Below are positions 1 to 59,865 of a stretch of 59,865 bases of DNA, piece after piece. The stretch's first letter is position 1; every line of letters begins with the position of its first letter. Position numbers and translations under genes: made by a program. The stretch is from contig JAGAVH010000074.1 of assembly GCA_017942025.1 (NCBI GenBank), forward strand, positions 1 to 59,865, given 5' to 3'. This stretch comes from Ruminiclostridium sp. GTDB lineage: Bacteria; Bacillota; Clostridia; Oscillospirales; Ruminococcaceae. The notes beneath the pieces are model-generated. The model was not told the DNA's origin, did no database searches, and was given only the letters and a program-made list of their open reading frames with translations.

Positions 1-482
1 GGTATAAGGGAGGCAAATATGCCTTCGTTGCCATGCTTCCTAACGAGGGAGTTAGTGTATCCGAGTATATTGCATCCCTTGACGGTGAATCTTTGAATGC
101 GCTTCTTGCGAATCCCCAGTATGCTACGGTGCACACTTCGATTCCGAAATTTGAAACCGAGTATAAAGTGGAGATGTCGGATATTCTGCAGAGTATGGGG
201 ATGACCGAGGCGTTTGATATGTATAACGCTGATTTTGAAGGCCTCGGAACCTCTACCAGCGGCAATATCTATATTTCCCGTGTTCTCCATAAGACCTTTA
301 TTTCCGTTGGAGAAAAGGGTACGAAGGCCGGAGCTGCTACGATCGTGGAAATGAAGGACGGTGCGGCAGCCGAGCCGACCGAGCCCAAGGAAGTATATCT
401 CGATAGGCCGTTTGTGTATATGCTCGTAGACTGCGAGAACAACATCCCGTTCTTTATCGGAACGATGATGGATGTAAATTAA
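1..482 (+). CDS. Serpin, C-terminal part (gene begins outside the window)
   Basis: The frame is open from the left edge, so this is the last ~160 residues of a longer protein. It matches the C-terminal half of the serpin fold. A hinge-like segment, EKGTKAGAATIV (about 295-350), fits the E-x-G-T-x-A-x-A-x-T pattern of inhibitory serpins. It is followed by a variable reactive loop and the closing strands, DRPFVYMLVD and IPFFIGTMMDV. Serpins trap serine or cysteine proteases as covalent complexes; gut Eubacterium siraeum and relatives secrete serpins that inhibit host and bacterial proteases, so a secreted inhibitor is a reasonable inference. The signal peptide would lie outside the window. The cleavage residue cannot be assigned by eye. 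Any terminator must be weak, because a promoter begins only 11 bases after the stop. Confidence 0.9.
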   Translation, partial: YKGGKYAFVAMLPNEGVSVSEYIASLDGESLNALLANPQYATVHTSIPKFETEYKVEMSDILQSMGMTEAFDMYNADFEGLGTSTSGNIYISRVLHKTFISVGEKGTKAGAATIVEMKDGAAAEPTEPKEVYLDRPFVYMLVDCENNIPFFIGTMMDVN

Positions 483-492
483 CATTTATGCA

Positions 493-521
493 TTGAATTT
501 CGCGGGAATTTTTGCTATAAT
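493..521 (+). promoter_or_regulatory. Sigma-70-type promoter for the leader at 528
   Basis: TTGAAT (493-498) and TATAAT (516-521) are separated by 17 bases. Transcription should start near 528, so a structured leader is transcribed before any coding sequence. Confidence 0.75.
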
Positions 522-527
522 ATTCTC

Positions 528-598
528 GTAAATTAGATTTCCTGGTGTGGTTATGGGATATCGACCCATCAGAGAATAATATTGAGGATTATATTGAT
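528..598 (+). promoter_or_regulatory. Candidate orphan riboswitch or attenuator leader
   Basis: Two small hairpins precede an intrinsic terminator: ATGGG/CCCAT (553-557/565-569, loop ATATCGA) and ATAAT/ATTAT (576-580/588-592, loop ATTGAGG). Bases 550-557 (GTTATGGG) can pair with 602-609 (CCCATAGC), the 5' arm of the terminator, giving mutually exclusive antiterminator and terminator folds. I could not match the sequence to a riboswitch consensus I know confidently. A small guanidine-type (mepA/guanidine-IV) aptamer is one class worth testing. The gene downstream now is only a permease remnant, so the leader may have lost its target. Confidence 0.5.
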
Positions 599-642
599 AC
601 GCCCATAGCTTTTATAGAAGTTATGGGCGTATTTTGCTTTTT
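599..642 (+). terminator. Intrinsic terminator of the leader
   Basis: A 13-bp stem (599-611 with 618-630, one G-T pair) is followed by a T-rich run at 631-642. Its 5' arm is also complementary to 550-557, as expected for a regulated attenuator. Confidence 0.75.
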
Positions 643-678
643 GATAGGAGGTAACAGCTGAGATACGTATGCGTAATC

Positions 679-840
679 ATGTTCTCGGAATTTGCAGGCT
701 GGATGCCTTACGTTGTGCCCTTTTATATCTATCCGATGATAATCGGACTCGGTATCATGGCTTATGCCGTAATTGCCTTTTTACAGTACAGAAAGGTAAA
801 AAAAGTACCTCTTGCAGAGGCTCTGAAAAACGTAGAATAA
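679..840 (+). pseudogene. FtsX/MacB-type ABC permease, C-terminal remnant (53 aa)
   Basis: From ATG 679 the frame encodes 53 residues: one hydrophobic segment (about residues 11-35) followed by LQYRKVKKVPLAEALKNVE. That ending is characteristic of the last transmembrane helix and tail of FtsX-like ABC permeases. The full family is several hundred residues, so this is a truncated 3' remnant. An AGGAGG site (646-651) sits 27 bases before the ATG, and a CTG at 658 in the same frame is at good spacing, so a tiny membrane protein might still be translated. The ATG at 669 is out of frame. Deletion of most of a leader-regulated transporter gene is the simplest reading. Confidence 0.65.
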
Positions 841-842
841 GT

Positions 843-875
843 AAATCCCCGACGCCTTTAAAACGTCGGGGATTT
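843..875 (+). terminator. Intrinsic terminator after the permease remnant
   Basis: Perfect 12-bp stem AAATCCCCGACG / CGTCGGGGATTT (843-854/864-875) with a 9-base loop, directly after the stop at 840. The A-run on one side and T-run on the other make it potentially bidirectional. Confidence 0.7.
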
Positions 876-959
876 AGACTGAAGACAAACTCACGCACCG
901 CAAAAATGCTGGTAAATTGTAACGAATTTGTGGATATACACGAAATAGTGATATAAAAG

Positions 960-989
960 TTTTAGAGAGCCTTAAACGGCTCTCTAAAA
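960..989 (+). terminator. Terminator-like hairpin
   Basis: Twelve-bp stem TTTTAGAGAGCC / GGCTCTCTAAAA (960-971/978-989) with a six-base loop, followed by CATTTTTG. It may act on either strand. Confidence 0.55.
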
Positions 990-1000
990 GCATTTTTGCT

Positions 1001-1146
1001 TACTTCGTCACTCACCCCTCGATGTACTATCTGTACACCTATCGGGGTGGCTTCCTCGTCTGCGTGCGTTTTTCATCGTCTGACAGCGTGTAGACAAAGA
1101 CTTTGTCTACACGCTGAAGCCTCATTCTTTTCGGAATGAGGCTTTT
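1001..1146. repeat. Compound palindromic intergenic element
   Basis: Three nested or adjacent palindromes: CACCCC...GGGGTG (1013-1049) with inner GTAC/GTAC; a perfect 16-bp inverted repeat with a one-base spacer (1084-1099 with 1101-1116); and a terminator-like stem AAGCCTCATTC / GAATGAGGCTT (1117-1127/1134-1144) with a T-run. No ORF fits here. The arrangement resembles a dispersed intergenic repeat, but a second copy was not found in this window. Confidence 0.55.
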
Positions 1147-1210
1147 TAATTTTTTTATAAATTTATGAAACATTTTTTAAAAATAACAGTCTTATATTAT
1201 TGGGGTACTA

Positions 1211-1711
1211 TTACATTTTTCTGACAGCAAGAATAGGATAGTTCTCAATATAAGGCTTTATATTATCGGGATGCTCTTTTACATAGGAGAACATAACATC
1301 CGCCAGGCTCTCCCCTTCACTGCTGTCAAAAAGAAACTCGCTGAGCTTTTTCAGTGACAGCTCAGAAACGCAACCACATACGGGAGATACAGTAATACCA
1401 CAGATATTGTCCGATATCCTGTTTACTCTGAAGGGCCACACTCTGCAGTCAAATGGCTTTTTATCACCAAGTGCACATCCTGTTTCGGTAAGCACGGGAC
1501 AATAAGATAATTCTTCTCCTTCGCCGAAGGACATCAGTAATCTGTATTCGTCACCCTGCTTTTCATATTTTATATCAGAATCAACATTTTTTAAAACATA
1601 GGATAACAGCTCTTCAGACAATAAGGGTATTTCCCATATATCCTCTTTGTCGAAAACGCAACAAACTCTGCACTTTGCGCAGGATTCAGGTGAAAGTATT
1701 TTTTTCAGCAT
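1211..1711 (-). CDS. YkgJ-family cysteine-cluster protein
   Basis: A protein of 166 residues with the cysteine pattern of the YkgJ/UPF0153 family, thought to bind zinc or an Fe-S cluster. An N-terminal CAKCRVCC block is followed by CPVLTETGC and CRVWPFRVN. The family includes a flagellin lysine N-methylase, but no flagellar genes are nearby, so only the metal-binding fold is claimed. The start at 1711 is preceded by AAAGGGG; a longer in-frame reading exists but has no ribosome site. It is a single-gene unit reading away from the MoxR cassette, with its own promoter. Confidence 0.8.
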   Translation of the reverse strand: MLKKILSPESCAKCRVCCVFDKEDIWEIPLLSEELLSYVLKNVDSDIKYEKQGDEYRLLMSFGEGEELSYCPVLTETGCALGDKKPFDCRVWPFRVNRISDNICGITVSPVCGCVSELSLKKLSEFLFDSSEGESLADVMFSYVKEHPDNIKPYIENYPILAVRKM

Positions 1712-1739
1712 ATAATTCCCCTTTCTTTTTTTACATCTT

Positions 1740-1768
1740 ATCTTATCACATTTTCCGACATCTTGCAA
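1740..1768 (-). promoter_or_regulatory. Promoter of the YkgJ-family gene
   Basis: On the minus strand TTGCAA (1768-1763) and TAAGAT (1745-1740) are 17 bases apart, about 30 bases before the start codon at 1711. Confidence 0.55.
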
Positions 1769-1826
1769 TAGCCATCAAAAATATATATTTTAAATATTAC
1801 AATTTGGTAACAATTTTACAAAAAGG

Positions 1827-1855
1827 TTGATTTAACTGTATAACTCTGCTATAAT
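1827..1855 (+). promoter_or_regulatory. Promoter of the first MoxR cassette
   Basis: TTGATT (1827-1832), a 17-base spacer and TATAAT (1850-1855), about 55 bases before the ATG at 1910. No other promoter was noticed before 6979, so this one probably drives the MoxR, DUF58 and transglutaminase genes together. Confidence 0.7.
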
Positions 1856-1909
1856 TAAAGAGTATAACACTTTACCACAATAAAATTCACATAAAGCAAA
1901 GGAATAATT

Positions 1910-2878
1910 ATGAACACAATCAAAACACCAAAGCAGCTTTCAGCTCTTATGAATGAGCTTTCAAATCAGATTCAGAAGGTAATCATCGGTAAGGAAACAG
2001 CCGTAAAAATGCTTATAACATCGCTGATTTCAGGCGGTCATGTACTTATTGAGGACGTACCCGGCACAGGTAAGACAACCCTTGCTATGGCATTGTCAAA
2101 AGCAACCTCGCTCACCTGCAGACGTGTACAGTTCACTCCTGACGTTATGGCGTCAGATATAACAGGCTTTACAATGTACAACAAATCAAGTGAAAAATTT
2201 GAATACCGCAAGGGTCTTATTATGACAAACATCTTCATAGCGGACGAAATAAACAGAACCTCTCCCAAAACCCAGTCATCTCTTCTCGAAGCAATGGAAG
2301 AAAAGAAGGTTACTGTTGATGGCGTAGCTCACAATCTGCCTGAACCCTTTATGGTAATTGCCACCGAAAACGAATTCGGCTATGTAGGCACCTTTCCTCT
2401 GCCCGAGGCACAGCTTGACCGCTTCTTACTGAAATTATCCCTTGGCTACCCGGAGCTAAAGGACGAAATGATGATACTGCACACAAGAAAAATTGCCGAT
2501 CCTCTCGACAATGTGACTCCTGTATGTAGTGCAGAGGATATAATGGCGTGCATAAAGGCAGTGAAGGATATACATATCGACCCTGCAATATACAAATATA
2601 TCGTAGAAATCGTATCAGCTACAAGAAGCCACCCCTTTATTTCTCTGGGCGCAAGCCCCAGAGCCTCTCTGGCACTTATGAGAGCGGCGCAGAGCTGTGC
2701 ATTTATGGATGGCAGGGATTACATCACACCTGAGGATGTTGCTCAGATGACCACTTATGTACTCCCTCACAGAATCCATCTTACTCAGGAAGCAAGAGTA
2801 AAGCATATAACCGTTGAAAATGTTGTATCAGAGATAATGAAAGCTATAAAGCCTCCTTTTTCAGGTAATGCAGAATAA
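1910..2878 (+). CDS. MoxR-family AAA+ ATPase (cassette 1)
   Basis: 322 residues of the AAA_3/MoxR family, chaperone-like ATPases thought to assist maturation of partner complexes, often with von Willebrand or DUF58 proteins. The Walker A motif is PGTGKTT (about residue 54), Walker B is IFIADEINRTSPKTQ (about 107-121), and a sensor region reads ATENEFGYVGTFPLPEAQLD. An AAAGGAA ribosome site precedes the ATG. It is the first gene of a tight set followed 13 bases later by DUF58 and then a transglutaminase, the standard context for this family. A second, diverged copy lies at 8021. Partner specificity is inferred from synteny only. Confidence 0.93.
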   Translation: MNTIKTPKQLSALMNELSNQIQKVIIGKETAVKMLITSLISGGHVLIEDVPGTGKTTLAMALSKATSLTCRRVQFTPDVMASDITGFTMYNKSSEKFEYRKGLIMTNIFIADEINRTSPKTQSSLLEAMEEKKVTVDGVAHNLPEPFMVIATENEFGYVGTFPLPEAQLDRFLLKLSLGYPELKDEMMILHTRKIADPLDNVTPVCSAEDIMACIKAVKDIHIDPAIYKYIVEIVSATRSHPFISLGASPRASLALMRAAQSCAFMDGRDYITPEDVAQMTTYVLPHRIHLTQEARVKHITVENVVSEIMKAIKPPFSGNAE

Positions 2879-2891
2879 AGGACACTAACTT

Positions 2892-4118
2892 ATGAACAAG
2901 CATAGAATATTTTATCTGATATTCCTTATTGTAAGCACAGCAATGCTCTTTGCATACAGAAGCAAGATTACATCGGTACTGTTTATATTTGCCTTGTTGC
3001 TCCCTCTGTTATCGCTATTGCTTGGCTTTATCGCATCAAGACTTATAAAGGCTAAAATGGAGTATCGTGTGCTATACGCCGAAAAGATGGAAGGCTTTAC
3101 TGTTTCGTTAAAGCTTACAAACAGATTTGTAGTTCCGATAAGTCTTGCGGGGATAATAGGATATTTCCCTCTCAGAAGCACAAATCTTTTTGAATATCAG
3201 AATATACTGATGTCGGTATCACCCTTCTCCACGGTAAACATAAACTTCAACACTCCTATTAAATTAAGAGGTGTTTATGACTGTGGTATAGAAAAAATCG
3301 AAACCTGGGATTTTTTAAAGCTTTTCAGATTTACAAAAAAGATTGAGAAATACGAAAAGATAGTCATACTTCCGAGAAAGCATATCATAAACCCGGTCCG
3401 TGATATATCTACAAGCGAAAGCGAAACAGAATCTGTAAACAACTTTTCTTTTGAAAAGAACAGCTTTACAAATATCAGAGAATATATCCCAGGCGACCCT
3501 GTAAAGCACATTCACTGGAAGATGTCTGCAAAGCAGGACAAGCTTATGGTAAAGCAATTCGAACAAAGCATCGGAGGTACAGCGATAATAATCGCCGATC
3601 TCAACGAATACTCACCCTTTGATGAAGAAAATGCAGAAAATTCCGATTGTATAGTTGAAACAATCATTGCAATCAATATGATGCTTATAAACGAAAGACA
3701 AAGCTGTCTTAATCTGTGGTATTCGCCGCTGACAGCATCGTGTGAGCAAAGACTGGTAAAAAACAATGAGGATTTTTCACTCTTCTACAACACTATGAGT
3801 GTGTTACCAAGACAAGAAGAGACATTATTACCCGAAGCCATAATAAAAAGCTGCAGCGACATACCGACGGATTCAGGCGTCGTATATTTTGTCACTTCCC
3901 AGCTCAGAAATGATTTTATAAACAGTGTAAGCGGCACTGAGCTTTTCAGAAACAGAAAGCTCAGAATACTCCTTATTGATTCGGATGAATTATCCGAGGA
4001 GCAGAAAACACTTGCCGAGGCTGTTTCATCCGCCGCTAATACAGAGCTGTGGAGAATAGACAGAAACAATCTTGTAGCTTCGCTGAACTACGCAATAGAA
4101 CTGTACAAGAATAAATAA
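2892..4118 (+). CDS. DUF58-domain membrane protein (cassette 1)
   Basis: 408 residues. Two hydrophobic helices lie at about residues 5-22 and 27-50, followed by a beta-rich region and the DUF58 signature YIPGDPVKHIHWKMSAKQD (about 198-217). DUF58 proteins accompany MoxR ATPases, and the soluble part is thought to resemble a von Willebrand A domain. Aspartates at IIADLNEYSPFD are in a suitable place for such a fold. The gene follows MoxR by 13 bases with an AAAGGAC site and precedes the transglutaminase by 23 bases. A role in assembling or regulating an envelope complex is inference. Confidence 0.88.
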   Translation: MNKHRIFYLIFLIVSTAMLFAYRSKITSVLFIFALLLPLLSLLLGFIASRLIKAKMEYRVLYAEKMEGFTVSLKLTNRFVVPISLAGIIGYFPLRSTNLFEYQNILMSVSPFSTVNINFNTPIKLRGVYDCGIEKIETWDFLKLFRFTKKIEKYEKIVILPRKHIINPVRDISTSESETESVNNFSFEKNSFTNIREYIPGDPVKHIHWKMSAKQDKLMVKQFEQSIGGTAIIIADLNEYSPFDEENAENSDCIVETIIAINMMLINERQSCLNLWYSPLTASCEQRLVKNNEDFSLFYNTMSVLPRQEETLLPEAIIKSCSDIPTDSGVVYFVTSQLRNDFINSVSGTELFRNRKLRILLIDSDELSEEQKTLAEAVSSAANTELWRIDRNNLVASLNYAIELYKNK

Positions 4119-4141
4119 ACCCTGATTTACGGAGATACATT

Positions 4142-6916
4142 TTGAAATCAAAAACAAAGAATAAAACAGACGCAAAACGTCCGATAGTCCTGATAGGCAC
4201 TCAGAACAAGAAAAACTCGAATCTGATTCTATCAATTATCGTAAAGCTTCTACTGACATATATGTTGTGTGTGGGCACTTTAATGTGTTTTGCGTGCTTT
4301 TACAACATACCATATGAGCTGGGTCAGGCGGTACAGCATACATTACTGTATGTCACTCCCCTTTTCCCTGTTTTTCTGATTGTAAAGAAAAGATATATAA
4401 TACCCTGCATACTTGTGTTTTGTGTTATTTGTTATTATTTTCTGCACGAACCAATAAACGAGGCTGTACTTATTTTCAAAGACCAGCTACTGTTATCACT
4501 TGACGGCAGATTACTACAAACCGCACAATTTGTACCAAAGGATTCGCTCGCCTTTCTTACAAAGACAGAAGAGTATATAACGGGTATGAATACTGCAATG
4601 ACTGTCTTTTCAGGCGTTGTGTGCCTTGCAACCATCTTTTTTACCCACAAAAAATTCTCTGGAATAGGAACAATCGTTATGTGGTTGTTGCTCTACATTC
4701 CATCGTTTATAAGCGAAAAAGCCGACTACACCCCCTATACGTTACTTATAGTTCCTGCATTCTTTGCATTATATGCCTTTTCTACATCCAATCTTGCCGA
4801 AGAAGAAAGGTTACTTGCAAAAAGAAAGAAAAGAGCAAAAAAAGAAAAGCCTCAAAAGGCGAACATATCTACTGTTGAAGCGGTAATAAATGAACTTTCA
4901 CAGCACAGCAGAAACTGTCTTTGCGGCATTCTTGCAGGTGTTGTTGCCTTTATCGCATTTTTCACTACGCAAAGCTTTTTCCCCGGATTTGCAACCCTGG
5001 ACATAAAAGAAGTAGTAAACACTGTCACAGAATTCTTCAGCGACGCAGGCAATTATATCGACTCGATATTTTCGGGAGAAGGTAGTTCGCCCTTTAACAA
5101 CTACTTCTCCAATGATAACTTCTTTTTGAACAACGATATAGAAATCAAAGCGCCGCCCGCTTTATCAGAAAAGCCTGTTCTGAATATAAAATCAGACAAA
5201 CCTGATCCCTTCTGTCTTATAGGAGATGTCGGAGTCGAATACACGGGCAACGGCTGGGTAAGCGTTATGAAAAAAGAAAAGAGCGGAGAGTTATCCTATG
5301 ATGGGTATAATATCGACGAAAGCTTTAACCCCGACCTGCTTTATCAGATTTATATAACATACCTCATATCGCCCGCAACAGAATCGGACAATAACACCGG
5401 ACAGATGACAAAGTTCACTTTCAATGACAATGCATTTGCTATAGAGCATCTGAATGATTATCACACTTCTGCTATGCAAAACAATAAGCTTCATCATATT
5501 CTTCGTGAAATAGCCAGCTACAGTCATCTGAGTATAGAGTATCTTCAGAATACTGATATTGTTTTCAAGCCCTATATTCCCGGTAACACTTCATATGTAA
5601 GCAACGGAAGCTTTGTAACGTATGCAGACAGCATAATCAGAATATCTGATAAAAAGAACTGGATGAAAACCTTTGAAACGGACGTAATATCACCCGACTA
5701 TTCTCTCTGGTTTGCTTCAACCGTCAGTCAGGACGTCACCTCGGACGAAGTCTGGACAAAGAGAGCGCTCCAGAGTCTTGGCTTTTCGGATAAAGAAGCA
5801 AATGCCTATAAAAACAGCAAGCTTGAATATGACCGCTATATAAAGGATAATTACACTCACGTTCCTGACAGTGAAAAAGAGAATATGAAGAGACTGCTGA
5901 GCGAATTTGAAGGTGCATATACAATTTCTCCATCGACTATCAATTCTGACTATATGTACGCCTTTGCTCTGTGTGAATATCTGAAGAGCGAGTATAAATA
6001 TTCCCTTACCGCTAGTAATATGTCAGACGGTGAACAAACTGTTTTAGGAAGCTTTCTTTTTAACACAAAAGAAGGTCATTGTGCGCTTTACGCTACTTCG
6101 ATGGTTTTAGCGCTCAGAGAACACGGCATACCTGCAAGATACGTATCCGGCTTCTCAACAGGAAATCTCACTCTGAACGAGAAAAGTGGTTTTTACGAAA
6201 AGACCATAAAGGAAAAGGATTTGCATGCATGGGTTGAAGTTTATTTCCCTGAACTCGGCTGGATGGCATTTGATCCTACAGGTCAGTCCGATGACTCAGA
6301 CTCGCCGGCAATAACACCTCCCGAAACAAGCAACACCACACCCCCGACAACATCACATCCCGTTACAACTCCGCCGGTAACTACTACCACCAACGGATCA
6401 AGCCAGACCACTCCTCCTCAGACTACTACAGGTCAGTCAGGCGATAGCGGTGATGGTCCGGGTGCGCAAAAGGACGGTGAAAGCGGACTGCTGCTCATTA
6501 TAGTTACAGCAGCTCTGATAGTTTTAGCGGTCGGTGCAGGTATTTACGGAACAATCTTCTTTGTAAACAATAAAAACACTGCGCGCTGGAAGAGATTTGC
6601 CACAGCAGACTGTACAAAATCCGCAAAGGAAATGCACGAGCTTATAATGAAGCTTTTCACCGTTACAGATATAACGCCCGAGCTCAGCGAGCTGCCTGCC
6701 GAATTCGCTGTAAGAGTAGACGCTCTTATGAATATTTCGAATAAGAGAAACAATCTGCAGGATATTATGGCAATAATCGAAAAGGCGGAATTTTCAGCCA
6801 GCGGAATTTCGGAAGAAGAACGAAAACGCGTATATATCTACACTAAAATGCTTTACGATCTTGTTATGAAATCTGCCGGCAAGCTGAAGAAGCTTTATCT
6901 GAAAATCATTTTATAA
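4142..6916 (+). CDS. TgpA-like transglutaminase-domain membrane protein
   Basis: 924 residues starting at TTG 4142, which has GGAG seven bases upstream; no ATG is suitably placed. The N-terminus carries about five to seven membrane helices with a Lys-rich cytoplasmic loop (near residues 220-240). A large extracellular part holds the transglutaminase-like core: Cys in EGHCALYATSM (about 647), His in LHAWVEVYFPELGW (about 695) and Asp in FDPTGQ (about 711). A Pro/Thr-rich linker (about 720-765), a final helix (about 785-805) and a C-terminal DUF4129-like tail follow. This is the usual third gene of MoxR/DUF58 cassettes. Whether it is a protease, cross-linker or peptidase cannot be told. A terminator follows. 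Confidence 0.87.
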   Translation: MKSKTKNKTDAKRPIVLIGTQNKKNSNLILSIIVKLLLTYMLCVGTLMCFACFYNIPYELGQAVQHTLLYVTPLFPVFLIVKKRYIIPCILVFCVICYYFLHEPINEAVLIFKDQLLLSLDGRLLQTAQFVPKDSLAFLTKTEEYITGMNTAMTVFSGVVCLATIFFTHKKFSGIGTIVMWLLLYIPSFISEKADYTPYTLLIVPAFFALYAFSTSNLAEEERLLAKRKKRAKKEKPQKANISTVEAVINELSQHSRNCLCGILAGVVAFIAFFTTQSFFPGFATLDIKEVVNTVTEFFSDAGNYIDSIFSGEGSSPFNNYFSNDNFFLNNDIEIKAPPALSEKPVLNIKSDKPDPFCLIGDVGVEYTGNGWVSVMKKEKSGELSYDGYNIDESFNPDLLYQIYITYLISPATESDNNTGQMTKFTFNDNAFAIEHLNDYHTSAMQNNKLHHILREIASYSHLSIEYLQNTDIVFKPYIPGNTSYVSNGSFVTYADSIIRISDKKNWMKTFETDVISPDYSLWFASTVSQDVTSDEVWTKRALQSLGFSDKEANAYKNSKLEYDRYIKDNYTHVPDSEKENMKRLLSEFEGAYTISPSTINSDYMYAFALCEYLKSEYKYSLTASNMSDGEQTVLGSFLFNTKEGHCALYATSMVLALREHGIPARYVSGFSTGNLTLNEKSGFYEKTIKEKDLHAWVEVYFPELGWMAFDPTGQSDDSDSPAITPPETSNTTPPTTSHPVTTPPVTTTTNGSSQTTPPQTTTGQSGDSGDGPGAQKDGESGLLLIIVTAALIVLAVGAGIYGTIFFVNNKNTARWKRFATADCTKSAKEMHELIMKLFTVTDITPELSELPAEFAVRVDALMNISNKRNNLQDIMAIIEKAEFSASGISEEERKRVYIYTKMLYDLVMKSAGKLKKLYLKIIL

Positions 6917-6920
6917 AAAC

Positions 6921-6957
6921 AACGCAGGGAGCTATCAGCTTTCTGCGTTATTTTTTT
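6921..6957 (+). terminator. Terminator of MoxR cassette 1
   Basis: Stem AACGCAG / CTGCGTT (6921-6927/6943-6949) with a second inner AGCT pairing, followed by seven T (6951-6957), directly after the stop at 6916. Confidence 0.8.
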
Positions 6958-6978
6958 ACAAATATTTTAACATTTTAC

Positions 6979-7007
6979 TTGAATAAATTATAATTATCTG
7001 CTATAAT
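6979..7007 (+). promoter_or_regulatory. Promoter for the DHH gene and MoxR cassette 2
   Basis: TTGAAT (6979-6984), 17 bases, TATAAT (7002-7007). No terminator was noticed until 11436, so one transcript probably covers the next four genes. Confidence 0.75.
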
Positions 7008-7015
7008 GAAATAAA

Positions 7016-7050
7016 TGTAATCTGCGTGATATAAACCGCAGAGCATTACA
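7016..7050 (+). promoter_or_regulatory. Leader hairpin before the DHH gene
   Basis: TGTAAT/ATTACA (7016-7021/7045-7050) encloses CTGCG/CGCAG (7022-7026/7037-7041) in the 5' UTR. It ends before the ribosome site (AGAAAGGA), so it may protect the message rather than block translation. No known riboswitch was recognised. Confidence 0.4.
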
Positions 7051-7073
7051 GGAATAAGAAAGGATGTTTTATT

Positions 7074-8003
7074 ATGCGACTTATAACACGATCAGACTTT
7101 GACGGACTTGCCTGCGGCGCCTTATTGCTTGAAGCAGGAGTAATTGATAGCTGGACATTTGCTCATCCCAAGGATATTCAGGATGGTCTTGTTCCTGTAA
7201 CAGAAAACGATGTTCTTGCCAATGTTCCCTTTGCTCCCGGTTGCGGACTCTGGTTTGACCATCACTCCAGCGAAGAGGAACGACTCAAGATAAAAGGTCA
7301 GTACAAGGGAGAGAGCAGAATAGCTCCCAGTGCCGCAAGAATTATTTACGATTATTACGGAGGAAAGGAAAAATTCCCGAACTTCGACGACCTTATGCTT
7401 GCGGTTGACAAGGTTGACAGCGGCAAACTTACCGCAGAAGAAATACTGAACCCCGAAGGCTGGATACTCATCGGCTTTCTTATGGACCCCAGAACAGGTC
7501 TTGGCCGATTCAGAAACTTCACTATAAGCAACTATCAGCTTATGGAAAAGCTCCTTGTATGCTGTGCAACTATGTCTACAGAGGAAATTCTCAATATGCC
7601 TGACATACAGGAAAGAATCGAGCTGTACAATGAACAGACAGACCTTTTCAAGAAGATGGTAGCAGAAAACACCATCGTAAAGGACGATGTAATAATCACA
7701 GACCTGCGCAAGGTTGAAACCATATACACAGGCAACAGATTTTTAATATACAGCCTCTACCCTGCACAGAATATCTCTGCGTGGATAGTAAACGGTAAAG
7801 GCGGCAAGGGCTGCTCTGTAGCAGTAGGATACTCTATCTTAAACCGCACCAGCAACGTAGACGTAGGCTCACTTATGCTGAAGTACGGCGGCGGCGGACA
7901 CAGAGCTGTAGGCACCTGCCAGTTTGCCGACGAGGATATAGAAGAGAAGCTCCCCGCATTACTGGATGAGCTTGTAAACTACGATAAATATTACAACAAA
8001 TAA
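7074..8003 (+). CDS. DHH-family phosphoesterase
   Basis: 309 residues. The N-terminal DHH domain shows SDFDGLACGALL (about 7-18) and the metal-binding WFDHHSSEE (about 61-69). The C-terminal DHHA1 motif is KYGGGGHRAVGTC (about 270-282). DHH/DHHA1 enzymes hydrolyse phosphodiesters or phosphoanhydrides such as oligoribonucleotides, pAp, cyclic dinucleotides or polyphosphate. With no PAS or GGDEF part this is not the GdpP type, and substrate assignment from sequence alone is unsafe. It sits between two MoxR cassettes and is co-oriented with the second, 17 bases before its MoxR gene, suggesting co-transcription. Confidence 0.88.
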   Translation: MRLITRSDFDGLACGALLLEAGVIDSWTFAHPKDIQDGLVPVTENDVLANVPFAPGCGLWFDHHSSEEERLKIKGQYKGESRIAPSAARIIYDYYGGKEKFPNFDDLMLAVDKVDSGKLTAEEILNPEGWILIGFLMDPRTGLGRFRNFTISNYQLMEKLLVCCATMSTEEILNMPDIQERIELYNEQTDLFKKMVAENTIVKDDVIITDLRKVETIYTGNRFLIYSLYPAQNISAWIVNGKGGKGCSVAVGYSILNRTSNVDVGSLMLKYGGGGHRAVGTCQFADEDIEEKLPALLDELVNYDKYYNK

Positions 8004-8020
8004 TCAGGAAGGAACAGATT

Positions 8021-8965
8021 ATGACCGTTCAGGAATATGCTGTAAAGCTCCGTGAGAATGTATCTAAAGTAATAAAGGGCAAGGAGGATAAAATCGACCT
8101 TGTCATTATGGCTATGCTGTGTGGCGGTCATGTTCTTCTTGAGGATGTACCCGGCACAGGTAAAACTGTACTTGCAAAGGCTATTGCAAAAAGCATAGAC
8201 GCAAAATTCAGCCGTATCCAGTTCACACCTGACCTGCTTCCGTCAGATATTACGGGTATTCATTTCTTCAATATGAAGGAGCAGGAATTCATTTTCAGAG
8301 AAGGTCCGATATTTGCAAATATCCTCCTTGCTGACGAAATCAACCGTGCAACCCCCAGAACACAGTCTGCATTACTTCAGTGTATGGAAGAAAAGCAGGC
8401 GTCTATCGATAATAAGTTATTTGAGCTTCCTGCGCCTTTTCTTGTACTTGCTACAGAAAACCCCGTAGAAACCGCAGGTACATATCCCCTGCCCGAGGCA
8501 CAGCTTGACAGATTTATTATAAAGCTTTCTCTCGGATATTCTGACAGGGAATCAGAAATAGATATTCTCGATAATGCAAAGACTGTTCACCCTATAGAAG
8601 CGCTTACCTCTGTAACCGATACAGATGAGCTTTTAGCTATGATAAAGGCGGTAGACGAAATAAAGGTAAACGAGGCCGTGAGAGGATACATCGCAGATAT
8701 TGGCATTGCCACAAGAACAAACTCAAATCTGAAGCTTGGCGTCAGCACCAGAGGACTTATAGCGTTAAAGCGTATGTCACAGGCAAGAGCGGCATTAAGA
8801 GGAAGAGAATTTGTTACTCCCGAGGATGTAAAGGTTGTCGCACCCTATGTATGTGCCCATAGAATAATCAGCAGAAGCAGTGTTATGAGAGATGGCACAG
8901 ACGCAAAAGTAGATATTATAAACAAGCTGGTAGACGACATCCCCGTACCTACGGAAAATATTTAA
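8021..8965 (+). CDS. MoxR-family AAA+ ATPase (cassette 2)
   Basis: 314 residues with Walker A PGTGKTVLAKAIAKS, Walker B ILLADEINRATPRTQS and the family block ATENPVETAGTYPLPEAQLD. It is closer to canonical MoxR/YeaC proteins than the copy at 1910, where the corresponding block is ATENEFGYVGTFPLPEAQLD. A GGAAGG site lies upstream. It is followed by DUF58 after two bases. Two MoxR/DUF58 sets within 10 kb suggest an old duplication with separated partners. The function of the complex is unknown. Confidence 0.93.
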   Translation: MTVQEYAVKLRENVSKVIKGKEDKIDLVIMAMLCGGHVLLEDVPGTGKTVLAKAIAKSIDAKFSRIQFTPDLLPSDITGIHFFNMKEQEFIFREGPIFANILLADEINRATPRTQSALLQCMEEKQASIDNKLFELPAPFLVLATENPVETAGTYPLPEAQLDRFIIKLSLGYSDRESEIDILDNAKTVHPIEALTSVTDTDELLAMIKAVDEIKVNEAVRGYIADIGIATRTNSNLKLGVSTRGLIALKRMSQARAALRGREFVTPEDVKVVAPYVCAHRIISRSSVMRDGTDAKVDIINKLVDDIPVPTENI

Positions 8966-8967
8966 GT

Positions 8968-10107
8968 ATGGAACTTGTAGCGATATGCGTTATATTGATA
9001 GCTGTTGCCTTACTGGAGATTCTGTTATATACAAGATATGCCTTTAAAGGAATAAGCTACACCGCCTTTGTAAATAAAAACGAAGTTTATGAAGGAGATA
9101 CTATCGAACTGACGGAGGTTATCGAAAACCGCCGTCTTGTTTCGTTGCCCTGGATAAAAACCGAGCTTTCCGCTTCGCGATGGCTGACCTTTTCTAAAAA
9201 GGATTCTGTTGTACAGACAAGCGGAAGTGAATCGACTTTTATTCCGGGCGTTTTTTCATTAAAGCCCAAAAACAGATGTACAAGAGTAAGAAGGATAAAG
9301 TGTATAAAAAGGGGAGTTTTCTCCTTTGAAGATACCGTTATCACAGCGACAGACATTTTAGGACTTATAAAAACTTCTATAAATATTCCCGTAAAAATAC
9401 AGATTACGGTTTTGCCTACAGCATCCGAAGGAAAGGACGCCATACTTTCCTTTAACGAGCCTATGGGCGAAATAAGCGTAAGGCGATTTATAAACGAAGA
9501 CCCCTTTGTTGTATCAGGCTCAAAGGAATATACAGGCAGGGAGCCGCTTAACAGAATAAACTGGAATTATACAGCCTCTCAGAACAGGCTCATTGTCTGC
9601 AACAATGAACACACCACATCACGCACAGCACTTGTGCTTATGAATATGCAGAGAAAGGATATCAAGCCTGTTGTCTGTGCGCACATCCGCGATACCGAGG
9701 CATTTATAAAAATGTCGGTAAGAATAATGGAGGACTGTGTAAAAAACAGTTGTAGCTGTGCTTTTGCCACAAACGGAGGTACAAGCATTGGTACTGCATC
9801 AGACCTGATACTGACCGCCGACCGTTTTGAGGGCACATTAAGACTTCTTGCCCAGCTTGAAAATTCATGCAACTATGATTTCAAGGAGTTCTGTGAGAAT
9901 ATAAACTTTGGTATTTTTACAGATATATTCATAATCACCCACTACATTGACGAACATATGCTAGAGCGTGCCGACAAGCTTCGACTAATCGGTATAAACA
10001 CAATATTTTACACAACCGGCGAATTTCCTGAGGATAGCATAAAATATCAGTTTATCCCCATCACAAAATTCTCCTACAGATGGAATGTCGAGGAGGATAA
10101 TGTATGA
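8968..10107 (+). CDS. DUF58-domain membrane protein (cassette 2)
   Basis: 379 residues. One N-terminal membrane helix (about residues 2-20) precedes an extended beta-rich region and the DUF58 motif GSKEYTGREPLNRINWNYTA (about 179-198), where RINWNYTA corresponds to the HIHWKMSA of the first cassette. The ATG is two bases after the preceding stop and has a poor ribosome site, so translation is probably coupled. The 3' end overlaps the next gene by four bases (ATGA). Confidence 0.85.
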   Translation: MELVAICVILIAVALLEILLYTRYAFKGISYTAFVNKNEVYEGDTIELTEVIENRRLVSLPWIKTELSASRWLTFSKKDSVVQTSGSESTFIPGVFSLKPKNRCTRVRRIKCIKRGVFSFEDTVITATDILGLIKTSINIPVKIQITVLPTASEGKDAILSFNEPMGEISVRRFINEDPFVVSGSKEYTGREPLNRINWNYTASQNRLIVCNNEHTTSRTALVLMNMQRKDIKPVVCAHIRDTEAFIKMSVRIMEDCVKNSCSCAFATNGGTSIGTASDLILTADRFEGTLRLLAQLENSCNYDFKEFCENINFGIFTDIFIITHYIDEHMLERADKLRLIGINTIFYTTGEFPEDSIKYQFIPITKFSYRWNVEEDNV

Positions 10108-11432
10108 AAAAATATCTTCTTAAAATATGTGCAGCTATATCAATGCTGATTATTCCCCTTCCCCTGATGCTTATGTTCGACAGCGCCGCATTCAAGGAAG
10201 CAAATATACTGAGATATCTTATCTACTATCTGACAGCTATACCTGCTGTTTCGGCAGGTTATCTGCTTCAGAAAATCAGAGCCTCGCAGACAAAGCCTAA
10301 AAGGATATTCCTTTCAAGCCTTTCAATGATTATCACTCTTATTGTGATGTTTGTAATAACCGGTATCACAGTAAACAGCATCAACGAATCAACCTTCTAC
10401 AGCTTCAACGGCACTTATGTAATTTTCGCATTACTGCCTGCAATAAGTCTTTGGTTCCTGCTTGGAATAAAGCTCACCAGAAAGTCCTTCAGTGACGTAT
10501 ATACTCCGCTGTGGCTGTGTATATTCATGGTAGAAACCTTCCTTTGCTATATCTTCGCCTTCTTCCTTAAAGAAGACCATCCGCTGATGACAGGCGCACA
10601 ATCGGCAATGGCTTATCTTGTTATCATTATGGCGCTTATTGTAGCATTGCTTATCAACCAGTCGAACATAGAAACGCAGATAAATCAGCGCAAAAACACA
10701 AATCTGATTGTGCCCAAAGGGCTTAAAAGCTACAACGCAAAGCTTATAATTATGGTGGGCACTGTTATACTTCTGGCTATGCTTCTCAGAAACATCCTTG
10801 CTGATATTCTGTGGTGGCTTATACAAAACACCTTACGGCTTATAGACTCAATACTTCAGCTTATAAAAATGGAAACATCACCACCTATAACGCCCGACGG
10901 AAGTATTCCCGATTCTCCGCTTATCGGCATACAGCAAGGCGGAGCGGATTTTACGATTTACCTTGTTTTTATTGCAGCTTTAGTGCTCGCGATTATATTC
11001 AGAAAAAGAATTTTTGCATTCTTTAAGAGCGTGGCGATGAGAATTTTCGACAGATTCTCTTCAAAGGAAACAGAAACCTCAGAAAATGAGAATTACACCG
11101 ATTATTACGAGGTAATAGTTCAGCAAACGGAAATCAAAAAGCCTGAAACAGAAAGCGATTGTCTGAAGCGCTACAAAAAGGAAAAGGACGACACCGAAAG
11201 GTATCGCCTTGGGTATCGTCTTTATCTGATGTGGCTTGCCAAAAGAAGCCGTAATATGAGCAACAAGCTTACTGTAGAACAGCACAAGGCACTGGCTAAA
11301 ACCACCTATCACGGAGATTCTGACATTGCCGGCATTTCGGATAGCTACACCGAAATAAGATACAACGACAAAAAGGCTGATGCAGATAATATGCTGAAGA
11401 TGGATGAGCTCATCGAAGAATTATACAGATAA
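10104..11432 (+). CDS. Polytopic membrane protein with DUF4129-like tail (cassette 2)
   Basis: 442 residues. About eight hydrophobic segments lie within residues 5-310, then a charged cytoplasmic tail (about 320-442) ending YTEIRYNDKKADADNMLKMD, which resembles the DUF4129 tail found in transglutaminase partners of MoxR/DUF58. No transglutaminase core is present, so it occupies the third-gene position of the cassette without the Cys-His-Asp catalytic domain seen at 4142. It overlaps DUF58 by four bases and has GAGGAGG upstream. Function unknown. Confidence 0.75.
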   Translation: MKKYLLKICAAISMLIIPLPLMLMFDSAAFKEANILRYLIYYLTAIPAVSAGYLLQKIRASQTKPKRIFLSSLSMIITLIVMFVITGITVNSINESTFYSFNGTYVIFALLPAISLWFLLGIKLTRKSFSDVYTPLWLCIFMVETFLCYIFAFFLKEDHPLMTGAQSAMAYLVIIMALIVALLINQSNIETQINQRKNTNLIVPKGLKSYNAKLIIMVGTVILLAMLLRNILADILWWLIQNTLRLIDSILQLIKMETSPPITPDGSIPDSPLIGIQQGGADFTIYLVFIAALVLAIIFRKRIFAFFKSVAMRIFDRFSSKETETSENENYTDYYEVIVQQTEIKKPETESDCLKRYKKEKDDTERYRLGYRLYLMWLAKRSRNMSNKLTVEQHKALAKTTYHGDSDIAGISDSYTEIRYNDKKADADNMLKMDELIEELYR

Positions 11433-11435
11433 ACA

Positions 11436-11460
11436 AAACCACCGGTTTAACCGGTGGTTT
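11436..11460. terminator. Bidirectional terminator between convergent genes
   Basis: Stem AAACCACCGG / CCGGTGGTTT (11436-11445/11451-11460) with a five-base loop. It lies between the stop at 11432 and the minus-strand stop at 11464 and serves both directions. Confidence 0.8.
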
Positions 11461-11463
11461 TAA

Positions 11464-12063
11464 TCATATATCAATTACTACAATATCATCTGACAAATCA
11501 TTTAATGTACTGAAAAATATCTTGCCTGATACTTGTCTTTGGCATACGGTAACAATATGCGTATCAGAAACCGCAAATTGCAAAAAAATAAGTTCATCAG
11601 AAAAGGATACAGCCTGTTCAAGGTCAAAGCATACCGATTTTAAATCTGTTGCAATTCCCTCTCCTGTCAGCTTTACATAGCTTTCCTTTAAAGTCCAGAT
11701 CCTTGTAAACTCTGTATCCTTATTTGCTGCTGAATTTACGTACGCTATTTCGCTATCGCTGTAGCATCTTTTCATCACTCTGTCTGTGGTTTCCCTGATG
11801 CTTTCTGCGTCTATTCCGACTTCTGTCTGTGATAAAGCACAAACAACAAGTCCATCGGCATGGGATATATTATAGTGAAATTGAGCTCCTTCGATATAAG
11901 GCTTTCCTCTGTATCCTTTTTTTATAGCATCCTCGCAAAAATCAAAATCGGGATACTCACAGGACACCGCATGATTTAAAAGAGATAACCCCTCATTATG
12001 GCAGTAATTATGATAACCCTTGCCGTATTCTTTTTTTGATATGATTCTTTTTATATATATCAT
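11464..12063 (-). CDS. 4'-phosphopantetheinyl transferase (Sfp type)
   Basis: 199 residues. It carries both hallmarks of the Sfp/AcpT superfamily: VGIDAESI (about 104-111), whose Asp and Glu bind magnesium, and WTLKESYVKLTGEG (about 145-158). It transfers 4'-phosphopantetheine from coenzyme A to a serine of a carrier protein. The length suits the Sfp rather than the AcpS class. No polyketide or peptide synthetase is adjacent, so the acceptor is unknown. Its start overlaps the stop of the amidohydrolase gene upstream (TAATG), so the two are translationally coupled. Confidence 0.88.
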   Translation of the reverse strand: MIYIKRIISKKEYGKGYHNYCHNEGLSLLNHAVSCEYPDFDFCEDAIKKGYRGKPYIEGAQFHYNISHADGLVVCALSQTEVGIDAESIRETTDRVMKRCYSDSEIAYVNSAANKDTEFTRIWTLKESYVKLTGEGIATDLKSVCFDLEQAVSFSDELIFLQFAVSDTHIVTVCQRQVSGKIFFSTLNDLSDDIVVIDI

Positions 12064-12866
12064 TATTCAAGACCTAATGAAAGGAAATCATTTATATTCT
12101 TCCAGAGTATCTTTTCCATATCCTCGCAGGGCAGATTCATAGATTTCAGGAAGTCAAGCTCTCCTTTAGCAGTCCACATGGGGTAATCTGTACCGAAGAA
12201 TACTCTGTCAACACCGAAAAGATATACAAGCTCTCTGGCTCTTTCGGGCGTCAGCTGAAAAAATGAGCTACTGCAGTCTACCCATACATTCTTCTTACCG
12301 GGCAGACACTCTGCCGCCTTATCCCATTCTGACCAGCCGCCGAAATGTGCGGCTATAAATCTTGTATCCGGGAACATATCCGCTACTCTTCCCATTATAT
12401 CGGGATTTGAGTATTTATATCTGTAGTCGCCTGTATGGAAAAGAAATGGCAATCTACCATCCACTATCTCATACATTTTGCAGGCTCTGTCCTCATCTAT
12501 TGCAAAGCTCTGAAAATCGGGATGCAGCTTTATACCTTTGAGTCCCATGGAGATTATTCTGTCAACCTCCTCAGAAAGACCTTCCATATCAGGATGAAGG
12601 GATGCAAAACCAATGAACTTATCAGGGTAAAGCTCTACCTGGCTATGGATGAAATCATTTATGCTGCACACCTGCTGTGGTACGGTTGCAACAGAATGCA
12701 CCACAGATTTTGTTACGCCAACCTTTTCAGCCTGTGCTAAAAGCATATCCACAGAACCGTTAAGGTCCATAACTATATCGTAGAATTTTCCAATGTTGAT
12801 AGTTGCCTTTTCCGCAATCTTCTGTGGGAATATGTGAGCATGACTATCAATAATATATTTTGCCAA
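12063..12866 (-). CDS. Amidohydrolase-2 family metal-dependent hydrolase
   Basis: About 267 residues, an amidohydrolase family 2 TIM barrel. The metal-binding HAH motif opens the protein (IIDSHAHIFP); later blocks are GIKLHPDFQSFAID, FHTGDYRYKYSNP, FIAAHFGGWSEW and VFFGTDYPMW, the last with the usual catalytic Asp. The family includes decarboxylases and lactonases of aromatic acids, but the substrate is not evident. GGAG overlaps the ATG at 12875, and a TTG at 12866 lies nine bases after it, so I prefer the TTG start. It is the first gene of a two-gene unit with the phosphopantetheinyl transferase. Confidence 0.85.
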   Translation of the reverse strand: MAKYIIDSHAHIFPQKIAEKATINIGKFYDIVMDLNGSVDMLLAQAEKVGVTKSVVHSVATVPQQVCSINDFIHSQVELYPDKFIGFASLHPDMEGLSEEVDRIISMGLKGIKLHPDFQSFAIDEDRACKMYEIVDGRLPFLFHTGDYRYKYSNPDIMGRVADMFPDTRFIAAHFGGWSEWDKAAECLPGKKNVWVDCSSSFFQLTPERARELVYLFGVDRVFFGTDYPMWTAKGELDFLKSMNLPCEDMEKILWKNINDFLSLGLE

Positions 12867-12907
12867 TTTATTCATCTCCGTTAATTTCTTTGTTTCTACA
12901 ACATAAT

Positions 12908-12936
12908 ATTATTGCACATAAAAAGGATAATGTCAA
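12908..12936 (-). promoter_or_regulatory. Promoter of the amidohydrolase operon
   Basis: Minus-strand TTGACA (12936-12931) and AATAAT (12913-12908) with a 17-base spacer. It is back-to-back with the RNase R promoter. Confidence 0.55.
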
Positions 12937-12962
12937 TATTTTTTAAATAAATTCTAAACATA

Positions 12963-12991
12963 TTGAAATAATCCGAAATTTGTAGTATAAT
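12963..12991 (+). promoter_or_regulatory. Promoter of rnr
   Basis: TTGAAA (12963-12968), 17 bases, TATAAT (12986-12991). The predicted transcript starts near 12998. Confidence 0.7.
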
Positions 12992-13077
12992 ATTCTTGTC
13001 AGAATTATGAATATAAAAGGCTATAAGAAAAGCATCAGATCACACTAGAGATGGCAGTAACGGAGAAAGGAAAAATC

Positions 13078-15201
13078 TTGAATTTTGAATCTATAATCGT
13101 ATCATCAATTTATGAGCTTGGCGGCGGTGTAACTGTAAAACAGATACTAAAAAACACCGGTCTTGCAAAAAAGCACGAAAACAAGGTAAAAGAAACCATT
13201 AAAAAGCTTATAAGAAGCAGAGTGCTTTTTAAAAACAAAAAGGAACAGCTTTATATAAGCGAAATGCGCAATGTATATACGGGTAAAGTGGCGACTCTTT
13301 CCCGCAATTTCGGATTTGTAACAAACCTGCTTACCGAGGAGGATTCCTTTGTAAGCGGTGGACAATTAAAGGGCGCTGTACCGGGCGATATTGTTCTTGC
13401 TAAAGAGGTTGCAGAAAAGACCTCTACAAGAAGTGCTACAGCGGTAGTTATCGCTGTACTACAGCACAGTGAAGAGCTTTTCGGCGGTGTTATCGTAAGA
13501 GAAAGGCAAGCCTTCAGGGTTTTGCCTGATACACTCGGATGTCCTCCCCTTGCCATCGTCAAGGTTTCTGAAATGGTGAAAGAGGGCGACAAGGTGCTCT
13601 TTTCCATCAGAAAAAGAGGCGAACATCACAGTGAGCACACCGTTGATGTGGTGAAGGTTCTCGGTAGCTGTGAATACGCCAAGAACTGTACTGACGCATA
13701 CCTTATCCAGAACGGAATACCCGTAGTCTTTTCACCCGAATGCTCGGCAATGGCTAAGGAAATAGGCACAAAGGAAATCAGTCAGAAGGATATAGCCAAA
13801 AGACTTGATTTGAGAGATACGCCTATCTTCACAATAGATGGCGCTGACACCAAGGATATAGATGACGCAATAAGCGTTGAAAAGACCGATAGCGGTTATA
13901 AATTAGGTGTTCATATAGCGGATGTCAGTCACTATGTAACAAAGGATAGTGCTATAGATGTTGACGCTCTTGAAAGAGGCACAAGCGTATATATTGCTGA
14001 CAAGGTAATACCTATGCTCCCTAAGGAGCTGAGTAATGGTATATGCTCACTTAATCCCGGTGTGGACAGACTTGCTTTTTCTTGTCTTATGGAAATATCA
14101 AAGGAGGGCAAGCTGGGTAAATTCCAGTTTAAAAAGACGGTTATCCGTTCAAGGCTTCAGGGTATTTACAGCGAAGTAAATGCAATACTTGAAAATACCG
14201 CCGATGATAACATAAAGGAAAAATACAGGGAAGTAATTGACATCATCCCTGTTATGAAGGAGCTTGCTGATATTCTTTCGAGAAACAAGAGTGACAGAGG
14301 CGCTCCCGATATCCAGTCCAGCGAAAGCAAGATAATCTGCGACAAGGATGGCATATGCATTGATGTCAAAAAACGTGTACAAGGCATATCCGAGGGCATT
14401 ATAGAAGAATTTATGCTTATGGCAAATAATGCCGCCGCAAGACTTGCTATGAAGCACGAGCTTCCCTTTGTATATCGTATCCACGAAAATCCCACAGCCG
14501 AAAAGATAGAAACTCTCAAAATGACGCTCGACGGTCTGGGAATCAACGCTCTGCATATAAATGAAAATTCTTCAGCGGCAGATTTTTCTGCACTTTTACG
14601 TAAAACAGAGGATGACCCGAGATATCCTATAATAAACCGTCTTATTCTGCGCACTATGGCGAAGGCTAAATACAGCGAAAAACCTGTAGGTCACTTCGGT
14701 CTTGTTATGGCGGAATATGCCCATTTCACTTCCCCTATAAGAAGATATTCAGACCTTGCGATACACAGAATCCTTACAGATTACGTATCAAGAAAAGGTG
14801 CGGAAAATATCAAAAAAATATACTCGGATTTTGCAGTAAGGGCTTCTGCTATAGCGACTAAAACAGAACTTTCTGCCGTTGCGGCGGAAAGAAGCTGTGA
14901 AGATTTTTATACAGCAGAATATATGGAAAATCACATTGACGAAGAATTCGACGGAATAATTTCAGGTGTGCTGAACAGCGGATTCTTTGTAGAATTGCCG
15001 AACACGGTTGAAGGTAAGGTAGACGTGATGACTTTACCTGCAGGCGATTACGAAACAAGAAACAATATTGCACTTTTAGAAACATTATCTCACACCGCCT
15101 ACACTATCGGCGACAGAGTGAGGGTAAAATGCGTAAATGCAAACGTAAATTCAGGTCAGATAGACTTTGAGCTAATCAAGGTTTACAATAATGAAAACTA
15201 A
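13078..15201 (+). CDS. rnr: Ribonuclease R
   Basis: About 707 residues, the normal size of this 3'-to-5' exoribonuclease that degrades structured RNA. An N-terminal winged-helix and cold-shock region precedes the RNB catalytic domain, whose acidic cluster is IDGADTKDIDDAISV (about 260-275) and which continues with GVHIADVSHYV and FTSPIRRYSDLAIHR. A C-terminal S1 domain begins near FDGIISGVLNSGFFVELPN. An ATG at 13051 has no ribosome site, whereas TTG 13078 has GGAGAAAGG at good spacing, so I place the start there and leave 13051 as the alternative. MscL follows after 18 bases. Confidence 0.93.
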   Translation: MNFESIIVSSIYELGGGVTVKQILKNTGLAKKHENKVKETIKKLIRSRVLFKNKKEQLYISEMRNVYTGKVATLSRNFGFVTNLLTEEDSFVSGGQLKGAVPGDIVLAKEVAEKTSTRSATAVVIAVLQHSEELFGGVIVRERQAFRVLPDTLGCPPLAIVKVSEMVKEGDKVLFSIRKRGEHHSEHTVDVVKVLGSCEYAKNCTDAYLIQNGIPVVFSPECSAMAKEIGTKEISQKDIAKRLDLRDTPIFTIDGADTKDIDDAISVEKTDSGYKLGVHIADVSHYVTKDSAIDVDALERGTSVYIADKVIPMLPKELSNGICSLNPGVDRLAFSCLMEISKEGKLGKFQFKKTVIRSRLQGIYSEVNAILENTADDNIKEKYREVIDIIPVMKELADILSRNKSDRGAPDIQSSESKIICDKDGICIDVKKRVQGISEGIIEEFMLMANNAAARLAMKHELPFVYRIHENPTAEKIETLKMTLDGLGINALHINENSSAADFSALLRKTEDDPRYPIINRLILRTMAKAKYSEKPVGHFGLVMAEYAHFTSPIRRYSDLAIHRILTDYVSRKGAENIKKIYSDFAVRASAIATKTELSAVAAERSCEDFYTAEYMENHIDEEFDGIISGVLNSGFFVELPNTVEGKVDVMTLPAGDYETRNNIALLETLSHTAYTIGDRVRVKCVNANVNSGQIDFELIKVYNNEN

Positions 15202-15219
15202 CAAGGAAGGTAAAAACCA

Positions 15220-15747
15220 ATGGCAAAGGAAAACAAGGCTAAAAAAGCCGCAGAAAAAGTCGGAAAGGTTAAGTTTATAACCGAATTCAAGGCGTTTATT
15301 TCAAGAGGTAACGTACTTGATATGGCCGTAGGTATGATTGTAGGTTCTGCCTTTACAGCAATCATCACGGCTCTTGTAAACAAGGTGCTTATGCCTGCTC
15401 TCGGTATGCTGACAGGCGGTATCGACTTTAAGGACCTCAAGATTGTTCTCAAGGAAGCTGTTCTCGACGTAAACGGTGCAGACCCTACTGTTGTATTAAC
15501 ACCTGAGGTTGCTATCGGCTATGGCGAGTTTCTCGCGGCAATAATCAACTTCTTCTTAATCGCTATTTCTGTATTTATTCTCATCAAGGTTATCGGTGCT
15601 TTCAAGCGCAAGAAGGTTGAAGAACCTGCTCCTGCCGAAGAGCCCAAGCCCGATCCTCAGATTGAACTGCTTACTGAAATCCGCGACCTTTTAAAGGGCG
15701 AAAAAGCAGAAGAGGCTGAAACAGTAGCTGAAGCTGAAACAGTATAA
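15220..15747 (+). CDS. mscL: Large-conductance mechanosensitive channel
   Basis: 175 residues; typical MscL is 130-150. TM1 contains FISRGNVLDMAVGMIVGSAF with the pore-lining Gly/Ala pattern, then a loop GGIDFKDLKIVL, and TM2 at about residues 105-125. The channel opens under membrane tension to release solutes after osmotic downshift. The extra length is a longer periplasm-side loop and an acidic C-terminus made of repeated EAETV units. A strong GGAAGG site precedes the ATG. It lies between RNase R and a small membrane protein, probably in one transcript. Confidence 0.93.
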   Translation: MAKENKAKKAAEKVGKVKFITEFKAFISRGNVLDMAVGMIVGSAFTAIITALVNKVLMPALGMLTGGIDFKDLKIVLKEAVLDVNGADPTVVLTPEVAIGYGEFLAAIINFFLIAISVFILIKVIGAFKRKKVEEPAPAEEPKPDPQIELLTEIRDLLKGEKAEEAETVAEAETV

Positions 15748-15754
15748 ATACATA

Positions 15755-16333
15755 ATGCAGAAAAATAGAATAATAAACGACGGAGAGCTTACAAAAGAAG
15801 AAAAGGAAGAGCTTGCAAGACAGTATTTTATAAAGGAAGAAAAACAGACAAGACTCGGAAAAACCTTTATCATAATTTCTCTGATACTGCTTGCCGTAAA
15901 CACTATCGCAACCGGTGCTTTCTACCCTTTATTTGCAGAAGAAACCATGTATTTCACATTCGTAGCATATCTGAAGGACGCAGATATGGCAGCAATGAGA
16001 TTCATTCTGCAATTTGTTGTAATTGCCGTGATAGTGCTTAAAATAGCTCTTTCAGTTTCTTCAATAGTATGCGGCATTACGTTAAAGGGCGCAAGAGGGA
16101 TGATAGCGGTAAACTCGTGTATTACGGCGTTTATCGATCTGCTGTTCTCTGTGCTGCTGTTATGTGACCCGAATACCTATGGCAACGGCGAAACCTTTAC
16201 AGCTCTTATCGTTAATATCACCGCATTGGTGATAAGCTGTATCGTTATTTATATGTCGGTATTCACTGACAGAATATCAGCATATACATACTCTAAAAGA
16301 AAACACAGCGATACAGATTCTGTCATCCAATAA
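15755..16333 (+). CDS. Uncharacterised four-helix membrane protein
   Basis: 192 residues with a charged N-terminus (about 1-38) and four hydrophobic segments at about residues 40-58, 85-110, 125-140 and 150-175. I do not recognise a family. It begins seven bases after the mscL stop with no clear ribosome site, so translation probably depends on coupling. A strong terminator follows. Confidence 0.6.
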   Translation: MQKNRIINDGELTKEEKEELARQYFIKEEKQTRLGKTFIIISLILLAVNTIATGAFYPLFAEETMYFTFVAYLKDADMAAMRFILQFVVIAVIVLKIALSVSSIVCGITLKGARGMIAVNSCITAFIDLLFSVLLLCDPNTYGNGETFTALIVNITALVISCIVIYMSVFTDRISAYTYSKRKHSDTDSVIQ

Positions 16334-16337
16334 AAAT

Positions 16338-16375
16338 AACCGCCTTTGGAAAGTTCAAATCCAAAGGCGGTTTAT
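16338..16375. terminator. Bidirectional terminator between convergent genes
   Basis: Stem AACCGCCTTTGGA / TCCAAAGGCGGTT (16338-16350/16360-16372) with a nine-base loop and T-rich flanks, between stops at 16333 and 16386. Confidence 0.85.
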
Positions 16376-16385
16376 TTATTTTTTA

Positions 16386-17795
16386 TTATTCCCAATAATC
16401 AACCTTGTGAGGTAAATCTATATCCTTTGCGTGGAAAATGGGTTCTTTTCCTTCTTTCCTTTGCTTTTCATAATCACGGAGAGCACGTAAAGCGTATTTT
16501 GAAAGTATCAGAATTACAGGAATATTGATTATAGCCATACCACCCATCAGAATATCCGATATATTCCATAGAAGTTCGGAATTAAGCACAGCACCAAGAA
16601 TTATTAAAAGTGAAAAGAAAATATGAATTATCAGCATTATTTTCTTTCCAGGCACTTTTCCTGCTATATGAGATATACCCTTGTCAACGTAGTAAAGATT
16701 TCCGAGAAGAGTAGTAAATGCAAAAAGAATCATTGCTACTGTAATAAATATCGGTCCGAAATCGCCCAGAGCTGTCTTGAGCGAAAGCTGAACGTATGGA
16801 GCACCTGATAATTTTTCAGAGGGTTCAACACCTGAACACATACACATAAATGCAGTTGCACTACATACAAGCACTGTATCGATAAATACCGAAAGCACCT
16901 GAACAAGTCCCTGCTTTACAGGATGCTTTACATCAGCAGATGCAGAGGCATTCGGTGCAGAGCCTACGCCTGCCTCGTTGCTGAATAAGCCTCTCTTGAT
17001 ACCGTACATTACGCAAGAGCCTGTAAAGCCGCCGAATATAGCCTCAAAATCAAAAGCCTGACTGAATATCTTTCCAAATACATCAGGAAGCAGAGGAATA
17101 TTGATCATGACTATAACAAGTGAAACAAGAATATAGATAATTCCCATAACAGGAACCAGTATGCTTGTAACTTTTTCAATTCTCTTGCCGCCGCCGATGA
17201 GGCAATAACATACCAAAGCCGCAACAATCAGACCTATTATCCAGGGTGTGACATCAGCGTTATAAAAGCTGTAGGTAGAAAAGGTTGATTGCAAATTGTA
17301 GGATGCGAGCATATTAAAGCCTACACCGTAAGTCAGAATAAGCAGTACCGAAAATACTATCGCTAATGGTCTGCATTTAAGACCCGATTCGATATAATAT
17401 GCAGGACCTCCGTAGCTACCGTCGGGGCCTTTTTTCTTGTATATCTGCGCAAGGGTACTTTCAATAAAAGCTGATGCGCTTCCTATTATTGCAATTACCC
17501 ACATCCAGAAAACTGAGCCGAAGCCACCCATACAAAGAGCTGTGGATACACCTATGATATTGCCTGTACCAACGCGGGATGCAGTAGACACCATCAGAGC
17601 CTGAAAGGAGGATACACCGTTTTTATCCTTAGGCTTTTCCATAACAGCCTTTATCTGCTGTCTGAAAAGTCTGAAGGGTGCAAAGCGGGTTGCGACTGTA
17701 AATACAAGCCCTCCTGCTATAAGTATAATAATCAGCAGGTACGTGTACATAAAGTCACTTACCGATGCTACAATGTTATTTATTACATCAAACAT
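16386..17795 (-). CDS. AGCS-family sodium:amino acid symporter
   Basis: 469 residues with about ten to eleven membrane helices, typical of the alanine/glycine:cation symporters. Family blocks include RVGTGNIIGVSTALCMGGFG, GPDGSYGGPAYYIESGL and SNEAGVGSAPNASASAD. Uptake of alanine or glycine with sodium at the cytoplasmic membrane is the family function. It is the last gene of a minus-strand set after a GNAT gene (gap 11 bases) and an amino-acid ABC importer, so the region forms an amino-acid uptake group. AAAGGAAA precedes the ATG. Confidence 0.9.
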   Translation of the reverse strand: MFDVINNIVASVSDFMYTYLLIIILIAGGLVFTVATRFAPFRLFRQQIKAVMEKPKDKNGVSSFQALMVSTASRVGTGNIIGVSTALCMGGFGSVFWMWVIAIIGSASAFIESTLAQIYKKKGPDGSYGGPAYYIESGLKCRPLAIVFSVLLILTYGVGFNMLASYNLQSTFSTYSFYNADVTPWIIGLIVAALVCYCLIGGGKRIEKVTSILVPVMGIIYILVSLVIVMINIPLLPDVFGKIFSQAFDFEAIFGGFTGSCVMYGIKRGLFSNEAGVGSAPNASASADVKHPVKQGLVQVLSVFIDTVLVCSATAFMCMCSGVEPSEKLSGAPYVQLSLKTALGDFGPIFITVAMILFAFTTLLGNLYYVDKGISHIAGKVPGKKIMLIIHIFFSLLIILGAVLNSELLWNISDILMGGMAIINIPVILILSKYALRALRDYEKQRKEGKEPIFHAKDIDLPHKVDYWE

Positions 17796-17806
17796 AGAAA
17801 TTTCCT

Positions 17807-18235
17807 TTATAGTTTTTTCAGCATATCGATATGTGGACAGAATTCGTCCATATACTCATCGCCGTATTCGTTATATCCGCATTTTCTGTAGAAAGCCGAC
17901 GCCCTGACCTGAGCAGACAGGACGAGTGAGCTTATTCCCTGCTCTTTTGCAAATTTCTCTGCTTCTTTCATTACATAAGCGCCTATGCCTTTACTGCGAT
18001 ATTCTCTTATTACCGCAACTCTGCCGATATGATAGGGATTTTCATCTCCGTAGAGCCTTGCCGTTGCTATAGGCATATCACTGTCGTAGGCGACAAAATG
18101 ATAAGCTATCTTATCGATATCATCATATTCGGTACTGAAGCCCTGCTCGGTAAGAAAAACATCTTCTCTTATCTTACCTGCAACAGCAAACAGCTCATCT
18201 TTATTTCCTTTGAAAACTACTGTTTTAAGCTTCAT
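17807..18235 (-). CDS. GNAT acetyltransferase (ElaA/YitI-like)
   Basis: 142 residues. The acetyl-CoA-binding motif is VIREYRSKGIGAYVMKEAEK (about 74-93), and the C-terminal part (SAFYRKCGYNEYGDEYMDE) fits the ElaA/YitI subgroup. The substrate is unknown. Its ATG overlaps the stop of the ABC ATPase gene by one base (TAATG), so the two are coupled. Confidence 0.8.
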   Translation of the reverse strand: MKLKTVVFKGNKDELFAVAGKIREDVFLTEQGFSTEYDDIDKIAYHFVAYDSDMPIATARLYGDENPYHIGRVAVIREYRSKGIGAYVMKEAEKFAKEQGISSLVLSAQVRASAFYRKCGYNEYGDEYMDEFCPHIDMLKKL

Positions 18236-18960
18236 TAAAGCACCTTTGATAAAAATTCTTTAAGTCGCTGACTTTCGGGATTTGCAAAGAATTCAGCAGG
18301 AGTATTCTGCTCAACAATCATACCCTCGTCCATAAACATAACACGGGAAGCAACCTCTTTCGCAAAGCCCATTTCGTGAGTTACAACCACCATTGTCATA
18401 CCATCGTTGGCAAGCTCCTTCATAAGGTTTAAAACCTCGCCTACCATTTCGGGATCGAGTGCGGATGTAGGCTCATCAAAGAGCATTATTTCGGGATTCA
18501 TAGCAAGGGAGCGAGCTATTGCTATTCTCTGCTTCTGACCGCCCGAAAGCTGATTGGGGTACTGATTTGCCTTATCGGAAAGTCCGACCTTTGCAAGAAG
18601 CTCCTCAGCTGTTCTGTCAGCCTCTTCCTGCGTCATAAGCTTTAATTTTACAGGTGCAAGAGTGATATTCTTCTTGATTGTCAGATGTGGGAACAGATTG
18701 AAGTGCTGGAACACCATACCCATTCTGCGTCTTACAAGATTTACTTCCTTTTCAGGCAGTTTAGTGATATCAACACCATCAACAAAAATCTCGCCGGATG
18801 TAGGTCTTTCCATTAAGTTAAGGCATCTTAAAAATGTACTCTTACCTGAGCCTGAAGGTCCTACTATAACTACCTTTTCGCCCTTTTCTATAGTTTCTGT
18901 GATGTTCTTCAAAACATGAAGCTCATTAAAGGATTTATTGAGATTGTTAACGTTTATCAT
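18235..18960 (-). CDS. Polar amino acid ABC transporter ATPase
   Basis: 241 residues from ATG 18960, chosen over a TTG at 18969 that nearly touches the AGGAG site. Walker A is [16 protein letters not shown], the signature [16 protein letters not shown], Walker [14 protein letters not shown] and the H-loop VVTHEMGFA. Sequence and size match GlnQ/ArtP-type importers of polar amino acids. The gene starts 14 bases inside the 3' end of the permease gene. Substrate is not resolved. Confidence 0.92.
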
Positions 18961-19660
18961 TTTTTGCAAGTCTCCTTTCGAGCTTTGTTACGAGGAATGA
19001 TAAGAACATTACCATTACAAGATAAATAACCGCTACTGCGATAAGAGGAAGGAATGCTTCATAGGTAAGGCTTCTGATGATATCGCCGCCCTTTGTAAGG
19101 TCGGATATAGCAATATAACCTGATACTGAGGTTTCCTTCAGAAGTACGATAAACTCGTTGGCAAGCGCAGGAAGTACATTCTTCAGAGCCTGAGGTAATA
19201 TAATGCTTACCATAGTCTGCATATAACCAAGGCCAAGGCTGGAGCCTGCTTCGAACTGACCGTTATCAATGGACATAATACCTGAACGGACAATTTCTGC
19301 AACGTAAGCCGCAGAGTTAAGACCGAAAGCTATTACAGCCACCACAAGCTTGTCTATATCAAAGGAGCCGAAAATTACGAAATAAATAATGAGAAGCTGA
19401 ACTACAACAGGTGTACCTCTGATTACTGTCAGATACAGCTTTGCTATAACGTTAAGAAAGCCAAGCTTACCTGTTTTATCATGAGTAGCTCTTATTATTG
19501 CGATAAGGAAGCCTAAAACAAGGCCTATAATTATCGACAGAAAAGTTATGATAAGTGTATTCGCCAGACCATCGGTAAGATACTGCCAGCGAGCGTCCTT
19601 TATGAAGTTGTCGTAGAACTTTTCGCCGAAGTCCGCAAACCACTGCATTATGAAGTCCAT
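18947..19660 (-). CDS. Amino acid ABC transporter permease
   Basis: About 237 residues with five membrane helices. The binding-protein-dependent EAA-type loop reads [20 protein letters not shown]. It is the HisM/GlnP-like permease of the importer encoded with the genes at 18235 and 19761. The start at 19660 follows GGAAGG; a longer in-frame reading to 19702 runs into the intergenic hairpin and was not used. One permease gene is present, so a homodimer is likely. Confidence 0.9.
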
Positions 19661-19708
19661 ATTGTTGAAATCCTTCCTGTAAAAAGTATTTGTTATTTGC
19701 AAATTTTA

Positions 19709-19740
19709 CGCCGTGCAAATCAATACCGATTCGCACGGCG
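19709..19740 (-). promoter_or_regulatory. Intercistronic hairpin between binding protein and permease genes
   Basis: Perfect 8-bp stem CGCCGTGC / GCACGGCG (19709-19716/19733-19740) in the 100-base gap. No good T-run follows on the minus strand, so mRNA processing or stabilisation of the upstream binding-protein message is more likely than full termination. Confidence 0.5.
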
Positions 19741-19760
19741 AAAAGTGTATTCTGTTCAGA

Positions 19761-20543
19761 TTACTTCTTTCTTACAACGATAACCTGGTTAGCCTTTGTG
19801 TAAGCATTGGAGAAGTCAACGTTTTTGAGACGGTCTTCTGTTACAGACATACCTGCAACACCAACGTCAGCCTTGCCTGAGTTTACTGCGGAGATGATAG
19901 CGTCGAAATCCATATCCTCAATCTTGAGGTCATAGCCGAGCTTATCGCAAACTGCCTGCATCATATCGGCGTCAATACCTACAACCTTACCGCCCTCAAC
20001 TGATTCATAGGGAGGGAATGCTGCATTTGTTGCCATTACGAGTGTGCCGTTTGATCTGTCTACATTTTCAGGTGACTTGTAAGGATACTGACCGATTTCA
20101 TCACCGATCCAGTTTCTTACGATCTTGCTGAGTGTACCATCTTCTTCGAGCTCTTTAAGAGCGCCGTTAATCTTTGCTGTAAGCTCAGAGCCCTTCTTGA
20201 TTGCAATAGCATATTCTTCTGTGATAAAGGGATCGTCAAGAATCTTGAGATCGTCGTTCTTTTCAACGAAAACCTTTGCAGGCTCTACGTCGATAACGAC
20301 TGCGTCAACCTTACCCTGCTTTAAAGCCTGGATTGCGTCAGCGCCCTTCTTGTATCTGTCGATTGTAGCACCTTCTACCTTTGATGCTTCTGCATCGCCT
20401 GTTGTACCCTGCTGAACGCCGATAGTCTTGCCAACAAGGTCATCCTTGGAATTTACAGAGTTGGGCTTTACTCCGCCGGAGCAACCTACTAATGTTACTG
20501 CAAGAATTGCTGTTGCGACAATAGCTGAAATTATTTTCTTCAT
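19761..20543 (-). CDS. Amino acid ABC transporter substrate-binding lipoprotein
   Basis: 260 residues from ATG 20543, which follows a purine-rich GGAAAGGAAAAAG stretch. The signal peptide ends in the lipobox LVGC (Cys at about 21). The mature part is an SBP_bac_3 fold with EGGKVVGIDADMMQAVCDKL and SGKADVGVAGMSVTEDRLKN, as in histidine/glutamine/cystine-type binding proteins. It is the first gene of the importer operon and should be anchored on the outer face of the membrane. Confidence 0.92.
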   Translation of the reverse strand: MKKIISAIVATAILAVTLVGCSGGVKPNSVNSKDDLVGKTIGVQQGTTGDAEASKVEGATIDRYKKGADAIQALKQGKVDAVVIDVEPAKVFVEKNDDLKILDDPFITEEYAIAIKKGSELTAKINGALKELEEDGTLSKIVRNWIGDEIGQYPYKSPENVDRSNGTLVMATNAAFPPYESVEGGKVVGIDADMMQAVCDKLGYDLKIEDMDFDAIISAVNSGKADVGVAGMSVTEDRLKNVDFSNAYTKANQVIVVRKK

Positions 20544-20605
20544 TTTCTTTTTCCTTTCCTGTGAGGTAAACCTCGATTTCATTTAAGATTAAACCATATG
20601 TAATT

Positions 20606-20635
20606 ATTATAGCATAACCAAAGTTATAAAGTCAA
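20606..20635 (-). promoter_or_regulatory. Promoter of the amino acid importer operon
   Basis: Minus-strand TTGACT (20635-20630) and TATAAT (20611-20606) with an 18-base spacer; the 5' UTR is about 55 bases with no riboswitch seen. Confidence 0.7.
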
Positions 20636-20660
20636 CACAAAACAACGATTTTGTTAAAAA

Positions 20661-23624
20661 TTATACAATATTATCAAACTCAGGCAGACAATGGGTAGCA
20701 TCGGGTTTTAACGGTGCAGTTTTATCGGATATCATATTCAGCATAAAGGGTACTATCTGAGGATCAAACTGAGTTCCTGCACCTGATTTAAGCTCCTCTA
20801 TAACTGTCTTGGAATCCAGCGCATTTCTGTAGCACCTGTCGCTTGACATAGCGTCATATGCATCGGCAACACCGATAATACGAGCCACCAGAGGGATTTC
20901 ATCGCCTACAAGCTGTTTTCCGTAGCCTTTTCCGTCATATCTTTCGTGATGATAGCTTGCACCATCGCTTGAACCTTCAAGAGCTGTAAAATCCTTCAGG
21001 ATTTCGCCGCCTATGAGAGGATGTGTTTTTATAACCGCAAATTCTTCTTCTGTAAGCCTTGACGGCTTATTGAGTATAGCGTCAGGGATACCTATTTTGC
21101 CTATATCATGAAGAAGAGCTATATAATAGATTTTTTCCTGCTCATCTTCGCTCATACCCATGCGCTTTGCAAGCTCTCTCGAATAATAGGCAACTCTCAT
21201 TGAGTGACCGTTTGTGTATTTGTCCTTTGCGTCTATAGTGCGTGCAAGAGTTTCAAGTCCCTGTACTATAATACCCTTATACTCCTTTTCCCTTTTCTTC
21301 ATCAGCTCCATTTTTTTACGGGCAATAAGCATCACTATCAGAACAGTAATAAGTATTACAAAAATTACGAACAGAGGAACAAAGAAGGGCTGCTCATAAA
21401 ATCTGAGCTCTTTATTTATGACAATCTGCTGCTCTGTGAAATTTCCAGGGTTAGCGGGATCGTATATTCTTAAAGCAAAGGTATATGTGCCGCCGGGTAG
21501 ATTTGTATAGCTTATTTTTCCGCTTTTCTGCTTATTCAGGATAGTTTCCTCATTTTCAAAACCATGTAAGCGGTAAGAAACATCAACTGGTGAGATATCG
21601 GTAAAGGACAGTACGGAAAAATCAATGGTAACTCTCTTATTATCCGAGGTTATTTGTACAGATGTGGGATGATGATATTCGTTTTCATCTGTCTGAATGC
21701 TGTTTATTATAACCTTTGGGAGTTCTGCCTTCTGAGCCTTGAAGCCGAAAATACTGATACCGTTTCGTGTTGTCAGATAAATATTTCCGTTTTCATCTGT
21801 GTAGTGCCAGGTGTTTGCATTGAGCGAGCCTGTAAGTCCGTGCTTTGAGCCGTGTACCTCGCCTGATACCGTTTCACCTGCCAGCAGTTTTTCCTTGTCA
21901 ACAGAAAAGATTCCGCTGTTCTGCATTATCCAGAGTTTATCGCCCTTATCACAGAAATCAAATATACTGCCTGCACCCTTTTCCAGATTATCAAGCTTTC
22001 TGAACTGTCCGCCTTCAAAATAATAAAGGCTACTGCCTGCGCTGACAAAATACGCATCCTTTTTTGATATATCAGGGGTTATACGAAGAACAACACCCTC
22101 GTTGAGTCCCTTTTCAAAGGAATAATTGGTAACTCCGCTGTCACTTATGCTGTATATACCATCTCCGTCGCTGCCTGCAAGAATCGAACCGTCAGAGGCT
22201 TCATAAAGGCATAGAATCTGAGTTACATCAAGTCCGTCCTCAGCTCCGATGTTCTTTACCACCTTGCCGTCCTTTATATATGATATGCCAAGCTGTGTTC
22301 CGACTACTATGGTATTGTCAGAGGTTTCGCATATCACCCTTGCACGGTTGCATATAAGTCCCTTATCCTCGTTATAAACGACGATATCGTCTGTTTTAGC
22401 ATCATAACATATAACAGCGTTATCGGAATATGTCGCAAACCACACCTTGCCGTTGCTGTCAGCAAGAATGTGTCTTACTCTGACTCCGTTCAGCATATCT
22501 TCTATAGACGTATCAATAGCCTTCCAGCTTTCATCATATACCATAAGTCCGCTATCGTGACCTATAAAGTATTTGCCATCCTGCTTAGCAATAGCGTTTA
22601 TACTGACAGAGCCAAGCTCCATAGCGATAGTGTTTGGCGAGCTGAAGCAACCTCTTGTATATTTTATAACGCCGTAAGATGACGAAGCCAGCCAGTAAGT
22701 ACCCTCATAGTCACAGATTGCGCTGTTTACCGAAGCCGCCTTGTCTGTTTCATCAAACTCTGTAAGTCTACCCTCCTTATCGATAACCGCAAAGCCACGA
22801 AGTCCGCTTACAAGTATTTCTCCGTCTTTGCTTACTCTTATTTTGTTATGCGTATTGACGTTTCCTGTCGGTAAAAGTTCTGTTTTTCCACCGTCAAGAT
22901 ATCTGACAATAAGATTTACAGACATTCCGACAAGAATATTTCCTTCGTTATCCGATGTCAGGCAGTAAGGCTCTATATCAGCGCCTTCACTATTTTCAAC
23001 GGAAAAAACACCCTTTTCTATGCTCATATTATCGAGGTCAACAACGTAAACATCAGCTGTCAACGCACCCCATAGCTTTCCTGAATTATCTACGGCACAG
23101 CTATAGAAGGTCGTTCCTTCAAGCTCTTCAGAGAGTGGCTTTATCCCTTCGTTTGTGATTTCGGCAAGTCCTGAATTTGATGCACAGAATATTCTTCCGT
23201 CACTGCTTTCACAAAAATCTCTTATGCAAAGGAATTCATTTTCGACAGTGCAGTCTATTTTCTTGAACTTATCGTTTTCATATACATATACGCCTGCATC
23301 ATTTGTTCCTATCCACAGTCTGCCCTTACTGTCCTCAAGCATAGAACGGACAGAGGACGAATCTATCTGCTTTAGTGTACTATAGTTCTTGAATTCGCTT
23401 CCGTCATATCTGATAAGTCCGCCGTAGCTTCCAATCCATATGTAGCCGTCGGAAGTCTGAAGGATATCATTTGCTTCTCCTGTCGGCAGTCCGCTTTCCT
23501 CGTTATACACAGACACAACAAAGTCGCCCGGTTCTTCCGCTGAAACTATCTGCGCAAAATTACATATCGTAACAATAGTCATTGTTAGCAATATGAATAT
23601 TTTATGTATAAAACCTCTCTTCAT
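20661..23624 (-). CDS. Membrane sensor: beta-propeller, Y_Y_Y and HD-GYP-type phosphohydrolase
   Basis: About 987 residues from ATG 23624 (GGAG five bases upstream). A signal peptide ends near SAEE. Then come about 600 residues of two-component-regulator propeller repeats (recurring DGYIWIGSYGG, SKGRLWIGTNDAG, SNGKVWFATY), a Y_Y_Y domain (about 640-735), one membrane helix (about 745-768) and a cytoplasmic HD domain. HDIGKIGIPD (about 840) and TYHHERYDGKGYG-type residues match HD-GYP cyclic-di-GMP phosphodiesterases, except that the GYP triplet reads GYG. It probably senses an external ligand and acts on a cyclic dinucleotide; no GGDEF protein is nearby. Confidence 0.85.
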   Translation of the reverse strand: MKRGFIHKIFILLTMTIVTICNFAQIVSAEEPGDFVVSVYNEESGLPTGEANDILQTSDGYIWIGSYGGLIRYDGSEFKNYSTLKQIDSSSVRSMLEDSKGRLWIGTNDAGVYVYENDKFKKIDCTVENEFLCIRDFCESSDGRIFCASNSGLAEITNEGIKPLSEELEGTTFYSCAVDNSGKLWGALTADVYVVDLDNMSIEKGVFSVENSEGADIEPYCLTSDNEGNILVGMSVNLIVRYLDGGKTELLPTGNVNTHNKIRVSKDGEILVSGLRGFAVIDKEGRLTEFDETDKAASVNSAICDYEGTYWLASSSYGVIKYTRGCFSSPNTIAMELGSVSINAIAKQDGKYFIGHDSGLMVYDESWKAIDTSIEDMLNGVRVRHILADSNGKVWFATYSDNAVICYDAKTDDIVVYNEDKGLICNRARVICETSDNTIVVGTQLGISYIKDGKVVKNIGAEDGLDVTQILCLYEASDGSILAGSDGDGIYSISDSGVTNYSFEKGLNEGVVLRITPDISKKDAYFVSAGSSLYYFEGGQFRKLDNLEKGAGSIFDFCDKGDKLWIMQNSGIFSVDKEKLLAGETVSGEVHGSKHGLTGSLNANTWHYTDENGNIYLTTRNGISIFGFKAQKAELPKVIINSIQTDENEYHHPTSVQITSDNKRVTIDFSVLSFTDISPVDVSYRLHGFENEETILNKQKSGKISYTNLPGGTYTFALRIYDPANPGNFTEQQIVINKELRFYEQPFFVPLFVIFVILITVLIVMLIARKKMELMKKREKEYKGIIVQGLETLARTIDAKDKYTNGHSMRVAYYSRELAKRMGMSEDEQEKIYYIALLHDIGKIGIPDAILNKPSRLTEEEFAVIKTHPLIGGEILKDFTALEGSSDGASYHHERYDGKGYGKQLVGDEIPLVARIIGVADAYDAMSSDRCYRNALDSKTVIEELKSGAGTQFDPQIVPFMLNMISDKTAPLKPDATHCLPEFDNIV

Positions 23625-23663
23625 ATTTACTCCAATCAATACATAATAAATATACTCTCTTTA

Positions 23664-23692
23664 ATTATACAACTTTTTATCAGATTATTCAA
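23664..23692 (-). promoter_or_regulatory. Promoter of the HD-GYP sensor gene
   Basis: Minus-strand TTGAAT (23692-23687) and TATAAT (23669-23664), spacer 17. Confidence 0.65.
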
Positions 23693-23762
23693 TAAAAAAA
23701 TGAGAATTTCAGTAAAACTATATATCAGGCTAAGGCATTTTTCATATAATTTTACAGCAAAA

Positions 23763-23790
23763 CAGACTTATACCCTCAGGCATAAGTCTG
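23763..23790 (-). terminator. Terminator of the GNAT gene at 23801
   Basis: Stem CAGACTTAT / ATAAGTCTG (23763-23771/23782-23790) followed on the minus strand by TTTT, ten bases after the stop. Confidence 0.7.
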
Positions 23791-23800
23791 CAAATCGTTG

Positions 23801-24283
23801 TTATTCATTTATCCACTCCATAAAGCCTATTGCAAAAGGCAAATGGGGATGTATGCTTGCACCGGCATAGTTAAATCCGTTTTTTTCATACCATCTTTTT
23901 TCTATCTGTCCACCGTCAGCTACGCTTGCTATAAGCTTTTTTCCACCAAGCTCACGTACTCTGCTTTTAGCAAGCTCTACCATCTGAGCTCCATAGCCTT
24001 TTCTTCTGAAATTCGGCAACACGCTAAAGCACTTGACCTCGTAAACTCCCTTTTCTTTAAGGGAAAGAGAGAAAAAGCCGACCATCGTATCATTTTCATC
24101 TGTTGCGGAATACATCTCAAAGCCCCAGTTATAGAAGCTTTCCAGCTTTTCGATAGGCATAAAGCTTGTATGATTGGGGCAGTTCATTCTGGTAACGCCA
24201 AACATAGATGCTTCAGTTTCGTAGCTTTTATGTATAATTTCAAGGCACTGCGGCAAATCTTCTCTTTTTACTTTTCTTATCAC
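23801..24283 (-). CDS. GNAT-family acetyltransferase
   Basis: 160 residues from a GTG at 24283 with AGGAGAT upstream. The frame stays open to 24469, but that extension overlaps the terminator and 3' end of the next gene and was rejected. The acetyl-CoA motif is VLPNFRRKGYGAQMVELAKS, and the C-terminus reads WYEKNGFNYAGAS. Substrate unknown. It has its own weak promoter (TTTACA-17-TAAAAT) and terminator, so it is probably monocistronic. Confidence 0.82.
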   Translation of the reverse strand: MIRKVKREDLPQCLEIIHKSYETEASMFGVTRMNCPNHTSFMPIEKLESFYNWGFEMYSATDENDTMVGFFSLSLKEKGVYEVKCFSVLPNFRRKGYGAQMVELAKSRVRELGGKKLIASVADGGQIEKRWYEKNGFNYAGASIHPHLPFAIGFMEWINE

Positions 24284-24371
24284 TTTGTTATCTCCTATCT
24301 GCTCATTGAATAATATAGTATTTATTTTACCATATTTTTTTCGTTTTGTAAAGGGCGGCAGGAAATAACAG

Positions 24372-24400
24372 AAAACTCCCGTGCGTTTTTTACACGGGAG
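24372..24400 (-). terminator. Terminator of the CofE-like gene
   Basis: Stem CTCCCGTG / CACGGGAG (24376-24383/24393-24400) followed on the minus strand by TTTT. Confidence 0.75.
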
Positions 24401-24407
24401 GTAAATT

Positions 24408-25601
24408 TTATTCTGTTGTGTAGTTATCAAAGTAACCCTGAATAAATACAATAGGTGTACCCTTATCACCTGAGCCAGAAGTAAGGTCGCAGAGTGAACC
24501 GATAAGGTCTGTAAGTCTTCTGGGAGTTGTACCCTCAGAAACCATCTGGCCTACAAGGTTGCTGTCCTTCTGCTGAATCTTTTCCTTGATAGCATCCTTT
24601 AATGCATCACCGGAAAGATCTGAGAAATCATTGTCAGCAAGGTACTTTAATTTAAGCTCGTTGGGTGTACCCTCAAGACCTGCTGTATATGCAGGAGATA
24701 CAACGGGGTCAGCAAGCTCCCATATCTTACCGATAGGATCCTTGAAAGCACCATCGCCGTAAACCATAACCTCTACGTTCTTGCCTGTAGCAGCTTTAAG
24801 CTTTGCAGCAATAGCGTCAACAACAGGCTGGCAATCTCTGGGGAAGAGCTTTACCTGATCTTCAGTTGACTTGTTTGAGCCTAAAAGACCATAGTTTTCG
24901 TTATAACCACTACCATTTACGGGTGCATTGAGAATTTCGTCAAGACCTAAAACTATTTCAGCGCCTGCAGCCTTTAAAATTCTCTTGGTTCTTGCTCTGG
25001 TATGAATATCACAGCAAAGAACGTTCTTTGTATAAGGAAGAATTGCCTTTGCATTGTTTGCAAAAACTATCTCACAATCTGCACCACATTCACGGATAAG
25101 ACTTTCATAATACTCTACGTAGTCAACGCCTGTAAAGGTGTGCTTTTCGTATCCGAAAAGCTCACGGTACTTTTCAAGTGAAAGTACGTCTGTATAGGGA
25201 TTAACACCCTTTTCGTCAAGAGCATCAAGGCTTACAAGGTGGTTACCCACTTCGTCAGAAGGATAGGAAAGCATAAGAACTATCTTCTTTGCGCCCTTTG
25301 CAATACCACGCAGACAGATAGCGAATCTGTTGCGGCTTAGTATCGGGAAAATAACGCCTACGGTTTCTCCTCCGAACTTTGTTCTGACATCAGTGGCAAT
25401 ATCATCAACAGTTGCGTAGTTACCCTGCGCTCTTGCTACGATAGCCTCTGTCATCGCAACGATATCTCTGTCACGGATTTCAAAACCATCATCCTTAGCT
25501 GCTTCGAGAATTGAATTTGTAACGATTTCAACGATGTCATCACCACTTCTGATAATGGGAGCACGGACACCTCTTGAAACAGTACCAATCATACGGCTCA
25601 T
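24408..25601 (-). CDS. CofE-like coenzyme F420-0:L-glutamate ligase family protein
   Basis: 397 residues from ATG 25601, with AAGGAG eight bases upstream; a GTG at 25610 overlaps that site. Segments IVAMTEAIVARAQGNY, SRNRFAICLRGIAKGAKKIV and VEVMVYGDGAFKDPIGKIW are typical of the F420_ligase/CofE fold, which adds glutamate to F420-0 through an amide bond. The protein is longer than archaeal CofE (about 250 residues), with a C-terminal extension ending in DLTSGSGDKGTPIVFIQGYF. Clostridia generally lack F420, so another amide-bond substrate is likely. No cofactor genes are adjacent. Confidence 0.8.
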   Translation of the reverse strand: MSRMIGTVSRGVRAPIIRSGDDIVEIVTNSILEAAKDDGFEIRDRDIVAMTEAIVARAQGNYATVDDIATDVRTKFGGETVGVIFPILSRNRFAICLRGIAKGAKKIVLMLSYPSDEVGNHLVSLDALDEKGVNPYTDVLSLEKYRELFGYEKHTFTGVDYVEYYESLIRECGADCEIVFANNAKAILPYTKNVLCCDIHTRARTKRILKAAGAEIVLGLDEILNAPVNGSGYNENYGLLGSNKSTEDQVKLFPRDCQPVVDAIAAKLKAATGKNVEVMVYGDGAFKDPIGKIWELADPVVSPAYTAGLEGTPNELKLKYLADNDFSDLSGDALKDAIKEKIQQKDSNLVGQMVSEGTTPRRLTDLIGSLCDLTSGSGDKGTPIVFIQGYFDNYTTE

Positions 25602-25659
25602 ATTGAACACTCCTTAAAATTTAAATGCAATCAGATTTACGAAATCAATCGCAATGATT

Positions 25660-25688
25660 ATTTTAGCACATTTGCTTTCATTTTTCAA
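25660..25688 (-). promoter_or_regulatory. Promoter of the CofE-like gene
   Basis: Minus-strand TTGAAA (25688-25683) and TAAAAT (25665-25660), spacer 17. The remainder of the gap up to 25850 is AT-rich with no gene seen. Confidence 0.55.
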
Positions 25689-25850
25689 TAGTATTTTGAA
25701 AATTTTTTATCAGAATTAAACATTTTTTGTTGCATTACAAAAAAATCCTTCAAATACACCTCAAACGGAATTTAGTCTAACGCCTTAAAACAAGGGAAAT
25801 TCTGTTTTCAGTCTCTCTTTCCGATATGAAATTTTGCAATTTTCATCCCA

Positions 25851-27728
25851 TCAGGTTGCAATACCGGCAAACTGCGTATTGTACAGCTTTGCGTAAGCAC
25901 CATCCTGTGCTAAAAGGGTTTCGTGATTTCCCGCTTCTACCACCTTGCCGCCTGCAAGAACTACAATTTTATCTGCATCACGGATTGTTGAAAGTCTGTG
26001 AGCAATGATAAGACTGGTTCTGCCCTTCATAAGATTAAGCATTGCCTCCTGAATATAAACCTCTGTTCTGGTATCTATACTGGAGGTTGCCTCGTCAAGA
26101 ATAAGTATCTTGGGATCGGCAAGTACGGCTCTTGCTATTGCAATAAGCTGTCTTTGTCCCTGACTGAGATTTCCACCGCCTTCTGTAAGCATTGTATCAT
26201 ATCCATCGGTCAGCTTCTCAGCAAATACGTCAACCTTTGCTGTCTTTGCCGCCGCTATCACCTCTTCGTCGGTGGCGTCAAGCTTTCCGTATCTGATATT
26301 CTGTGCGATAGTGTCATTGAATATAACAGTATCCTGAAGTACTATACCTATAGATTCACGGAGTTTCCTCTTTGGAATTCCAAAAATATCCTGGCCGTCA
26401 AGAGTAATAGTGCCTTTATCAATATCATAAAAGCGTGTAAGCAGATTTACTACAGTCGTTTTACCCGAGCCGGTAGCGCCTACTATTGCCAGCTTCTGAC
26501 CGCTCTTTATCCACAGGTCGAACTCCTTCAGTACAGTTTCGCCCTCTACATAAGCAAATTCTATATCCTTGAAGTTGATATCGCCCTTTACGTTTTCTAC
26601 GTCAAAGGATGTATCTGTACCAAAGTCCTCCTCGGGAGGATTGTCCATTATTTCAAATACTCGCTCTGCACCAGCGATAGCTGTCTGAATTGCCGCATAC
26701 TGATGGGCAATTTCGTTTATAGGACGGGAAAAATTCTTTGTGTACTGTAAAAACGCCTGGATAGTACCTACCGTCATTGCACCGTAAAGCGCAAGAGGGT
26801 TGAAATCAATAATCAGGAAGTATGCGCCGAAGCCTGCCACAAGCAGAAAGCTTATATTGGATATAACATTCATACAAGGTCCCATTACACCGCCGGATAT
26901 CTGCGCTTTAATAGACGCCTTACAAAGCTTGTCGCTTATCTTGTTGAATTCCTCGCAGGCGTCCTCTTCCTTCGAGAATGCGGCTACCGTCTTATAGCCG
27001 GTTACCATTTCCTCGATATGACCGTTGAGATTGCCGAGTAAGGTCTGCTGCATAGGAAAATATTTTCTCATTATCTTTGTGAGGTTTGTGGTAACAAGAA
27101 GTGTAAGCACTATGGTTGTAAGACTTACAAGTGTAAGTATCGGTGAATAGTACAGCATAAAGCATAAGCAACCTATAAGGGTTAACACACCTGAGAATAG
27201 CGAAGCTATAGACTGAGATACTGTATTTGAGATATTCTCCACGTCGTTTGTCATACGGCTCATAATGTCACCATGCTGATGGCTATCGGTGTATTTTATA
27301 GGCAGATAGGATATCTTATCAAAAAGGTCCTTTCTCATTATCTTTACTGTAGTCTGAGAAAGCTTTGCCGCTATTATACCCTGACAATAAGTAAGGCAGG
27401 AATTGATAAGATACACCACTCCAAGTGCGATAAGGCAATATACCATACCTTCAAGATCTACCTGAAGTCTGTTTTCGGAAATAGTAATTTTGTCGATAGC
27501 CATACCCTGAATAAAGGGGGCAAAAAGATTCAGAAGCGTTACAAACAGCATTATAACAAGAAGCGCAATCATAAGATACTTGTTCTTTCCTATGTAGCTT
27601 AACAATCTCTTGATTGTCTTTTTAGAATCCTTTGCCTTTTCTGTAGGCATCGCCATTCTCTGATGTGGCGGTGGGCCGCCTCTTCCCATTACTCTGGGCA
27701 TCTGAGGAGCAGGTCTTTGTTCAGCCAT
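25851..27728 (-). CDS. ABC exporter half-transporter, catalytic subunit
   Basis: 625 residues. A Pro/Arg-rich N-terminal extension (about 1-45) is followed by six membrane helices and a nucleotide-binding domain. Walker A is VGATGSGKTTVV, the signature NLSQGQRQLIAIARA, Walker B ILILDEATSSID with the catalytic Glu, and the H-loop IIAHRLST. All ATPase motifs are canonical. It overlaps the preceding half-transporter gene by eight bases and has GAGGAGGG upstream of ATG 27728. Together they form a heterodimeric multidrug-type exporter of the LmrCD/BmrCD kind; the cargo is unknown. Confidence 0.92.
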   Translation of the reverse strand: MAEQRPAPQMPRVMGRGGPPPHQRMAMPTEKAKDSKKTIKRLLSYIGKNKYLMIALLVIMLFVTLLNLFAPFIQGMAIDKITISENRLQVDLEGMVYCLIALGVVYLINSCLTYCQGIIAAKLSQTTVKIMRKDLFDKISYLPIKYTDSHQHGDIMSRMTNDVENISNTVSQSIASLFSGVLTLIGCLCFMLYYSPILTLVSLTTIVLTLLVTTNLTKIMRKYFPMQQTLLGNLNGHIEEMVTGYKTVAAFSKEEDACEEFNKISDKLCKASIKAQISGGVMGPCMNVISNISFLLVAGFGAYFLIIDFNPLALYGAMTVGTIQAFLQYTKNFSRPINEIAHQYAAIQTAIAGAERVFEIMDNPPEEDFGTDTSFDVENVKGDINFKDIEFAYVEGETVLKEFDLWIKSGQKLAIVGATGSGKTTVVNLLTRFYDIDKGTITLDGQDIFGIPKRKLRESIGIVLQDTVIFNDTIAQNIRYGKLDATDEEVIAAAKTAKVDVFAEKLTDGYDTMLTEGGGNLSQGQRQLIAIARAVLADPKILILDEATSSIDTRTEVYIQEAMLNLMKGRTSLIIAHRLSTIRDADKIVVLAGGKVVEAGNHETLLAQDGAYAKLYNTQFAGIAT

Positions 27729-29469
27729 TGTTTTCACCCTCCTCATTCTTCATCTGTGAGAAATAAATATCTCTGTAAACGTCACTAGACTGCATAAGCT
27801 CCTTATGAGTACCGAAAGCGCATATCTGTCCGTCGTCGAGTACGGCTATCTTATCGGCTCTCATAACGCTTGCAATTCTCTGGGCTATCATTACAATAGT
27901 AACGCCCTCAAGATTTTCCTTGAGTGCCTTATGTAGTGCCGCCTCTGTGCTTAAATCGAGCGCTGAGGTACTGTCGTCAAATATAAGTATATCAGGCTTT
28001 TTTACTATAGCTCTTGCTATAGACATTCTTTGCTTCTGTCCGCCTGACAGGGACGCACCCTTTTCACTTATCATAGTTTCATAATCATCGTTGAAGCCCA
28101 TGATAAATTCATCAGCCTGAGCAATTTTCGCCGCCTGCTTTACCTCTTCGTCGGTAGCGTCAGGCTTACCCCAGCGGATATTTTCGCTGACTGTTCCTGA
28201 AAACAACTCGCTTTTCTGAAGTACAACGCCTATTCTGCTACGAAGCTCCTCTATACTCTGCTCCTTGACATTGACTCCGTTTACATAGACCTCACCGCTG
28301 GTAGCGTCGTAGAATCTTGATATGAGATTCACAAGGGAAGTTTTACCGCAACCGGTAGCACCGAGTATAGCGACCATCTGACCTTTTTCTATCTTTAAAT
28401 CTATATCTTTAAGGACAGGTCTGCCTGAAAAACCGGGATAGTAGAACTGAACGTCCTTGAATTCTATCGCTCCTATATCAGAGGCTGTGACTGCGTTTTC
28501 AGGATCGTTTACAGCAGGGATTGTATCAAGAACTGCGTTCACTCTTCTTATAGAGGCTGTTGCACGGGATACCTGCTGTATCATCATACCAACCATCATA
28601 ACTGACATAAGTATCTGTGTTATATAGGTTATCGCCGCCATAACGTCGCCTACCATCATAGCCTTTGCTTCTACCTGGAAGCCACCGATCATAATGATTG
28701 CTATTACGGACGCATTCATAACCACCATAAGTATCGGGTTTAATGTGGCAAGAAGCTTCTGCACCCTGAGATTGGTAGTCATAAGGTCAGTATTTGCTTT
28801 ATCAAATCTGCCCTTTTCGTATTCTTCTCTTGTAAAAGCCTTTACTACTCTTGCGCCTGTAACGTTTTCCTGAACTACGCTGTTTACCTTGTCAAGCTTG
28901 TCCTGAACTACGGAAAATAACGGCGTAGCCTTTCTAAGTATAAGAAACAGTACGAGTATCTGTATCGGCATTGATATTGCGAGCACCATACCGAAATTAA
29001 CATTCAATGTGAGTATTACCGCAATACCGCCTATAAACTGCATACCTGTTCTTACGAACATTCGCAGTGACATTGCCACGAAATCCTGAACTGCGGTAAC
29101 ATCGTTTGTGAGTCTTGTTACAAGTGAACCTGTGGTAAATTTGTCCGTCTGCTGAAAGGACAGATGCATTACCTTGTCAAATACCGCTTTTCTTAAATCG
29201 TTTCCCATTTTCTGTGCCGCCGTTGTACCAAACGCCGCACTGGCAATTCCGCCAAGACAGCCTATTATCGAAAAGCCCAGCATTTTAAGTCCGGTTATTA
29301 CAACGTAGCTTAAATTGCTTGCCGCATCTCCGTCACCGAGTATGCCGTTATTTACAATATCCGACATAAGCTGAGGCTGTAAAAGGTCCATTGATACTTC
29401 CAGTATCATAGCCAGCGGACTTAATAACGCCAGCCACCAGTAAGGCTTTAAATATTTCAAAACCTTCAT
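27721..29469 (-). CDS. ABC exporter half-transporter, degenerate ATPase subunit
   Basis: 582 residues: six membrane helices then a nucleotide-binding domain. Walker A (ILGATGCGKTSLVNL) and signature ([15 protein letters not shown]) are intact, but Walker B reads ILIFDDSTSALD, with Asp in place of the catalytic Glu, and the H-loop is MIAQRIAS, with Gln in place of His. These are the substitutions of the non-catalytic site in heterodimeric exporters. It is the first gene of the pair. The ribosome site is about 14 bases from the ATG, farther than usual. Confidence 0.92.
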   Translation of the reverse strand: MKVLKYLKPYWWLALLSPLAMILEVSMDLLQPQLMSDIVNNGILGDGDAASNLSYVVITGLKMLGFSIIGCLGGIASAAFGTTAAQKMGNDLRKAVFDKVMHLSFQQTDKFTTGSLVTRLTNDVTAVQDFVAMSLRMFVRTGMQFIGGIAVILTLNVNFGMVLAISMPIQILVLFLILRKATPLFSVVQDKLDKVNSVVQENVTGARVVKAFTREEYEKGRFDKANTDLMTTNLRVQKLLATLNPILMVVMNASVIAIIMIGGFQVEAKAMMVGDVMAAITYITQILMSVMMVGMMIQQVSRATASIRRVNAVLDTIPAVNDPENAVTASDIGAIEFKDVQFYYPGFSGRPVLKDIDLKIEKGQMVAILGATGCGKTSLVNLISRFYDATSGEVYVNGVNVKEQSIEELRSRIGVVLQKSELFSGTVSENIRWGKPDATDEEVKQAAKIAQADEFIMGFNDDYETMISEKGASLSGGQKQRMSIARAIVKKPDILIFDDSTSALDLSTEAALHKALKENLEGVTIVMIAQRIASVMRADKIAVLDDGQICAFGTHKELMQSSDVYRDIYFSQMKNEEGENNG

Positions 29470-29512
29470 AATTCAGCAATTCACTTCCCTTTATAATAAA
29501 TTCAACTTGATA

Positions 29513-29542
29513 ATTATACTACTTTTTTTCGATAAAAGTCAA
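29513..29542 (-). promoter_or_regulatory. Promoter of the ABC exporter pair
   Basis: Minus-strand TTGACT (29542-29537), spacer 18, TATAAT (29518-29513). Confidence 0.65.
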
Positions 29543-29593
29543 TATTTATATCATCACACAGCCAATTTTTCACAATATTTTCACCTTTTACTA

Positions 29594-29622
29594 TTGCATT
29601 CCTACTAAAATTTATATATAAT
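29594..29622 (+). promoter_or_regulatory. Promoter of the membrane protein gene at 29658
   Basis: TTGCAT (29594-29599), 17 bases, TATAAT (29617-29622), about 35 bases before the ATG. Confidence 0.6.
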
Positions 29623-29657
29623 GGAAGTATATCTAAATCAGATGAAGGTAGGATTAA

Positions 29658-30209
29658 ATGTACTCAAATAAAAGCAAAAGCTTTTGCATTGCACTATGCG
29701 GAATTTTAAGTGCAATATGTGTAATACTTATGTTCTGCACAGGCTTTATTCCTATAGGAATATATATTCTCCCTGCGGTTGCAGGACTTGTAATCTGGCT
29801 TATCTACAGAGAGATAAACAGAAAATGGGCATTACTCAGCTTCGGATGCGTGGCACTGCTTACAATGTTACTCACACCTGACATGGAATCAAAGCTGTTA
29901 TTTGCAGGCTTTTTCGGTTACTATCCGATTATAAGAAGCTTTTTAGTAAAAATAAAACCGAAATTTCTTTCGGTCATAGCAAGATTTGCGGTATTCAACG
30001 TACCCGTTATCATAATTTACGCCATTCTCATTAACCTGCTTGGTATGGGCAAGCTACTTGAGGACTTTGCAGATTTCGGTCAGTTTGCCACTCTCGTTTT
30101 CTGGGCATTCGGAGCGGTAGCCTATATCTGCTATGATATATGCCTTGGTCAGCTTGAATACGGCTATGATAAATGGCTCAGAAAAAGGATTCATAAAATT
30201 ACGAAATAA
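29658..30209 (+). CDS. Uncharacterised membrane protein, about five helices
   Basis: 183 residues with hydrophobic segments at about 10-30, 35-50, 55-75, 108-130 and 140-165, and a basic C-terminus. The overall look (short helices, GFFGYYPIIRSFLVKIKP motif) recalls small ECF-transporter-like or polysaccharide-associated membrane proteins, but I cannot assign a family. It is a single-gene unit divergent from the ABC exporter, with its own promoter and terminator. Confidence 0.65.
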   Translation: MYSNKSKSFCIALCGILSAICVILMFCTGFIPIGIYILPAVAGLVIWLIYREINRKWALLSFGCVALLTMLLTPDMESKLLFAGFFGYYPIIRSFLVKIKPKFLSVIARFAVFNVPVIIIYAILINLLGMGKLLEDFADFGQFATLVFWAFGAVAYICYDICLGQLEYGYDKWLRKRIHKITK

Positions 30210-30216
30210 CATAACA

Positions 30217-30255
30217 CAGCCGCTGTATCAGAAATAATACAGCGGCTGATGTTTT
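30217..30255. terminator. Strong terminator between convergent genes
   Basis: Twelve-bp stem CAGCCGCTGTAT / ATACAGCGGCTG (30217-30228/30237-30248) with a T-run at 30251-30255, just after the membrane protein stop. A second hairpin, CCCACAT/ATGTGGG, lies near 30260-30300 toward the opposing gene. Confidence 0.85.
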
Positions 30256-30324
30256 TCGTATTCCCACATAATCATCTCTGACCATGTGGGGATTCAATTA
30301 TCTTCTAAGAATGCTCAGAAGCTA

Positions 30325-32886
30325 TTATTCAGTTTTAAAACACTCAAATCCCTTTCCATCCTTGGCGTTTACATAGCAATGATAGTAAAGGTCATCCGAT
30401 TCACTATAAAGAGTCAGCTTCCACTTTGCCGATGTGCGGCATTTATAATCTTCAATTACCACTCGCTGGTCGGCAGGCATATCAGGAACATAAAGAAGCT
30501 CTGCACCTGTCACCACATAGTCGGCAACCATTGCGTTGCTTAGTATATCCACTGCCGTTTCAAAGCTGATAATTTCAGAATCGGAAGTTTCCTCTGTCAT
30601 TTTAAAGGATCTGTGGATTCCGTAAGTATAATCCACTTCATCCGTTACAACCATACAACCCATTGAATATATGAATTTATTGCAGCTTTCACTGCTTGAT
30701 GTGCAATCATCCTCCATTCGCAGATAGCTGAGGTTTATTCCGTCGTAGCTCACGGTGTTTATGAATACGTAGTAATACGCATTTTCGCCGCATTTGAATA
30801 CATCCACTTCCTTGACTCTTACGTTTGTAGTAGGAGTATGGGACATAGGAAGAGTATTGATATAATCCTCGTAAAACTTTACCGCATCCTTTACAGACAT
30901 CTCTTTTCCGTCAAGGAGAGTGTACTTTTCATTGCTGTCTGCTGTGTGAGTAGCCACTTTATTATAGGCTCTGTGCGGAACAACGGTTTCCAGGAAGGCG
31001 TGCTTTGATAAACCACGATATTCTGCCAGCACGCCTTTATTGAAATTAAAAAGATCGTTGCATACAGGACTTGCGATTTCAAGGAAAATGTTTCTTTCTG
31101 CTCCTTCCTTTTCATTGGTGGAATAGAACATATATTTTGCGCTGTTTCCGCTGTTCAGAAAATCTTCCATAGTTTCAGCAAGCGGTAGAATTTCATGGTG
31201 ATATTTTCCCTCTTCGTCCCACGTTTCCTTATACCAGAATACGCAATCCTCATAAAAGGGTTCATTGGGATAAATGCGCTTGAACATTGCAAGAAAGTCC
31301 TTGTAGAAATCCTCATTTTCCTGACGAGAGCTATACATCAGGGTGAATTCCTTGATCGATTCTATTTCCTTCGGAACGTCACAGATAAAGTTATCTGCTA
31401 CAGTAAAATTATCCTTTTCAGAAAGGATTTCTTTTACTTCATCACGGGTGTAGTTCACACGAGTGTTGTTTTCTTTGGCGTAATTTCCCTCTGGTAACGG
31501 TGCTTTCTCACTTGAAATGCTGTCAATAATATATAATGCTCCACTCTGCATATCAACATAAGCGCATACCCTTGTATCGTCATTCGGTGACGCATTATGC
31601 GTCAGTTTTTCATTTAAAACAAAAGTCCACATCGGGCAATACTCTGTTGCAGGAGGAAGCCCTTCGTCGTAATTGCCGATAATCGCAATGTACTTTATAT
31701 CTATATCCTTGATACTGAAACGCATGCCGACTTTATTTGATAAAATATCACAGGCAGAGGAAAGCGAAATAAAGCTGTCATTACATTCCTGCATCTTTAT
31801 ATTGCCGCTATTGCTGTCTGAAACGTAGCTATTCGAATAGAAAGTAGATATTTCTTTAAAATGAGCAGGTGCATCCATTTCAAGCACAATATAGCTTGGC
31901 TTTGAGATACCTGTTTTTATATTGGAATAATCGCATCCCTCATCCAGCGGTATTCCATTTATCAGCTTTTCTGCAATAAATCTGTAGGTATATTCACCAT
32001 TATCAAGCTTTTTTATAAATAACGTCTTTAATCTGAGCTCTTCAGCAGGATGAATAAACTGTTCAAGCTTCTCAAGAGTCTGATTGCAATATTCAGTCGC
32101 ATCCTTTAACGAATATGCTTTTCCGTTAAGCGTATATTCACCTTCGGCTGTTTCTCCTCTGTCAAATCGTACTAATTTTTCATAGATATAATCAGCATTT
32201 AAAAGAGTAAATTCCTCATCTCTAAAGACAAGATTGTATCCTCCGTTAAGATCTGACGAGCAGGAAATATGCTTTGCTCCGCTTTCCCACAGATATTCTG
32301 ATTTTTCCGTGTCATATCTTATATCCGACTGATTTATTTTTTCTCCTACGATTACGTTACCAAATTCAGCAATATCGTTTTTTTTCTTCTCTGCGTCACC
32401 TTTTATATTCCAATCGGCAGTAAAGGTATAAAGCGACTGTACTTTATCAAGAGTAATATTCTGAGGCAGGCTGAGCTTATCGTATTTTTTCAAAAGAGCG
32501 TCATCTGCTGTAGAATATATTTCCGATAAACTTAAAAATTCCGCATCTGTAATAATAGTTGAATTTGACGAGTTAAGAAGCTCTTTATCTGTTGTTGAGC
32601 TAACTTCCTGTGCTGAAGAATTTGCTATAGAAACCTCATTACCCTTAACTACCGCAACAACTCCGACAGACACAACACAAACGATTGCCGCCGCAACCGC
32701 AGATAAACCGATAAAAATATTGGATGACTTCTTTTTCGGATTTTCTCTTATTTCTATAAAATTCTCTGATTCGAAACTGTGAATTGTATTTTTATTTTCA
32801 TTTTGCATACTTTCGGCACTTTCGATAATAAAATCCTTATCAATGCCGTCGATAACCTTTTTTAAATAATCAAACTGCTGTGACAT
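30325..32886 (-). CDS. Membrane-anchored ECF partner (putative anti-sigma) with duplicated outer domain
   Basis: 853 residues. A short cytoplasmic part (about 1-54), one membrane helix (about 55-80) and about 770 residues outside. Two regions of about 200 residues appear to be copies: 251-450 (YTLNGKAYSLKDATEYC ... SACDILSNKVG ... CAYVDMQSG) and 655-853 (YTLLDGKEMSVKDAVKFYE ... TAVDILSNAMV ... CYVNAKDG). It lies 14 bases downstream of an ECF sigma gene, so an anti-sigma or signal-sensing role is inferred from topology and position. No known anti-sigma domain was recognised in the N-terminus. Confidence 0.7.
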   Translation of the reverse strand: MSQQFDYLKKVIDGIDKDFIIESAESMQNENKNTIHSFESENFIEIRENPKKKSSNIFIGLSAVAAAIVCVVSVGVVAVVKGNEVSIANSSAQEVSSTTDKELLNSSNSTIITDAEFLSLSEIYSTADDALLKKYDKLSLPQNITLDKVQSLYTFTADWNIKGDAEKKKNDIAEFGNVIVGEKINQSDIRYDTEKSEYLWESGAKHISCSSDLNGGYNLVFRDEEFTLLNADYIYEKLVRFDRGETAEGEYTLNGKAYSLKDATEYCNQTLEKLEQFIHPAEELRLKTLFIKKLDNGEYTYRFIAEKLINGIPLDEGCDYSNIKTGISKPSYIVLEMDAPAHFKEISTFYSNSYVSDSNSGNIKMQECNDSFISLSSACDILSNKVGMRFSIKDIDIKYIAIIGNYDEGLPPATEYCPMWTFVLNEKLTHNASPNDDTRVCAYVDMQSGALYIIDSISSEKAPLPEGNYAKENNTRVNYTRDEVKEILSEKDNFTVADNFICDVPKEIESIKEFTLMYSSRQENEDFYKDFLAMFKRIYPNEPFYEDCVFWYKETWDEEGKYHHEILPLAETMEDFLNSGNSAKYMFYSTNEKEGAERNIFLEIASPVCNDLFNFNKGVLAEYRGLSKHAFLETVVPHRAYNKVATHTADSNEKYTLLDGKEMSVKDAVKFYEDYINTLPMSHTPTTNVRVKEVDVFKCGENAYYYVFINTVSYDGINLSYLRMEDDCTSSSESCNKFIYSMGCMVVTDEVDYTYGIHRSFKMTEETSDSEIISFETAVDILSNAMVADYVVTGAELLYVPDMPADQRVVIEDYKCRTSAKWKLTLYSESDDLYYHCYVNAKDGKGFECFKTE

Positions 32887-32900
32887 TTCTTTTTTCCTCC

Positions 32901-33455
32901 TTACACATTGTAATCTTTGCTTCGAAGAAAGCTTCTCAGCTCTTCTCTTGTCCTGTGAAGCTTTGTTTTGACAGTAGCCTCCTTTACCCCAAGACGAGCA
33001 CCGATATCCTTTACCGAAAGGTTGTAGTAATAGCGCATAACAAATATTTTGCGGTCTGTTTCCTTTCTCGACGCTAAAAACTTATTTATGTACCCGATAA
33101 GCGTTTTACAGTCAAGCTCTGACTCGGAATTTTCGGGTGCAGGCAGGATTTCTGCAAGCTCTGTAAAGTATATCTGCTGCTGACCTATGCGATTTTTCGA
33201 TTTGAATAACGCAAAGGCTGTGTTACGTACCACCTCGCACAGATATGCTTTAAGTGATTTTGGTCGTGTGGGCGGTATAGCATTCCAGAGGCTGAGATAG
33301 GAAGAGTTGATACATTCTTCTGTATCAGAGTTGTTTTTCAGGATATTGCCGGATATACATCTGCACAAATCTCCGTATTTTCTGTCAATATCGTCTATAG
33401 CCGTTTCATCTCTGGCTAAGAGTTTTTCTATGATGAGCTCATCGGTGATTTTCAC
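32901..33455 (-). CDS. ECF-type RNA polymerase sigma factor
   Basis: 184 residues. Region 2 spans about 5-75 (ISGNILKNNSDTEECINSSY, LKAYLCEVVRNTAF) and region 4 about 110-180 with a helix-turn-helix (YYYNLSVKDIGARLGVKEAT, then VKTKLHRTREELR). An ATG at 33461 almost touches the GGGAGG site, whereas a GTG at 33455 has seven-base spacing; I prefer GTG. The gene heads a two-gene unit with the membrane-anchored protein, the standard sigma/anti-sigma order, and is preceded by an ECF-like promoter. Confidence 0.9.
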   Translation of the reverse strand: MKITDELIIEKLLARDETAIDDIDRKYGDLCRCISGNILKNNSDTEECINSSYLSLWNAIPPTRPKSLKAYLCEVVRNTAFALFKSKNRIGQQQIYFTELAEILPAPENSESELDCKTLIGYINKFLASRKETDRKIFVMRYYYNLSVKDIGARLGVKEATVKTKLHRTREELRSFLRSKDYNV

Positions 33456-33478
33456 TTCCATCCCTCCCTTTCATACTA

Positions 33479-33507
33479 TAAGAGTGTTATTTTAAAAAAA
33501 GGTTCCC
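33479..33507 (-). promoter_or_regulatory. ECF-type promoter, probably autoregulated
   Basis: Minus strand GGGAACC (33507-33501) is followed after 16 bases by CTCTTA (33484-33479). A GGAAC-class -35 box is typical of promoters read by ECF sigma factors, and no good sigma-70 pair is present here. Confidence 0.55.
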
Positions 33508-33531
33508 GTTTTTTACTGAAATTTTAAAAAT

Positions 33532-33563
33532 GCGACAGTATCCATTGAGATACTGCCGCTGAA
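33532..33563 (-). terminator. Terminator of the V-ATPase operon
   Basis: Near-perfect 11-bp stem (33532-33542 with 33549-33559) two bases after the atpD stop, with a T-run on the minus strand immediately after. It insulates the operon from the ECF promoter downstream. Confidence 0.8.
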
Positions 33564-33564
33564 A

Positions 33565-34218
33565 TTATCCGATATTGAATTTTTCCCTTACTTTCGCCAG
33601 CTGTTCTTTTTTTATCTTTGTACTCTTTATAACCTTCTGGCGTGAGAATTCTTCTCTTTCCTTTTCTTCAAGGGAGTTTGTTATAAAGCTGAGCTGTGAC
33701 TCGTATTTGGGAATAATAATGTTTTTAAGCGCATTTGCACGCTTCTGAGTCTTTTTTATTGCTACAGCCAGTCTGTAGATGCTGTTTTCTATCTCTGCAA
33801 GGGCTACCGTCATATACTTGGTTTCGTTAAAGCAGATAACCGCATAATCAAGATATGAATTTGTCATAGCAACATCGTACTGGGGTACAAGCTTTCTTTC
33901 AGGCAACGTAACCGTCGGAAGCTCTACGCCCATAACACTGCGGAAGGAGAGCTTCAGCTCTGTTTCCTCAGGCACAAACTGCATAAGAGTTGATATAGAA
34001 CCAAGAGTCATATTTGCCTTTTGTAAAGCAAGATAAGCTTTTTCGTAGGTCTGCTCTATATTATCTCTTACAAGCTTGGATTTATCGATAAGTGCGACCA
34101 TCTCGCGGATAAGAACATTACGTTTTCTGTCCATAAGCTCGTATCCCTGTTTTGCCTGATGTAAGGATCGCTTTGTTTTAATAAGGTTACCTTTGGTAGG
34201 GAAAACCTGCTCAGCCAC
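33565..34218 (-). CDS. atpD: V/A-type ATPase subunit D
   Basis: 217 residues from a GTG with GGAAGG seven bases upstream. The N-terminus PTKGNLIKTKRSLHQAKQGY and the C-terminal coiled coil (EYSQLSF-like, EEKEREEFSRQKVIKST) are typical of subunit D, the central rotor shaft inside the A3B3 hexamer. It is the last gene of the operon, after subunit B, followed by a terminator. Confidence 0.94.
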   Translation of the reverse strand: MAEQVFPTKGNLIKTKRSLHQAKQGYELMDRKRNVLIREMVALIDKSKLVRDNIEQTYEKAYLALQKANMTLGSISTLMQFVPEETELKLSFRSVMGVELPTVTLPERKLVPQYDVAMTNSYLDYAVICFNETKYMTVALAEIENSIYRLAVAIKKTQKRANALKNIIIPKYESQLSFITNSLEEKEREEFSRQKVIKSTKIKKEQLAKVREKFNIG

Positions 34219-34252
34219 ACTATCACCTTCCTTTATAATTTAAATATCGTTT

Positions 34253-35644
34253 TTATACGAATTTTTCTGCCTTTGCAGGGTCGTAATGTTCCTTTATAAG
34301 CTGTTCACTTACTCTGTCAAGCTCACTTTCGGGAAGCAGAGACAGAAGCTCCCAGGCAAGGTCAAGGGTTTCATCCATGGTTCTGTTTTCGTCAAAGCCC
34401 TGATTGAGGAAATACTTTTCAAACATCTGTCCGAATCTCATTATCGCCTTATCAGAGGGAGAAAGCTCGTCTTCGCCTATTACCGAAGCCAGCGCTCTCG
34501 CATCCTGCACTCGGGCATAGCAGGCAAAAAGCTGGTTTGTAACGTCCGCATGGTCAGCTCTTGTATATTCTGCACCGATACCATCCTTCATAAGTCTTGA
34601 CAGGGATAATAACACGGAAAGTCCGGGATATATGCCCGTCTGGTCAAGATTTCTGTCAAATACTATCTGTCCCTCTGTTATATATGCAGTAAGGTCAGGA
34701 ATAGGATGTGTAATATCATCGTTGGGCATTGTAAGTATGGGAATCTGTGTAACAGAGCCTGTACTGCCCTCAACAACGCCCGCTCTTTCATACATGGAGG
34801 CAAGGTCCGAATAAAGGTATCCGGGATAGCCCTTTCTACCGGGAATCTCACCCTTTGAAGAGGAGAACTCACGGAGTGCCTCGCAATATGACGTCATATC
34901 TGTCATAATAACAAGGATATGCATATTCTTTTCGTATGCCAGGTATTCGGCTACGGTGAGTGCACATCTGGGTGTGAGAATACGCTCGATAATAGGGTCG
35001 TTGGAAAGGTTGAGGAACATACACACACGCTGAATAGCGCCCGTTTCTTCAAAGCTGCGGCGGAAATATTCAGCGACGTCGTTCTGTACGCCCATAGCGG
35101 CAAATACTACCGCAAAGTCCTTACCCTCTGAATCTGCAATCTTAGCCTGTCTTACTATCTGTACCGCAAGCTTGTTGTGTGACAGACCTGAGCCTGAGAA
35201 GATAGGAAGCTTCTGACCTCTGATTAAAGTCATAAGAGAATCTATAGAGGAAATACCTGTATGGATATAGTTTCTGGGATAAGAACGGGCAACGGGGTTT
35301 AACGCTCTACCGTTTATATCGCCGTACTTCTCGGCAAAAACATCTCCGAGTCCGTCAATGGGCTTGCCTGCACCGTTGAAGGTTCTGCCGAGCATTTCTG
35401 TTGACAAGGGTATTTCAAGAGGCTTTCCTGTAAAGGATATTCTTGTATTGTTCAGCGAAATTCCGTTAGTACCCTCAAAAACCTGGAGTACGACCTTATC
35501 TCCCTGCATCTCGACAACTCTTCCAAGACGCTTTGTGCCGTCAGAAAGGGATATCTCGCCTATTTCGTCATAAGCGACTCCCTTTACGCCCTGAAGGCAG
35601 ACAAGTGGTCCGTTTATTTCACTGAGTCCTGCATATTGTATCAT
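34253..35644 (-). CDS. atpB: V/A-type ATPase subunit B
   Basis: 463 residues, the normal size. The regulatory, non-catalytic subunit of the hexamer: no P-loop is present, and the conserved [18 protein letters not shown] and [20 protein letters not shown] segments are. It alternates with subunit A in the head. It follows the A gene by 30 bases with an AAAGGA site. Confidence 0.96.
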
Positions 35645-35674
35645 ATCTTTTTTCCTTTTTGAAAATAAACTTCT

Positions 35675-37411
35675 TTATGCAAAGCACTGATTTATCTGAA
35701 CAAAATATTCATCGAACTTCGAGAGCTCGTCATTCGGAATATCATACTTCATTCTGATAAGCTTGTCGAAAAGTCCGTAGCTCATAATTTCCGAAACGGG
35801 TTTTCCCTTTGCAATAGCCTCCCCAGCCTTATGATACAGTGTGAGTATCACCTTCATCATAAGTCTTTGCTTTTCAAGAGGTACAAAGGTGTCATCCTTA
35901 TGGAAGGCGTTCTGCTGTAAAAAGCCTACACGGATAACCCTTGCTATTTCAATTACAAGCTTCTGATCGTCAGGAAGAACGTCCGCACCGATAAGCTTTA
36001 CTATTTCCATAAGATTGTTTTCTTCGATAAGAAGCGAAGAAATCTCTTGTCTGAGCTTGCAGAAATCTTCTCCTACATTCTTTGTGTAATAATCCGCAAG
36101 GTCATCATAATATTCAGAATAGCTCTGCGTCCAGTTGATTGCGGGATAATGTCTTGCATATGCAAGGCTCTTATCAAGTGCTAAGAAGCAACGGACAAAT
36201 CGCTTTGTATTCTGTGTTACAGGCTCTGAGAAGTCTGAGCCCTGGGGTGATACCGCACCGATTATGGTTACACTGCCCTCACTGCTATTCAGAGTTTCCA
36301 CATATCCTGCACGCTCATAGAATTCTGAAAGACGTGAAGGCAGATATGCGGGGAAGCCTTCTTCTGCAGGCATTTCTTCAAGTCTGCCTGATATTTCTCT
36401 GAGTGCTTCTGCCCAACGGGATGTGGAATCTGCCATAATAGCAATGTGGTATCCCATATCACGATAATACTCCGCAAGAGTGATGCCGGTATATATAGAC
36501 GCCTCACGTGCCGCAACAGGCATATTCGAGGTATTGGCGATAAGTACCGTTCTGTCGGTCAGAGGTCTGCCGCTTTTAGGGTCGATAAGCTCGGAAAATT
36601 CTTCAAGAACCTGTGTCATCTCATTTCCACGTTCACCGCAACCGATATACACGATTATATCTGCATCGCACCACTTTGCAATCTGGTGCTGTGTCATAGT
36701 CTTACCTGTGCCGAAGCCTCCCGGTACTGCCGCAGTACCGCCCTTTGCAAGAGGCGCAACGGTGTCTATAACTCTCTGTCCTGTTATAAGAGGCTTTGAT
36801 ATAGGCATTCTTCTTGTTACAGGTCTTGGCGATCTTATAGGCCATTTCTGGACTAAGGTAAGCTCGGATTCTGTTCCGTCGGCGTCCTTCACCTTACATA
36901 CCACATCATTCACCTTATATCTGCCGTTATCGGCAACATAAGTTACTGTACCGCTCATTGCCGGAGGTATCATGCATCTGTGTGTAATTATCGGCGTTTC
37001 GGGGCACTGAGCATATACAGTACCTGCTGATACGACATCACCCTCTTTTACCATAAGAGTTACATCAAATTCTCTTTCTTCATCAAGAGCGGGGATAGCG
37101 CTTCCCTCTGTGACATATACACCGCTGATATCGGTCATAGCCTTCAGCGGACGCTGAATGCCATCGTAAATGTTTGAAATAATACCAGGTCCTAATGTAG
37201 CGCACATAGGTGAGCCTGTAGCTTCTACAGGGTCGCCCGGCATAAGTCCTGCTGTACCCTCGTAGACCTGGATGGTTGTAACATCGGATGTTACGCTGAT
37301 AACCTCGCCTATAAGCTTGTTTTCGCCTACGAGTACCATTTCTCGCATTGAAAAGTCCTTGGTGTCCTTCACCTTTACAACGGGACCGTTTATAGCATAA
37401 ATTTTATTCAA
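35675..37411 (-). CDS. atpA: V/A-type ATPase catalytic subunit A
   Basis: About 578 residues. The P-loop is PGGFGTGKTMTQHQIAKW (about 230-247), with GERGNEMTQVLEEF and SRWAEALREISGRLEEMPAEE following, and the A-type insertion (about 110-190) present. It binds and turns over ATP in the head. An ATG at 37417 abuts the GGAGG site, but TTG 37411 has seven-base spacing and gives the usual beginning MNKIYAINGPVV, so I chose TTG. It is eight to 14 bases from the E subunit gene. Confidence 0.96.
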   Translation of the reverse strand: MNKIYAINGPVVKVKDTKDFSMREMVLVGENKLIGEVISVTSDVTTIQVYEGTAGLMPGDPVEATGSPMCATLGPGIISNIYDGIQRPLKAMTDISGVYVTEGSAIPALDEEREFDVTLMVKEGDVVSAGTVYAQCPETPIITHRCMIPPAMSGTVTYVADNGRYKVNDVVCKVKDADGTESELTLVQKWPIRSPRPVTRRMPISKPLITGQRVIDTVAPLAKGGTAAVPGGFGTGKTMTQHQIAKWCDADIIVYIGCGERGNEMTQVLEEFSELIDPKSGRPLTDRTVLIANTSNMPVAAREASIYTGITLAEYYRDMGYHIAIMADSTSRWAEALREISGRLEEMPAEEGFPAYLPSRLSEFYERAGYVETLNSSEGSVTIIGAVSPQGSDFSEPVTQNTKRFVRCFLALDKSLAYARHYPAINWTQSYSEYYDDLADYYTKNVGEDFCKLRQEISSLLIEENNLMEIVKLIGADVLPDDQKLVIEIARVIRVGFLQQNAFHKDDTFVPLEKQRLMMKVILTLYHKAGEAIAKGKPVSEIMSYGLFDKLIRMKYDIPNDELSKFDEYFVQINQCFA

Positions 37412-37425
37412 GGTCATACCTCCGT

Positions 37426-38016
37426 TTAAAGTGAAAGCTCACTGTGATTTGCAAATTCTCTTCGCTGTGCTTCCAGCGAAGTATCAAAGGTGTAATCAAG
37501 ATAAATATTTTCATCAGGATAGTACACCAATATACCGCCAAGCTGAACATTTCTGCCTGCCTGGGTCTTTACCTTGCGGTCACCCAGAGCCTGCTTCAGT
37601 TTATCTGCATCCTTTGTGCTGTGATATATAACGCACTCGCTGTAAAGAGGAATTTCCTTCTCCGCTTTTGCGACAAGTGATTTCAGCTTTTCTGTATATG
37701 CATCGGTATCTGTGTATTGAAGAATACGATTGCTTATTCCTTCAAAAAGCTCGGTTACCTTCTGATTTCGGAAGGCAAGAACCTCTTTTCTCGCCTCAAA
37801 ATCTCTGTGAGAAAGCTCCTTGGCATAGATTATGCCTGTGTCGTGTCTGTCCTGAAGGATATCCTCTTCTTCATCGTGTTTGTATTTTTCCTGTGCCTTT
37901 TCTACAATAGCTTCTGACTCTTTTCTGGCGTTTTCTATAATCTCCTCTGCGATACGCTTCGCATCCTCTATGATTATCTGCCCGAGTCTTTCGGCACGCT
38001 TCTGTTCTTCCAGCAT
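37426..38016 (-). CDS. atpE: V/A-type ATPase subunit E
   Basis: 196 residues from ATG 38016 with GAGAGG upstream. A long N-terminal amphipathic coiled coil (AKRIAEEIIENARKESEAIV) and a compact C-terminal domain (GGILVYYPDENIYLDYTFD) match subunit E, which pairs with subunit G/H to form the peripheral stalk. It lies between F and A. Confidence 0.88.
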   Translation of the reverse strand: MLEEQKRAERLGQIIIEDAKRIAEEIIENARKESEAIVEKAQEKYKHDEEEDILQDRHDTGIIYAKELSHRDFEARKEVLAFRNQKVTELFEGISNRILQYTDTDAYTEKLKSLVAKAEKEIPLYSECVIYHSTKDADKLKQALGDRKVKTQAGRNVQLGGILVYYPDENIYLDYTFDTSLEAQRREFANHSELSL

Positions 38017-38066
38017 ACTATTTTCCTCTCTTAAAGCGGACAAGCCGCCGACAAGATTATGCAGGC

Positions 38067-38375
38067 TTAAAATTTGATACCGATAGCCTCGCCTACATAC
38101 TGGTCTATCGACTGGCTGATACCCGACGCACCATGTCGGTCGGGAATTTCAACGATAAGCGGCTTTGCACAGTTGAGCTTCATATCATATACGGCTTCTC
38201 TGCACATATTTATAAGCTTTTCTGTCATAAGTATAACGCCGATATCCTTGTCAGCCTTTGCTTTTTCCAAGTTTTTTTTAACCTGCTCTGCGGTGTGGAC
38301 TACCACACCGTCTATACCTGCAAGACGCATACCCATCTGGGTATCGTTATTGTCGCTTATCATAAAAAATTTCAT
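38067..38375 (-). CDS. atpF: V/A-type ATPase subunit F
   Basis: 102 residues. MKFFMISDNNDTQMGMRLAG at the N-terminus and VILMTEKLINMCREAVYDMK match the small central-stalk subunit F, which binds subunit D. Position between K and E fits. Confidence 0.9.
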   Translation of the reverse strand: MKFFMISDNNDTQMGMRLAGIDGVVVHTAEQVKKNLEKAKADKDIGVILMTEKLINMCREAVYDMKLNCAKPLIVEIPDRHGASGISQSIDQYVGEAIGIKF

Positions 38376-38395
38376 AACTAAGCCTTTCTCTTTGA

Positions 38396-38839
38396 TCAGG
38401 AGAAGAGAATAAGGATAGAAATAAGCAGACCGTAGATAGCAACACCCTCGCCAAGAGCTACGAAGATAAGTGACTTTGTAAAGTTCTTGTCGTCTTCGGA
38501 TGTAGCGCCTATAGCCGCAGGAGCGGCACTACCTACCGCAATACCTGTACCAATGGTTGCAAGACCTGTTGATAAAGCCGCACTGAGGTATTTAAGTCCA
38601 TCGCCTACACCGAGTGCTGTCTGTACAACTTCGGCGCCTTCTTCAGCCGCAAAAGCGAACACAGGTACAAATATGCTCATAAGTACCATAACGCCGATAA
38701 AGCTACCTGCATTAAGAAGTATGGACTTCTTGGCATTTACGGGCTTGCCGTCGTGCTTTCTCTTTATCATAAGGATAAGGGGGGTGATGATAAGTGCAAG
38801 TGCAAATAAGGGTAATATAAATAAGATTGCTTTTTCCAT
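38396..38839 (-). CDS. atpK: V/A-type ATPase subunit K (rotor-ring proteolipid)
   Basis: 147 residues with four hydrophobic segments. The last helix carries the ion-binding Glu in VALGEGVAIYGLLISILIL, preceded by TGIAVGSAAPAAIGATSEDD in the adjacent helix. It forms the membrane ring that couples ion flow to rotation. Whether it carries sodium or protons cannot be decided by eye. ATG 38839 has GGAGG eight bases upstream; the in-frame ATG at 38854 lies inside that site. Confidence 0.9.
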   Translation of the reverse strand: MEKAILFILPLFALALIITPLILMIKRKHDGKPVNAKKSILLNAGSFIGVMVLMSIFVPVFAFAAEEGAEVVQTALGVGDGLKYLSAALSTGLATIGTGIAVGSAAPAAIGATSEDDKNFTKSLIFVALGEGVAIYGLLISILILFS

Positions 38840-38857
38840 GAGTAGTTCCTCCATATA

Positions 38858-41173
38858 TTAAACATTAACCTGAAGCGGTGTGAATTCTTTTCCATCGCTT
38901 ACATAAAAACGACCAAACAGCTCGTAGAATTCAAGTCTTAATACCTGAATACCTACTATAAAGCCCTCCATAACGATAACAAAAAGGTTACCGAGTATCT
39001 GGACAAGTATCATTCCTGCAGAAAATTCTGTTCCTGCAAGAACATTTACTACCAGCATCATACCTGCGTGGCTTAAAATAAATCCGCCTACACGAAGGAA
39101 TGACATTGTATTTGTAAGATAGGAAAGGCAGGTTTCGAACATTTCGATAAAGCCTTCTACTATCATATTGCCGACGGATTTCTTTTCCTTTACCGTCTTT
39201 TCCTGCTTCATAGCAGCTTTAGTACGTTTGTACCTTGTAAGCTCAGACGGCATCTTCATTCTTTCAAAGGAAAGTCCCAAGAATATTTCGTCAACCTTTG
39301 CCTTATTGCTTTTGGGTGTAAAGTAAACGCCATATACCATTTCGTCCTTTTCTGAAACGGGAACAAACGCATATTCGGCATTCTTGTGATAACCAAGCTT
39401 CTTCTGTGCGCCCACCGGCATTCTGCCGTAGACAGCACGGACATTCTTCATGCTTTCGATATGATCAAGCTGTTTTCTCAGCATCCTAGCGTCATTTTCG
39501 TCCAGTCTGTCAGAGGTTCTGATAGCGGCGGTAGCAACCGCAAGCTTCTTTGTCTGCAGAACATTGCCTCGAACTGAATTTGACACGATGTGAGCCAGAG
39601 GCTCCTTGAAAAACATAATTCCGAGCGGCAGTACTATCAGGAAGATTATATACAGAGGTGTGAACATCGGTATTCCCAGCACAAGCTGCAATGCCGCCGC
39701 TACAAGTACAGATACGTAGAACACCATACCTGCTATACCGTTTGCTCCGAATAAAGCTGATTCGTAATCCTGACGCTTTATAGAAATGGTAATATTCAGT
39801 ATCATACAGATAATTATCAGAATAACACCGATAACAAGCGCCGCTACCAGCAGATAGGTAGACGCCTGGAATATGTTGTGCGGCTGTCCCATAAGCGTGT
39901 AGAAGGGTTCTGAGTGGAAGAAGGGCGTTATCAGTTCTTCGTTTCCGAATACCGAACCGTACAGGAAGCCGAAAAACGCTGAGCTTATACCGATTCGCAT
40001 CATAATAGGTGCAAGCTTTACCTTTTTCCATCTGTCAAGGATGAATCCGAGCAGGGATATCACAAGTCCCTGTCCCAGGTCTCCGAACATTATCCCATAT
40101 AAAAGCATAAAGGTTATAGCCACATAGGGAGTTGGGTCTATGCCGTTATATGCAGGAAGTCCGTACATCTTAACAAACATTTCAAAGGGTCTGAAAAGCC
40201 AGTTGTTTCTGAGCTTTGTAGGAGGCTTCATTCTGTCGTCGATAAAGTAAGGCTTGTCCTCCACCTCTACATCTGTCACAGAAGAAAGATTTTCCTTGAA
40301 GGCGTTAAGATTTCTTGTAGGAATGAATCCCGCCATATGAAAGCGGTTGTTGATTACCGAAACCTGATTTCTCATTTCATAACTGCTGTCAAGGAACCTC
40401 AGCTTACTTCTTACCTTCAGGAAGTAATCATATTCTCTTTCTTTCACTTCGCTGAGTTGTTTCAGTACCTCTTCACGCTGTTCTTCAAGCTCTGCAATCT
40501 GGTGGGAAAGATCCGCAAGAGCTGTTTCACCGTCACCTGTTACATAATCGGGTATTCGGATACGTTCAAAGTACAGTCCGTTGAATATATCATCCGTCTC
40601 CGACTTTGTGCTTATCGGAGCAAAATAAACACCCCATACGTAACCGTCATTTTCATCAAGCGGTACAAACACGAAAGCCTTATCCGAATAGAATTCAAGC
40701 TTTGTATAGCTGTCCGAAGGCATTCTGCCGAACCTTACCTTTACATATTTACAACTTATAATGTCCTTGAAATCCGTGTCAAGGTTAGACAGATTTTCGA
40801 TATGTCTGAGTGCCTGACGATACTGGTCGATAGAATTATCAAGGAAGCCTTTATAGCTTATAAGATCGCCGACCTCTTCTTCTATACTACTGAAGTATGC
40901 GTCAAACTCGTGCTTTGACTCCATCGTAATTCCGTCATAAGCTACCGTTTTATCCTCTATGCCAAGTCCCTGCGCAATATCCTCGGCTCTCTTGATAAGA
41001 TGTCTGTATATATCCTTATCTTTAAGCGTTCTGAACTGGGCAGAGCCATAGGTCAGCGTATAATAATTCGGCTCAAGATGAAAGCACTTTGTTTCACAGC
41101 ACCTGACAAGCACTTTGTTTACCTGTTTTAGCGGTCCGCTGACTGAAACAAGCGACATTTTTTCAACTGCCAA
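38858..41173 (-). CDS. atpI: V/A-type ATPase subunit I (stator a-type)
   Basis: 771 residues from a TTG with AAAGGG eight bases upstream. A cytoplasmic N-terminal half is followed by seven to eight membrane helices from about residue 360, including TPYVAITFMLLYGIMFGDLGQG and the last helix region with VQVLRLEFYELF-like Arg (here GIQVLRLEFYELFGRFY). This is the ion-channel stator. It lies between C and K. Confidence 0.92.
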   Translation of the reverse strand: MAVEKMSLVSVSGPLKQVNKVLVRCCETKCFHLEPNYYTLTYGSAQFRTLKDKDIYRHLIKRAEDIAQGLGIEDKTVAYDGITMESKHEFDAYFSSIEEEVGDLISYKGFLDNSIDQYRQALRHIENLSNLDTDFKDIISCKYVKVRFGRMPSDSYTKLEFYSDKAFVFVPLDENDGYVWGVYFAPISTKSETDDIFNGLYFERIRIPDYVTGDGETALADLSHQIAELEEQREEVLKQLSEVKEREYDYFLKVRSKLRFLDSSYEMRNQVSVINNRFHMAGFIPTRNLNAFKENLSSVTDVEVEDKPYFIDDRMKPPTKLRNNWLFRPFEMFVKMYGLPAYNGIDPTPYVAITFMLLYGIMFGDLGQGLVISLLGFILDRWKKVKLAPIMMRIGISSAFFGFLYGSVFGNEELITPFFHSEPFYTLMGQPHNIFQASTYLLVAALVIGVILIIICMILNITISIKRQDYESALFGANGIAGMVFYVSVLVAAALQLVLGIPMFTPLYIIFLIVLPLGIMFFKEPLAHIVSNSVRGNVLQTKKLAVATAAIRTSDRLDENDARMLRKQLDHIESMKNVRAVYGRMPVGAQKKLGYHKNAEYAFVPVSEKDEMVYGVYFTPKSNKAKVDEIFLGLSFERMKMPSELTRYKRTKAAMKQEKTVKEKKSVGNMIVEGFIEMFETCLSYLTNTMSFLRVGGFILSHAGMMLVVNVLAGTEFSAGMILVQILGNLFVIVMEGFIVGIQVLRLEFYELFGRFYVSDGKEFTPLQVNV

Positions 41174-41194
41174 AATATCATCCCTTTCTTACTA

Positions 41195-42229
41195 TTATAT
41201 AATCAGCATTTTTTCTATTTCTGCTGAGGGTATGGAATATCTTATACCCTCTATTATTGTTGTTAAATTGCTGAGCTCTATCGTCATAAGCTCCACAAGT
41301 GAAAACAGCACTACGCTGTCATACTGGGACAGCATAAGTCTGTCCTTGAAGAAATGAAGATTTGAATAAGCTACCACCGTTTCAAAATCCGCATTTTCTA
41401 TATCCTTACTATGTCTGAAATAAGGATGTTTCCTTATCAGCGCTTCTATTGGCTCTGAATCCGACTTTTCAAGCATAGTCTTCATATCACGCTCGGAAAA
41501 TCTGTAATGATAAGGGAGATGATTGTCCATAACCTGCTCATTGGGCATTTTATAGATACCCTTGAGTCGGTAGCACAGCTTCATATTATAGATATCAGCG
41601 CTGTGCAGCACGCACTTTTCTATCTCTTCCCTCTCCTTGCCGTGAAACTCTTTCTTTATTATCGTTGTAAGCCAGTCATGGAAATGGTGTCCCATAACCG
41701 TTTCGACCATTCTTATTTCCGGAAATAGCGCTCCCTCCGGAATTAAAGGCTTCAGCACCTTATGGTAAGGCGTGCCTTCCATAAATGTCACAACCTCTTT
41801 AAAGGTCCTTGCCTTTACAAGCTCCATAAAATTAACTTCGCTGTACTTCTGAAGAAACATCGGAAAATAAAGAATAAAGTTTTCGTGTTCTCCTGCGCTT
41901 ATATACATTATGGCCTTGATTATCTGGGCTATTTCTTCTCTTTTAAGAAGATAGCGGAAAAATCCGTTTTTCTGTTGGAATTTAAAATGGCACAGCTCGG
42001 TATAGTTACCAATCATCCATTTATAAAGCAGCTGCTCCGCAAGATTTCTGCGTACTGAGCTTTCCGTCACCTCGGAAAAATATTTTTTATATCCCGGCAA
42101 CAGCTTCAGCGCCGCTACCACATAGGAAACATCGCTTTTGCCTGCAAGCTGTCTGTAGTCGGATAATGTCAGCATTTTCCCGTACTTACATCTGGCCTTG
42201 GCAACAACTGCAGATGAACCTGCCGACAT
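41195..42229 (-). CDS. atpC: V/A-type ATPase subunit C (d-type)
   Basis: About 344 residues, all-helical, with KARCKYGKMLTLSDYRQLAG at the N-terminus, as in the V-type C/AC39 family that links the central stalk to the rotor ring. ATG 42229 follows GAGGTGAGGG; the GTG at 42238 overlaps that site. It follows the short peripheral-stalk gene by about 25 bases. Confidence 0.88.
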   Translation of the reverse strand: MSAGSSAVVAKARCKYGKMLTLSDYRQLAGKSDVSYVVAALKLLPGYKKYFSEVTESSVRRNLAEQLLYKWMIGNYTELCHFKFQQKNGFFRYLLKREEIAQIIKAIMYISAGEHENFILYFPMFLQKYSEVNFMELVKARTFKEVVTFMEGTPYHKVLKPLIPEGALFPEIRMVETVMGHHFHDWLTTIIKKEFHGKEREEIEKCVLHSADIYNMKLCYRLKGIYKMPNEQVMDNHLPYHYRFSERDMKTMLEKSDSEPIEALIRKHPYFRHSKDIENADFETVVAYSNLHFFKDRLMLSQYDSVVLFSLVELMTIELSNLTTIIEGIRYSIPSAEIEKMLII

Positions 42230-42253
42230 GTCCCTCACCTCTTGTATCTGTTT

Positions 42254-42565
42254 TTATCCATCAATTACTGCTGTGAATATTTCGTCTTCAAGAGCATCCT
42301 TGTTTTTTTCAAAGAAGCTCTCTATACTCTTTATTCTGTCGTCACGCTCATCATTGGTATCGTGGATATGCTGTATGCCCGTTACCTTCAGGTCCTCGTG
42401 ATAATCCTTTACCATACTGTCGCGCTCTGCTATATATTTAAGTCGTATGCTTTCTTTAACCTTCTCAGCCACCTCAAGCATTTCCTCACTTGTTTTTTTC
42501 GCTGAGTTGACTATCTCTTCTGCCTGCTTTTCATAGGAGATAATTTCCCCGATGATATCCACCAT
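42254..42565 (-). CDS. atpH: V/A-type ATPase subunit G/H (peripheral stalk)
   Basis: 103 residues, almost entirely coiled coil (KQAEEIVNSAKKTSEEMLEV). Small size, first position in the operon and heptad pattern match the G/H subunit that pairs with E in the peripheral stalk. It is the first gene of the set, right after a sigma-70-type promoter. Confidence 0.8.
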   Translation of the reverse strand: MVDIIGEIISYEKQAEEIVNSAKKTSEEMLEVAEKVKESIRLKYIAERDSMVKDYHEDLKVTGIQHIHDTNDERDDRIKSIESFFEKNKDALEDEIFTAVIDG

Positions 42566-42600
42566 ATTTAATTACCCTCTTTCTTTTCGCAGATATATAG

Positions 42601-42629
42601 ATTATACTCCTTTTTTTTATTTAAATCAA
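42601..42629 (-). promoter_or_regulatory. Promoter of the V-ATPase operon
   Basis: Minus-strand TTGATT (42629-42624), spacer 17, TATAAT (42606-42601), about 35 bases before the first start codon. Confidence 0.75.
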
Positions 42630-42746
42630 TAGCGATTTTAACAAAAATGAACATTTTAAAACTAATTTTCGGTAAATATTTCACTATAACACATATTTTT
42701 TAGACGCTTTTTTTACATATGTGTAAAAGAATGTATAATATGTCGC

Positions 42747-42778
42747 AAAAACCGCAACCCTGAAGCTCAGGGTTGCGG
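42747..42778 (-). terminator. Terminator of the CapA-like operon
   Basis: Perfect 12-bp stem (42752-42763 with 42767-42778), three-base loop, and five T on the minus strand (42751-42747), eight bases after the stop at 42787. Confidence 0.85.
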
Positions 42779-42786
42779 CTGTCATT

Positions 42787-45700
42787 TTATTTTATTACAA
42801 GCGGAGTCATATCTCCGAACAGCTGTTTTTGCAAAGCGTAAGGGATATCGGGATTTGCACTTAAAATGCGATGTGCTCTTTCAATATAGGATAGTACATC
42901 CACATTATCATAGATTTTTCTATCTGTTTTTCCCTCAACGATACTGTCAACCGCCCGTGCGCTGTGAGTGTAGAAATCCATTTCATATGTAGCTGTAAAG
43001 GCACGATTCTTTACACCTGACTGCTGTGATATGAATTTATCGCTATAATTTATGACATAGCAGTCTGTAAGCTTTATAAATTCCTGCTCAGAAAGCTTTA
43101 TAAGTCTGTTCTTTTCATCTGCCGAGCTATCCTCAAAGGGACACACTATGTCTGAATTGTCAAGATAATTCTCATTCAGAGTTATTGTAGAAAGTATGAT
43201 GTTATTACCGTACTTTTCTTTAAGGAGTTCAGCGAGCTTTCTCACACATTCTCTGACATAATCGTCGGTAAATACCCCCTTTTCATAAGGCAGTAACTGC
43301 TCAGACTGTGACAAGAATGTCTTGAAAATTCTGGTAGCCTCACATCTTGGTGTCTGTACGAAATATGTATCGTCGTAGAAGTAAATTGGTCTTATTATCT
43401 CGTTGAAATCAACAAGTATCCAGTCTGACGGCTTGCTGAGCTTTTCAAAGCGTTTTTTTGCAAGCTCCTTATACAGCAGGGAGTGAGAATCCACATAGCT
43501 GTAATCAACCTCTACAGGCTTACAAAACGCAGTAAGCACGGAGCAATCAGCTACAGATGTACCGCTTGCCGCAACAGAACAACCTGCAAGTATATCCTTG
43601 AGATTGGTACCGCCAAGCATATCAACGGTAACAGGTCTGTTCTTTTTATAATACTCCGAAACCAGTACAGATACCGCTGATTTATTCTGTCCCGAAATGA
43701 TAAGCTGTGCGCATTTAAGATAAAATTCAAGATTTCTTGTATCAAGTGTACAGCCGGGAATAATTCCCTGCTTATCAAAGTAGGATGAAAGAACCTGAGC
43801 CAGCAGTTCCTTTGCATAAAGGTCAAGTCTTATTATCTCTTCAACCTCCTTGTTTTCGGGCTTGCCTTTTAAAAGGCTGTAGATAGCACAACAAACCCTG
43901 CGCAAGGTCTTATTCTCCCCGAAGTCATAGGTCGTTACAAGCTCGGAAAGATTCAACGGTGCATTTTTCTTCATATTCTGAAGGTCGTCAAAATGAGCGC
44001 CTATAAAGTCGGAGCTGAGCTTTGAGATTATGATATCCGCCGTTACATTCGTTCCGAAGAAGAAGCTCTCACAATCCGATTTTTTGATAGCGTCGAATCG
44101 TTCTGCTACCATAGAAAGCCAGAGTCTGTTGTTTTTCTGCATAGAATAGCTCTGCGCCAGATAGTCATCCTTCGCAATGTTTATAGCGGCTTCAGATATG
44201 TTCTGTGCAAAACGGCTGTCACGATTTACCGCATAGCAGGTACCGTTTTTGTTGACATATCCGGGATAATAACCTGAAACGTCAACCACTACAGGATTAA
44301 CCTTTCTTATAAAGTAGCTTTCCATATCAAATAAAAGCTTACTGTCAAGGGCAGTATCATCTGTCTTTATAAATCTGCCGTTTCTGTAATAAAGCTTAGG
44401 GTCGGTAACCTTTACGAGTATTATTCTCCTCTTATCGTAAACAGAGGTTACCGCTTCGATATATTTGTCAAGAAGCGGCATCCAGACATCGCTTTCCTTT
44501 ATATCCATAAGCTTCAGTCGGCTACTGTTCTCTTCAAAGAACCGTGACTGTCTGAAGGCTCTGCCCCCTGAGTAAATCACGCCGTCAAGTTCATAGTGAG
44601 GTGTTGTTACGGTATAATAAAAGTCAAGAATAAGGGCGTCTTTCTTATTTTCTTCGAGATACTCTGTAAAATTCTTTGTAAGATTCCAGTAAAGAGGTGT
44701 TACCGAATCACGGTACATATCCTCTTCAACCTCGATTTTTTCTCCGGATAATGCAAGTTGGGAGATAAAAAGATGTGAGCGGTCTGTGACAGCCTCTTCG
44801 TTTTCTTTAAAAAGCTCGGAAATAAGCGCAGAGCCATTAAGTGCAAAGCTTATATCCTGCTGTGGCTTCTGATATCTTGCATAGCTTATTTTATTACCGA
44901 GAGCCGCCTTTATACGGTTTATGTAGCCGACATAATCGGAATTACCGAAGGTTGCACGGTTTGCTTCGGAAAGCACAAGAGCATGACGCATGGACGTGCC
45001 TCTCGTCATAGCATAAGGAATGTAACCTGTAAAATCGTTTCTTACCTTACCTGTTTTGCCATCTCTTGCAAGACGAAGGCATAGAAGCGCTCCTATATTC
45101 TCAAATCTTGTCACTGCTTTTCCGGGCGTTACAGTACCTATCGAATATGCAACACTTACATTTCTGCCATCCTTTGCGGTTATCACATCGTACTCGCAAA
45201 GTGTACCGAGTCCGCAACCCACAACAAAATCAGCTCCGTATCCGGCAAGCTTTGCGGCGTATCTTCTCCACGCCACCTTTACTACAGGCGTATGTCGTTC
45301 CTTCCAGTTGCAATAAACTATAATAAACTCAGCGCCCTGGCTCTTTACCGTGCCTATGGCTGAGGATATATCATAATCAAGTGTTGTGCTTAAAAAGCCT
45401 ACTCTGATATTATTTATATTTACCACTCTGAAACGTTCGCCGCAGAATTCTGCCGCACCCGACGAGAAAACAGAAACAGGATATGACGAAAGCGCCTTAG
45501 GTGCTTTTCTCGCCAGCTTTCCGCTCAGGCAAAGCGAATCCAGTCCTGCTCTGCATAAGGTATCCAGAATTGCAGAGGGGCAGTTATTTACATTCTCATT
45601 TTCGTAGGTATAATCCTTATTGTCATTTACATCGGTATCGAGTGCCGCTACGGAATAATCCGATGAACGGAACACCTCGCCCAGCGACGACATTGTATAA

Positions 45701-46476
45701 TCAAAGCCAAAGCCTCTTATCATTGCATCGTGCTGTGTTGCCACACAGGTGGATATATCACCACCGAGCATAATAAGGCACTTGTGATTTTCATTCTGCA
45801 GTACGCCTTGTCTGAGAGAATATCTCCCTGCAATATCCGACGCAGATGAATTTGCGGGGCGTTCTATCTTTCTTTCAGACACACTCTTCATCTCTTCATC
45901 TGTGGCTCTGAGCTGAATTTCGACATAGTCGCCCGCATTACTTATCTTTTCTGTATGGTTTATTATCTTGAAGCTACGCACCCTGAAGCGCACCTTACCT
46001 GTAATACCCGAAATATCCACCTTACAGTCAGTCGCACCGCTGTACTGTAAAAATTCGTATTTATCACTGCAATCCTTATCAATATAGATTTTATAACCGT
46101 CCACATCAGAATCGTCTATCCAGCAAAGTATCACAGAATTTCCTCCGCCCATACTTGCAACAAGATTGCGTGGAGTTTTCATCGGACAAAGAGATACTAT
46201 CTGTGATTCGGCAAAATAGTTATCAGGGCCGTCCGCTATTCTGAAGGCTTTAACCTTATAGTCCACAACAACGCCGTTCTGACAGTTTCTGAAAACCGCC
46301 TTCGTCTTATCGGTGTTAAGCTGACCAATAAAACGATTTTTCCCGTGTTCTGATGAAAACACGCGGTATCCGTCAGCATGAGGGACATTATCCCAGGTCA
46401 GCGATACCGTATTTTCAGCCGTACCTGTTTCTATAGGAAACCTAGGCTGACCTTCGCAAAGCTGTTTATAGTTCAT
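42787..46476 (-). CDS. Giant FN3 / CapA-like / DUF6270-like protein
   Basis: 1229 residues, no signal peptide or membrane helix seen. Two FN3-like domains (about 15-95 and 102-190; repeated DGYRVF, DGYKIY) precede a CapA-like metallophosphoesterase fold (about 232-480: LIMLGGDIST, IIVYCNWKERH, GADFVVGCG, VAYSIGTV). CapA-family metal ligands in the HWGxE and GxHPH motifs appear replaced (CNWKER, GCGLGT), so it may be non-catalytic. The rest holds at least two DUF6270-like repeats (GSALISELF near 548, GGTNLKDIL near 985), each followed by a D-x-x-x-x-D-F-type strand and a YF/YS loop. It follows a six-hairpin-like protein gene by 27 bases; function unknown. Confidence 0.65.
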   Translation of the reverse strand: MNYKQLCEGQPRFPIETGTAENTVSLTWDNVPHADGYRVFSSEHGKNRFIGQLNTDKTKAVFRNCQNGVVVDYKVKAFRIADGPDNYFAESQIVSLCPMKTPRNLVASMGGGNSVILCWIDDSDVDGYKIYIDKDCSDKYEFLQYSGATDCKVDISGITGKVRFRVRSFKIINHTEKISNAGDYVEIQLRATDEEMKSVSERKIERPANSSASDIAGRYSLRQGVLQNENHKCLIMLGGDISTCVATQHDAMIRGFGFDYTMSSLGEVFRSSDYSVAALDTDVNDNKDYTYENENVNNCPSAILDTLCRAGLDSLCLSGKLARKAPKALSSYPVSVFSSGAAEFCGERFRVVNINNIRVGFLSTTLDYDISSAIGTVKSQGAEFIIVYCNWKERHTPVVKVAWRRYAAKLAGYGADFVVGCGLGTLCEYDVITAKDGRNVSVAYSIGTVTPGKAVTRFENIGALLCLRLARDGKTGKVRNDFTGYIPYAMTRGTSMRHALVLSEANRATFGNSDYVGYINRIKAALGNKISYARYQKPQQDISFALNGSALISELFKENEEAVTDRSHLFISQLALSGEKIEVEEDMYRDSVTPLYWNLTKNFTEYLEENKKDALILDFYYTVTTPHYELDGVIYSGGRAFRQSRFFEENSSRLKLMDIKESDVWMPLLDKYIEAVTSVYDKRRIILVKVTDPKLYYRNGRFIKTDDTALDSKLLFDMESYFIRKVNPVVVDVSGYYPGYVNKNGTCYAVNRDSRFAQNISEAAINIAKDDYLAQSYSMQKNNRLWLSMVAERFDAIKKSDCESFFFGTNVTADIIISKLSSDFIGAHFDDLQNMKKNAPLNLSELVTTYDFGENKTLRRVCCAIYSLLKGKPENKEVEEIIRLDLYAKELLAQVLSSYFDKQGIIPGCTLDTRNLEFYLKCAQLIISGQNKSAVSVLVSEYYKKNRPVTVDMLGGTNLKDILAGCSVAASGTSVADCSVLTAFCKPVEVDYSYVDSHSLLYKELAKKRFEKLSKPSDWILVDFNEIIRPIYFYDDTYFVQTPRCEATRIFKTFLSQSEQLLPYEKGVFTDDYVRECVRKLAELLKEKYGNNIILSTITLNENYLDNSDIVCPFEDSSADEKNRLIKLSEQEFIKLTDCYVINYSDKFISQQSGVKNRAFTATYEMDFYTHSARAVDSIVEGKTDRKIYDNVDVLSYIERAHRILSANPDIPYALQKQLFGDMTPLVIK

Positions 46477-46503
46477 ATCAAAAAATCTCCCTTGCCTACG
46501 GCT

Positions 46504-48282
46504 TTATATATTGTTAAGTATCCAGTTAACAAAGGACGCTCTTTCTTCGTCTGCGGATGTAACTGTCGGCTTTACAACGGGCTTGTTGAGTATCTCGTCA
46601 TAGTTTTTCTGAAGCTCGTCAAAATGCTTGTAGAAGTGGTAATAGCCGCCTATATAGTGCTGCACGTCATCTATTCTTATACGATAGCTGTCATGTCGCA
46701 CACAGAAGGTCTCGGCAACACTCAGCGGATTCTTCATATACATTGCAAATTCGGGATACAGATAGCCATTAAGCATATAGTGAGCTCTTCTGTAGATAGT
46801 TCTTATGAAAGCCTCTTTGTTGAATTTCTGCATATATGACGCTCTGAGGTTATTGCTTACCACTCTGTCATACAGCTCATATGCCGCCATAAGAAGCTCT
46901 AAGAAGGTATGGAAGGTTGTATCCTGATTGAATATTCTTGTCAGATTTTCGTTCGCATTACGCAATCCGAAGTTAAGGTATTTTTCCTGAGGGTCGTACA
47001 TTGTGACCTCGTTTACGGAATAAGCTATCCAGTGATCGCAGAATCGTGTGTAGTCATTTTCGATAAAGTAATCCAGAGCTTTTTTTGCACCATTAAGGAA
47101 TCTTTCATCGCCTGTTACGCTATAAGCACGAGCAAGAGCAAAGGTTGCCTCACCGTCGTAATAAACGATTCTGTCCCTTTCTTTACGTTTATAATCAGGA
47201 TAGCTCAGAACGTGATAATAGCTTCCGTCCGCTTCCTGACAGTCAAGTATGGAATTTGCTATCTTTCTGATAAGCTCTTTGTATTTATCGTTTTTGAATA
47301 CACTCATGTATGTGGAAAGAGTAATTATAACGACAGCATTACCGCCGAGCTTTACCTCGTCGGATTTTCTTTCGATGAGGTATGCGTGATCATCATCGGG
47401 GATTTCCACACTATCAAGCATATAGCCTATAGCGCTTTCAATCTTGGGAACGAGCGATTCATCATGCGTAGTGTCATACTGCATTATGACACTCCATATT
47501 GTACCCGCATGGCGGAGTATGTTATAGGTGACAAAATGAAAATCGGTAACCGGATTAACGCCATAATCAAATCTGCCGTTTTCAGCAATAGCGTTTGCAA
47601 GATAAACGGAGGATTTTCTGATAACTCTGCCGATATCCTCCTTAGCAAGCTCACCTATTACTCTTCTGCCATAATTTTCTTCATCCGGGTACAGCTTGCA
47701 GGTGCTCATATCATCATCACAGATATAGCCTACTGTTGTAAATTCTATAACATTATCGGGAATAAGAACAAATTTATCGTTTCCGTTTTCTTTGAAATGT
47801 TCTCTTATTTTAGCTGCATTGAGCTGCCAGGATTTATAATCAAGCAGACCGCCACAGTTGAGCTGGGCTTCAAGGAGCGCAGTATCAAAATTCACATCAA
47901 AGCTGACGCCCTTTTTGAAGAAGAATTCTCTCGAATCCCTCACACCTGCTAAAAAGTTTTTATAGGATACTATTTTGCTGTAATTAACAAAGTCGGCTTT
48001 AAGCCACAATACGTCCGTTCCGCTTTCCGTAACAAAGCTTTTGGCTTTGTCACACGCCTTTTCGAAGGCGTCAAATATATCATATTCCGCCGCAGAGAAA
48101 ACTTTCGCACGGAAGGTACCATCTGTCACCGATATGAAGCAGACCACCTTAGAAAACAGAGTACCCGCCATATAATCGGTCACAGAAGCCAGAATATACG
48201 GGTCGCCTTTGATGAATTTCTTCAGCGCCGCCTTTTTTTTGCTGAAGCTGTCCGGACAGCGATTGGTTTTAGTCTTAGCCAA
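46504..48282 (-). CDS. Six-hairpin (alpha/alpha) glycosidase-like protein
   Basis: 592 residues, no signal peptide. An N-terminal alpha/beta region (about 1-165: KKKAALKKFIKGDPYILASV, VLWLKADFVNYSK) is followed by a helical toroid-like region (about 210-560) with repeated hairpins: ADGSYYHVLSY, then YYDGEATFALARAYSVTGDE, FCDHWIAYSVNEV and YIGGYYHFYKHF. The pattern resembles (alpha/alpha)6 barrels of glycan-acting enzymes, but no catalytic pair can be named. It is the first gene of a two-gene operon with the CapA-like giant, which suggests that both act on one surface or cytoplasmic glycan or polymer. Confidence 0.6.
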   Translation of the reverse strand: MAKTKTNRCPDSFSKKKAALKKFIKGDPYILASVTDYMAGTLFSKVVCFISVTDGTFRAKVFSAAEYDIFDAFEKACDKAKSFVTESGTDVLWLKADFVNYSKIVSYKNFLAGVRDSREFFFKKGVSFDVNFDTALLEAQLNCGGLLDYKSWQLNAAKIREHFKENGNDKFVLIPDNVIEFTTVGYICDDDMSTCKLYPDEENYGRRVIGELAKEDIGRVIRKSSVYLANAIAENGRFDYGVNPVTDFHFVTYNILRHAGTIWSVIMQYDTTHDESLVPKIESAIGYMLDSVEIPDDDHAYLIERKSDEVKLGGNAVVIITLSTYMSVFKNDKYKELIRKIANSILDCQEADGSYYHVLSYPDYKRKERDRIVYYDGEATFALARAYSVTGDERFLNGAKKALDYFIENDYTRFCDHWIAYSVNEVTMYDPQEKYLNFGLRNANENLTRIFNQDTTFHTFLELLMAAYELYDRVVSNNLRASYMQKFNKEAFIRTIYRRAHYMLNGYLYPEFAMYMKNPLSVAETFCVRHDSYRIRIDDVQHYIGGYYHFYKHFDELQKNYDEILNKPVVKPTVTSADEERASFVNWILNNI

Positions 48283-48306
48283 GCAAATCAGCCCCCTATT
48301 TATCGG

Positions 48307-48320
48307 ATATCCTTTCGGAT
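48307..48320 (-). promoter_or_regulatory. Leader hairpin with GAAA tetraloop
   Basis: On the minus strand TATCC-GAAA-GGATA forms a short GNRA-type hairpin in the 5' UTR of the gene at 48282. Confidence 0.35.
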
Positions 48321-48347
48321 AATATAATCTATATAGTATATGCTTTA

Positions 48348-48376
48348 ATTATATCAGATTTTTCAAAAAATGTCAA
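48348..48376 (-). promoter_or_regulatory. Promoter of the CapA-like operon
   Basis: Consensus TTGACA (48376-48371), 17 bases, TATAAT (48353-48348) on the minus strand. Its -35 lies 20 bases from the divergent nadA -35. Confidence 0.8.
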
Positions 48377-48396
48377 CGAAACAACGAAGATACAGC

Positions 48397-48425
48397 TTGA
48401 AAAAATTATAATAAAGTGATATACT
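48397..48425 (+). promoter_or_regulatory. Promoter of nadA
   Basis: TTGAAA (48397-48402), 17 bases, TATACT (48420-48425). Confidence 0.7.
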
Positions 48426-48468
48426 GTAATATAGTAAAAATCGATTTAAGGAAGGACAAGCAAAAGCT

Positions 48469-49380
48469 ATGATTAAAAATATACAGGAAGAAATATTAAG
48501 GCTGAAAAAAGAAAAGAATTGCTGTATTTTAGCTCACAGCTACGTGGCAAAGGAAATAACGGAAATTGCGGACTTTGTTGGTGACAGCTTTCAGTTATCC
48601 GCTGCTGCAGAAAAAGTAGACAATAATATGATACTCTTCTGCGGAGTACATTTCATGGCAGAAACAGCAAAGCTGCTTTCACCTGATAAGAAAGTAGTTC
48701 TCGCCGCTCCTCAGGCGGGTTGTCCTATGGCGGAGCAATTCACACCCGAGGAAGTGGAAGCGTTCAGAAAAGAACATCCGGACTATGCGGTAGTTTCTTA
48801 TATAAATACAACAGCGGCTCTCAAATGTGTCACAGATGTATGCGTTACCTCTGCATCAGCTCTAAACGTAGTCGGAAATATGGAAGAGCAGAACATTCTC
48901 TTTATCCCTGATATAAATCTTGGCAGCTACGTAAAGGAAAACTTCCCCGAAAAGAACATCGTGTTGTGGAACGGTGGCTGTCCCATTCACGGAAAAATGA
49001 AGGCTGAGGATGCAATAAAAGCCAAAAAGCTTCACCCGGACGCTCTTTTGCTCGTTCATCCCGAATGTCCTCCCGAGGTATGCAAGGAAGCTGATTACAT
49101 AGGCTCTACAGGCGGAATTATGAAATATGTAGACGAACACGAACATAAAGAATATATAATCGGCACAGAAATAAGCATTGCAGAATTACTTTCCTACAAG
49201 TACCCCGACAGATGCTTCTACCCTATGCACAAGGGACTCATCTGTGCTGATATGAAGGAAACCACTCTGATGGACGTGTATAAGGCATTACTCGGTACCG
49301 GTGGTCTTGAAATCGAAATGAGCAAGGAATATGTTGAAAAAGCATCAGGCTGTATCAGAAGGATGCTGGAGCTTAACTAA
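48469..49380 (+). CDS. nadA: Quinolinate synthase
   Basis: 303 residues. It condenses iminoaspartate with dihydroxyacetone phosphate to quinolinate using a [4Fe-4S] cluster. Conserved segments are ILAHSYVAKEITEIADFVGD, FCGVHFMAETAKLLSP, ECPPEVCKEADYIGSTGGI and KASGCIRRML; likely cluster cysteines lie near residues 84 (AGCPMAEQF), 200 (HPECPPEVC) and 294 (ASGC). Usual partners nadB and nadC are not adjacent. GGAAGG lies about 13 bases upstream of the ATG, a long spacing. It is divergent from the CapA-like operon. Confidence 0.94.
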   Translation: MIKNIQEEILRLKKEKNCCILAHSYVAKEITEIADFVGDSFQLSAAAEKVDNNMILFCGVHFMAETAKLLSPDKKVVLAAPQAGCPMAEQFTPEEVEAFRKEHPDYAVVSYINTTAALKCVTDVCVTSASALNVVGNMEEQNILFIPDINLGSYVKENFPEKNIVLWNGGCPIHGKMKAEDAIKAKKLHPDALLLVHPECPPEVCKEADYIGSTGGIMKYVDEHEHKEYIIGTEISIAELLSYKYPDRCFYPMHKGLICADMKETTLMDVYKALLGTGGLEIEMSKEYVEKASGCIRRMLELN

Positions 49381-49388
49381 AGTCATAA

Positions 49389-49440
49389 AAAACCTTCCCT
49401 CTTCATACATTTAAAGAAATGTGTTTAAAGGGAAGGTTTT
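49389..49440 (+). terminator. Terminator hairpin that covers the next ribosome site
   Basis: Stem AAAACCTTCCCT / AGGGAAGGTTTT (49389-49400/49429-49440) with an inner ACATTT/AAATGT hairpin. The 3' arm contains GGGAAGG (49430-49436), the ribosome site for the ATG at 49444, so the same hairpin can end nadA transcripts and block translation of the next gene. Confidence 0.7.
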
Positions 49441-49443
49441 ATT

Positions 49444-49707
49444 ATGCTGGAATTTCTGAAAAGAAAAAATAAGAATCAAATACCCGACAAGAAGCTTGAT
49501 GACTATATCACACGTATGCAGTACATACAAGGCAGGCTTGAAAAGGTAAGGCAATTATTCAACAACGAGACAGACCCCGAAAAGACTGAGGCTTTTATAT
49601 ACGAAGAAAAAGCTCTTATGATAAGACTTGACCATCTGATAAAGTCCGCAAAGGAGGATGGAATATCCGTAGACATCTTTTACAGCAAAAGCGACTCAGA
49701 CCTCTGA
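49444..49707 (+). CDS. Small DUF2508/YaaL-like protein
   Basis: 87 residues, charged and helical. The segment DPEKTEAFIYEEKALMIRL, followed by DHLIKSAKEDGIS, resembles the DUF2508 (YaaL) family of Firmicutes, whose function is unknown. No membrane helix or signal. The ribosome site lies in the 3' arm of a hairpin (49389-49440), so expression may be low or conditional. Its last 12 bases overlap the opposite-strand glycosylase gene. Confidence 0.6.
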   Translation: MLEFLKRKNKNQIPDKKLDDYITRMQYIQGRLEKVRQLFNNETDPEKTEAFIYEEKALMIRLDHLIKSAKEDGISVDIFYSKSDSDL

Positions 49708-50178
49708 TATAAGTCTTTTCCACTCGGCTGTAAGCTTTTCAAGCGACCAGGCGGCATTGGCGGGACTGGTAGATGGCAGTTTTACCGCAGAAATCCCGGT
49801 ATCATCAAGGCAAAGCTTGTTATACAGGCTGTATGAGAGATTTCCGTTTGCAAATACTCTTGTTACCTTGCTTGCGTTCAATATCCATGTCAGGTCGTTG
49901 GGTACAGCGTCTTTTACCGAGCTGTCGGATGAACCGGTTATATTACAGGAATGTATCACATCCCACAAAGCGATATTATTGGAAAGCAGAAACTGTTTTT
50001 TCTCATCAACCGACTGTGGGCATTCGCATCCGAAAACAGCAGATATGACCTTCCAGAAACGATTCTGCGGATGACCGTAGAAAAACTGAGCTTCTCTTGA
50101 TTTTACCGATGGGAATGAACCTAAAATAAGTATTCTGCTGTTTTTATCAAATACAGGCGGTATATTATGGTATGTCAT
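49696..50178 (-). CDS. DNA-deoxyinosine/uracil glycosylase (mug/TDG-like)
   Basis: 160 residues. The N-terminal motif LILGSFPSVKSREAQFFYGH (about 17-36) followed by PQNRFWKVISAVFG is typical of the DNA-deoxyinosine glycosylase branch of the uracil-DNA glycosylase superfamily. KLPSTSPANAAWSLEKLTAE at the C-terminus is the second active-site block. It removes deaminated bases for base excision repair. AGAGGTG precedes the ATG. Its 3' end overlaps the DUF2508-like gene tail to tail. Confidence 0.85.
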   Translation of the reverse strand: MTYHNIPPVFDKNSRILILGSFPSVKSREAQFFYGHPQNRFWKVISAVFGCECPQSVDEKKQFLLSNNIALWDVIHSCNITGSSDSSVKDAVPNDLTWILNASKVTRVFANGNLSYSLYNKLCLDDTGISAVKLPSTSPANAAWSLEKLTAEWKRLISEV

Positions 50179-50209
50179 TTCTGCACCTCTTTTCTGTCTC
50201 TATTTTACC

Positions 50210-50400
50210 ACAAAACAAGCTCAGAATCAAGAAAAATCTGTTTAAAACAGCAAATCAGAAAATAGAGCAAATAAGAGAAAATAACAGAGAAAACAAGAGA
50301 ATACGGTATATATTTAAATCCGGCTGAATTTTCTGAAATCTCAGACGAGAAAACGAGAGAAACAGAGAAAATTAAAGAGATTTGCAGAGAAATATTGCTA
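50210..50400 (+). other. A/G-rich intergenic tract with repeated GAGAAA
   Basis: The 320-base gap (50179-50498) has no gene. Its middle part is strongly purine-biased, with AGAGAAA/GAGAAAA-type words repeated about ten times (for example near 50271, 50287, 50352 and 50383). It lies just upstream of the rplM promoter. Function unknown. Confidence 0.5.
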
Positions 50401-50426
50401 TATTTAAAAAAAACTAAAAAAACCTA

Positions 50427-50455
50427 TTGACAAGTAACATTCCTTCGTGTATAAT
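50427..50455 (+). promoter_or_regulatory. Promoter of rplM-rpsI
   Basis: Consensus TTGACA (50427-50432), 17 bases, TATAAT (50450-50455). No L13 leader motif was recognised in the short 5' UTR. Confidence 0.85.
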
Positions 50456-50498
50456 ATGTAACGTTGCAAAAAAACATAAAATTCAGGAGGAAAAAAGA

Positions 50499-50927
50499 AT
50501 GTCAACTTATATGCCCAAAGCAGAAACTGTTGAACGTAAGTGGTATATTTTAGACGCAGCAGGCAAACCTTTAGGTCGTGTTGCTGCAAAGGCTGCTCAC
50601 ATTCTCAGAGGCAAGCACAAGCCCACATTCGCACCCCACTGCGACTGCGGCGATCACGTAATCGTAATCAACTGCGAGAAGGCAGTTCTCACAGGTAACA
50701 AGCTCGAAGACAAATACTACAGATGGCACACAGGCTGGATTGGCGGACTCAAGGAAGTTCAGTACAGCAAGTTAATGGCTGAAAAGCCCGAAAAGGCTAT
50801 GCAGCTTGCAATCGAGGGTATGCTTCCCCACAACTCAATCGGCCGTAAGGCTGCAACAAGAATGCGTCTTTACAGAGGTGCAGAACACAAGAATGCAGCA
50901 CAGAAGCCCGAAGAATACAAATATTAA
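50499..50927 (+). CDS. rplM: 50S ribosomal protein L13
   Basis: 142 residues, normal length. WYILDAAGKPLGRVAAKAAH and FAPHCDCGDHVIVINCEKAV are typical, with the C-terminal MLPHNSIGRKAATRMRLYRG. ATG 50499 has AGGAGG nine bases upstream; an in-frame extension to 50427 overlaps the promoter and was rejected. First gene of the rplM-rpsI operon. Confidence 0.97.
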   Translation: MSTYMPKAETVERKWYILDAAGKPLGRVAAKAAHILRGKHKPTFAPHCDCGDHVIVINCEKAVLTGNKLEDKYYRWHTGWIGGLKEVQYSKLMAEKPEKAMQLAIEGMLPHNSIGRKAATRMRLYRGAEHKNAAQKPEEYKY

Positions 50928-50939
50928 GGAGGGATAACA

Positions 50940-51338
50940 ATGTACGAATCAAAGCCTTATTACTACGGCACAGGTAGAAGAAAGCACTCTGTTGCAAGAG
51001 TACGTGTTTATCCTGGTAGCGGTACAATCACAATCAACGGTCGTGACATTGAAGATTACTTCGGTCTCGATACATTAAAGCTCATCGCTCGTCAGCCTCT
51101 CGCCCTCACAGGCACAACAGAGAAGTTTGACATCATCTGCACAGTAGCAGGTGGCGGTGTTACAGGCCAGGCTGGTGCTATCCGCCACGGTCTCTCAAGA
51201 GCATTACTTCAGTACAGCGACGAACTCCGTCCCGTACTCAAGAAGGCAGGCTTCTTAACTCGTGACCCCAGAATGAAGGAAAGAAAGAAGTACGGCTTAA
51301 AGGCTGCACGTCGCGCTCCTCAGTTCTCAAAGAGATAA
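50940..51338 (+). CDS. rpsI: 30S ribosomal protein S9
   Basis: 132 residues ending in the conserved [17 protein letters not shown] tail that reaches the P site of the ribosome. [19 protein letters not shown] opens the protein. It follows rplM by 12 bases with GGAGGG. Its 3' end is the apparent integration site of the mobile element that begins next; the coding sequence is intact. Confidence 0.97.
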
Positions 51339-51378
51339 TTTCAGCCCTTACAAACCTCGTATTTATGCGGTTTGGGGC
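51339..51378. other. Probable attachment junction beside rpsI
   Basis: Directly after the rpsI stop, GCCC...GGGC (51344-51347/51375-51378) encloses CAAACC/GGTTTG (51351-51356/51369-51374). A hairpin at this position next to the integrase gene is expected for a crossover region or the original rpsI terminator. The crossover bases cannot be set without the other junction. Confidence 0.4.
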
Positions 51379-51393
51379 ATACAGATTACCTTT

Positions 51394-51415
51394 TTGGTCT
51401 TTAATTGGTCTTTAT
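51394..51415. repeat. Two 11-bp direct repeats, possible integrase arm sites
   Basis: TTGGTCTTTAA and TTGGTCTTTAT lie head to tail (51394-51404, 51405-51415). Direct repeats near an element end are typical binding sites for the N-terminal arm-binding domain of Tn916/lambda-type integrases. Confidence 0.5.
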
Positions 51416-51430
51416 TAAAGAGTTATGTAA

Positions 51431-51464
51431 ATCCTCTCCGAGTACCATTCGGGGAGGATTTTTG
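51431..51464. terminator. Terminator between rpsI and int
   Basis: Stem AATCCTCTCCGA / TCGGGGAGGATT with a small mismatch and a T-run on the plus strand, before the int stop at 51466. It probably serves both directions. Confidence 0.75.
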
Positions 51465-51465
51465 T

Positions 51466-52602
51466 TTACGCTAATTTCAGCGAAACAAGGTCTGCAACCT
51501 TTGCTTTGGTGCTTTTGAGAACATCAGCATAGATGTTTGCTGTTACTCCGATGTCGCAATGTCCTAAATGGTCGGATACTACTTTCAGGTCAACTCCGCT
51601 GTTCAGCAGGAGCGTAGCATTGCAATGTCTGAGGCTGTGCAAGGTAAGAAAATCGAACTCCGTTCCCCTGAGAAAGCGTTTCAGCGATGTTCCGAGAGAA
51701 CTTCTGTCACGATAATTTCCGTTTGCAGAGGTAAATACCATTTCAGGATGAGAGAAATCATCACCGAGAGCCTCGATAAGCTGTTCCTGATATTTCTTCT
51801 GCTCTCTGAAAATATCTGCAAGAGCCTGACTCATTCCGATTGTACGGATACTACTTTCGGTTTTGGGAGTTGTAAGCCAGTGCTTTCCAGCTACATCAGC
51901 GAGATTATGCTCTATGGAGATTGTCATTTCCTCAAAGTTGATGTCATTCCACGAAAGAGCAAGGCACTCACCACATCGCATTCCGGTATAAAGCAACACC
52001 TTAATAATACGCTTTATATCAGGGTCGCACTTCTTCTCCTCAATCAACTTCATAAATCGACTGGTCTGTTCTTCATCAAGGACAGGCTTTTTCTTTTTGC
52101 TGCGATTTTTCGGAAGAATAACGTTCCTACACGGAGTATCCCGGATAAATCCCTGCTCAACTCCTCTGTGGAAGATACTCTGGAGCACAACATAAATCTT
52201 ACGCACTGTTTCAGGCTGGAGCTTCAGGGATTGCACAAACTGAGTAAGTCTCGGCGTGTTTATATCCTTTACCCTCACATTACCAAGAACAGGCTTGATG
52301 TGGTTGTTGTAAGCACTCTTATAATTGTAGACTGTTCCTTCTTTCAACTCTACAGGAGCATAATTTTCAAAGTACCAGTCTGCAAGCTCCGAAAAACGCA
52401 TATTTTCATTGAGCTGTGTGTAGCCTTTGCAGTGGCGTTCAAACTCGAAAGCATATTCTTCGGCAAGCTTCTGAGCCTTTTTCGGTGTAGTACCTTTCGG
52501 CGGTACAAAGGTTGTTGATTTTACGATTTGCTTTTTGTTTTCATCATAACCGAGGGACACCTTAATTCTGAAGGCATCGCCTCTTTTTGTAATAGTAGCC
52601 AT
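51466..52602 (-). CDS. int: Tyrosine recombinase/integrase
   Basis: 378 residues. An N-terminal arm-type DNA-binding domain (about 1-60) and a SAM-like core-binding domain (about 65-165) precede the catalytic domain. Catalytic residues visible are Arg in YTGMRCGECLALSW (about 207), His and Arg in HSLRHCNATLLL (about 322-325), His in DHLGHCDIG (about 345) and Tyr in ANIYADVLKS (about 357). It integrates and excises the element by site-specific recombination. Its position 127 bases from the rpsI stop is typical for the chromosomal junction. Confidence 0.93.
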   Translation of the reverse strand: MATITKRGDAFRIKVSLGYDENKKQIVKSTTFVPPKGTTPKKAQKLAEEYAFEFERHCKGYTQLNENMRFSELADWYFENYAPVELKEGTVYNYKSAYNNHIKPVLGNVRVKDINTPRLTQFVQSLKLQPETVRKIYVVLQSIFHRGVEQGFIRDTPCRNVILPKNRSKKKKPVLDEEQTSRFMKLIEEKKCDPDIKRIIKVLLYTGMRCGECLALSWNDINFEEMTISIEHNLADVAGKHWLTTPKTESSIRTIGMSQALADIFREQKKYQEQLIEALGDDFSHPEMVFTSANGNYRDRSSLGTSLKRFLRGTEFDFLTLHSLRHCNATLLLNSGVDLKVVSDHLGHCDIGVTANIYADVLKSTKAKVADLVSLKLA

Positions 52603-52655
52603 ACGATTAAATTCCTCCTTAAAATCTAACCATTATGACACATTTCTGCACTTAC

Positions 52656-52685
52656 ATTATACACTTTAAAGTGTGAAACTGTCAA
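52656..52685 (-). promoter_or_regulatory. int: int promoter with palindromic operator
   Basis: Minus strand TTGACA (52685-52680), 18-base spacer, TATAAT (52661-52656). A perfect 14-bp palindrome ACACTTTAAAGTGT (52661-52674) fills most of the spacer, a good site for a dimeric repressor that would block int transcription. Confidence 0.65.
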
Positions 52686-52704
52686 TAGTCTGTGTGATTG
52701 TACA

Positions 52705-53838
52705 TCACTCCAATCCATTCTTATTTCTATTCCTATTGATACCAATTCCGAGAACAAAATTCTGAAACAGCTCATAAAGTCCTTTCCCTTTTAGAAACTC
52801 CTCAGCCTTTTTCAGAACAGTCTCCATTCTGGAAACCTGCTCTTTCAGCTTTGCATTCTCAATACGCAGATTTATGGATTTTGAGTCTGCATTCTTTTTC
52901 TTCTCGGCGGTAAGCTCAGATTTCAGCTGAGTGTTCTCCTGTTGTAACTGAGTAATCTCAGCTTTCTGCTTCCTCTCCTTTTTCTCGGAAGCGATTTGCT
53001 TCTTTGCAGTAGCCGCAAGGTTTTCATAGTCCTCTCGACTAACTGTCAGATTATCACCGAACATTGTTTTCTTCGTAGGAATATTTTCAATAGCCTTAAT
53101 TTTTGTTTCCTTGTCAGAAAGCCTTGACAGCTTGTTTTCAAGTGCCACTACTTCCTTTTTGCGTTCTTTTTTCTTGTAATCAAGAACTGACAAATGCTCG
53201 TTGCGAGTTCCTTTTTGCTCCCATTCAATATCGAGAGTTTTCATAATATCCGCAATCACCTGTTTTTCGTTTTCAATCCATAGCTTTGAACAGGTATTCA
53301 TTTTACCCTCGCTCTTGAAACCCTGCTGTTCCAGCGCCTTTGAGAGTGAAACTCTTGTTGATAGTCCTCGCTTCTGCTCCGTTGCAAAGGGAACAAAGTC
53401 TATATGAATGTGCGGTGTTGCTTCATCAAGATGAATAACAGCGTTGAACATTCTGAGGTGTGGATTGCGCTGCTGAAAACTCTCCGCATATTGTTTCAAA
53501 GCTTCGGTTGCTCTTTGGGATATATCAGAGCCGCAGGGAGTATCATCTTTATTCCCAATCTGAAATATTGCTTCGTGAAACTCCTTTTCCTGTCGGCTGT
53601 GCCTGATGTGGTCGTGATAATCTTTGATAATTCTGTCCTTGCGTTTCTGCTTAGAGTTGTATTCTGCGAGTGATTTATCAAACAGCTCATGATATACTGT
53701 TTTTACATCCTCACTGATGATTGTAATGTTGTCGGCAATTCTGCTCTTGTCAACATTTTCTGCAACAAATCTGCGGTTGTTATGATAAAGGTCGCCCTTA
53801 CCGATAACGCCGCTGATACTTCTTTTTTCGATAAGCAA
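52705..53838 (-). CDS. mobV: MobV-family relaxase (Pre/Mob)
   Basis: 377 residues. The N-terminal HNNRRFVAENVDKSRIADNI and the three-His motif HLDEATPHIHIDFVP (about 136-150) are typical of MobV relaxases, which nick oriT and lead the strand into a recipient using a helper conjugation system. The C-terminus is a long coiled coil (about 230-360). TTG 53838 is the only start after the last stop, but it is only two bases from AGGAG, so the true start is uncertain. The oriT-like repeat lies directly upstream. Confidence 0.88.
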   Translation of the reverse strand: MLIEKRSISGVIGKGDLYHNNRRFVAENVDKSRIADNITIISEDVKTVYHELFDKSLAEYNSKQKRKDRIIKDYHDHIRHSRQEKEFHEAIFQIGNKDDTPCGSDISQRATEALKQYAESFQQRNPHLRMFNAVIHLDEATPHIHIDFVPFATEQKRGLSTRVSLSKALEQQGFKSEGKMNTCSKLWIENEKQVIADIMKTLDIEWEQKGTRNEHLSVLDYKKKERKKEVVALENKLSRLSDKETKIKAIENIPTKKTMFGDNLTVSREDYENLAATAKKQIASEKKERKQKAEITQLQQENTQLKSELTAEKKKNADSKSINLRIENAKLKEQVSRMETVLKKAEEFLKGKGLYELFQNFVLGIGINRNRNKNGLE

Positions 53839-53870
53839 TTCTCCTTTCTGAATAAGCTTGCTTTGGTCTT

Positions 53871-53940
53871 GTTACTTCTTCCAGAAGTAACGCAAAGATA
53901 CTTTTGACATCCGCATAGGCTTCTATCAAAAGTATCATTG
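53871..53940. other. Putative origin of transfer (oriT)
   Basis: Two inverted repeats lie directly upstream of the relaxase gene: GTTACTTC/GAAGTAAC (53871-53878/53884-53891, five-base loop) and GATACTTTTGA/TCAAAAGTATC (53897-53907/53926-53936, 18-base loop). Extra GCAA/TTGC pairing flanks the second. MobV oriTs commonly lie just before mob and contain such repeats. The nick site is not assigned. Confidence 0.55.
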
Positions 53941-53983
53941 CGCTCTCCGAGGGTAATTCGGCAATGCTGCCTCAGAAATCCTC

Positions 53984-54114
53984 GTGTAAACTTAACTCGG
54001 AATTTGATGTGTAAGCCGTGTAAAAGGCTTGTTTGCTGTGTATTCGGTGTGTAAACTACACAGTGCTTACACAGCGAAAATCCCATAAACTCCAGATTTA
54101 CACACCTTACACAT
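53984..54114. repeat. Iteron-like TGTGTAA repeat cluster, putative replication origin
   Basis: Words of the form TGTGTAA or its complement TTACACA recur about seven to eight times: near 53984, 54008, 54018, 54048 on the plus strand and 54066, 54097, 54106 in the opposite orientation. Head-to-head halves flank about 54057. Clustered short repeats next to primase and helicase genes are expected for an origin used while the element is excised. Confidence 0.5.
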
Positions 54115-54125
54115 CGTTTTCGGGG

Positions 54126-55481
54126 TTACTTCACAATACTGCGGTAAGTGGTGTCGATACCACGATAACCCCTCGCTTTCTTTCCGTTGGAATGGCTTAT
54201 GACATAATCGCTGTAAGTGATATTATATCGGTGATGATTCTGCTTGACCCACAGATTAAAGCTTTCCTTTTTCATAGCCGTAACACTGTTGAGACTGCAC
54301 CAGTAGCAATATCCCGAATACAAGTCAGCCGTTGAACATTCAAGGTCTGATCCGAATTTCACAAGCTGTTCGTCCTGCATAAATCCTATAATATTACAGC
54401 TATCCTCAATGCTTTTCTGAAGATTATCCGCCGTCCTCTGACTTATGGTAAACTTGAAATCATTGGCATACAGCCTTTGCAGTCCTTTGAACATCCACAG
54501 AAATATTCCTTCCTTGTTTTCAATGAATTTCTCCACAAGGAATGGGTTATCAACTCTGTCCAAAGGCTTAGGCTTTGTAGAAATAATAATCTGCCTGCGG
54601 AAAAATGCGTCTGATTTATCATTCGCCGCATTAAGTGTTCCGTTACCAAACCCCATAAGCTTTGAAAAGATACTTGCAGGATAAGACTGAACTCGTTTCT
54701 TTTCGATAAGCATAGGACCCTCGTTTGTGATAATAGTTTTCAGCATATTTGTCTGCGTTAAAGCTTCCATTTTCATATCGTCATCAAGGAACAGATACGC
54801 TTTCTCCAGCACAGCACGGGCAAATGGATTTGTTTCAAGATATTGCAGATTTCCTGTGGCCATACCTTCCTTGAATATCTCTTTGAGCAGTACACCGATA
54901 CGGCTTTTCCCCTCGCCGCCGTTTCCTACAAGCATTAACATTTTCTGAGCCTTTGTGCTTGGCGTCAGTAAGTAGCCGAGCCATTCCTGTAATGTCGCAA
55001 TATCTTCCGTTTCCAAAAGCTCTTCCAGAAATTTCAAAAACACAATCGGCACTTCCGCTTCTGGATTATACCTGACGTTCAGACGGTTATAACAGAATTT
55101 CTTTTCTTCCGTAAATGTTCCGTCAATATTAAGAGTTCCGTTCAGAAGATGAATTTCATTAGGGTCAAGTACAATTTCAGGAGAATACGCTTCATACTGT
55201 AACGCAGAAAGAAGCTGTGTTACACGGTTTGCCAGTCCTGCTGTAATATGCGGTTTCAGTTTTTCATAAATCTCAGCTTTGATTTCGCTGTCGGGAATAT
55301 ATCCATCAACATCGTAGAACTGGTTGTTGACACACTTTACCTTGTGTTCGCTGAGAAGCTCTCTGCAAAATGCAACCTCGTGAATTTTGTTGTCTACAAG
55401 CCACGCTGGTGCTGGAAGTTCATTCTCACACTGCGATAAGCTCTCGCTGCGCTGTACAATTTCTGTTTCTGCTGTCTGCAT
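54126..55481 (-). CDS. D5/P4-type replicative helicase
   Basis: 451 residues. The ATPase core has Walker A VGNGGEGKSRIGVLLKEIF (about 190-208), Walker B-like AYLFLDDDMKMEAL and the D5_N region LQEWLGYLLTPSTKAQKMLM. These superfamily-3-type helicases drive phage, plasmid and mobile element replication. AAAGGAGAT lies upstream, inside the preceding primase gene, which it overlaps by 56 bases. The iteron cluster lies just after its stop. Confidence 0.87.
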   Translation of the reverse strand: MQTAETEIVQRSESLSQCENELPAPAWLVDNKIHEVAFCRELLSEHKVKCVNNQFYDVDGYIPDSEIKAEIYEKLKPHITAGLANRVTQLLSALQYEAYSPEIVLDPNEIHLLNGTLNIDGTFTEEKKFCYNRLNVRYNPEAEVPIVFLKFLEELLETEDIATLQEWLGYLLTPSTKAQKMLMLVGNGGEGKSRIGVLLKEIFKEGMATGNLQYLETNPFARAVLEKAYLFLDDDMKMEALTQTNMLKTIITNEGPMLIEKKRVQSYPASIFSKLMGFGNGTLNAANDKSDAFFRRQIIISTKPKPLDRVDNPFLVEKFIENKEGIFLWMFKGLQRLYANDFKFTISQRTADNLQKSIEDSCNIIGFMQDEQLVKFGSDLECSTADLYSGYCYWCSLNSVTAMKKESFNLWVKQNHHRYNITYSDYVISHSNGKKARGYRGIDTTYRSIVK

Positions 55482-56013
55482 AAGCGATAATCTCCTTTCC
55501 GTTTTCTAAAAAGTCCTTGCGTTCGTCAGTTGTGCCTGTGATGAAAATATCGCAGTAATGCCCATAAAGTTCAAGGTTTCGCAGGCTTTCCTCAAAGAAT
55601 GGGTGAAACTGTTCTGCTTCGCTTTTCGGTGCATACTCCTCACGATACTTTTTCAGCAGTCTGTAATAATCGGAGAGAATGCGAAATGCTTTCTGCTCCT
55701 TTTCTCGCTGTGTTTCAATCCTGACGTGCTGTCTGATATACGGCTTGTCCGTATTACAGGAAACACCGAAATCAGCACATAGCTTCTTTGCCGCTTCGAG
55801 CGGAGTAAGACTGAATAGCCTTGCCGTAAGCGAGATTACATCACCATGTTCTGTACAACCAAAACAATAGAAATGATCATCGTAAAGCTTCATAGAGGGA
55901 TTGCGGTCGTCGTGAAAGATACATTGCGTCATTCCGTTACGCACCGTCAAGCCGTAATGCTCAGCGGCGACCGGAACTGGCACGGTATCCTTGATTTCCT
56001 TGAAGTCAATCAC
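55426..56013 (-). CDS. CHC2 zinc-finger primase-like protein
   Basis: 195 residues. An N-terminal CHC2 finger (about 3-85) has Cys and His in GMTQCIFHDDRNPSMKLY and FYCFGCTEHGDVI, as in DnaG. The TOPRIM catalytic part is not evident, so this may load or partner the helicase encoded next. It overlaps the HTH gene by four bases (ATGA) and the helicase gene by 56. Confidence 0.83.
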   Translation of the reverse strand: MIDFKEIKDTVPVPVAAEHYGLTVRNGMTQCIFHDDRNPSMKLYDDHFYCFGCTEHGDVISLTARLFSLTPLEAAKKLCADFGVSCNTDKPYIRQHVRIETQREKEQKAFRILSDYYRLLKKYREEYAPKSEAEQFHPFFEESLRNLELYGHYCDIFITGTTDERKDFLENGKEIIAYADSRNRNCTAQRELIAV

Positions 56014-56213
56014 GCAACATCACTCTCCCTCCTGTAATCCTCGCCGAACACAGCCTTATACAGATTTTCTTCTGCAATCAGATACTTTTTCCCTGCCATA
56101 AAGCAAGGGAGCTGTCCTGAAATGCACATCTGACGGATACGATACTCTGTGAGTCCGTCAATAAGCTTTGCGGCTTCCTTAATGGTAAGCACACGTCTGT
56201 TGGTAGTAGGCAT
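56010..56213 (-). CDS. Excisionase-family helix-turn-helix protein
   Basis: 67 residues from ATG 56213 with AAGGAGG upstream; a longer reading has no ribosome site. The winged-HTH pattern VLTIKEAAKLIDGLTEYRIR, then PCFMAGKKYLIAEENLYKAV, is typical of excisionase or MerR-like DNA-binding proteins. It may direct excision with Int or regulate the element; it is far from int, so a Xis role is not certain. First gene of the replication operon. Confidence 0.75.
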   Translation of the reverse strand: MPTTNRRVLTIKEAAKLIDGLTEYRIRQMCISGQLPCFMAGKKYLIAEENLYKAVFGEDYRRESDVA

Positions 56214-56314
56214 TGCTACTCCTCCTTTTTGATAAAATCGGTCTTTGACCGACACAGCTTTACGCTATGTAACAGGCGTGTCCGGAGAGGGATATTCAGT
56301 TGTCAAGATGCTTC

Positions 56315-56326
56315 TGCAACGTTGCA
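56315..56326. promoter_or_regulatory. 12-bp palindrome TGCAACGTTGCA at the start of the replication operon
   Basis: Perfect palindrome just downstream of the -10 box at 56332-56337 on the minus strand, so it overlaps the expected transcription start. It is a candidate operator. Confidence 0.45.
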
Positions 56327-56331
56327 TTCTC

Positions 56332-56371
56332 ATTATATCCGACACAATCCGCAAAGTCAATAGATGTGATA
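56332..56371 (-). promoter_or_regulatory. Promoter of the HTH-primase-helicase operon with TAGATGTGATA box
   Basis: Minus-strand TTGACT (56360-56355), 17 bases, TATAAT (56337-56332). The motif TAGATGTGATA (56361-56371, plus-strand reading) abuts the -35 box. A further related word, AGATGTGA in opposite orientation, lies at 56396-56403. Confidence 0.65.
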
Positions 56372-56516
56372 GACACACTCTATTTACAGCTATTTTCACA
56401 TCTGTTTCTGCATATACTCTACTTTTTGAAGGATAACATCTATTTTTAAAAATATATCTCTGAAACGGCTTAAATACGCTGTTTAAAATTTTTATTTGCA
56501 ATATTCAGCAGCTAAA

Positions 56517-56570
56517 AAAAGTCCCACAATGAAAAAACTGAAAGAAAATATTTTTGAAAATGGGACTTTC
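56517..56570 (+). other. Long-loop inverted repeat AAAGTCCCA / TGGGACTTT
   Basis: Nine-bp arms (56518-56526 and about 56560-56568) surround an A-rich loop, between the two divergent promoters. The rest of the 420-base gap (56214-56633) holds the promoters and operators listed here and no gene. Confidence 0.4.
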
Positions 56571-56574
56571 TGAG

Positions 56575-56603
56575 TTGACTGAAAATAGTAGATGTGATAC
56601 AAT
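56575..56603 (+). promoter_or_regulatory. Promoter of the DUF6076 gene with TAGATGTGATA box
   Basis: TTGACT (56575-56580), 17 bases, TACAAT (56598-56603). The 11-bp motif TAGATGTGATA (56589-56599) overlaps the start of the -10 box, so a bound protein should repress. Confidence 0.65.
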
Positions 56604-56633
56604 GAATAAAATAACTGCTAAAGGAGAATTGCA

Positions 56634-57731
56634 ATGACAGGCTTTTCAGCGTATTTTAACGGTACTACGGTTTATATAAACGGAGCAAAGAAATATGTAG
56701 TCGGTGAAATTCTTGAAAAGATACTTGATAAGCGTTACCGTGAGCTTGACAGGCTTTACTCAGAATGCAAACGATATGAAACGATACTACGTTATCCCGA
56801 AGATATGCGTGAAGCTGATGAAAGTGAAAAGCTGTTTCAGGGAGCAATTGCGTTTTATGCCAAAATTGAACAGATGATTGCAAATACTCCGCCGTACAGC
56901 TCTATGGATATACAGCGTGATATGTTACGCACTATTCTTAATCTTCACAGCTGGGCGTTTGAAGAAGATGAACTGATTGACGCTGATACGGAAGAACATT
57001 ACCACTTCTATGTGCGTATCGGCTCAAACGATATGGAGGATGCAGAGCTTCTGAGGGATATCTACAAGCTCAACGACAGATTAAAAGCCTTTGCAACGGA
57101 AATGAGAGTTTTTATAGAGGACATTCTCCGTGTAAAGCGTACCTTTGAGCCGTTCTTAGAGAAAATCCACAGTCAAAGTCGCTATCTTGATAATAGCGAA
57201 ACTGCACAAGTTGTTTATGACCGCAGGGATAAACCATATTTCAGTGCACAGCCTTATGAACGATTAGAACCGTCGGGAGTAATGCGGTTATCTTACGAAG
57301 TCCTGTGGAAAAAGAAATCCCCCGAATTGTGTCAGTATTACACTTTCACAACACTCGGAGGGTATCTGTATATTGAATTATTCAAGGGACTGGAGTTACA
57401 TTATCTGCCGAAGAAATGCGGATACTGCGGCAAATATTTTCTGCTTACGGCAGGTCTGTTCTCTGATTACTGCACAAGAGAAATAGAGGGTATGGACGGC
57501 AGAGTATGCCGTGATATGGGACACAGAAAGAAATATGCCGATAAAATCAAGACCAATCCTTACTGGAATGTTTATAACAAGGCTTACAAGCAGCATTATG
57601 CCCGATACCTTAAAAAGAAAATGACTCAAGCTGAATTTGCTGAGTGGGCAGATTATGCTCTTGAACTCAGAAGTAAGGCGGAAAATGGCGAGATTGATTT
57701 TGAGGAGTATAGGGGGCTAATTAGAAAATAG
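56634..57731 (+). CDS. DUF6076 protein with a zinc-ribbon-like motif
   Basis: 365 residues, mostly helical. The C-terminal third has Cys pairs in KKCGYCGKYFLLTAGLFSDY and CTREIEGMDGRVCRDMGHRK (about 262-302), a likely zinc site, followed by a basic helical tail. This matches the DUF6076 family, often found in mobile elements of Clostridia, function unknown. It is the only gene of the element's core on the plus strand. AAAGGAG precedes the ATG. A DNA- or RNA-binding role is inference. Confidence 0.75.
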   Translation: MTGFSAYFNGTTVYINGAKKYVVGEILEKILDKRYRELDRLYSECKRYETILRYPEDMREADESEKLFQGAIAFYAKIEQMIANTPPYSSMDIQRDMLRTILNLHSWAFEEDELIDADTEEHYHFYVRIGSNDMEDAELLRDIYKLNDRLKAFATEMRVFIEDILRVKRTFEPFLEKIHSQSRYLDNSETAQVVYDRRDKPYFSAQPYERLEPSGVMRLSYEVLWKKKSPELCQYYTFTTLGGYLYIELFKGLELHYLPKKCGYCGKYFLLTAGLFSDYCTREIEGMDGRVCRDMGHRKKYADKIKTNPYWNVYNKAYKQHYARYLKKKMTQAEFAEWADYALELRSKAENGEIDFEEYRGLIRK

Positions 57732-57805
57732 GGTGTAAAGTCAGTCTTATATCTATCATTTCCTCGTTGTTTAATAAATGTAACGTTGAATAAAGTTGGA
57801 TTTTA

Positions 57806-57834
57806 TTGCAATTTGACGAATTCTGTGATATAAT
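57806..57834 (+). promoter_or_regulatory. Orphan promoter pointing into the serine recombinase 3' end
   Basis: TTGCAA (57806-57811), 17 bases, TATAAT (57829-57834). Downstream there is no plus-strand gene, only the antisense of the recombinase and a CTCC..GGAG hairpin near 57877-57900. It may make an antisense RNA or be left from a displaced gene. Confidence 0.4.
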
Positions 57835-57848
57835 AAAAATTGTATATT

Positions 57849-59696
57849 TTAGGTACGAAAATTAGATTGAGTTATCTCCGCCTGTGTGTGCAGGTGGAGT
57901 ATTAGGGATAAGTTTTTGGCAAACAACGGATTATTGCGGATTTCCGCAGGTAAATTCAAAGAATTATCCTCTGATATATGTAAAAAATCGGGGACTCCCG
58001 AAGGAGTCCCCATAATTTCGCCGTCAATCGAAATTACAGGGCATCTCTTATTTCCGTCAACGCTGATATTCATATCTGTGTTGGCATTTTTATTATAGCT
58101 GAAATTCCATACAAAACGGTTATTTTCAACCAATATAGAATTTACGATTTCGTTAAAGAGGTCGGAAGAATATTCAGGTGAACTCATATCCACCATTCCT
58201 GCGAGAGCCTGAGAAACTGCTGTCATATCACACATACAGTTTTCAAAGAGTTCCTGTTGTTCTCCACATCTTGCTTTTTCGTCCTTGAACTTCTGTAAGT
58301 CCGCAGAATAGGTTGCTTTAAACTCAGAAAATTCTTCCTTGCTAATCTGACCGTCAGTAAAAAGGTCAATAAGATTTTTTAGCTTCTTTTCAGCCTTGTC
58401 AATCTGTGCGTCAAGGAATAATTCGCTGTGCTGAGTATTGTTTCGTGTAGCGTCGGTATAATACTTCTTAATGTATTCAAGGGCAATCAACAAATCCTCT
58501 TTGCGATTTTTCCAAGCTTCATTAAGGAAGTATTTTGCCATCATTTCCATTTTCCAATCGGTAACGGAATGTTCGTTACAGTATCCGTCAGTTTCAAGTC
58601 CCATCTTCTCACGCTGAGAAGCCTTACCGTTATTCACCTGATTGTAGCAGACGTAATTGTATGACACAACACCGTCTTTGTTTTTGTGATAACGGTTTTT
58701 CCTGAAAGATGAACCACAAGAGCAGCGTAACTTCTTTACCCAAATGTCTCTGGAAGTACGGTTGCTCTTTTTCTTTTCCTCACCGTTCTCAACAAGCGTG
58801 GTTTTACGCTTTTCTTTGAGGATAGCTTGACATCTGTCCCACTGTTCTTCGGTAATAATCGGCTCAAAATCGCCCTTGACATATTCATAGGTATCTCTGT
58901 CAAGATTATGGATACGCTTCTGTTCAAGGTAATTATTGCTGTACGACTTATTATAGCCGATATATCCCTTGTAAGTAGCATTTTGAAGAATGCGACCTAC
59001 ATTGTGGCAAGTCCATTTGGTAGTTCCCGTAGCTGTAAGGCGTTTACGCTCCATTAAAATCTTTGCGATTTTCAGCGTACCGTAGCCTTCTTCATAAAGG
59101 TCATATATCATATGAACAGTTTCAGCCTGTTCGGGATTTATTGTGTAGGTTTCTCCGGGCTTTCTGTCATAGCCTAAGATGTTACCACTTCCGTAAAGCT
59201 GTTTATTGGCACGGCTGATACGCTGTCCTGCACGAACACGCTCAGATACCTTACGGCTTTCTTCCTGAGCAAGTGTAGCCATAATTGTCAGACGAAGCTC
59301 ACCGTCACCGTCCATAGTCCAGATGTTATCGTCAACGAAGAACACTTCAATTCCACGTCCCTTTAATGCACGGGTATGGGTGAGAGTGTCAACGGTATTT
59401 CTTGCGAAACGGCACACCTCACGAGTAACAATAAGGTCAAATACTCCTTTTTCGGCGTCAGCAATCATTCTCATAAACGAGGGTCTTTTCTTTGCCTGAG
59501 TACCTGTGATACCCTCGTCTATGTATCTGCCTACGACTTCCCAATTCGGAAAACGCTTTGCAGTATCTTCATACCATTGCATCTGATTTTCAAGTGCCGA
59601 GAGCTGCGCTTCGTGTTCTGTTGATACTCGTCCATAAAATACGACTTTTCTCGGTCTGTTTTTGTCAAGAAAAAGCGGATTTGTTCCATAATACAT
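57849..59696 (-). CDS. Large serine recombinase
   Basis: 615 residues from ATG 59696 with AAGGAGG upstream; a longer reading lacks a site. The resolvase domain starts RKVVFYGRVSTEHEAQLSAL (catalytic Ser in RVST) and continues with EVCRFARNTVDTLTHTRALK. A recombinase domain (PEQAETVHMIYDLYEEGYGT), a zinc ribbon (LRCSCGSSFRKN, NEHSVTDWK) and a coiled coil (about 440-510) follow. It could integrate or excise its own element. The last ~55 residues (about GEIMGTPSGVPDFLHISEDN onward) are unusual and run through an intrinsic terminator at 57982-58011. Confidence 0.92.
   Translation of the reverse strand: MYYGTNPLFLDKNRPRKVVFYGRVSTEHEAQLSALENQMQWYEDTAKRFPNWEVVGRYIDEGITGTQAKKRPSFMRMIADAEKGVFDLIVTREVCRFARNTVDTLTHTRALKGRGIEVFFVDDNIWTMDGDGELRLTIMATLAQEESRKVSERVRAGQRISRANKQLYGSGNILGYDRKPGETYTINPEQAETVHMIYDLYEEGYGTLKIAKILMERKRLTATGTTKWTCHNVGRILQNATYKGYIGYNKSYSNNYLEQKRIHNLDRDTYEYVKGDFEPIITEEQWDRCQAILKEKRKTTLVENGEEKKKSNRTSRDIWVKKLRCSCGSSFRKNRYHKNKDGVVSYNYVCYNQVNNGKASQREKMGLETDGYCNEHSVTDWKMEMMAKYFLNEAWKNRKEDLLIALEYIKKYYTDATRNNTQHSELFLDAQIDKAEKKLKNLIDLFTDGQISKEEFSEFKATYSADLQKFKDEKARCGEQQELFENCMCDMTAVSQALAGMVDMSSPEYSSDLFNEIVNSILVENNRFVWNFSYNKNANTDMNISVDGNKRCPVISIDGEIMGTPSGVPDFLHISEDNSLNLPAEIRNNPLFAKNLSLILHLHTQAEITQSNFRT
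57982..58011 (-). terminator. Intrinsic terminator inside the serine recombinase ORF
   Basis: Minus strand GGGGACTCC-TTCG-GGAGTCCCC (58011-57990) then GA and six T (57987-57982). The UUCG loop, perfect 9-bp stem and U-run are textbook, yet the frame remains open for a further ~130 bases. Confidence 0.75.
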
Positions 59697-59715
59697 AATA
59701 TGTCCTCCTTCGGCT

Positions 59716-59850
59716 TTATGCCATATATTCTCTGAGTTCGTGTTTAACAATTTTATCAAAGGTTTCCTGATTGATAAGTTCGTGCTTGAGCAGAACTTTC
59801 AGAGCCACCCATATACCAAAATTGCGTTCGATTTGTGTTGTATTAGTCAT
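59716..59850 (-). CDS. Tiny SHOCT-like ORF upstream of the serine recombinase
   Basis: 44 residues starting at ATG 59850, with TAAGGAG upstream; it ends 19 bases before the recombinase start. FGIWVALKVLLKHELINQET and FDKIVKHEL resemble the short SHOCT module (a helical hairpin with an L-x-x-G/E-x-I-x-x-E-x-F pattern) often encoded next to serine recombinases in Clostridia. Function unknown. It is probably translated together with the recombinase. Confidence 0.65.
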   Translation of the reverse strand: MTNTTQIERNFGIWVALKVLLKHELINQETFDKIVKHELREYMA

Positions 59851-59865
59851 TTCTATCTCTCCTTA

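Follow-up and report, generated by a model that had tools for sequence, protein, structure and literature searches.

Asp-dipeptide stalks, which are long and acidic and are found in biofilm adhesins, are described in the literature found as being treated in only one way, by glycosylation of Ser. In the Pls locus of Staphylococcus aureus SCCmec type I, the adhesin Pls requires both GtfC and GtfD for full glycosylation of its Ser-Asp repeat and, with the genes of strain COL, GtfD alone gives weak glycosylation that GtfC raises, according to the accessible text of that report (PMC5230774). The SD-repeat adhesins are modified by the glycosyltransferases SdgA and SdgB (PMC3794999, PMC8561734), both GT4-type enzymes, and the Asp-Ala repeat adhesin BapA of Paracoccus has a larger apparent mass that its report, in the part accessible, leaves unexplained (PMC5588039).

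The window analysed here, a stretch of 59,865 nucleotides from the gut bacterium Ruminiclostridium sp. (contig JAGAVH010000074.1), encodes a pair of proteins, P0002 (592 aa) and P0001 (1229 aa), of which the first belongs to a family whose neighbourhood points to surface adhesins with Asp-dipeptide stalks made by the ribosome. From what was seen of family membership, linkage to Asp-dipeptide proteins, repeats in pair-carrying genomes, conserved pairing and motif loss, the pair is probably (roughly 0.7) a module that matures, in the cytoplasm, giant surface proteins with such stalks.

The two-gene unit and its giant partner

The two-gene unit (Table 1) is real, cytoplasmic and self-contained. 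Its promoter is the sole 12/12 match in the 9 kb scanned and, with the 27-base gap and the 12-pair terminator hairpin, bears out the preliminary description of a self-contained pair, coordinates included. A similar promoter element, identified by eye, precedes the pair in five related loci (L001, L002, L003, L004 and L045), and hairpins, also by eye, lie 3' of the second gene in the relatives examined. Comparison of neighbourhoods finds the homologues together, adjacent in 8 loci and separated by 17-27 bases in 7/8 of them (0 in L003 if the start called for that locus is used), and both genes are intact in relatives, at 71-89% identity for P0002 (L001-L004) and 52-79% for P0001 (L001, L003, L004). 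As had been noted, neither protein gives any indication of a membrane helix or a signal peptide (maximum 19-residue Kyte-Doolittle mean, 1.31 each). A scan of the window for known RNA families and tRNAs found none.

Table 1. Features of the two-gene unit, in window coordinates.
Feature	Coordinates	Strand	Basis
Sigma-70 type promoter, TTGACA-17-TATAAT, TG before second hexamer	48348..48376	-	12/12 match
Gene 1, P0002, GtfC-like family, 592 aa, TTG start	46504..48282	-	family alignment A1 and tree
Gene 1 N-terminal domain, residues ~45-200, no known family	47683..48150	-	conserved in A1
Gene 1 predicted (alpha/alpha)6-type domain, residues ~215-560	46603..47640	-	profile against PDB, LanM region, conserved residues
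Intergenic gap, 27 bases, likely ribosome-binding site GGGAG	46477..46503	-	
Gene 2, P0001, multidomain partner, 1229 aa	42787..46476	-	
Gene 2 FN3-like N-terminal region, residues ~10-195	45892..46449	-	profile matches and by eye
Gene 2 CapA/PGA_cap-like module, residues 235-447	45136..45774	-	Pfam PF09587, E 1.3e-10; catalytic motifs lost
Gene 2 DUF6270-like copy I, residues 535-800	44077..44874	-	hhalign to copy II
Gene 2 DUF6270-like copy II, residues 930-1195	42892..43689	-	Pfam PF19786, 24.9 bits, sub-cutoff; GS motif lost
Intrinsic terminator hairpin, 12 pairs	42752..42778	-	palindrome scan, listed on + strand; TTTTTG after stem on - strand

The CapA-like domain previously recognised in P0001 scores above the PGA_cap cutoff (41.7 bits against 27). 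The DUF6270 score of the window protein falls short of the cutoff (27.5 bits), but the cutoff is exceeded in the relatives L052 and L053 and in a separate 461-aa protein of L003, and the two DUF6270-like copies in P0001 match one another (hhalign 98.9%, E 1.6e-17); the GS motif is present in copy I of 5/6 pair-clade rows and absent from copy II in 6/6. For the FN3-like N-terminus, profile matches to FN3-bearing chains span residues 9-104 only (E 1.9e-4 to 0.005), the second module being recognised by eye. The CapA metal and catalytic motifs NNH, HxG and GHxPH are lost in all 6 pair-clade rows aligned, retained in L053 and L055, and partly retained in L052; because of this loss, the role of P0001 may be one of binding or scaffolding and not of poly-glutamate synthesis. 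P0001-like giants also occur without P0002, for example upstream of pilus-type genes (L052, L055, L056). A class-wide search with the P0001 alignment matched 79/291 genomes, and all 79 listed places other than its own fell inside profile positions 155-535, none being the full giant.

The preliminary description had inferred a cytoplasmic glycan or polymer system. Synthesis or trimming of such a glycan, or of a poly-gamma-glutamate-like polymer, would agree with the PGA_cap score and with weak similarities to C5-epimerase, pectate lyase and GH88. Poly-gamma-glutamate synthesis operons have a CapB-type ligase and CapC nearby. Of the ten nearest neighbour genes scanned here, nine encode V-type ATPase subunits, NadA, a UDG-family protein, the ribosomal proteins L13 and S9, an integrase and a Mob_Pre protein, and one is without a match; no polymerase, ligase, glycosyltransferase, CapB-type ligase or CapC is among them. 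With the lack of pathway genes among these ten neighbours, the loss of the CapA motifs in the pair's clade and the family-wide linkage to Asp-dipeptide proteins all speaking against it, such a pathway was rejected and is very improbable; the proposed connection to a surface polymer survives in a wide sense.

P0002 and the GtfC-like family

P0002 belongs to a conserved family for which neither Pfam nor NCBIfam has a model, and its N-terminal domain gave no match in a Pfam scan. Outside the pair's clade, family members share 29-40% identity with P0002 (29.6-37.6% for plasmid records). The family members of L047 and L049 have an apparent N-terminal membrane helix. Across the 34 rows of alignment A1, 59 columns retain the residue of P0002 in 32 rows or more; R371, Y374, Y375, E378, D416, H417, W418, E462, R534, R536, D538, D539 and H542 are invariant in 34/34, and the conserved clusters are RxxYYxGE, DHW and RIDDxxH. 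An (alpha/alpha)6 (six-hairpin) domain, as proposed earlier, is predicted as far as sequence profiles tell from weak but consistent matches to cellobiose 2-epimerase (3vw5, E 0.0018), to C5-epim_C (23.1 bits, cutoff 23.3) and, in 7/17 family members, to the LanM cyclase region (18 bits against a cutoff of 304). The zinc ligands of LanC-like cyclases are Cys-Cys-His, and identity of P0002 with such a cyclase was rejected, there being no Cys among the 59 near-invariant columns.

Judged by primers and by the family gene of the S. aureus plasmid locus L090, staphylococcal GtfC belongs to the P0002 family: primer GtfC-F (PMC5230774) has 0/26 mismatches to the L090 gene and GtfC-R 3/23, and this gene sits in the same tree as the family. 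The remark that no system of this composition was known to be described is therefore too strong. A domain scan of an S. epidermidis relative of GtfC found no glycosyltransferase domain, and it appears that the published label "glycosyltransferase" rests on database names.

The partners of the family are diverse. P0002-like domains are fused to GT4 (L057, L076), to an ATP-grasp ligase (L058, by Pfam) and to a Mur ligase (L059 by Pfam, L062 and L091 by record annotation); in L060 the glycosyltransferase beside the family gene scores 764 bits with the NCBIfam SdgB model (cutoff 800), and in L087 a small ORF and then a CapA gene come after the family gene, an independent link to CapA. Other settings include a flagellar cluster (L050) and a locus with no repeat neighbour (L080). 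A phage origin was considered and rejected: the single match from the phage collection, MT835777, carries, by eye, genes for ribosomal proteins and central metabolism and appears to be a bacterial contig, and among 25 IMG/VR stretches that matched a pattern, 0/25 encoded a relative.

Association with Asp-dipeptide stalk proteins

A protein with perfectly alternating Asp (SD or AD repeats, in runs of 24 to 279) is encoded in 18/23 fetched loci outside the window's own family, the repeat gene being the next upstream in 12 and the next downstream in 1 (L083), separated by secretion genes in 4 and convergent in 1. For the non-own matches of the phylum search the figure is 8/10. When 378 genomes of the phylum were queried with AD, repeats that were strict, of at least 20 and with small uncharged partner residues were confirmed in 7, each of which carries the family (Fisher 5.8e-13, assuming 10 carriers in the draw). 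The family travels with Asp-dipeptide stalk proteins across at least two bacterial phyla; the organisms in which the two occur together range from staphylococci, Listeria and enterococci to Agrobacterium and gut Oscillospiraceae. Searches of the available literature found no paper joining serine-aspartate repeats with Mur ligases and, for adhesins with ATP-grasp, Mur ligase and type I secretion, only a cell-wall review, by title.

At seven of the fetched loci (L079, L081, L082, L083, L084, L086, L088) the family member lies beside Ala-Asp repeats with no recognised partner, as might be expected if P0002, instead of being an enzyme, served Asp-rich stalks as a chaperone for export or glycosylation, with P0001 as its scaffold. 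The accessory-Sec protein GtfB, which aids GtfA, offers an analogy. The loss of several P0001 active-site motifs and the boost that GtfC gives to weak glycosylation by GtfD, as the accessible account of the strain COL genes has it (PMC5230774), would suit such a role; the 59 near-invariant columns across 34 rows, with their active-site-like clusters, seem to exceed the needs of a binding protein, and this explanation is considered rather unlikely.

In the window's own lineage, (DT/DS)n proteins are encoded in 6/7 pair-carrying genomes, the window's own included, and have NPxTG-type wall-anchor ends wherever the end was seen; in the seventh (L001/G967) no repeat protein was seen. The window's genome has a (DT)n protein with an NPNTG-type end (G000:C27:1-396) whose N-terminus is cut by the edge of contig C27, and its N-terminal part was sought in that genome and not found. 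Strict repeats of at least 30 occur in 4/8 family carriers of the lineage versus 1/289 other genomes (Fisher 1.1e-6). The four carriers with no strict repeat (G015, G021, G056, G109) are assemblies of 90 to 510 contigs, three of which (G015, G021, G109) are rated 96-100% complete. No strict stalk gene lies near the family gene in the stretches fetched for 12 own-family loci (0/12).

The unlinked position of the stalk gene leaves room for the idea that the lineage family was recruited to another substrate, such as a pilus or flagellar protein, its co-occurrence with (DT)n reflecting common ancestry in one genus; the family member among flagellar genes in L050 and the P0001-like giants that adjoin pilus-type genes point the same way. 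Of five genomes sampled from the genus, three have the pair and the repeat and two have neither (G015 has a family member and no P0001), so that presence and absence agree in 5/5, and in G273, which belongs to another genus, both the P0002 family and a (DA)n protein are present with no P0001 match. Both observations argue against a change of substrate, which is regarded as improbable.

Since the partner residue here is Thr or Ser, the pair might instead work with a glycosyltransferase encoded elsewhere to complete the O-glycosylation of Thr in the (DT)n stalk, as a lineage version of staphylococcal SD-glycosylation. GtfC, a family member, works with a glycosyltransferase on Ser in the system that the accessible text describes (PMC5230774), and GT4 is fused to the family in two loci. 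No GtfD-like gene was found in five lineage genomes (G000, G132, G258, G273, G969) at E 1e-8, in a search run without a positive control, and some family members lie beside AD repeats in which the partner residue is 83-99% Ala, with almost no hydroxyl residues. Completion of O-glycosylation is considered rather unlikely.

Proposed stalk maturation and comparison with known systems

In the favoured reading, that of a maturation module, we infer the action of the pair on the (DT)n protein, the order of the steps and any chemistry. The substrate would be a ribosomally made stalk in which every other residue is Asp, in this case predominantly (Asp-Thr)n and to a lesser extent Asp-Ser. The (alpha/alpha)6-type domain of P0002, with its many invariant Arg, His, Asp and Glu residues, would recognise this polyanion, and P0002 would modify it, or hold it for a partner enzyme, before secretion. 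P0001 would fill the slot held elsewhere by a glycosyltransferase, Mur ligase, ATP-grasp ligase or CapA protein; its CapA site being lost, it would most likely bind the stalk through its FN3 and CapA-like modules, and any activity that it has would come from DUF6270-like copy I. Export of the stalk protein would follow, with anchoring to the wall by its C-terminal NPxTG-type signal. Weighing against this reading are the own-family loci and the carriers in which no strict stalk gene or repeat was seen, the L001/G967 genome, the differing settings of some family members (L047, L049, L050, L080), the missing GtfD-like gene in the five genomes searched, the P0001-like giants that occur without P0002, and the N-terminal part of the stalk protein not found in the window's genome.

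A bolder proposal, to which we give somewhat less than even odds, is that the GtfC-like family constitutes a new class of (alpha/alpha)6 enzymes acting, in two phyla or more, on the Asp residues or backbone of ribosomal SD, AD and DT stalks, its partners (glycosyltransferase, Mur ligase, ATP-grasp, CapA, DUF6270) being interchangeable, in a RiPP-like cytoplasmic maturation of giant adhesins of which the window would hold a lineage version whose partner consists largely of degenerate enzyme modules. One uncharacterised family accompanies such stalks, including those whose repeats are nearly devoid of hydroxyl groups, and, if this reading is true, an overlooked family may act on them by a new kind of chemistry. 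The lack of a glycosyltransferase domain in the GtfC relative makes a direct test possible, namely of GtfC-like action on a pure (AD)n or (DT)n stalk, and the family gives a concrete question for the apparent mass of BapA (PMC5588039).

Among known systems, the LanC/LanM cyclases and the AGE-type epimerases share an (alpha/alpha)6-type similarity with P0002, with all scores under the family cutoffs, and unlike LanC/LanM the P0002 family has no conserved Cys. Cyanophycin synthetase CphA1 joins ATP-grasp and Mur ligase domains, and the cyanophycin backbone is not ribosomal. Each of these ligase types is found fused to a P0002-like domain in the loci named above, whereas the window's neighbourhood has no ligase; CphA1, in the accessible accounts, decorates an Asp backbone (PMC9427784, PMC9262961). 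The best solved-structure match of the CapA-like module of P0001 (E 5.8e-5) is MslH, a lasso-peptide epimerase of calcineurin fold deposited under a CapA-type name, which acts on a ribosomal peptide and, by the accessible text, needs E44, N87, H88, D91, H259 and others (PMC10406935), whereas the pair clade has by alignment lost NNH and GHxPH. SdgA and SdgB modify the same kind of stalk, and no similarity of either to P0002 or P0001 was seen. Also among the closest systems is the Pls locus, as the accessible text describes it (PMC5230774): there the gene for GtfC (538 aa, homologous to P0002 of 592 aa) follows that of the adhesin and has a GT4-type partner, GtfD, whereas here the adhesin is unlinked and the partner is a CapA/DUF6270 giant, and both hosts encode a wall-anchored Asp-dipeptide protein.

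Linkage of the GtfC-like family to aspartate-dipeptide stalks

The GtfC-like family to which P0002 (592 aa, the product of the first gene of the pair) belongs is linked to Asp-dipeptide stalks, proteins with Asp at every second position. When 40-residue windows were scored for Asp at each second position, perfectly alternating proteins were found in 18 of the 23 loci fetched outside the taxonomic family of the window (L058-L063, L076-L079, L081-L084, L086, L088, L090 and L091), with longest runs of 24 to 279 Asp. The plasmid loci were hand-picked (13 of 54 records opened) and the ten phylum loci were unselected; eight of the latter were positive. The repeat gene is immediately upstream of the family gene in 12 positive loci and immediately downstream in L083, is separated from it by secretion genes in L058, L059, L063 and L091, and is convergent with it in L062. 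No alternating protein was found in L080, L057 (adhesin annotated in fragments), L085 (a contig end), L089 (no annotation, poor gene picks) or L087, whose Ig-repeat protein shows no alternation and has an annotated type I secretion target domain. The CapA gene of L087 retains NNH and GHxxH motifs, and the 160-aa ORF before it has no Pfam match.

Several family members are fused to other enzymes: a GT4 domain (L057, L076), a Mur ligase (from Pfam in L059, from the record annotation in L062 and L091), or, within the member of L058, three ATP-grasp stretches. Neighbouring genes encode a Mur ligase (L063, L077, L090), an SdgB-like glycosyltransferase (L060), a SASA esterase (L078) or CapA (L087). 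In the seven loci without a recognised partner enzyme (L079, L081-L084, L086, L088), the residue between Asps in the longest run is Ala at 83-99% of positions, with at most three Ser and no Thr. Ten neighbouring proteins were scanned, of which eight belong to L079, L081-L084 and L088. Among them were a sortase next to the L079 member and, at a distance of two genes in L081, a methyltransferase; the other domains were of housekeeping type or unknown.

In the reverse direction, an Ala-Asp (AD) query matched 15 of 378 phylum genomes. Seven of these (G357, G455, G503, G530, G540, G583, G602) have confirmed strict runs of 20 or more, and all seven carry the family; the matches lacking it at 1e-20 were G571, G588 (run of 17) and six genomes with shorter runs. 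The G571 locus (L196) has 37 repeats of Asp alternating with Arg or Trp. The window's own genome gave no match at 1e-8, and the carrier G485 was absent among the matches. The association between repeat and family (Fisher 5.8e-13) presumes 10 carriers in the 378-genome draw, the phylum search having 11 overall.

The gene pair and its products

The promoter, two genes, intergenic gap and terminator of the preliminary description are all present. It had also proposed a neighbourhood survey for conserved co-occurrence, and the pair does recur, with order and strand kept, in L001-L004, L045 (G132), L046 (G258) and L064 (MT835777). The gap there measures 17-27 bases (0 in L003 with the start as called). 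By eye, the flanks vary among relatives, whereas the promoter-like element and hairpin persist; L064 and L045 are close kin judged from their flanks. L064, recorded as Bacteriophage sp., carries ribosomal-protein and sugar-metabolism genes by eye and resembles a bacterial chromosome fragment. The relatives that carry a name are MAGs of Ruminiclostridium, Oscillospiraceae and Clostridia, from animal colon wherever a source is stated. The window is one entire contig, from a genome of 2.5 Mb and 83% completeness, and the pair's neighbours there encode, by Pfam, V-type ATPase subunits, NadA, a UDG-family protein, ribosomal proteins L13 and S9, an integrase and Mob_Pre.

Coordinates of features in the window and in related loci
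Locus	Coordinates	Feature
Window	51466-59759	Likely integrated mobile element beside rpsI (phage-type integrase and Mob_Pre by Pfam)
Window	57849-59759	Serine-recombinase-like gene (by eye) within the likely mobile element
L047	3257-5071	P0002-family member with apparent N-terminal membrane helix
L049	5566-7452	P0002-family member with apparent N-terminal membrane helix, behind CE2/GDSL-type esterase
L050	9907-12234	P0002-family gene (775 aa, extended N-terminus) inside flagellar cluster after FliF and FliH (Pfam)
L079 (G530)	8280-8897	Sortase gene after P0002-family gene and AD-repeat protein
L087 (Acinetobacter)	8419-11796	Adhesin, P0002-family gene, unnamed 160-aa ORF, CapA gene
L173 (G258:C3)	8314-9965	(DT)n surface gene in two frames

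P0002 matches no Pfam or NCBIfam model above cutoff. Its plasmid-record relatives are 29.6-37.6% identical, and in 39 of 54 such records a single place spans at least 80% of its length. The family was aligned in 17 and in 34 rows, and 59 columns of the latter agree with the window protein in 32 rows or more. Profile similarities to cellobiose 2-epimerases (E 0.0018), GH76 mannanases, GH88 and C5-epimerase, and to the LanM cyclase region in 7 of 17 members, are consistent with the (alpha/alpha)6 fold suggested earlier. In a midpoint-rooted tree, the pair's clade (100/100) is nested in a clade of its own taxonomic family (100/99), amid repeat-linked members. The helix-bearing members of L047 and L049 suggest an extracytoplasmic branch.

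The 1229-aa partner, P0001, had been described as a giant with FN3, CapA-like and DUF6270-like parts; these modules were found, the FN3-like one at the N-terminus and the DUF6270-like one in two copies, but the CapA motifs NNH and GHxPH are gone in all six aligned rows of the pair clade. Both motifs are retained in L053 and L055, giants without P0002. The closest solved relative is MslH (E 5.8e-5), a peptide epimerase of calcineurin-like fold whose metal and catalytic residues are defined in PMC10406935. The GS motif, of which we guess the Ser to be catalytic, is kept in DUF6270-like copy I in five of the six rows and lost at the start of copy II in all six. Giants of this build were confined to the taxonomic family of the window in the samples searched; L003 has a separate 461-aa DUF6270 protein behind the pair. 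In L052, L055 and L056 (giant cut), the genes immediately downstream of P0001-like giants that lack P0002 are pilus/type II secretion-like (by eye, lipoprotein, PilC-like, pseudopilin-like and PilT-like), followed in L055 and L056 by one for a large acidic protein.

Stalk proteins in the lineage of the window

No strict stalk gene adjoins the pair in the stretches fetched from this lineage; protein queries located such genes elsewhere in genomes of the lineage. In the window's genome, contig C27 opens directly with (DT)n that includes a few DS, and an NPNTG-type end comes after the repeat; a search for the N-terminal part found none. In G132 the protein is 2023 aa long, bears a choice-of-anchor A domain (176 bits) and has an alternating run of 596 Asp or more; G273 encodes a (DA)n protein with LPQTG. 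The similar gene of G258, divided into an N-terminal part and a repeat part, is either broken or misassembled. A (DT)n query matched 27 of the 297 genomes of the taxonomic family (29 loci read), and strict runs reach 30 or more in 4 of 8 carriers (G000, the window's genome; G132; G258; G273) versus 1 of 289 others (p 1.1e-6), the exception being G206, where Asp alternates with Lys, Ser or Glu. The carriers G015, G021, G056 and G109 have no strict repeat. Strict repeats are also encoded by the genomes of L002, L003 and L004, and not by that of L001, so that six of seven pair-carrying genomes, some possibly close kin, have one. Because the repeats of several drafts (L130, L180, L181) fall at contig edges, their absence from a draft genome is weak evidence. 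The pair is probably linked to Asp-dipeptide stalks.

GtfC and the possible action of the family

Staphylococcal GtfC (538 aa), encoded directly behind pls (PMC5230774), belongs to the P0002 family, since a published GtfC primer matches the family gene of L090 without mismatch. According to PMC5230774, gtfC and gtfD are needed for full Ser modification of the SD region with N-acetylhexosaminyl residues, gtfD alone giving weak modification with the genes of strain COL and both being required with those of strain 1061. The same paper states that CAZy did not recognise GtfC as a glycosyltransferase and proposes TagE-type action, which appears to be based on database names; PMC7029136 likewise regards both genes as glycosyltransferases. 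No GT domain was found in the S. epidermidis relative of GtfC.

Because members without a recognised partner adjoin Ala-Asp repeats in seven loci, the family's own action cannot need Ser or Thr at each repeat. In the window's lineage, where the residue between Asps is Thr, glycosylation of this Thr through an unlinked enzyme is a possible alternative. For the family itself, there would remain action on Asp side chains or on the backbone, or simply binding. Asp side chains would suit the partners that form amides on carboxylates (Mur ligase, RimK/YheCD-type ATP-grasp), as happens in cyanophycin synthesis (PMC9427784, PMC9262961).
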